A stretch of DNA of 22,995 nt from a virus (IMGVR_UViG_3300032289_001477:1-22995), one strand, 5' to 3'; shown: positions 1 through 22,995, numbered from the stretch's first letter. The notes: generated from the sequence alone by a model not told the origin. Translations and numbers: made by a program.

Positions 1-2175
1 GAAGACACTTGAAGGGGTGCCCGACCCATCCAGCGGAGTTCCAAGACTAGATAAAATAAAACCAGAGGCAGATACCATATTTAAGCCAGAACCATCAAAA
101 GTAATATTAGATTCAGCATTTATGCCAGTAGATGTTCCAGTACTAGTTAATAGCCTATTATCTCCACTATTACTAATAGTTGGTAGTAGTCCACTTACAC
201 TAGAATTAAAATCGGTAATATCGCTAGTGGTATGGGTGTGACCACTAACACTAACAATTGTATTATTAACACTTAAAGAGGTAAAATTACCACTAGAGCT
301 TGGAATCCAGTAATCTGTAGCAGAGTTGTATTGTAAAAATTGACCATTAGTTGCCCCACTTACCGAAACGTCATGATTATCATCAAGATGACCATAACTT
401 GTGGGTCTTACAAATAATTTACCTTCGCTCTGGTGACGATTTAATATAATGGCAACGCTAATGCTATGTTTTGGCTCTATTTTAGTTAATTTACCTTCTG
501 CCGTAGGATGAACATAAAGAATATCTCCTTCTGCCCAGACGGGCTCGCCAGAAGCCCATATTTTATTAGTTGCTCCGTTAGCGACATAATCGCCCCTAGT
601 GTCTATATTTCTGATATATCCAAAATGAGTAGTAAATCCATTAACTCCATTGTTAATATTTTCAGTAACAAGACCCATAAATCTCGTTTCTCTTATTGAG
701 CCGTCAGCAGTTTTAGGGGCGACAGTTATTCTTTTACTTCCGCCAGCTACTCCGCTAGCATAAACAGCGGTGCCAGCTATAATGGGCGCTCCGGTTTCAT
801 TTCTTACTCTATAGTGTAATTCACTGCCAAGATACATATCATATGTATTACTTAACGCTAATGCTAAAGATCCTTCGCTGCTATTCCAGGCTAATTGTCT
901 ATCTGAAAGATTGAGGTCGCCAATATTATTAAAAGTTATGCTATTTAAAGTACCGCTATTAACAACCAAGTTGCCACTAACACTAAGCAAACTTCCATCA
1001 AACGTAAGGTTGTTCTCGGCATTTATTCCATTGCTAGTTCCGGTACTTGTTAATATTCTATTGTCTCCACTATTCGCAACCGTGGGTAATAATCCACTAA
1101 CACTACTATTAAAATCCGTAATATTGGACGAGGTATGGGTGTGTCCAACAACGCTATAATTGCCACTGGGCTGCAAACCAGTAGTACTAATAGTATAAAT
1201 ATTATTATTCAAACTACTAGTAATATATGTTGAACCACTAACACTAGGAAGTAATCCGCTTACGCTACTATTAAAATCAGTAATGTTGCTGCTGGTGTGA
1301 GTGTGACTTGATGCTGCCTTGCCGTCTAAAGCACTTTGCTGTGCTGTACTAACGGGCTTGTTAGCGTCACTAGTGTTGTCAACATTGTCTAGGCCAACCA
1401 TACTTTTGGTTATTCCGCCAACGGTACCGGTAAATGTTGGACTGTCAAGAGGGGCTTTACTATTTAAAATTGATGTTCCATTACTAGCTAAAATATCACC
1501 ACTAGCTGGTAGTGTTAAATTACCATCTTCTTTAAATTTCCAAGTTTTGTCAGCAACCTTGAGATCAAATTCAACGTATTGACTTATGGTGTAAACATTG
1601 CCGCCGCCCGAAGGAAATTCTGAACCATCTGGCAATGGAGTACTCCCGCTACCAATTCTTAAAATTAAAGAAACTCCACCATTGTCCTGTGCTGCCGTTA
1701 TCTGTTTCCATCCAACCAATCCCGGACCTTTGATATACCATGATCCACCTATGCTTAATATCAGACGTAGTATTGGATTATCAGCATATAAAAATGATGC
1801 CGCTTGTGGAATGTAATTAGTGACCGTATTAGTAGAGGTAAAACAATAGCCCTTTAAGGTATTCTCGGGAAGTATTGTACTGCCATCTATGCCAAATGTC
1901 CATAGATTGCTAGTGGTTGCATTTTTAGTTTCAATTAATAATTCTGTGGAATTTGTTACAGCTATGGCACCTGTGCGAGATTCTCCAGAGGGCTTATTGA
2001 TATTGGTGTCATTAACCTGTAGAGATGTGAATTTTCCAGTAGATGGTATTTGATCTCCTATTTTAGTATTATCAATAGAACCACTATTAATAATAATCGG
2101 AGTTTCTATTATTAGATTATTACCACTTGGAGTAATATAGTCACCTAGAATAGAATTTTTATAATTATAGCTCAT
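1..2175 (-). CDS. Tail fibre protein with HTH-histidine repeats (3' end cut by window edge)
   Basis: The frame is open from ATG at 2175 to the left edge (725 codons, no stop), so the C-terminus is missing. The start is MSYNYKNSILG, after AAGAGTAAATACTA. The protein is rich in Ser, Thr, Asn and Gly, as in trimeric phage fibres. A block HTHTSSNITDFNSSVSGLLP (with small changes) occurs three times, starting near residues 291, 345 and 646. HxH motifs of this kind bind iron in the T4 gp37 fibre tip, so metal-stabilised trimerisation is an inference here. Near residue 260 it carries GLDNVDNTSDANKPVSTA, a linker common in phage fibres and also present in the preceding gene. Residues about 425-590 (ETGAPIIAGTAVY, GDILYVHPTAEGKL) resemble a globular domain often seen in phage fibre or structural proteins. 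It probably forms part of the host-contact apparatus with its upstream neighbour. Confidence 0.85.
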   Translation of the reverse strand, partial: MSYNYKNSILGDYITPSGNNLIIETPIIINSGSIDNTKIGDQIPSTGKFTSLQVNDTNINKPSGESRTGAIAVTNSTELLIETKNATTSNLWTFGIDGSTILPENTLKGYCFTSTNTVTNYIPQAASFLYADNPILRLILSIGGSWYIKGPGLVGWKQITAAQDNGGVSLILRIGSGSTPLPDGSEFPSGGGNVYTISQYVEFDLKVADKTWKFKEDGNLTLPASGDILASNGTSILNSKAPLDSPTFTGTVGGITKSMVGLDNVDNTSDANKPVSTAQQSALDGKAASSHTHTSSNITDFNSSVSGLLPSVSGSTYITSSLNNNIYTISTTGLQPSGNYSVVGHTHTSSNITDFNSSVSGLLPTVANSGDNRILTSTGTSNGINAENNLTFDGSLLSVSGNLVVNSGTLNSITFNNIGDLNLSDRQLAWNSSEGSLALALSNTYDMYLGSELHYRVRNETGAPIIAGTAVYASGVAGGSKRITVAPKTADGSIRETRFMGLVTENINNGVNGFTTHFGYIRNIDTRGDYVANGATNKIWASGEPVWAEGDILYVHPTAEGKLTKIEPKHSISVAIILNRHQSEGKLFVRPTSYGHLDDNHDVSVSGATNGQFLQYNSATDYWIPSSSGNFTSLSVNNTIVSVSGHTHTTSDITDFNSSVSGLLPTISNSGDNRLLTSTGTSTGINAESNITFDGSGLNMVSASGFILSSLGTPLDGSGTPSSVF
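181..240 (-). repeat. HTHTTSDITDF fibre repeat, copy 3
   Basis: This encodes the third HTH-containing 20-residue block of the fibre gene. It is followed, as in copy 2, by a sequence of the type SGDNRxLTSTGTSxGINAE, so the two copies share a longer duplicated module. Confidence 0.75.
1084..1143 (-). repeat. HTHTSSNITDF fibre repeat, copy 2
   Basis: This is the second copy of the 20-residue HTH block in the fibre gene. Its flanks resemble those of copy 3 (SGDNRILTSTGTS). Confidence 0.75.
1246..1305 (-). repeat. HTHTSSNITDF fibre repeat, copy 1
   Basis: This is the first copy of the 20-residue HTH block. It follows directly after the GLDNVDNTSDANKPVSTA linker, and is the same in protein sequence as copy 2 over the core. 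Confidence 0.75.
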
Positions 2176-2216
2176 TAGTATTTACTCTTATATAGTTGTA
2201 GTTGTTTGAATTTCTT

Positions 2217-3393
2217 TTAAGTAATTAGGGAGTTACGATAGACCCTAACATGACCGCTATTTTCCCCGTTTCCATCATTTAGGTATGCGCCGATAGCAAG
2301 AACGTTACCATCACTACTAAGACTAACGTCACGTCCGCTATAATCATTAGCAGCTTCACCGTCTATATCTCCTCCTCGCTGAATCCAACTTGAGCCATTC
2401 CAAGAGTAAACTCTAACATGGCCGCTGTCAGCTCCGCCACCATCGTTAGTAAACGCCCCGATAGCTAATATATCTCCAGTCGAGTTGAGGCTAACGCTAA
2501 ATGCGCTACCATCACCAGCAGCTTCACCGTCTATATCTCCTCCTCGCTGAATCCAACTTGAGCCATTCCAAGAGTAAACTCTAACATGGCCGCTGTCGGT
2601 TCCACCGCCATCATTACCATATGCTCCGATAGCTAATATATCTCCAGCCGAGTTGAGGCTAACACCACTTCCGCTATAATCATTAGCAGCTTCGCCATCT
2701 ATATCACCTCCTCGCTGAATCCAACTTGAGCCATTCCAAGAGTAAACTCTAACATGGCCTCTGTAACCACTATTTCCTGGTGCGCCGATAGCTAATATGT
2801 TTCCAGTCGAGTTAAGACTAACACCCAATCCGCTATTATCACCAGCAGCTTCACCGTCTATATCACTACCTCGCTGAATCCAACTTGAGCCATTCCAAGA
2901 GTAAACTCTAACATGGCCGCTATTGATTCCACTGCCATCATTACCATATGCTCCGATAGCTAATATATCTCCAGCCGAGTTAAGGCTAATCCTATGTCCG
3001 CTAGCATCACCAGCAGCTTCGCCATCTATATCACCTCCTCGCTGAATCCAACTTGAACCATTCCAAGAGTAAACTCTAACACGCCCACTGTTGTTTCCAT
3101 TACTATCATTTAAGTATTCGCCGATAGCAAGAACGCTACCATCACTACTAAGACTAATGCTAAATCCGCTACCATCATCAGCAGCTTCGCCGTCTATATC
3201 TCCTCCTCGCTGAATCCAACTTGAGCCATTCCAAGAGTAAACTCTAACATGGCCGCTGTCGGTTCCACCGCCATCATTTAGGGATGCTCCGATAGCAAGA
3301 ACGCTACCATCGCTACTAAGTCTAACGCTAACTCCGCTATAATCACCAGCAGCTTCGCCATCTATATCACTACCTTGCTGAACCCAAGTGCTT
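2217..3393 (-). repeat. Seven tandem ~168-bp repeats encoding propeller blades
   Basis: A marker at the start of each unit (CTCGCTGAATCCAACTTGAG on the plus strand) occurs at 2375, 2543, 2711, 2870, 3038 and 3206, with a diverged copy at 3374. Spacing is 168 bp except one 159-bp interval, which stays in frame. The parts encoding RVYSWNGSSWIQRG are almost identical in DNA, while the middle of each unit varies. Confidence 0.92.
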
Positions 3394-4397
3394 AGGGCAG
3401 TTGATATATTAGTTTTAGTGCCTATATAATGACCTTGAATAATATTATTACTCATACATCTTAATAATATCATATGTTCTTCATCAGCAAGCAGAGCAGT
3501 AGGGGTGTTGTACCAATTTGAGCCCACTATGTTCCAAGTAATAGTAGCTGGAGTTGTACAATTTATTTGCAATACAACATCTCTACTAATATTAGACAAT
3601 ATTGGCCACCCCGATCCTTTGTTTAAAGAGACAGAAGAGCCATTAATGGTAAGCTTTTGAATCAATTTATTTTTATTATAGTCAATATTCACTGCACCAG
3701 AAACTGCTCCTAAATCATAAATTATAGTATCATATACTGTATCTATAAGAGATTGAATATTATTACTAATTGTTGGTGTTATATATTCTATGTACGAACC
3801 GCTTGTTGCAGGAGTGGTGAGTGTGACTGTCGTGCCGTTTGTGGCTGTATAATCTATCTCTTCTAATAATTTAACACCATTTTGATATAAAGATAATGAA
3901 CCAACTACATATCCGCTTGGAATAGTAATATTTGTAGTACTATTATTAGTTATATCAATAGTTCCATTATTTGTTATTGTGGCAATTGTTAATGACTCGT
4001 CATTATTGTAATTAAAAGCAATTCCATTACCAGCTATAAAGTTAGTTGTTATTTCTTTTTGACCACTCAATAAATCATTAACATCAATTCCTTTAGTACC
4101 AATAAAAATATCTTTACCAGCTTTAAGATCAAGAGCCGTTTGTTGTGCTGTACTAACAGGCTTATTAGCATCGCTTGTATTGTCCACGTTGTCTAGGCCA
4201 ACATCACTTTTGGTTAGCGTGACTATACCAGTACGTCCCGCCACACTCTGCACAGAAGCAGAAGCAATACTAATTTGACTAAGACTAATTTTTTTAGTAA
4301 TACCAGACCCAGATGGATCGTCCATAAACAAGAAAACGTCATCACTACTTAAACTTCCGCTACCTTCTGGAAACTCGTTTATTCTTTTAATACCCAT
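2217..4397 (-). CDS. Tail fibre/adhesin with C-terminal seven-repeat FG-GAP-like beta-propeller
   Basis: This 726-residue protein has two parts. Residues 1-335 look like a phage fibre shaft: an N-terminal MGIKRINEFPEGSGSLSSDD segment of virion-anchoring type, then GLDNVDNTSDANKPVSTA near residue 70, then Thr/Asn-rich beta sequence. Residues about 335-726 are seven tandem repeats of about 56 residues with consensus GDIDGEAAGDxSGxxVSLSSDGxxLAIGAxxNDGxGxxSGHVRVYSWNGSSWIQRG. These resemble FG-GAP/integrin-alpha-like blades, and seven copies suggest one closed propeller. Such folds bind proteins or glycans, so receptor binding is a reasonable inference. The start follows GGGGGGTTAAG one base after the previous stop. 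The fourth blade is three residues shorter than the others. Confidence 0.85.
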   Translation of the reverse strand: MGIKRINEFPEGSGSLSSDDVFLFMDDPSGSGITKKISLSQISIASASVQSVAGRTGIVTLTKSDVGLDNVDNTSDANKPVSTAQQTALDLKAGKDIFIGTKGIDVNDLLSGQKEITTNFIAGNGIAFNYNNDESLTIATITNNGTIDITNNSTTNITIPSGYVVGSLSLYQNGVKLLEEIDYTATNGTTVTLTTPATSGSYIEYITPTISNNIQSLIDTVYDTIIYDLGAVSGAVNIDYNKNKLIQKLTINGSSVSLNKGSGWPILSNISRDVVLQINCTTPATITWNIVGSNWYNTPTALLADEEHMILLRCMSNNIIQGHYIGTKTNISTALSTWVQQGSDIDGEAAGDYSGVSVRLSSDGSVLAIGASLNDGGGTDSGHVRVYSWNGSSWIQRGGDIDGEAADDGSGFSISLSSDGSVLAIGEYLNDSNGNNSGRVRVYSWNGSSWIQRGGDIDGEAAGDASGHRISLNSAGDILAIGAYGNDGSGINSGHVRVYSWNGSSWIQRGSDIDGEAAGDNSGLGVSLNSTGNILAIGAPGNSGYRGHVRVYSWNGSSWIQRGGDIDGEAANDYSGSGVSLNSAGDILAIGAYGNDGGGTDSGHVRVYSWNGSSWIQRGGDIDGEAAGDGSAFSVSLNSTGDILAIGAFTNDGGGADSGHVRVYSWNGSSWIQRGGDIDGEAANDYSGRDVSLSSDGNVLAIGAYLNDGNGENSGHVRVYRNSLIT

Positions 4398-4398
4398 C

Positions 4399-4620
4399 TT
4401 AACCCCCCACTATTGTGGTGCCATCAGTAAATTGTATAAAAAGTCCATTATAAAACCGATTTCCGTATTTTTCTTTAATAGTATCGATATCAGGACTATT
4501 ATTGACATATTCATTATAAATATTAGATTTTCCAGTAAAGGTTGTTCCACCAACATATGAACCATTTTTAATAGGATTTGAATTTATAGCTTTTTTAATA
4601 TCTGTATAAGGTCTAGCCAT
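4399..4620 (-). CDS. Small hypothetical protein upstream of the fibre genes
   Basis: This 73-residue protein (MARPYTDIKKAINSNPIKNG...) has no membrane segment and no family I recognise. It ends FIQFTDGTTIVGG. Its stop is one base from the start of the propeller fibre gene, so the two are probably translated together. A GGGTGTATA promoter-like motif lies 40 nt before its start. A small virion or fibre-associated protein is possible from position alone. Confidence 0.7.
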   Translation of the reverse strand: MARPYTDIKKAINSNPIKNGSYVGGTTFTGKSNIYNEYVNNSPDIDTIKEKYGNRFYNGLFIQFTDGTTIVGG

Positions 4621-4659
4621 GATTTTCTTTCTTTTTAAAATGTGCTATTGGTATAAGAC

Positions 4660-4668
4660 TATACACCC
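4660..4668 (-). promoter_or_regulatory. GGGTGTATA promoter-like motif before the fibre operon
   Basis: GGGTGTATAGT lies 40 nt before the start at 4620 in a short non-coding gap. The same 9-mer occurs at similar distance before the genes starting at 4995 and 15759. It could be a -10-like element (TATAGT) for a phage-modified polymerase or the phage sigma factor. Confidence 0.5.
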
Positions 4669-4680
4669 ATCAGTTTTTTT

Positions 4681-4995
4681 CTATTCTATTCTATTCTCTA
4701 GAGTCTCTAGAGTTTTGCCCAACATAGCAATTTGAACTTTTAGCTCATTCATAACTTCACTATTTCTTTGAAGAGCATTAGCAAAAGCAGCTTGAGTTTC
4801 TTTATTATTATTTAATCTTTCCATGATAAATTGACGATCATGAACATATGGAGATTGTGTTTCTATCATATTTAATACTTCTGCTTTAGTAGTCATATTT
4901 TTACCAATTGTTACCCAAAAACCCAACATAGTAACAATAATTCCTACACAAGTAGTAGCAAGATTTTCCCAAAAATGAATGATTGTTTCGCTCAT
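4681..4995 (-). CDS. Membrane protein with N-terminal TM helix and C-terminal coiled coil (possible holin/lysis or virion role)
   Basis: This 104-residue protein has one hydrophobic helix at about residues 12-31 (TTCVGIIVTMLGFWVTIG). A polar, helical region follows with heptad-like spacing at residues 60-104 (NELKVQIAMLGKTLETLENRIE). Short phage proteins of this shape include holins and membrane-linked accessory proteins, but the order (membrane first, coil second) is opposite to XhlA. The gene stands alone between two GGGTGTATA motifs and follows a terminator, so it probably has its own late promoter. The lysis role is an inference, since no endolysin is present in the window. Confidence 0.7.
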   Translation of the reverse strand: MSETIIHFWENLATTCVGIIVTMLGFWVTIGKNMTTKAEVLNMIETQSPYVHDRQFIMERLNNNKETQAAFANALQRNSEVMNELKVQIAMLGKTLETLENRIE

Positions 4996-5042
4996 AATTA
5001 GTCCAATTTCTCGAAAAGAATTGTTATAGCACTTATTCTAAG

Positions 5043-5051
5043 TATACACCC
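5043..5051 (-). promoter_or_regulatory. GGGTGTATA promoter-like motif before the membrane/coiled-coil gene
   Basis: GGGTGTATACT lies directly downstream of an intrinsic terminator and 48 nt before the start at 4995. A new transcript is expected to begin here, which supports promoter function. Confidence 0.55.
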
Positions 5052-5054
5052 ATT

Positions 5055-5097
5055 AAAAGTAAAAAGCTAACGAAACGTTTAAAACATATCGTTAGCT
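5055..5097 (-). terminator. Rho-independent terminator
   Basis: On the minus strand AGCTAACGA pairs perfectly with TCGTTAGCT (9 bp) across a 15-nt loop, and is followed by TTTTACTTTT. It lies downstream of the gene ending at 5133 and would end transcription before the tail-fibre block. Confidence 0.85.
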
Positions 5098-5132
5098 CTT
5101 TGGTGTTTGTGAGATAAAAGATCAAAAGTAGA

Positions 5133-5660
5133 TTAGTTAGTTTTTGGCTTATAATTATCTTGAACAGGAACTATTGCCCCAGTCTTGTAAACTAATTGAC
5201 CGGGAACATTTCTGGTTGGTGTTGCTGCTGAGTCTGTGGCAAGAGTATCAACCGCTACAATAGGATCAGAACTAAACTTACCAGTATAAATATTCCAATT
5301 ACCAGCACGAATAGCTGTGGTTAATCTTCGTGTTCTTAGCACTTCTAGCTTATGAATACTTCTGACTAATCCAGGAACTGCTGCTCCGCTACGTAAATAA
5401 GAATTAGAGACCCCAGATAACGAAGTACTAACTCTTTTAGCAATTGGGCTTTTATTGTCATATTTGAAAGTACCAGCAGACAAGGCTTTATCGGCACTAC
5501 TATTGTCTACAACTGTCGATCCAAAAACGCCAACATTAGAACCTCCAAGAGCCTGATTAGAAAGAACAGAAGCCGAAACTCCTATATTTTTAGCTGTACC
5601 ATGATTGTTTTTGGTGGATGCTTTTGTTACTACTCCACCGCTTACTGTTTGCGTTGCCAT
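5133..5660 (-). CDS. Hypothetical protein, possible virion protein
   Basis: This 175-residue protein has no family I recognise. It is rich in Ala, Ser, Val, Thr and Gly in the first 90 residues, with a basic middle (IHKLEVLRTRRLTTAIRAG) and a Pro/Val-rich end. There is no signal peptide or membrane helix. A strong Shine-Dalgarno AAGGAGT lies 7 nt before the start. It is bounded by a 92-nt gap upstream and a strong terminator downstream, so it can be expressed as an independent unit. The strong ribosome site and place next to the fibre genes suggest an abundant structural protein, which is inference. Confidence 0.75.
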   Translation of the reverse strand: MATQTVSGGVVTKASTKNNHGTAKNIGVSASVLSNQALGGSNVGVFGSTVVDNSSADKALSAGTFKYDNKSPIAKRVSTSLSGVSNSYLRSGAAVPGLVRSIHKLEVLRTRRLTTAIRAGNWNIYTGKFSSDPIVAVDTLATDSAATPTRNVPGQLVYKTGAIVPVQDNYKPKTN

Positions 5661-5752
5661 TATTTTTACTCCTTGTGTAGTGGACAGTTATCTATTACAC
5701 ATTATTATTAATAATAAGCAAAAAATAGAATGACTATATTCAGTTGTCCAGT

Positions 5753-6415
5753 TTAAGGATGTTTGAGATCAAATCTTTGACACAGAGATATAGAGTTTAT
5801 CTTGTTGGTTCTGATAGAACTAATATTGCTATTGTTCAGTTTATCAAGATGTTCCTTTGTCCAAATATTACCAGTAAAAATAGTAGATATGTTTGTTTTT
5901 TGATTTAGTAATATACTAGCAATAATATTATCATTTATATTATCTAGCATATGTCCTGTTGATGGATATACAGTGTTTAAATTAAACTCTTTTAAGATTT
6001 CACAGGCTTTAATCAGGGAGTGATGTGTAAATATTCTGTATTCTAAATAATAGATTAAATCAACCTGTTTATTTTGACAAATCTCAAGATTAGACTTAAT
6101 ATCTTGGCGTATTTTGTCATACTTTCTATTGCTTAAATAATTATTCTGTAAGACTATTTCTATTTTTTGTGCTCCAGCAATTATTGCTTGAGAGATAGCA
6201 GAATTTCTACTTTTCGTATCAGATAATCCTAAGGGATAATCTATAGATGTTGAAATAATAATATTTTGATCTTTGACTAAAGTTCGACCAAGCTTTATAT
6301 AAAAATTAGGTAGAGATATACAATTAACTCGATATTCTTTAGCTAATTCAATATTTTTTTGAACTTCTTCTTCATTAAAATCAAGATCATATAAAGCATA
6401 TTCTATGTGTTTCAT
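5753..6415 (-). CDS. DeoC-fold protein lacking the catalytic lysine
   Basis: The 220-residue protein has the layout of deoxyribose-phosphate aldolase. It has CISLPNF near residue 32, DYPLG at 59-63 (NFPHG in DeoC), AIIAGAQKIEIV at 78-88, and PSTG at 151-154 aligning with the KTSTG active-site strand. In true DeoC the Schiff-base lysine precedes TSTG, but here that position is Tyr150 followed by Pro. The second active-site lysine motif (GFKPAGG type) is also absent, replaced by FTGNIW, and the Asp of the EVDVV motif is Glu86. It may therefore be a pseudoenzyme or catalyse a different reaction. Its start overlaps the ClpP-like stop by 4 nt, which suggests translational coupling. Confidence 0.7.
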   Translation of the reverse strand: MKHIEYALYDLDFNEEEVQKNIELAKEYRVNCISLPNFYIKLGRTLVKDQNIIISTSIDYPLGLSDTKSRNSAISQAIIAGAQKIEIVLQNNYLSNRKYDKIRQDIKSNLEICQNKQVDLIYYLEYRIFTHHSLIKACEILKEFNLNTVYPSTGHMLDNINDNIIASILLNQKTNISTIFTGNIWTKEHLDKLNNSNISSIRTNKINSISLCQRFDLKHP

Positions 6416-7092
6416 TTTTTAACTATAGTTTTTAAATAATCTATGTGTGGATATTTTTTAGTACCAAGTATACCATCAGCAAAGCCATAATTAACGGTTT
6501 CCTCTGCTGTTAAAATCCAATCGCATTTAGTGGCTAATTGAGATACAATATGTTTTTTGGCCATCATACGTTTCCAATTTTTTTCTTTAGCCATACTACT
6601 TTGCATACACCTATCAGTAAATATATCTATCATCTTATCACACTCTTGTTCGTTCCATTTAACTGAACTAACAGCAGCCTTACTATGCTCACCATCAATG
6701 CTAAATGAGCCATAATGTATAAGAGTGGTTGTATTTGGCATAAGTATTCTTAGGTCCCCTGCTTGTAATAATACGCTACTACAAGATTCAGCTCTAGCAT
6801 AAGCTAAAATAATAATACGAGACTTAGAATGTTTAATAGCATCGTACATACCTAAGCAATCTTGCCATTCTCCACCAGGTAAGTGCATATGTACTAGAAT
6901 TGGTTCTAATGAAAGTAGATTAAGATGTCTAATATTCTTTTCAAAATTTACAGCAGAACGATAGTCTAGATTAGCTTCTTCTACATTGTCTAGTGGAGCA
7001 TGAAGATATATTTCACGATTTTTAATATCTATATTATGATTATGTAGGAGAGTTATGTCTGTTTCTAGGTCTTTATCTTTGGCATTTGACAT
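6412..7092 (-). CDS. ClpP-like serine protease
   Basis: This 226-residue protein belongs to the ClpP/crotonase fold. The triad can be placed by motif: Ser103 in ARAESCSSVLLQAG (ClpP QAASMGAxLL), His126 in LIHYGS (ClpP MIHQP) and Asp191 in CDWILTAEETVNYGFADGIL (ClpP RDRFLSAxEAxxYGLVD). The LPGGEW motif near residue 71 matches the ClpP SPGG turn. The N-terminal 25 residues are extra. ClpP-like proteases act as prohead maturation proteases in several phages, but could also degrade proteins with a host Clp ATPase. No ClpX-type partner is in the window. The gene lies in a run of tightly spaced genes and is coupled to the DeoC-fold gene. Confidence 0.82.
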   Translation of the reverse strand: MSNAKDKDLETDITLLHNHNIDIKNREIYLHAPLDNVEEANLDYRSAVNFEKNIRHLNLLSLEPILVHMHLPGGEWQDCLGMYDAIKHSKSRIIILAYARAESCSSVLLQAGDLRILMPNTTTLIHYGSFSIDGEHSKAAVSSVKWNEQECDKMIDIFTDRCMQSSMAKEKNWKRMMAKKHIVSQLATKCDWILTAEETVNYGFADGILGTKKYPHIDYLKTIVKK

Positions 7093-7098
7093 AATATG

Positions 7099-7521
7099 TT
7101 AATCTAGATAGGAATATATTTGTTTATTAATAGATCTCATTACCACCGAGTCTTGAAAAGCCTTACCAACAGATATTCTGAATCTATATCTAGTAAAAAC
7201 ATCAAAACTTTCAATACCTTCCGTATGCTCCATAATCTCTGCTATAGGTTTTGTAATACTAAAGTTAGTATGTCCTGTCCAAAAATTAAAAATTTTACTT
7301 GATGCTGTATTTTCATTATATGGTATAGCTCCAAAAGGAGTTAGTATAATTTTACATCTTACTTCTTTAGCATTTTTAAGAATATCTTCCGTTTTAACAT
7401 CTTCTTCTTCGTAATCTTCAGTATCATAGTCTTTATTATCTATAGATAGATCCTCTTCTAGATCTGTACCAAAAGGATCTTTCCATTTTTCCCATATGAT
7501 CTTATGTTTTTGTGTACTCAT
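7099..7521 (-). CDS. Conserved hypothetical phage protein with acidic segment
   Basis: This 140-residue protein has an acidic stretch at about residues 17-45. A well-formed globular part follows (VRCKIILTPFGAIPYNENTA, FNFWTGHTNFSI, FDVFTRYRFRISVGKAF). The second part has the look of a protein conserved in aquatic phages, but I cannot assign a function. It overlaps the upstream gene by 4 nt and ends 6 nt before the ClpP-like start, so it belongs to the same operon. Confidence 0.75.
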   Translation of the reverse strand: MSTQKHKIIWEKWKDPFGTDLEEDLSIDNKDYDTEDYEEEDVKTEDILKNAKEVRCKIILTPFGAIPYNENTASSKIFNFWTGHTNFSITKPIAEIMEHTEGIESFDVFTRYRFRISVGKAFQDSVVMRSINKQIYSYLD

Positions 7522-7949
7522 TGTCGTATATGCCTAGAGAAAACTTCTGATGGTGGAATGTAAGTTCTATTTTGTTTTATCTCTTTTTTGTCTTTACTTT
7601 CTTTATCCATCAAAGCCCAAAACATAATAATGTTTTCTATTAAAATCTGATTATTTTCATTTTTAATCTGATCTAATACAATACCGGTAATTTGAGATTT
7701 AAGCTTATCACTAGCTGCTATATTCAAAAATTCTGCACACTTTTGAGTATACTCAAACATACTTTTTTTAGCTAAATCATTAGTAGTATCAATAAAAACA
7801 GACAGGTCAATCTCTCCATTCTTAGTCAATGATATAATAATATCAACATAAGAATCTTTATGATGAATATCATTTATATCTTTTTTAAGATTTGGACCAT
7901 CGGGCGTATTGGTATCCTTATTGAAGTAAGACATTAGTTTGTTAATCAT
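7518..7949 (-). CDS. Hypothetical protein
   Basis: This 143-residue protein has no recognised domain. The sequence is mostly helical in character, with no membrane helix, and ends with a basic tail YIPPSEVFSRHIRQ. It overlaps both neighbours by 4 nt. Its place directly after the sigma-factor gene and one other small gene leaves open a role in late transcription, as with T4 gp33, but nothing in the sequence shows this. Confidence 0.7.
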   Translation of the reverse strand: MINKLMSYFNKDTNTPDGPNLKKDINDIHHKDSYVDIIISLTKNGEIDLSVFIDTTNDLAKKSMFEYTQKCAEFLNIAASDKLKSQITGIVLDQIKNENNQILIENIIMFWALMDKESKDKKEIKQNRTYIPPSEVFSRHIRQ

Positions 7950-8371
7950 AATAAGCTTTTTTGTATAGTTCTGTCTATAATAGAAAATAGGGGGTTGTGA
8001 AAAGCATTCTGTGTAAAATCATATTTATTCCAGTAAGTATTTTTACAATTTTTCTGCTCTATCACGATTCCACACAACAAGAATAAACTATTGGCAATAT
8101 CAAAACTATTATCCTTATTAAGAGTATCAATATATTTTGAGACAAGATCGGATTGAATATCTATGTAAGAAACCAATACCTCTTCAATAAAACGAATCAT
8201 ATTATCGTCAAACATTTTTTTAGCATAATATCTTATCTCATTATGCATCGTCTGTGGATTATGAAGTTCAACCACAGGCAATTCGATTTCATTTTCTTTA
8301 GTAGATAAAACATAATTTTGTTTTTTATTTATATCTGCTGTAATAATGCAGTAAACAGTGTATAGTTTCAT
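7946..8371 (-). CDS. Hypothetical protein following the sigma factor gene
   Basis: This 141-residue protein starts MKLYTVYCIITADINKKQNY and has alternating hydrophobic and polar segments. The hydrophobic stretch IANSLFLLCGIVI (residues 92-104) is too short and isolated for a confident membrane helix. No family is recognised. Both ends overlap neighbours by 4 nt, which ties its translation to the sigma factor. Confidence 0.7.
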   Translation of the reverse strand: MKLYTVYCIITADINKKQNYVLSTKENEIELPVVELHNPQTMHNEIRYYAKKMFDDNMIRFIEEVLVSYIDIQSDLVSKYIDTLNKDNSFDIANSLFLLCGIVIEQKNCKNTYWNKYDFTQNAFHNPLFSIIDRTIQKSLL

Positions 8372-9021
8372 GATAAGCTTCTAATTTTAGTAATAGCTGT
8401 TTTAATGCTTTGTCTAATTGCTTCTCTAGTGACGCCGTACTTTTCGCCAATCTTTTCTAATGTTTGATTTTCAAAATAATACATTCTAATATGGTCTTTC
8501 TGCTTATGAGATAAGATCTCTGATCCCAAAATTTCTTGAATTAATTCTTCAGATATTTCTCTATTCTCTTTAGCTATTAATATGTCTATGGGTTCTTGTT
8601 GAGTATTATCAGCTATGATATCTGTTAAGGACAAATCATCAAAATCCTTACTACTTATTCCAGACATATTATACGACTTTTTGGTAGAGTGTGCAATCTT
8701 ATATTTTTTAGTGGTATATGTTTTGATGGCCCATATAGCGCATTGATTTCTATAAGAATACAAAGTCTTATATTTTTTAGCATCCTGGTCCTTTTCATCT
8801 CCTTTTTTCCATCTCCAATCACCCATCATAATTGCGTTAGCAACAAAAGCGATAGCATCTTCACTTTTCAACATTTCTTTGGAAAGCCCATTAAAAAATG
8901 TTGGCCCTAATTTAGCAATAATTTTTTTTGCTAAGTTTAGGTAAAAATCTAAAGACTCAAAGTTAACTTCTGTGTGGTCCGAATACTGAATCTTCTGTTT
9001 TCCAATTGATGGAATTATCAT
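8368..9021 (-). CDS. Sigma-70-family RNA polymerase sigma factor
   Basis: This 217-residue protein has a clear sigma region 4 at residues 165-215: LSHKQKDHIRMYYFENQTLEKIGEKYGVTREAIRQ, then SIKTAITKIR. This is the helix-turn-helix that reads -35 or upstream DNA. Residues about 55-105 (AIAFVANAIMMGDW, LYSYRNQCAIWAIKTY) resemble region 2, which binds core polymerase and the -10 element. Small sigma factors like this direct middle or late transcription in phages, so it may redirect host polymerase to the fibre and structural genes. The start follows AAGGAA. A TTGACA-17-TAAAAT sequence inside the upstream gene could give extra expression. Confidence 0.85.
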   Translation of the reverse strand: MIIPSIGKQKIQYSDHTEVNFESLDFYLNLAKKIIAKLGPTFFNGLSKEMLKSEDAIAFVANAIMMGDWRWKKGDEKDQDAKKYKTLYSYRNQCAIWAIKTYTTKKYKIAHSTKKSYNMSGISSKDFDDLSLTDIIADNTQQEPIDILIAKENREISEELIQEILGSEILSHKQKDHIRMYYFENQTLEKIGEKYGVTREAIRQSIKTAITKIRSLS

Positions 9022-9062
9022 ATATTTTCCTTGTAGTGTCCTTAAAACTAAATCAAACTAAC

Positions 9063-9560
9063 TTATTTTTGTGCTTTTTTATAAGCTTCCTTGTCCGGGT
9101 AATCCTTATCTCCTTTTTTAGCGGGACGATAATTCTTACCCTCTCTCTGCTTTTTCTTGCGGATATTTTCCCACAAACCGGGCCTTTTGCTCTGTTTGTT
9201 GTTATCGGCAGCCTCGGTCACATACATGACAAAATCGTGAATTGTTCTCATATAGTCCTCAGTAATGGCGATTTTACCCTGTAGCCAGCTTTCTGTCAAG
9301 TTTTCTGCTATCGATGGATCTTCTAGACTATCTAATATTTTTTGAGCATGACTCATTATTGCTCTTATAGATCCTACATTCATATCATAAAAATCTTTCT
9401 TATATTCCATCATTTCCATTTCTGGACTTTCAATTTCCATATCTTCAACTTTCAAAAAATCTCCTTCATTAGCTTTAGCTTTTATGTCTAATTGTTTCTG
9501 GGTAGTGGATTGAATTATTTCGTTTTGAATACTATTCATAATTGGTTTTAGTCTATCCAT
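9063..9560 (-). CDS. Conserved phage protein with GLWENIRKKK motif
   Basis: This 165-residue protein has an acidic, helical first half (VEDMEIESPEMEMMEYKKDF). Its basic C-terminus, GLWENIRKKKQREGKNYRPA followed by GDKDYPD, resembles a short conserved motif at the ends of many phage proteins, often near head genes. The precise role is unknown. A GGAG site lies 9 nt before the start. It sits between another conserved phage protein and the sigma factor. Confidence 0.75.
   Translation of the reverse strand: MDRLKPIMNSIQNEIIQSTTQKQLDIKAKANEGDFLKVEDMEIESPEMEMMEYKKDFYDMNVGSIRAIMSHAQKILDSLEDPSIAENLTESWLQGKIAITEDYMRTIHDFVMYVTEAADNNKQSKRPGLWENIRKKKQREGKNYRPAKKGDKDYPDKEAYKKAQK
9271..9299 (-). promoter_or_regulatory. 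Possible internal sigma-70-like promoter upstream of the sigma factor
   Basis: TTGACA and TAAAAT are separated by exactly 17 bp on the minus strand, inside the coding sequence for NLTESWLQGKI. The sigma-factor start lies 250 nt downstream. Because it is coding DNA, the match may be chance. Confidence 0.3.
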
Positions 9561-9599
9561 GATTTTTCTCCATTATCGGTGATTGGGTCAGTTAGTAGA

Positions 9600-10115
9600 T
9601 TACCATGATTTACATGCCCAATAACGGGCTTTCCATTTCGGGCCTGGACTATCACATCTCATTCTTGCCCTAAAGCTTTTTCTTCTTGCGGGAATATCTT
9701 TTTTGATTTCCATGTTTGGGTCACCAAATCGTACAATAACAACTTTTCCGCTCTCGTTCTTGACATAAACAGCAAATTTTTTAGGACCATCAGGAGTTCT
9801 AAAAGGTTTATTAAGTGTTACTTTTCTCCCGCCATGCTCTGCGGCTAATGTCCTCTCATCTTCTTCATAAATAATATCAGCCTCTATCTCCCAAACAAAT
9901 TCGTCCCATTCGTCATTCCAAGAACAATTAGATGCTAATAGACTATCATGTACTTGCTCAATAAGAGACGCTTTATTATTTTGACCTGTTTGAGAGAGAC
10001 AAACAGCTATCCTTTGTTTAGAGTCAGGATAGTCTTTTTTCATTGATGCGTTACCCATACAACGGGCAACAAAAATATTTTTATCTTCATTTGGTTTTCT
10101 GGATGGTATAGGCAT
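9600..10115 (-). CDS. Conserved phage protein, possibly two-part, head-associated
   Basis: This 171-residue protein starts with MPIPSRKPNEDKNIFVARCM and KDYPDSKQRIAVCLSQ, a motif found in marine and freshwater phage proteins. Residues about 95-171 (RKVTLNKPFRTPDG, KKFAVYVKNESG, RFGDPNMEIKKDIPARRKSF) form a second conserved block rich in basic residues, ending PGPKWKARYWACKSW. Four cysteines (20, 38, 64 and two near the end in the RCDSPG and WACKSW segments) might bind metal. Functions of these modules are not known to me. The start is in TAATG, with the preceding glycosyltransferase stop overlapping by one base, and a good GAGGAAAG site precedes it. Confidence 0.75.
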   Translation of the reverse strand: MPIPSRKPNEDKNIFVARCMGNASMKKDYPDSKQRIAVCLSQTGQNNKASLIEQVHDSLLASNCSWNDEWDEFVWEIEADIIYEEDERTLAAEHGGRKVTLNKPFRTPDGPKKFAVYVKNESGKVVIVRFGDPNMEIKKDIPARRKSFRARMRCDSPGPKWKARYWACKSW

Positions 10116-11200
10116 TATAATCTTTCCTCAAATAAATTATGATAAATAATATTAGCCGTATTAGCCCAAGTTAATTGTCTGGCTGTTTGTAGACCAGCTT
10201 CATTTGTACTAATATGATTATTATACACGAATCGCATATGCTCAACGATTTGTTCCATTTGATTATCTCCTAATTCAGCCCATTTTCCGTAACCATCAAA
10301 AAATTTATCATCTACTGCGTCTATTAAACTATCTATATTAATTAGATAACTATTCTCTTTTGTCAAATATTGAGTGTGGGCCGAATAGTTTGTGGCAATA
10401 ATCGGCTTATTCATAGCCATAACTTCTGGTATCTCATTATTCCATCCTTCTGCTCTGGCTGGAAAAATTCCACAGTCACACATATGAATTAATCTGGCCA
10501 CATCTTGATGTTTCGGTAATCTGGATAATATTATTATTTTGTCTTTTAAGGGACTATTTTTATATAAATTAATCCATGACATATTTTGTTCTTTAGTTAA
10601 AAATGGATTATCATTTAGCATCCATAGCTCTACTTTGTCTTCCTTTGTAAAAGCATTATTAAAAGCCTCCACTAAAAAATCATGTCCTTTTCTAACTTCC
10701 CACTTACCTATATTTAAAAAAACATAATTATCATTAGGTTTTTTGACATCTTTCATACTTTCAGAATCGGGATTAAACACATCCAGGTCTACGCCCAATG
10801 GAGAAACAGCTATATTTGTTGTTATATTATTATCTAGCAGTACTTGCTTTGCCCACTCAGAAGCAACAAATACAATATCTGTCATATTGGTCATATGAAT
10901 TTCTATAGGTTTTAATTTATCAATCTCAAAGAATGTCAGTGCTCCGTACTTACCCTTACCTATTCTAGTAGCTAAATCAAATTGATGCCATATTTTTAGA
11001 AATATACTATTTGGATCATATTTTTCTTGTTTATTAATATCTATAATACAATTTTTTTGATCTTCTTCCGTATCTACAGAGATCCCTCTCATTGGAAATA
11101 GTGTAAGATCTAATCTTTTTCTTAGTTCTTTATAAATATTGTATGATGTAACACCATACCCTGTTAATCCCATTGGACACATCAAATTAAGTTTTTGCAT
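10115..11200 (-). CDS. GT4-type glycosyltransferase
   Basis: The 361-residue protein has the two-domain GT-B plan of glycosyltransferase family 4 / group 1. The first part has a Gly-rich acceptor-side loop (GLTGYGVTSYN, residues 12-22). The second part has GKWEVRKGHDFLVEAF near residue 168 and the nucleotide-sugar motif CDCGIFPARAEGWNNEIPEV, with its E-x7-E type ending, followed by MAMNKPIIATNYSAH. Likely roles are glycosylation of virion proteins, modified phage DNA bases or host surface sugars; the sequence does not decide which. It overlaps the GMP reductase gene by 14 nt and the next gene by 1 nt. Confidence 0.85.
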   Translation of the reverse strand: MQKLNLMCPMGLTGYGVTSYNIYKELRKRLDLTLFPMRGISVDTEEDQKNCIIDINKQEKYDPNSIFLKIWHQFDLATRIGKGKYGALTFFEIDKLKPIEIHMTNMTDIVFVASEWAKQVLLDNNITTNIAVSPLGVDLDVFNPDSESMKDVKKPNDNYVFLNIGKWEVRKGHDFLVEAFNNAFTKEDKVELWMLNDNPFLTKEQNMSWINLYKNSPLKDKIIILSRLPKHQDVARLIHMCDCGIFPARAEGWNNEIPEVMAMNKPIIATNYSAHTQYLTKENSYLINIDSLIDAVDDKFFDGYGKWAELGDNQMEQIVEHMRFVYNNHISTNEAGLQTARQLTWANTANIIYHNLFEERL

Positions 11201-12314
11201 TATCGTAGATCCTATTATGTGTATTATTGACTAAAACAAATGTTGTTTTTTTACCAAAGTCTTTAATTTTATTTGCTCCAATATATGTACAAGCACTTCT
11301 TATACCACCAAATATGTCTTGTAAAGTATCTTCTGCTATACCTTTATAGGGAACAGTAACGGTTTTACCTTCTGCTGTTCTATATTTTGCTATTCCGTTA
11401 TGATGCTTATCCATAGCGTCTTTACTACTCATACCATAATATTGTAATGATACTTTGCGTTTTTCACATGGGAAAGCATACTTTGGATCTATAGGTTGCC
11501 AAAACCCTTGTCCTGTAAGATATTCATATTTCCATTCTCCTTCGCATTCATCACAACCAGCAAACATACTACCTAGCATCACAAAGTCACTATTTCCGCC
11601 AAAAGCCTTACAAACATCTCCGACTACTTTACATCCACCATCACTACAAATACGACTACCAAGACCATGAGCAGCGTCCGCACACTCCATTACAGCGCTC
11701 AATTGGGGGTATCCCACGCCAGTTTTTAATCTAGTAGTACAAACACTGCCAGACCCTATACCAATCTTAACTATATCTACCTGACCATGAATAATCAATT
11801 CTTCTGTCATTTCTGGAGTTACTACATTTCCGGCCATAATAATAGAATCCGGAAATAAATTACGAAGTCTATATGCTGTTTTAACGAATTGTTCAGTGTA
11901 GCCGTTAGCAACATCCAAACAAATATTTGGAGTTTCAAACTTAAGATTTTTTATTAGATTGAATACATCAATAGCTTTCATAATATCTTTTTCGCTTGTT
12001 CCAATAGAATAAAAGGTAAGATTTTTATTAACTATATTAGAGTCTGTATAAAATGAGACATATTCATTTTCTTTATAGTGCTTATGTAAACAGGTTATTG
12101 CTCCTCTTTTCCCTGTTTCTTTAGCCATTTGTATAGTGCCAGTAGTATCCATATTGGCCACCATAATTGGAATGCATGCTAATCGTCTTGGAGAATACTT
12201 AAAATTAAAAATTCTTGAGATACATACTTCTGACCTACTCTTTAATATTGATCTTTTAGGTCTAATTAATACATCATCAAAATCTAACTTAGTATCATTA
12301 ATAATTTTTTGCAT
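11187..12314 (-). CDS. guaC: GMP reductase (NADPH-dependent GMP to IMP)
   Basis: Close agreement with bacterial GuaC runs along the whole 375 residues. Examples are LDFDDVLIRPKRSILKSRS, ANMDTTGT, LDVANGYTEQFV and AGNVVTPEM, then the catalytic loop GSGSVCTTRLKTGVGYPQLS with Cys192, then SDGGC, FGGNSDFVMLGSMFAG, YYGMSSKDAM, YRTAEGKTVTVPYKG and GGIRSACTYIGA. It lacks the CBS domains of IMP dehydrogenase, and the AEGKTV flap marks GMP reductase. It is about 28 residues longer than E. coli GuaC, partly through an insertion after FAG (CDECEGEWKYEYLTGQGFW...) that contains extra cysteines. It would convert guanine to adenine nucleotide precursors. It starts one base after the preceding stop. Confidence 0.93.
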   Translation of the reverse strand: MQKIINDTKLDFDDVLIRPKRSILKSRSEVCISRIFNFKYSPRRLACIPIMVANMDTTGTIQMAKETGKRGAITCLHKHYKENEYVSFYTDSNIVNKNLTFYSIGTSEKDIMKAIDVFNLIKNLKFETPNICLDVANGYTEQFVKTAYRLRNLFPDSIIMAGNVVTPEMTEELIIHGQVDIVKIGIGSGSVCTTRLKTGVGYPQLSAVMECADAAHGLGSRICSDGGCKVVGDVCKAFGGNSDFVMLGSMFAGCDECEGEWKYEYLTGQGFWQPIDPKYAFPCEKRKVSLQYYGMSSKDAMDKHHNGIAKYRTAEGKTVTVPYKGIAEDTLQDIFGGIRSACTYIGANKIKDFGKKTTFVLVNNTHNRIYDNAKT

Positions 12315-12315
12315 G

Positions 12316-12507
12316 TTATTCTTTCAAGTATTTATCTGTGGAATATTTGTTTGTCTCGTTAAATCCTTTTTCATCCACATATATTGTGGGTCCTAGTAAT
12401 ATCCCCTTTCCGTGCATATCGTGTATAAATTTCTTAATAGCCTCATCAATATTTTGAGAGGAAATAATGTACTTAAGATTTCCACAAATAATATAGTATT
12501 TACTCAT
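12316..12507 (-). CDS. Small hypothetical protein
   Basis: This 63-residue protein starts MSKYYIICGNLKYIISSQNI. The alternating pattern followed by a helix (DEAIKKFIHDMHG) suggests a small alpha/beta fold. It has no recognised family. It sits between the deoxyribosyltransferase-like and GMP reductase genes with 1-2 nt gaps, which supports real translation. Confidence 0.65.
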   Translation of the reverse strand: MSKYYIICGNLKYIISSQNIDEAIKKFIHDMHGKGILLGPTIYVDEKGFNETNKYSTDKYLKE

Positions 12508-12509
12508 AT

Positions 12510-13040
12510 TTAAACATTAAAGAAATACCATCTCTTATAATGCTCAAAGTTCTCCGAAGAGTCTATATGCGTAAGATAGTCTTTGATTTCTTGCCAAGAA
12601 GAAAAAATCATCTGATGAGGGAAAGTACCAAATAACCAGTCTGGGGTATGTTTTTTACCTTGTTCCATGTGAATAATAATGGGCTTTTTTTGTCTATTTG
12701 CCCAAAATATTTCTTCTAAAGTTCCACATGGATGAGTGGTAATATCTAGGTTGACTATGAGAAAATCACTAATATCTACTAATCTAAGATCAACGCGACG
12801 AATAGTTTTCATCATTTCTGCTAATTCATCATATCTCTCCATGCTTTTCAATTTAGTCTTAATCGTATGAGAGTCTCTATCTTCCATGCCGGTTGTTGTA
12901 GGTTTAGTTATTGGATTAAACACTATAATGCCCATTTCTTCTAGAAAAGGAGTAATGTTATCTCTCCAGGTTGCTCCTCTATCGGGCACCCTATCCATAG
13001 CTCCTGCTAAATAGACTCTTTGATGATTTAGTCTGTTCAT
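12510..13040 (-). CDS. Nucleoside 2-deoxyribosyltransferase-like protein
   Basis: This 176-residue protein has the N-terminal signature VYLAGAMDR at 9-17, followed by WRDNITPFLEEMGIIVFNP. It also has SDFLIVNLD at 91-99 and HPCGTLEEIFWANRQKKPII, where Glu109 or Glu110 lies at the position of the family's catalytic glutamate. Family members move or hydrolyse the N-glycosidic bond of deoxynucleosides or deoxynucleotides, and their fold is related to that of TIR-type NAD hydrolases. The substrate cannot be read from the sequence. Overlaps of 4 nt with the upstream glycosyltransferase-like gene suggest coupled translation. Confidence 0.75.
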   Translation of the reverse strand: MNRLNHQRVYLAGAMDRVPDRGATWRDNITPFLEEMGIIVFNPITKPTTTGMEDRDSHTIKTKLKSMERYDELAEMMKTIRRVDLRLVDISDFLIVNLDITTHPCGTLEEIFWANRQKKPIIIHMEQGKKHTPDWLFGTFPHQMIFSSWQEIKDYLTHIDSSENFEHYKRWYFFNV

Positions 13041-13690
13041 ATTTCTTTCATGAATCCTATTTGGTTTAAAACTGATCTCATTGTTTTTGCTCTGTCTGTA
13101 AACATTGTTGCATGAAAAAATCTAGAATCTTTTGGGATTTTTCTATGATCATGAATATGCGGATTCCATCTATAGTCTAGTTGTGTCCACGGAATTGTAA
13201 ATTTATCTGGCAATAATATATTATTTGTTGAAGCATCAATACCTAGTAGATGGAGCATAGCGTTTTGTTCCCACCATCCATCGCTTCGTGCTAGGTTATT
13301 ATACTGCCATAGTTGATCGAACCAACTCAAACACTTTTTGTCTAGTAGCCATACGCCACAGTTAGGAACACTACCTATAGGAACTTCATGAACAACCATA
13401 CCAACATGAGAATCTGTCTCTAAATCATCGAATATATCTTTATCGAAATGACAAATAATAACATCTGAATCAATCCATAACACTCTATCGTATGTATTAA
13501 AAAGTTGAGTAATAAGTTCTATTTTCCACCAAGAAGGTTCTCTTTCTTTTGTGGTCTCAGAAAAAAAATCTAAAGATGGAATAAATAGATCATAGTTATG
13601 TTTATTGGCATAAAGACTAAATGTAGGAGCGGCTAAAGACATCAGCTCTACATGACTACCAAAACCAAATGATGTTAAGACTTTTTTCAT
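13037..13690 (-). CDS. GT34/GMA12-like glycosyltransferase
   Basis: This 217-residue protein has a GT-A type core. YDRVLWIDSDVIICHFDKDI near residue 67 contains the metal-binding DSD at 74-76. VPNCGVWLLDKKCLSWFDQL and GWWEQNAMLHLLG are typical of the galactosyl/mannosyltransferase GMA12/MNN10 group, and FFHATM near the end supplies the usual C-terminal His. It may decorate phage DNA, virion protein or host glycans. Both ends overlap neighbours by 4 nt. The presence of a second, unrelated-fold glycosyltransferase in the same operon is notable. Confidence 0.75.
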   Translation of the reverse strand: MKKVLTSFGFGSHVELMSLAAPTFSLYANKHNYDLFIPSLDFFSETTKEREPSWWKIELITQLFNTYDRVLWIDSDVIICHFDKDIFDDLETDSHVGMVVHEVPIGSVPNCGVWLLDKKCLSWFDQLWQYNNLARSDGWWEQNAMLHLLGIDASTNNILLPDKFTIPWTQLDYRWNPHIHDHRKIPKDSRFFHATMFTDRAKTMRSVLNQIGFMKEI

Positions 13691-14232
13691 TTTGATTTCG
13701 GTACATATACAAAAACATTAATGCCAGACCATATATCCGTAATTAAGTTCGATACAAAAGACCAGTCTCCACCAGCTAAACCACAACCAAACTTTGGACA
13801 ATGTATTTCTATTTTGTCGTGTTCTGTCAAAGATAATTCATTCACAAAATTTCTCACCGATACCATACAATTAACCAATGCTTCATAATTTAATGGTCTA
13901 GGATTACTTATTTTATTAATGGTTTTATTTTGTGCTATCATATTTGCAACAATTAAATTTCTACGATACTGTTTGTCCACTCTAGTTGATACAAACTGCA
14001 CATGGCCTAGTTGGGCTTTTTTCCCCAATAGATGAAAATTTTCTTTCACAACGGGGTATTCGGATCCTACGGCAGAAGCAAAACCAGCACCAAACAGATT
14101 AATGTTATTACATACATGAGGGATAATCACTGTAGCCCCTAAATGTCCTGCGAAAACCCTTTGTTCGACAATGTCAAAAATATTATCGTCTGAAATCGCA
14201 ATATTACCATGTTTTTTATTATATTGTATCAT
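13687..14232 (-). CDS. Macro-domain protein (ADP-ribose binding or hydrolase)
   Basis: This 181-residue protein is essentially one macro domain. The ADP-ribose loop is seen as IPHVCNNINLFGAGFASAVG (37-56), followed by YP at 59-60. The second loop is CPKFGCGLAGGDWSFV (145-160), as in Poa1p/TARG1-like members. Such proteins bind ADP-ribose, remove ADP-ribose from macromolecules or act on ADP-ribose-1''-phosphate. The long loop between the two motifs and lack of any second domain fit a free-standing enzyme. In a phage it could undo host ADP-ribosylation or clear NAD-derived signals, which is inference. It overlaps the next gene by 4 nt. Confidence 0.83.
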   Translation of the reverse strand: MIQYNKKHGNIAISDDNIFDIVEQRVFAGHLGATVIIPHVCNNINLFGAGFASAVGSEYPVVKENFHLLGKKAQLGHVQFVSTRVDKQYRRNLIVANMIAQNKTINKISNPRPLNYEALVNCMVSVRNFVNELSLTEHDKIEIHCPKFGCGLAGGDWSFVSNLITDIWSGINVFVYVPKSK

Positions 14233-14236
14233 TGTA

Positions 14237-14479
14237 TCACCATTTATCCTTCGGACACTTTTGGTCTTTCCAAGCCAATTTATTCATAAAAATATTTTTA
14301 TCATTTACATTACATCCACAAAACAAACACTGTTGTTCTTTGCTATCAAATAATTCACAAGAGACACATATCTTATATCTTTCATCTATTAGTTTTTGTC
14401 CACTCTTTGGCATCCCTGAGTATATATGTCTAGATAGAGATTTAAGAAATGATATTACTTTATTTTTAAAACTTAGCAT
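14237..14479 (-). CDS. Small cysteine-rich zinc-binding phage protein
   Basis: This 80-residue protein has Cys pairs CVSC near residue 38 and CLFCGC near residue 51, and a final CP in KLAWKDQKCPKDKW. This is a layout seen in many small phage proteins and fits one or two zinc sites. The N-terminus is basic and helical. Function is unknown. It overlaps the upstream gene by 7 nt and lies 4 nt from the macro-domain gene. Confidence 0.75.
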   Translation of the reverse strand: MLSFKNKVISFLKSLSRHIYSGMPKSGQKLIDERYKICVSCELFDSKEQQCLFCGCNVNDKNIFMNKLAWKDQKCPKDKW

Positions 14480-14694
14480 TTTTCTGTTTCTTTGATAGGA
14501 ATAATATTATTGTTAATATCTAAAATATAAATAGGAGATTCTTTAACTATAGAATCATCTTTAAACCATCTAGATGAACCATCTTTAAGAGAATATGCTA
14601 GTCTATGATCTTTCTTAAAATCCGTTGTCAACAGATACATCAATTCATTATGCATGAATGTTGATCCATGTTTTAATTCCTCAATATAATGCAT
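14473..14694 (-). CDS. Small hypothetical protein
   Basis: This 73-residue protein (MHYIEELKHGSTFMHNELMY...) has beta-type alternation throughout and resembles small SH3-like barrels in its pattern only. No family is recognised. Its start is one base from the preceding stop and its end overlaps the zinc-binding gene. Confidence 0.65.
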   Translation of the reverse strand: MHYIEELKHGSTFMHNELMYLLTTDFKKDHRLAYSLKDGSSRWFKDDSIVKESPIYILDINNNIIPIKETEKC

Positions 14695-14695
14695 T

Positions 14696-14881
14696 TTAAT
14701 ACTTGTTATCCCAATCTTCCCATAATTCTTCTTCGTGCAAATGTTGTTTTTTTTGCTTAAAAGCTTTTCTGGATTTTGATAAAAATTTTTCTTCTTCGGA
14801 AAAAAATACTGGCTTTTTTTGCTTATCGAAAAAACTTTTCTTTCGATTTTCTTTTCTGTCTTTATTATCTGGATCGGTCAT
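14696..14881 (-). CDS. Small highly charged protein, first gene of the long operon
   Basis: This 61-residue protein is dominated by Lys, Glu, Asp and Gln (KDRKENRKKSFFDKQKK, HEEELWEDWDNKY), with basic and acidic patches and no Cys. Order-poor, charged peptides like this are often early phage proteins that bind host factors, but there is no direct evidence. AAGGAGT lies 16 nt before the ATG, far for a Shine-Dalgarno; AAGAGA at 8 nt is the better placed site. Confidence 0.6.
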   Translation of the reverse strand: MTDPDNKDRKENRKKSFFDKQKKPVFFSEEEKFLSKSRKAFKQKKQHLHEEELWEDWDNKY

Positions 14882-14904
14882 TTGAAATCTCTTGCTTACT
14901 CCTT

Positions 14905-14932
14905 ATGTTAACGAAAAATTAAAATTTGTCAA
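14905..14932 (-). promoter_or_regulatory. Sigma-70-like promoter for the long operon
   Basis: TTGACA, a 16-bp AT-rich spacer and TAACAT lie just before the first gene of the operon starting at 14881. This is a consensus -35 box in a non-coding gap. The same -35 sequence reappears as an inverted copy 14 bp to the right (14947-14952). Confidence 0.65.
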
Positions 14933-14952
14933 GTGGTTTTATTAACTTGACA
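14927..14952. repeat. Inverted repeat TGTCAAG-N12-CTTGACA
   Basis: A perfect 7-bp inverted repeat with a 12-bp AT-rich centre. Each arm contains a TTGACA hexamer facing outwards. It may be a pair of divergent -35 elements or an operator beside the operon promoter. Confidence 0.6.
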
Positions 14953-15003
14953 GTTGCACATAACTCAACTATGTATTATGCAGGTCGGTGGGTATAATAT
15001 ATG

Positions 15004-15759
15004 TTATTCAAGATCCTTGATTACTTCTTTAATCCAGTCTAAGTGATCGCTGATTCTTGTATGTCCGCTTTGATGTCCATAACGAGAGTCAGGATTCTTA
15101 CCTGTTGTCATAACACAAGAATGAATTCCTGCAAGTTTGTTTCCTATAAAAAGACCTCCTCCACTATCCCCAGAAGCAATCAAAAATTCTAGAGAGGTTT
15201 TCTTGCCGGGTCCAGATGGTGAGCAGACTATCAATCCTCTATCAATTTTATCTATATAATTAGATCCTGCTCTTTTTTTACTATCTGAGATTTTAGCACC
15301 AGTAATAAAAGTACCCGTGATACCAAAACCACTCATTGTACATAATTTATTAGTCTCGTCTTTATCCTCGTATAATTCTGGATAAAAATTAAGATCAATA
15401 TTTTCAGCTAATAATCCTATAGCAATATCGTTATAGCCAAAAACATTATCTTTAAAATCATTATGATAAATAATTTTCTGAATATGAATTTTTTTATCAG
15501 CTATGGTAATAGAACAAGACTCACACTCCTTGACAACATGCGCTGCTGTTAGTATAATTCTGGGTTGGACAACTACTCCAGAAGCACAAAAAGAAGTTCC
15601 ATCCTTGTATTTACCACATATCATTCCTACATAATCAAATTTTTTACCAAATTCAACATAATGAGAATCCGGAATATTTGGGTCTATAGTACCAGCAAAA
15701 GAAATACAGAACAAAAAGATTAGAGTAGTAAAACCTAATACTTTTATAATACTCTGCAT
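15004..15759 (-). CDS. Secreted trypsin-like (S1 family) serine protease
   Basis: This 251-residue protein has a signal peptide at residues 1-22 (hydrophobic VLGFTTLIFLFCIS, likely cut after SFA). The S1 triad is complete: His74 in ILTAAHVV, Asp111 in YNDIAIGLL and Ser199 in SGDSGGGLF. GMICGKYKDGTSFCASGVVV is the usual strand before the His. Seven cysteines in the mature part could form disulfides outside the cytoplasm. It would act in the periplasm or outside the cell, on host surface or competitor proteins. The gene has its own GGGTGTATA motif 42 nt upstream and an AGAGGTG ribosome site. Such proteases are rare in phages, so recent acquisition is an inference. Confidence 0.9.
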   Translation of the reverse strand: MQSIIKVLGFTTLIFLFCISFAGTIDPNIPDSHYVEFGKKFDYVGMICGKYKDGTSFCASGVVVQPRIILTAAHVVKECESCSITIADKKIHIQKIIYHNDFKDNVFGYNDIAIGLLAENIDLNFYPELYEDKDETNKLCTMSGFGITGTFITGAKISDSKKRAGSNYIDKIDRGLIVCSPSGPGKKTSLEFLIASGDSGGGLFIGNKLAGIHSCVMTTGKNPDSRYGHQSGHTRISDHLDWIKEVIKDLE

Positions 15760-15800
15760 AGCACACCTCTACATTTATAAAGTTTCTTTAACCTTATTAA

Positions 15801-15809
15801 TATACACCC
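15801..15809 (-). promoter_or_regulatory. GGGTGTATA promoter-like motif before the protease
   Basis: GGGTGTATATT lies in the 73-nt gap 42 nt before the protease start, matching the spacing (40-48 nt) of the copies at 4660 and 5043. Confidence 0.5.
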
Positions 15810-15832
15810 GACTATAATTAGTTATGTCTTTA

Positions 15833-16837
15833 TTATAGTACTTTAGATGCTATTAGGCAGCCTTTTGATACAGCGTGTAGTGGGTCTCCAGCATGACGAA
15901 CTACTTTTAATGATAAAGGAAAACTATTCTCTTCAAGTTTTTTAGTAAAAATATCTATATATCCTTTTGCCTGAGAAGTTCCCCCAGCCACAACAACAGT
16001 TAATGGATCCTTAAATTTTGGTAAAGATTTATGATTCTTTAAAGCCATGCTTAGTTGCTTGGTGGTATAATCTATCAGCCTATCGTAGTATGCAGATACA
16101 GCAGCTAAAACAGGATTTTCTACTGGTTGACCAATAATAAAATCACCACCCTCTTTCTCTGCCTGAACAACACTATCCGGTTCACCAGTTGCTACAGCAC
16201 TCATTCTATCGATCCAATCTCCAGACTTTGTGGTACTAAAGACCACTGTTGGCTCACCATTAAGCATCACGCAAACATTGGTCATTCCTGCCCCACAGCT
16301 AATAGCAATACCAGTATAATCTTCACTCTCTAATTCAGCATAACAAAGAGCTTCTGCTTCATTAATTGCTCTAGCTTCATAGCCACATTCAGCTAAAATA
16401 GTCTTTACAACATCTTCATGATAACCAACATCAAAATCTTCATCTTCTTGATCTACTGGTTGTGCTGGTACACAAAATACTAATTTCTCGCCGGGTTCAG
16501 ATGCTTGTCCGACTACTTCCTTTAAAATAAAAGCCAATATTCTTTTAGCATCTTTTTCTTTGGAAGATACTACTCCCTTGTACATTGGTCTTTTAGCGGT
16601 GTCATTACGTTCGATGGCTTTCTCTATAGCGTCCTTCCCAAGGAGAATAAATGAGTTATCAGCGTCTTTAATAAAGACTTTGCCCGTCAACCCCTTTTCA
16701 ATCATTTTAGTTGCTACGGGCGTTGTGGGCTTGATGACATAAAAAGCATCTCTAAAATCCTTATATTCTACTTTACCATTATTATTTTCGCTAGAAAGTA
16801 CAATATAACTAGTTCCTACATCCAATCCCTTTGACAT
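15833..16837 (-). CDS. Actin-fold ATPase (ParM/MreB-like)
   Basis: This 334-residue protein has the actin-superfamily nucleotide site: phosphate-1 loop GLDVGTSYI (4-12), connect-1 INEAEALCYAEL (158-169), phosphate-2 loop IAISCGAGMTNVCV (177-190) and adenosine motif VVVAGGTSQAKGY (281-293). Length fits bacterial actins, and it lacks the DnaK substrate domain. Plasmid and phage actins form filaments that move or position DNA. It follows the membrane protein by only 3 nt and starts with a good AAGGGGT site, so the two probably work together. Whether it polymerises, or belongs instead to a non-filament ATPase branch, cannot be told here. It is the last gene of its operon. Confidence 0.83.
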   Translation of the reverse strand: MSKGLDVGTSYIVLSSENNNGKVEYKDFRDAFYVIKPTTPVATKMIEKGLTGKVFIKDADNSFILLGKDAIEKAIERNDTAKRPMYKGVVSSKEKDAKRILAFILKEVVGQASEPGEKLVFCVPAQPVDQEDEDFDVGYHEDVVKTILAECGYEARAINEAEALCYAELESEDYTGIAISCGAGMTNVCVMLNGEPTVVFSTTKSGDWIDRMSAVATGEPDSVVQAEKEGGDFIIGQPVENPVLAAVSAYYDRLIDYTTKQLSMALKNHKSLPKFKDPLTVVVAGGTSQAKGYIDIFTKKLEENSFPLSLKVVRHAGDPLHAVSKGCLIASKVL

Positions 16838-16840
16838 TTT

Positions 16841-17152
16841 TTACCCCTTCATATTTTTGAGCTTATTAATTGATGACTCAATATTCTCTTCGGATTCTTT
16901 TTTGTCTCCAAGAGACGAGTATTTCTTTTCTAAGCCTGTAGTTTTAATATCTATCACATATTTAGTATCGTTAATACTAATTTTATCCTCTTTCTTTTCT
17001 TGGTCTTTCTCAAAAAAAGACTTCGGCTTAATGCTATATACACCCTTTTCGGTATTAATTCTACCTAGAATATAACCAATTAATGTGCCAAATGCACATA
17101 GAATAACTAAAACTATTACTAGCAGTGATGTCTGATCTATATTTATATTCAT
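16841..17152 (-). CDS. Single-pass membrane protein with charged cytoplasmic tail
   Basis: This 103-residue protein has one strong membrane helix at about residues 8-30 (SLLVIVLVILCAFGTLIGYI). A long polar tail follows, rich in Lys and Glu, with a helical end (ESEENIESSINKLKNMKG). No catalytic motif is seen. It overlaps the RuvB stop by 4 nt and precedes the actin-like gene by 3 nt. From context I infer a membrane anchor for the actin-like protein or the RuvB motor. It could instead be a spanin-like or generic inner-membrane protein, but no lysis genes are nearby. Confidence 0.75.
   Translation of the reverse strand: MNINIDQTSLLVIVLVILCAFGTLIGYILGRINTEKGVYSIKPKSFFEKDQEKKEDKISINDTKYVIDIKTTGLEKKYSSLGDKKESEENIESSINKLKNMKG
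17037..17045 (-). promoter_or_regulatory. Intragenic GGGTGTATA copy
   Basis: This is the same 9-mer as the three intergenic motifs, here inside the membrane-protein gene and about 200 nt before the actin-like start. It lacks the usual 40-48 nt spacing, so chance is likely. Confidence 0.2.
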
Positions 17153-18045
17153 TCAATCTTGCCTATAACACGACCTTTTTGAGTTCTATGAACAAAACCT
17201 TTTCTCATTAGATATGGTTCTATACTATTTTCTATGGTTTCTATAGCAATTCCAGTTAATGAAGAAATTGATTTTAGGCCCAGAGGAGTCATCCTGGACT
17301 TCTCCAACACACCAATATACAATCTATCATACACATCCAGACCATATTTATCTATACCTTGAATATTGAAAATATCGTCAACAGAAACATCATTATTATG
17401 ACAAGATTTATAATTTTTGTACCATTGAAGTCTTGCATTAAGAATACGAGGGGTTCCTTTGCTTCTTTTTGCAATTTCCAAGAGGTCTGCATCGTCTATG
17501 ACTATCTCTAATTTTTCAGAATTCAATCTTGCTAGTTTAGCAAGATCATTATCGCTATAAAATGATAGGTGTTCTTTGATAGTAAATCTGTCGTAGAATG
17601 GCTGACTTAAACTACCTCCGCTTGTTGTTGCTCCCACAAGAGTAAACATAGGAATATCAATAGTCTGTGGTTCATTCTCTACTGTAATACTCAGTACAAA
17701 ATCTTCCATCACCGGATACAAAAATTCTTCCACAAGCTTAGGAAGTCTGTGTATTTCGTCAATAAACAGAACCGAGCGAGGAGCAATCCCCATTAAATAT
17801 GGGAGGATATTCTTAGGGCTTCGCAGATTTGCGGCATTTGCCGTATACAGATTAACATTAAGTTCCGTAGCGATAGCACTTGCTATGGTGGTCTTTCCAA
17901 GGCCAGGAGGGCCGTCTATTAAAACATGAGGCATCACAGCGCCCGCGTTTTTACAACCGACCACAGACACTCTTAGACGCTCTATAACAGAGTCCTGACC
18001 AACGATTTCATCAAACTTAGAAGGCCGGATTACGTTCCTCGTCAT
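17149..18045 (-). CDS. ruvB: RuvB-like Holliday-junction branch-migration ATPase
   Basis: This 298-residue AAA+ protein aligns with RuvB throughout. It has FDEIVGQDSVIERL, Walker A GPPGLGKTT (45-53), Walker B LFIDEIHRL (93-101), sensor-1 LVGATT (136-141), QPFYDRF (148-154) at the arginine-finger region, sensor-2 KGTPRI (196-201) and a C-terminal winged helix ending EPYLMRKGFVHRTQKGRV (276-293). It is shorter than the usual 330-350 residues, mainly at the N-terminus and in the beta-hairpin area that contacts RuvA. It may move branched DNA during phage recombination-dependent replication. It overlaps the upstream RuvA-III-like gene by 29 nt. Confidence 0.92.
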   Translation of the reverse strand: MTRNVIRPSKFDEIVGQDSVIERLRVSVVGCKNAGAVMPHVLIDGPPGLGKTTIASAIATELNVNLYTANAANLRSPKNILPYLMGIAPRSVLFIDEIHRLPKLVEEFLYPVMEDFVLSITVENEPQTIDIPMFTLVGATTSGGSLSQPFYDRFTIKEHLSFYSDNDLAKLARLNSEKLEIVIDDADLLEIAKRSKGTPRILNARLQWYKNYKSCHNNDVSVDDIFNIQGIDKYGLDVYDRLYIGVLEKSRMTPLGLKSISSLTGIAIETIENSIEPYLMRKGFVHRTQKGRVIGKIE

Positions 18046-18475
18046 TATTATTTTCTCCCAAAGATTCCAAGGTTTGTTTAATTAGCAATATACAATCATT
18101 AACAGGATTTTGTCTAAAACTATTCCTGAGCAATTGTTCTGACTCTGACTTAGTAAAACCATAGTCAACCAATGTTATAACACACTTATTCAATACGTCA
18201 ACCGAAATATCTTCTTTTGGTGCTTTTATAGTAGATAGGCTAACAAAATGTTTCTCCTCGTCTACTGCTATTTTTTTCTGTTTATTCGGTATTTGATATA
18301 CAATCTTTAGGCGAAGTATTTGTTTTGGCTTAAAGATAAAACCACAATCACATACCACCTTAAAGTTTTTTGTTTGTGTTTCCTTGAGAGATAACCAGTG
18401 AGTATAACCACATCTAGGATTTTTGCACAAATATCTGAAATGAGCATCGTATTCAGTCGGTTTCTGGTTTATCAT
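18017..18475 (-). CDS. Zinc-ribbon protein with RuvA domain-III-like C-terminus
   Basis: This 152-residue protein starts with a probable zinc ribbon: Cys17 and Cys22 (CKNPRC) and Cys42 and Cys44 (CDC). Residues about 92-138 (VLNKCVITLVDYGFTKSESE, LLIKQTLESL) fit the small three-helix domain III of RuvA, the part that binds and regulates RuvB. The four-way-junction domains I and II of RuvA are missing. I infer a phage adapter that loads the neighbouring RuvB onto DNA through the zinc ribbon. The 29-nt overlap with RuvB and 23-nt overlap upstream point to coupled translation. The RuvA-III match is by pattern and context only. Confidence 0.65.
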   Translation of the reverse strand: MINQKPTEYDAHFRYLCKNPRCGYTHWLSLKETQTKNFKVVCDCGFIFKPKQILRLKIVYQIPNKQKKIAVDEEKHFVSLSTIKAPKEDISVDVLNKCVITLVDYGFTKSESEQLLRNSFRQNPVNDCILLIKQTLESLGENNNDEERNPAF

Positions 18476-18869
18476 AGTATTTTAAATGGTCTGGTACATA
18501 AAAGAGGAAATCGTTTGATTCACTATCATAAGCTGTTTCTATCAATCCCTTATTAACTAGTACTTGCAAGAGATTACTAACCATTCTTTCGTTAAAAGAA
18601 TTTATCATATCGGTAAATGTTTTATCCGAAATTATATATCTAGTATCATTTGTTTTTTTATTAACTTGCTTACGAACTATAGATTTTGCTATGATCTCAC
18701 ATTCATTATAAGAAAGTATCTTATCTATTTCTGTTTGTTCATCGACTGTTAATTCAGTGTATGTTCTATTGTCATCTTCTTCTGATTTTGATCCGAAACT
18801 ATTAAACACTAATAGTCTTGAGGTATCAATAAACTCTTCAAAATCACTAATAATATACCAGTCTGACAT
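18453..18869 (-). CDS. Hypothetical protein, possible winged-helix
   Basis: This 138-residue protein starts MSDWYIISDFEEFI. Residues about 80-128 (ISDKTFTDMINSFNERMVSN, LLQVLVNKGLIETAYD, FLFYVPDHL) follow a helix-helix-wing order that could be a winged helix. Confidence is low. No cysteine cluster or membrane segment is present. An AAAGGAAC site precedes the start, and the 3' end overlaps the zinc-ribbon gene. Confidence 0.65.
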   Translation of the reverse strand: MSDWYIISDFEEFIDTSRLLVFNSFGSKSEEDDNRTYTELTVDEQTEIDKILSYNECEIIAKSIVRKQVNKKTNDTRYIISDKTFTDMINSFNERMVSNLLQVLVNKGLIETAYDSESNDFLFYVPDHLKYYDKPETD

Positions 18870-18879
18870 AGTTGTTCCT

Positions 18880-19284
18880 TTAGTTTAAGATATCAAACAA
18901 ACCCCTATAATATATAGGCTGTTGTAAAAAATGTTTAGCGTTTGCTTCTAAATGCTTTCTATAACTAATATTTATAGAGTCTACTATAAAATATTTATTT
19001 TTCCATACTGCTTGACCAGCATAGTTACTCCCCAAATACTGAAAGGTATTACCCTTGTCAGTATTGGAGATATAACTATTCACAGGAATCGACTTCGATG
19101 GAAAACCATAAGCATACCACACATTTGGTGAAATCTCAACAGCTTCATTTAACGCATCATATAGCCATTTGCCCCAAGCATCCCACGATTCAGGATCAAA
19201 CTTGAAATAATGTTTATGCTGACTCTCTAAATTGTCCTGACTATCATCGTCATCGTAGTTGTCATTTTCATAATCTTCGTGCAT
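18880..19284 (-). CDS. Hypothetical protein with acidic N-terminus
   Basis: This 134-residue protein has a very acidic start (HEDYENDNYDDDDSQDN). A Trp/Tyr-rich region follows (FDPESWDAWGKWLYDALNEA, VWYAYGFPSKSIPVNSYISN). I recognise no family. The acidic tail type resembles DNA mimics or partner-binding tails, but there is no further evidence. Its ribosome site GGTGAAAT is the same as that of the upstream primase-like gene. Confidence 0.65.
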   Translation of the reverse strand: MHEDYENDNYDDDDSQDNLESQHKHYFKFDPESWDAWGKWLYDALNEAVEISPNVWYAYGFPSKSIPVNSYISNTDKGNTFQYLGSNYAGQAVWKNKYFIVDSINISYRKHLEANAKHFLQQPIYYRGLFDILN

Positions 19285-19287
19285 ATT

Positions 19288-20475
19288 TCACCCGATACAA
19301 AACTTGTCACTAATCTGATTTGCCAAGTCTCTGGCAGCACCAGAAAGGAATCGGTTGTTACTGAAATACAACGCTGTAGACGCTTGGTTGAGGTACTCGA
19401 CCACCGTTTTTAAAAGTTTGGCCTGTGACTCACTCAAATCTAAACCGCTATTGCCAGCATGAGAAGGTAGTGCTGGCGAAGGATCACCATAAGTCTTCTC
19501 ATAATTATTGCCAAAAGACTTATTGCACTTATAATCAACATACTTATTAGGATCTTCTTTATTAAGGCTGTAAGTCTTACCAAAGTCTCCCCACGCATTA
19601 TCTTTAGTATTCTTTTGACAACAACTATCAGAGACACTATTAGTATAGACTGTTTTTTGACTATTAAGTTCATTCAGAATCTTTGTGGCAGCATCAAAAC
19701 TTACTGGAAGTCCATTATTATCAGACTTCTTATAAGTTTCACGCCACTTATCAAACCAAGCATCACTAGTAGCATTAGGAACAATATTTACTGTTGCTGG
19801 TTGACCAGTTAATGCAGCTATTAAATCTTGAACATTAACGATCTGACCAGTTGAACCTTGAAGAACAGTAGAGTAGTAAGAAGCTTTCTTCTCCCAGCAC
19901 TTACGCCACCAAGTATAAGGAACTCGATAAATCTGATTAGTCTTGATGGCTCGTGCATCTCCTCCAAAGTAATTTACCAACTTCTTCTGAAGACCATTCC
20001 AATTTTGTTTATTGATGTGTCTGCTATTTTTATCCAAAATCCAATAAACCTGATAACCATTACGGGTATCAACAACCCAACTAGGAGTTACCGAAAAACT
20101 ATTGATCTTATCAAGAGTAGCCTGCTTAAACCTCATAACCTCTTTTGAGGAAAGATAGTTACCAGTAGAATCTCGCCCAGCATCAATATCAACAAAGCAG
20201 GAGCGGAACTCATTAATAGCATATTGCTTTCGTCCACCGTTCACATAAAAGTAAACATCTGAACTATTATTTAGATTAGCATGAACCGCTAGAGTTAGAT
20301 CAGCAGTATGAGACATAGTACTGATTTTTTTACGAGGATCTCCATTGTAACAATAAATATTTTGCTCGCCACCAAAAGAGTGGATAAACTTTCCTCTCAT
20401 TTCGCAGTCCCGTTGATTAAAAGCTTGATTAGTTTTATTATCGTAGGGATTAAAACCAAGTTCCATCTTAAACAT
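19288..20475 (-). CDS. AEP-superfamily (RepB-type) primase-like protein
   Basis: Residues about 55-195 of this 395-residue protein match archaeo-eukaryotic-type primases of the RepB_primase group. The hhhDhD metal motif is CFVDIDAG (93-100), the second motif is VVDTRNGYQVYWIL (134-147), and the third is GGDARAIKTNQIYRVPYTWW (171-190), in place of the common RxPGxxNxK. The second half is Asn/Ser/Lys-rich with several cysteines and no recognised helicase. It may prime DNA synthesis or replication restart. The usual fused helicase is absent, and whether it lies elsewhere in the genome cannot be seen. It ends 3 nt before the next gene. Confidence 0.7.
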   Translation of the reverse strand: MFKMELGFNPYDNKTNQAFNQRDCEMRGKFIHSFGGEQNIYCYNGDPRKKISTMSHTADLTLAVHANLNNSSDVYFYVNGGRKQYAINEFRSCFVDIDAGRDSTGNYLSSKEVMRFKQATLDKINSFSVTPSWVVDTRNGYQVYWILDKNSRHINKQNWNGLQKKLVNYFGGDARAIKTNQIYRVPYTWWRKCWEKKASYYSTVLQGSTGQIVNVQDLIAALTGQPATVNIVPNATSDAWFDKWRETYKKSDNNGLPVSFDAATKILNELNSQKTVYTNSVSDSCCQKNTKDNAWGDFGKTYSLNKEDPNKYVDYKCNKSFGNNYEKTYGDPSPALPSHAGNSGLDLSESQAKLLKTVVEYLNQASTALYFSNNRFLSGAARDLANQISDKFCIG

Positions 20476-20546
20476 ATTTCACCATTAATTTTAAATAATC
20501 TCAAACCATATCGGGATAGTAACCTTTACTATCATTAGCGATATAA

Positions 20547-20633
20547 AATAGCGGGAGGGAATCGAACCCTCTCAAATAGCGTATGAATCATTCGATACTA
20601 GAGGCTATTATCTTAGTCGCCAGACTCCACTAA
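20547..20633 (-). tRNA. tRNA-like element, isotype unassigned (possibly degenerate)
   Basis: The 3' half is clear: a T-arm GAGGG-TTCGATT-CCCTC followed by CCGCTAT, which pairs with TTAGTGG at the 5' end through one wobble and one end mismatch. The 87-nt length suits a long-variable-arm tRNA, and GTAT-c-GAA/TTC-ATAC could be that arm. However, I cannot fit a normal D-arm (no GG pair in place) or a convincing anticodon loop with U33, and there is no encoded CCA. It may be a decayed tRNA or another structured RNA in the gap after rIIB. Confidence 0.4.
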
Positions 20634-20648
20634 TTCTTTTAATCAACA

Positions 20649-20698
20649 AGGATGCGAATTATCGTAATCATCCAGGATACGAATTGTCGTAATCATCC
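20649..20698 (-). repeat. 25-bp tandem duplication at the rIIB 3' end
   Basis: Two adjacent 25-bp copies differ at two positions. The first encodes the final DDYDNSYPG of the protein. Because 25 is not a multiple of three, the second copy lies in another frame, downstream of the stop. Confidence 0.8.
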
Positions 20699-21540
20699 TC
20701 GTCCTCAAAATCCTCATCTTCATCTTCATCTTCAAACTGATCCCAATAGCTTTCATCATAATCATTCAGATAATCGTCCTCATCATCTTCGTAATCATCT
20801 TGACTAAAATCAGCCTTATAAAGAGGCTTGAGCAATTCGCCCTCATATTCACCAACTACTTCGTAGCGACAAGTGCGAAGTTTTTCATGGTTGCAATCGC
20901 TAGGAACACTAACAACATCCTTGGGATTAATCTTGACGATCACAATCTTATCCCCAGCATCCAGATTTCCATAACTAGCAACATAATTCAATGCTCCAGC
21001 ATGAAGTCCATCTGAACAACCACGACTACGATCATCGTCTACCTTTGCTCGTTGCATTTGGCAGACCTTGCCGACACTATTATCAAAAACTCCCCTATAC
21101 TTATCCTTAAAGTCTGAACGAACAGCCTTATAAGCAAGGAAATAACCATCCTCAGTAATAGGTAGATGCTCATGCTCCAAGAAATCATACAGTTCCTTTT
21201 GACTCTGCATACTTGGATTTTCCATGAGATTATTCAGGAAATTAACAAGGGGCTGGAACGGCAATCCCTTGCTCATAAACTCCAGAATACGCTTACTAAT
21301 ACTACCATGAACTTGCTCACCCTCATAAAGAACCTGTCCATTCTTGATCTCTACAAGACCATCACTGAAAGTAGCAACAGCCTTTTGAACATCAACAACT
21401 TCCAACAGTTCCTCTGCTGTAGCAGAGGGAAGTTTTTCCAGAATCAACTTATAGTTGATATGATCCGGCAACACTTGATAACTCTGGTTATTAAGAACCA
21501 GCGTCAAATTACCATCAACAAACATAAATGGAACAGCCAT
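20668..21540 (-). CDS. rIIB: rIIB-like protein
   Basis: This 290-residue protein matches T4 rIIB strongly over residues about 45-225: QKAVATFSDGLVEIKNGQVL, RILEFMSKGLPFQPLVNFL, NLMENPSMQSQKELYDFLEH, ITEDGYFLAYKAVRSDF, FDNSVGKVCQMQRAKVDDD, GCSDGLHAGALNYV and KINPKDVVSVPSD. The N-terminal helix-turn-helix of T4 rIIB is not present. The C-terminus instead is a long Asp/Glu-rich tail (residues about 235-290). In T4, rII proteins protect infected cells against RexAB-type exclusion and affect lysis timing, with membrane association. A TAGGAGT site precedes the start, and a sigma-70-like promoter lies 45-72 nt upstream. Confidence 0.9.
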   Translation of the reverse strand: MAVPFMFVDGNLTLVLNNQSYQVLPDHINYKLILEKLPSATAEELLEVVDVQKAVATFSDGLVEIKNGQVLYEGEQVHGSISKRILEFMSKGLPFQPLVNFLNNLMENPSMQSQKELYDFLEHEHLPITEDGYFLAYKAVRSDFKDKYRGVFDNSVGKVCQMQRAKVDDDRSRGCSDGLHAGALNYVASYGNLDAGDKIVIVKINPKDVVSVPSDCNHEKLRTCRYEVVGEYEGELLKPLYKADFSQDDYEDDEDDYLNDYDESYWDQFEDEDEDEDFEDEDDYDNSYPG

Positions 21541-21584
21541 AATCCGAACTCCTAGTTTATAGTTACGATACCCGTGATACTGTC

Positions 21585-21612
21585 ATTTTACACTAATCGG
21601 CAAGCTTGTCAA
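21585..21612 (-). promoter_or_regulatory. Sigma-70-like promoter before rIIB
   Basis: TTGACA, a 16-bp spacer and TAAAAT lie in the 93-nt gap between rIIA-like and rIIB genes. Position and consensus fit an early promoter read by host polymerase. Confidence 0.65.
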
Positions 21613-21633
21613 GGGGTCTTGAATAATTTCTGA

Positions 21634-22995
21634 CTACTTGATCAAACTACTCAACTGAATCTTAAACAGATCAATATTTTCCTGGCTCATCTGTTCAATC
21701 CAATCCTTACTCTGATTTCCATAGTATGAGTGATTTTCAATAATAGGATTCTGATTAGACTTTAGATCTCTCAGATCACCAACAACTTGATGAGTCCCCA
21801 TAATATATTTCAGCATAGGATTCTTATCTACTTCAGCCTTAATTTTTTCCCTAATCTCAGAGATTTTCCATGTCTTGATATCCTGGGTAGAAGTCCCACG
21901 GATAATTTTAAGATAGCTCTCTATCTTATCGGCTTGACCATTATACAAATTGTGAGAAATCATTCTTGTCAAAGTGTTATAAGCCAAGTTAGCATTACGA
22001 ATCTCTTTACCATCAACATCTTCTATCCCAGCCTCTTTCATAAGCTTAGAGATATGAGACAGATACTCTGTTTGGTTGAACTTGCTAATATTGTAAGGAC
22101 TAATATGAACAGTATTAGCGAAAAACTCTGTGAGTATTGTTTTATTCAAGCAGTCCACAAGAGTCTTGTTGTTAATAAACTTATCATAATCCAAGCCAAA
22201 GATATTTAGAATATGAAACATAAACTGCTTATCAGTTGTCCCGTAGTTATAATACCTGTAGCCCTTCTTCTTCTCTTCTTCGTTAAAGTCTTTCTTGCAA
22301 TATTCAACAAACTTGTTAATGGAAGAAAGGTTCTTGAAGTGCTTATGTGCTACAACTTTAAGTTGACGCTTCAAAAACTCATTAAAGTTAACAAGATTGT
22401 ATCCATCTTTCTCAAGCTTTTTGAGGAAAGCTGTTTTAATAGCATAAATCTTGCTGTCTCCAACCAAGTCTTTGACTATGCTCTTGAGTGTTTGATCCCC
22501 AAGAGTAATTGCAATATCATTAATCTGTGGATAACCAGAATGATCCTCAGTCTTATATCGAAGCATAGGAACGTACACGATCTCATCCTGTTCCAGAAAA
22601 TCTTCTAGTTGTTTTTCTGAAAGAATTCTCAGACGAGTAGCGTCGTTATAGGGATTAGTAATCTGCTTACTATCCTCATTATAACCGTGGATAAAAAATA
22701 CGTCTTGGTCGCTGACGCTACCATTAGAATTTCTACTATAAGACTTTCTTGGGCCAGAACTTTGTGTCAGATGCTTGTAGTCTGAAACCTTGAGTAGATT
22801 TTCAGCCCCAACATCTTCGACTAGTTGATCAAAACCTTCTCCGCTCTTTGTATGATCTTTAGTGTCGATCAAAAGATATGCAAAGCAATCATTTGCATTA
22901 CAGTACCTTGTAATAATTTTCTTGGCAGTTTCTTCACCCTTAACGTCGCAGATAAAGAAAGTCATATTACCCTTCTTCTTCTGGTTATTCCAATA
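21634..22995 (-). CDS. rIIA: rIIA-like protein (5' end cut by window edge)
   Basis: The frame stays open to the right edge (YWNNQKKKGN precedes the first internal Met at 22965), so the visible 453 residues are the C-terminal part of a longer protein. The GHKL-ATPase domain expected at the N-terminus of rIIA would lie outside. KIYAIKTAFLKKLEKDG resembles the T4 rIIA segment EFYVIRPLLQKKVKELG, and NPMLKYIMG resembles its C-terminal YPELDFMMKYF. Gene order (immediately before rIIB) is the same as in T4. Overall similarity is weak, so the call leans on context. rIIA acts with rIIB against superinfection exclusion in T4. Confidence 0.6.
   Translation of the reverse strand, partial: YWNNQKKKGNMTFFICDVKGEETAKKIITRYCNANDCFAYLLIDTKDHTKSGEGFDQLVEDVGAENLLKVSDYKHLTQSSGPRKSYSRNSNGSVSDQDVFFIHGYNEDSKQITNPYNDATRLRILSEKQLEDFLEQDEIVYVPMLRYKTEDHSGYPQINDIAITLGDQTLKSIVKDLVGDSKIYAIKTAFLKKLEKDGYNLVNFNEFLKRQLKVVAHKHFKNLSSINKFVEYCKKDFNEEEKKKGYRYYNYGTTDKQFMFHILNIFGLDYDKFINNKTLVDCLNKTILTEFFANTVHISPYNISKFNQTEYLSHISKLMKEAGIEDVDGKEIRNANLAYNTLTRMISHNLYNGQADKIESYLKIIRGTSTQDIKTWKISEIREKIKAEVDKNPMLKYIMGTHQVVGDLRDLKSNQNPIIENHSYYGNQSKDWIEQMSQENIDLFKIQLSSLIK

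Follow-up and report, generated by a model that had tools for sequence, protein, structure and literature searches.

A clade of large, RecA-encoding tailed phages, represented here by an IMG/VR virus fragment of 22,995 bases (IMGVR_UViG_3300032289_001477:1-22995; the window, below, means this whole stretch), appears to carry two neighbouring functional pairs, a RuvAB-like motor and a membrane-anchored actin, a reading that we hold with moderate confidence. The evidence favours the two pairs acting largely separately. We infer the contact between RuvB and its adaptor, the polymerisation of the actin, the contact between anchor and actin, and both biological roles.

Gene organization of the locus

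All long genes of the window are found on the minus strand. Read along this strand, the region starts near the contig end with the C-terminal part of a rIIA homologue (21634..22965), which matches an 871-aa rIIA-type ORF of the related 238 kb record G001 (E 8.9e-236), itself a match to phrog_612 RIIA (2.8e-112), and continues with a rIIB homologue (20668..21540; phrog_609 RIIB, 1.6e-73). These two homologues stand directly upstream of the block considered here (window 20668-22965), as in most related loci. They are followed by a 395-aa protein weakly assigned as primase/replication-initiator-like (19288..20475; phrog_10514 DNA primase, 2.5e-7; RepB_primase, 0.0012, under the cut-off), a conserved 134-aa protein of the same gene run (18880..19284) and a winged-helix-like protein of 138 aa (18453..18869). 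Then come an adaptor with an N-terminal zinc ribbon and a C-terminal RuvA domain III-like domain (18017..18475), a RuvB motor of 298 aa (17149..18045), a one-helix membrane protein of 103 aa (16841..17152) and a volactin-type actin of 334 aa (15833..16837). The winged-helix gene, directly upstream of the adaptor gene, overlaps it by 23 nt, the adaptor and RuvB genes overlap by 29 nt and the RuvB and membrane protein genes by 4 nt, and the actin gene follows the membrane protein gene after 3 nt.

A sequence-only reading had described the last four genes as overlapping or 3 nt apart, and all four ORFs are indeed located there on the minus strand. As a block, the four are present, but the description left out the winged-helix gene, which is the more constant neighbour of RuvB in relatives. 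Close spacing was rejected as evidence of joint function, since 19 of the window's 30 neighbouring gene pairs are just as tight, overlapping or sitting at most 5 nt apart. Dense packing is thus the rule in this genome, and the interest of the block must rest on comparison with relatives.

The window also holds, downstream of the actin, a gene for a trypsin-like protease with a signal-peptide-like start (15004-15759), present in 116 of 149 related loci. The stretch 6412-14232 codes for a ClpP-like protease, a sigma factor, an IMP dehydrogenase/GMP reductase-like enzyme, a deoxyribosyltransferase and two glycosyltransferases, in an order largely kept in relatives. Finally, a 726-aa protein with FG-GAP-type repeats (2217-4397; Pfam, 4.8e-21) is probably part of the tail fibre region.

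Conservation of gene order among relatives

Scans of IMG/VR returned 313 relatives of RuvB and 262 of the actin, and the best 80 of each were taken, giving 149 loci. These contigs are redundant, with many near-duplicates, and the tallies given here count contigs, not independent events; the effective sample is nearer 95 distinct RuvBs, those placed in the tree. The order common to the 149 loci is rIIA, rIIB, the primase-like gene (in 78 of the 149), the 134-aa protein (145), the winged-helix protein (147), the adaptor, RuvB, the membrane protein and the actin. The four-gene order is kept in more than 100 related contigs, bearing out across a clade the conserved co-occurrence and order that the sequence-only reading had suggested looking for in related phage genomes. 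What exceeds chance is this conservation of order, not the tight spacing; shared expression timing could explain it.

Within this order the joins differ in tightness. The 134-aa protein gene precedes the winged-helix gene with a median gap of 10 nt. Wherever the adaptor occurs, the winged-helix, adaptor and RuvB genes are always contiguous: the winged-helix and adaptor genes overlap in 119/119 loci, and the adaptor lies at most 5 nt from RuvB in the same 119/119. Similarly, the membrane protein and actin genes are separated by a median of 3 nt, and by no more than 50 nt in 93% of 126 loci. The gap from RuvB to the membrane protein ranges from -11 to 5291 nt and is 50 nt or less in just 29% of 127 loci, many relatives having thioredoxin-like, HNH or DUF1501 genes inserted at this point. 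The larger arrangement is constant all the same: a same-strand RuvB is found upstream in 43/43 loci from the actin scan that have 7 kb of upstream sequence, the actin is in view in 40 of the 48 RuvB-scan loci with 7 kb downstream, and the RuvB-actin order is never broken within the clade where both genes are visible.

The RuvB motor and its putative adaptor

By its profile matches and motifs, the protein encoded at 17149-18045 is a RuvB motor with a predicted role in branch migration. It scores 295 bits against the NF000868 RuvB model (cut-off 282) and 275.8 against TIGR00635, below the cut-off of 299 of the latter, and the RuvB_N, lid and C domains are all found with Pfam. Walker A and B, sensor 1, the arginine finger, sensor 2 and a C-terminal winged helix with R-T-x-K-G-R are kept, this last motif being the counterpart of the DNA-contacting arginines of Pseudomonas aeruginosa RuvB (PMC10071043). 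The presensor hairpin, the element that binds RuvA domain III in the bacterial motor, is present, about 4 residues shorter than that of E. coli, and has no Ile at the I148 position in the alignment; it is shortened in lineages with and without the adaptor alike. RuvBs in deposited phage records are about 40% identical or less.

The adaptor tail is well supported as a RuvA domain III (D3) by a PDB profile search, Pfam and structure. The family (57 sequences; mean column identity 42%) combines a zinc ribbon whose cysteines C17, C22, C42 and C44 are invariant with a conserved C-terminal block, a three-helix, RuvA domain III-like domain at about residues 92-143. With the family profile, hmmsearch against PDB places 1ixs_A on top (E 2.9e-4), other RuvA chains being lower; this chain is the domain III of Thermus thermophilus RuvA, from a structure solved with RuvB. 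The AlphaFold model (pLDDT 85) shows a confident ribbon and three-helix domain, and in a Foldseek search of 350,542 chains the top 15 were all RuvA, again with 1ixs_A first (TM 0.76 on target), with E-values that are weak because the domain is short. The gene identities proposed from the sequence, including the RuvA-III-like tail, were therefore right, the same chain leading both searches. RuvA_C, the Pfam family matched by most members, is found in 11 of the 57 adaptors (best 3.3e-4), and in two long records its matches fall on the adaptor gene alone; HHalign of the adaptor with E. coli RuvA alone gives a probability of 37%. Mutation of L167 and L170 in the D3 of E. coli RuvA abolishes RuvB activity (PMC2628435). 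L167 aligns with adaptor L102 (L in 51/57, M in 6) and L170 with Y105 (Y in 52, L in 4 of the 57), both positions being hydrophobic or aromatic in all 57. Where RuvA has domain I (OB fold, PF01330) and the core that forms the junction-binding tetramer, the adaptor has the zinc ribbon.

The adaptor is not present throughout the clade. It is missing beside 22 of 94 distinct RuvBs, about a fifth of the lineages, and its presence and absence on the RuvB tree imply about 10 changes, at least 3 of them on well-supported branches. Moreover, it was not found anywhere in 9 of 25 long records searched over their whole length. RuvB in such lineages thus works without the adaptor.

The winged-helix protein upstream gave a confident AlphaFold model (pLDDT 86), whose best Foldseek matches were mostly MarR-type winged helices, weak in score (E 0.08, prob 0.5), and its comparison with PDB sequences returned chance-level matches only. 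A short winged-helix paralogue was found at L163:4207-4930 (G001 175207-175930; E 1.2e-6); it overlaps a second ORF, which by eye resembles it.

The actin and its putative membrane anchor

The actin is a member of the volactin family by its profile match: it scores 202 bits against PF25216 Volactin (E 1.8e-59; cut-off 35 bits) over profile positions 1-320 of 321. MreB_Mbl is also matched in Pfam (6.6e-5). No PDB sequence matches at E 0.1, so the fold is assigned from the Pfam profile. Mean column identity is 86% among 39 relatives of the actin and 44% for the membrane protein. All 50 membrane protein relatives have a strongly hydrophobic segment of 19 residues near the N-terminus, a single helix, and their charge bias is mostly N-out/C-in, predicting a cytoplasmic location for the conserved tail. 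In this tail, I60, I69, K77, K97 and L98 are invariant, and searches against PDB gave chance-level matches only. The tail is likely the contact with the actin.

Volactin-type actins also occur outside the clade. Actins 33-34% identical to this one were found in two huge-phage records, and scans with these two returned 108 and 30 further relatives, tested members of both groups matching Volactin at 228-257 bits. These loci (L172-L281, on contigs of up to 533 kb) make up at least two further groups of volactin-type actins. In the first, a different small partner occurs in 46 of 80 loci, mostly 0-16 nt upstream of the actin; this conserved protein of about 75 aa (MPQLIKP..VTKDGEV..LDLNINLN..IPDF..KINFGK) has no membrane helix flagged, and no homology with the membrane protein of the clade was found. 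The other group has the actin surrounded by other genes, which may be structural. RuvB, the anchor, the adaptor and the winged-helix protein had no match within 8 kb on either side of the huge-phage actin loci examined, and no RuvB match was found anywhere in LR745208. By these profile matches, the volactin-type actin is widespread in large phages, with changing neighbours.

Recombination gene set, phage type and host

Gene content was searched in 25 long related records, which are linear and mostly partial, so that absences are provisional and a RuvA or RuvC encoded far from the block might have escaped detection. RecA is over cut-off in 23 of them, the volactin in 22 and endonuclease VII in 19. 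RuvA_N, the RuvA core, was found in 0/25, the control being positive in 10 of 14 genomes, and RuvC likewise in 0/25; RuvA, RuvC and RecA were all detected as expected in bacterial control genomes. The replication gene set of G001 includes a Pol III-type polymerase (phrog_405 type), DnaB, primase, ligase and ribonucleotide reductase, together with rIIA, rIIB and a phrog_2-type terminase. When selected T4 proteins were compared with G001 by phmmer, only rIIA, gp41 (weakly) and gp44 (which hits RuvB) gave matches; in the lack of homologues of gp17, gp20, gp23 and gp43 in this genome, an assignment to T4-like phages (Straboviridae) was rejected. Matches to three metagenome-assembled bins (Chitinophagia, Alphaproteobacteria and Flavobacteriales) disagree with each other and the matching contigs look phage, so no host is claimed from them. 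Two DUF1501 proteins were noted at L163:6839-8107 (G001 177839-179107) and L023:10991-12265 (E 1.9e-103 and 8.5e-111). This family is particularly frequent in Planctomycetota and may point to the host.

Proposed functions of the two pairs

In the first pair, the phage RuvB ring would have as its partner and stimulator a RuvA domain III detached from the tetrameric junction-binding core of RuvA, and the zinc ribbon, perhaps with the winged-helix protein, would replace RuvA in bringing the motor to branched phage DNA. The branched target may be made by the phage RecA, the motor may be brought either to the DNA itself or to a phage protein bound there, and junctions would be cut by endonuclease VII, not by RuvC. 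Structures of RuvAB show D3 linking RuvB to the RuvA tetramer on the junction and influencing the nucleotide cycle of the motor (PMC9477746). Against this pairing stand the lack of the adaptor in about a fifth of the lineages, the shortened RuvB hairpin and a RuvB-adaptor distance correlation of 0.21. In the second pair, the volactin-type actin would polymerise and be attached to the inner membrane through the conserved tail of the one-helix anchor on the cytoplasmic side; such a polymer could arrange phage DNA or assemblies in the cell, or alter cell shape.

The four genes had been proposed to build one joint machine, in which the adaptor-bound RuvB pumps replicating phage DNA, or keeps it in place, at actin filaments anchored to the membrane, motor and cytoskeleton working together. 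The order kept on one strand throughout the clade, with RuvB upstream of every one of the 43 actins, and a RuvB-membrane protein join tight enough for coupled translation in 29% of loci are consistent with it, and the never broken RuvB-actin order leaves room for a shared role. However, unrelated genes are inserted at this same join in many relatives, dense packing is general in this genome, and other huge-phage volactin-type actins are without RuvB within 8 kb or, in LR745208, without any match to it. Distances were also compared by rank correlation (mirror-tree) over 47 non-redundant loci, a weak test. The membrane protein and the actin gave the highest value of all pairs tested (0.47) and the winged-helix protein and RuvB 0.37, while RuvB-actin and RuvB-adaptor, both at 0.21, showed no co-divergence signal over a background of 0.40 for rIIB-actin and 0.44 for rIIB-trypsin. 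The scattering of the genes in related genomes, which the sequence-only reading had named as counter-evidence, was found outside the clade and not inside it. One joint machine is thus not supported, the conserved units being two pairs, with spacers of up to 5.3 kb, and an actin that occurs elsewhere without RuvB. Two neighbouring pairs are the better reading because of the loose RuvB-actin join, the lack of excess co-divergence and these other actins. We regard the single machine as rather unlikely, and slightly less likely still its most specific form, a RuvB ring recruited by the zinc-ribbon/RuvA-D3 adaptor and physically coupled to membrane-anchored volactin-type filaments, moving or holding phage DNA at the membrane.

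The role of the first pair can also be read differently. It is conceivable, at a similarly low probability to the single machine, that the phage RuvB works with the RuvA of the host and that the zinc-ribbon/D3 protein is a decoy or regulator competing with RuvA for the motor. This would agree with the lack of a RuvA core in the 25 records, with an adaptor dispensable in evolution and with the known cross-species complementation of RuvA and RuvB (PMC9477746), but the hairpin is shortened with or without the adaptor, which makes a fit to host RuvA doubtful, and the constant joining of adaptor and RuvB in gene order suits a partner better than a decoy. Very unlikely, in our view, is a RuvB acting as a loader or remodeller in phage replication (clamp-loader-like or helicase-loading) and not as a junction motor. 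RuvB is the sole gp44-like match in G001, AAA+ clamp-loader PHROGs match it, its neighbour is primase-like and DnaB, primase and a Pol III-type polymerase are also encoded by the phage; however, the RuvB-specific equivalog model is over cut-off, the C-terminal winged helix with RTxKGR is kept, and in bacteria D3 serves RuvB specifically.

Comparison with known systems

Searches of the open-access literature turned up no RuvA domain III on a zinc ribbon, no volactin-type phage actin and no phage RuvB-actin module, and no phage appears in the titles or abstracts of the open-access papers on volactin. In RuvA, domain III ordinarily links the tetramer that binds junctions to the RuvB motor; a natural protein with this link alone and a zinc ribbon as reader would directly test whether D3 suffices for control of RuvB, and would be a case of RuvB turned to a new target. 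Volactin has so far been described from one archaeon (Haloferax); with members of its family found in three or more large-phage groups that differ in gene neighbourhood, a further set of viral cytoskeletal proteins becomes available for study.

As in bacterial RuvAB, the phages encode a RuvB with motor and DNA-contact motifs alongside a RuvA domain III-like domain. They differ in being without RuvA domains I and II, in carrying D3 on a zinc ribbon and in the shorter presensor hairpin. Unlike bacterial RuvABC, they have endonuclease VII in the stead of RuvC, and the adaptor is repeatedly absent; a survey has stated that phage RuvC is not coupled to RuvB.

The phage actin shares with volactin of Haloferax volcanii (HVO_2015) a full-length match to the Pfam volactin model, a likeness at the profile level; in a control search of 14 named genomes one was over cut-off, and H. 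volcanii was among the three that matched. Volactin is described as forming dynamic filaments that matter for the archaeal disk shape (PMC10869688), whereas the protein described here is phage-encoded, with a co-encoded membrane anchor. AlpC, a described phage actin, is encoded by prophage CGP3 with a small partner, AlpA (PMC4446434, PMC5539076), similarly to the actin and membrane protein of this clade; AlpA is a DNA-binding adapter, whereas a volactin-family actin is paired here with a membrane protein as its constant partner, the two systems being set apart by description. Finally, the nucleus-forming jumbo phages also have a cytoskeletal polymer of a large phage, PhuZ, which is a tubulin and not an actin.
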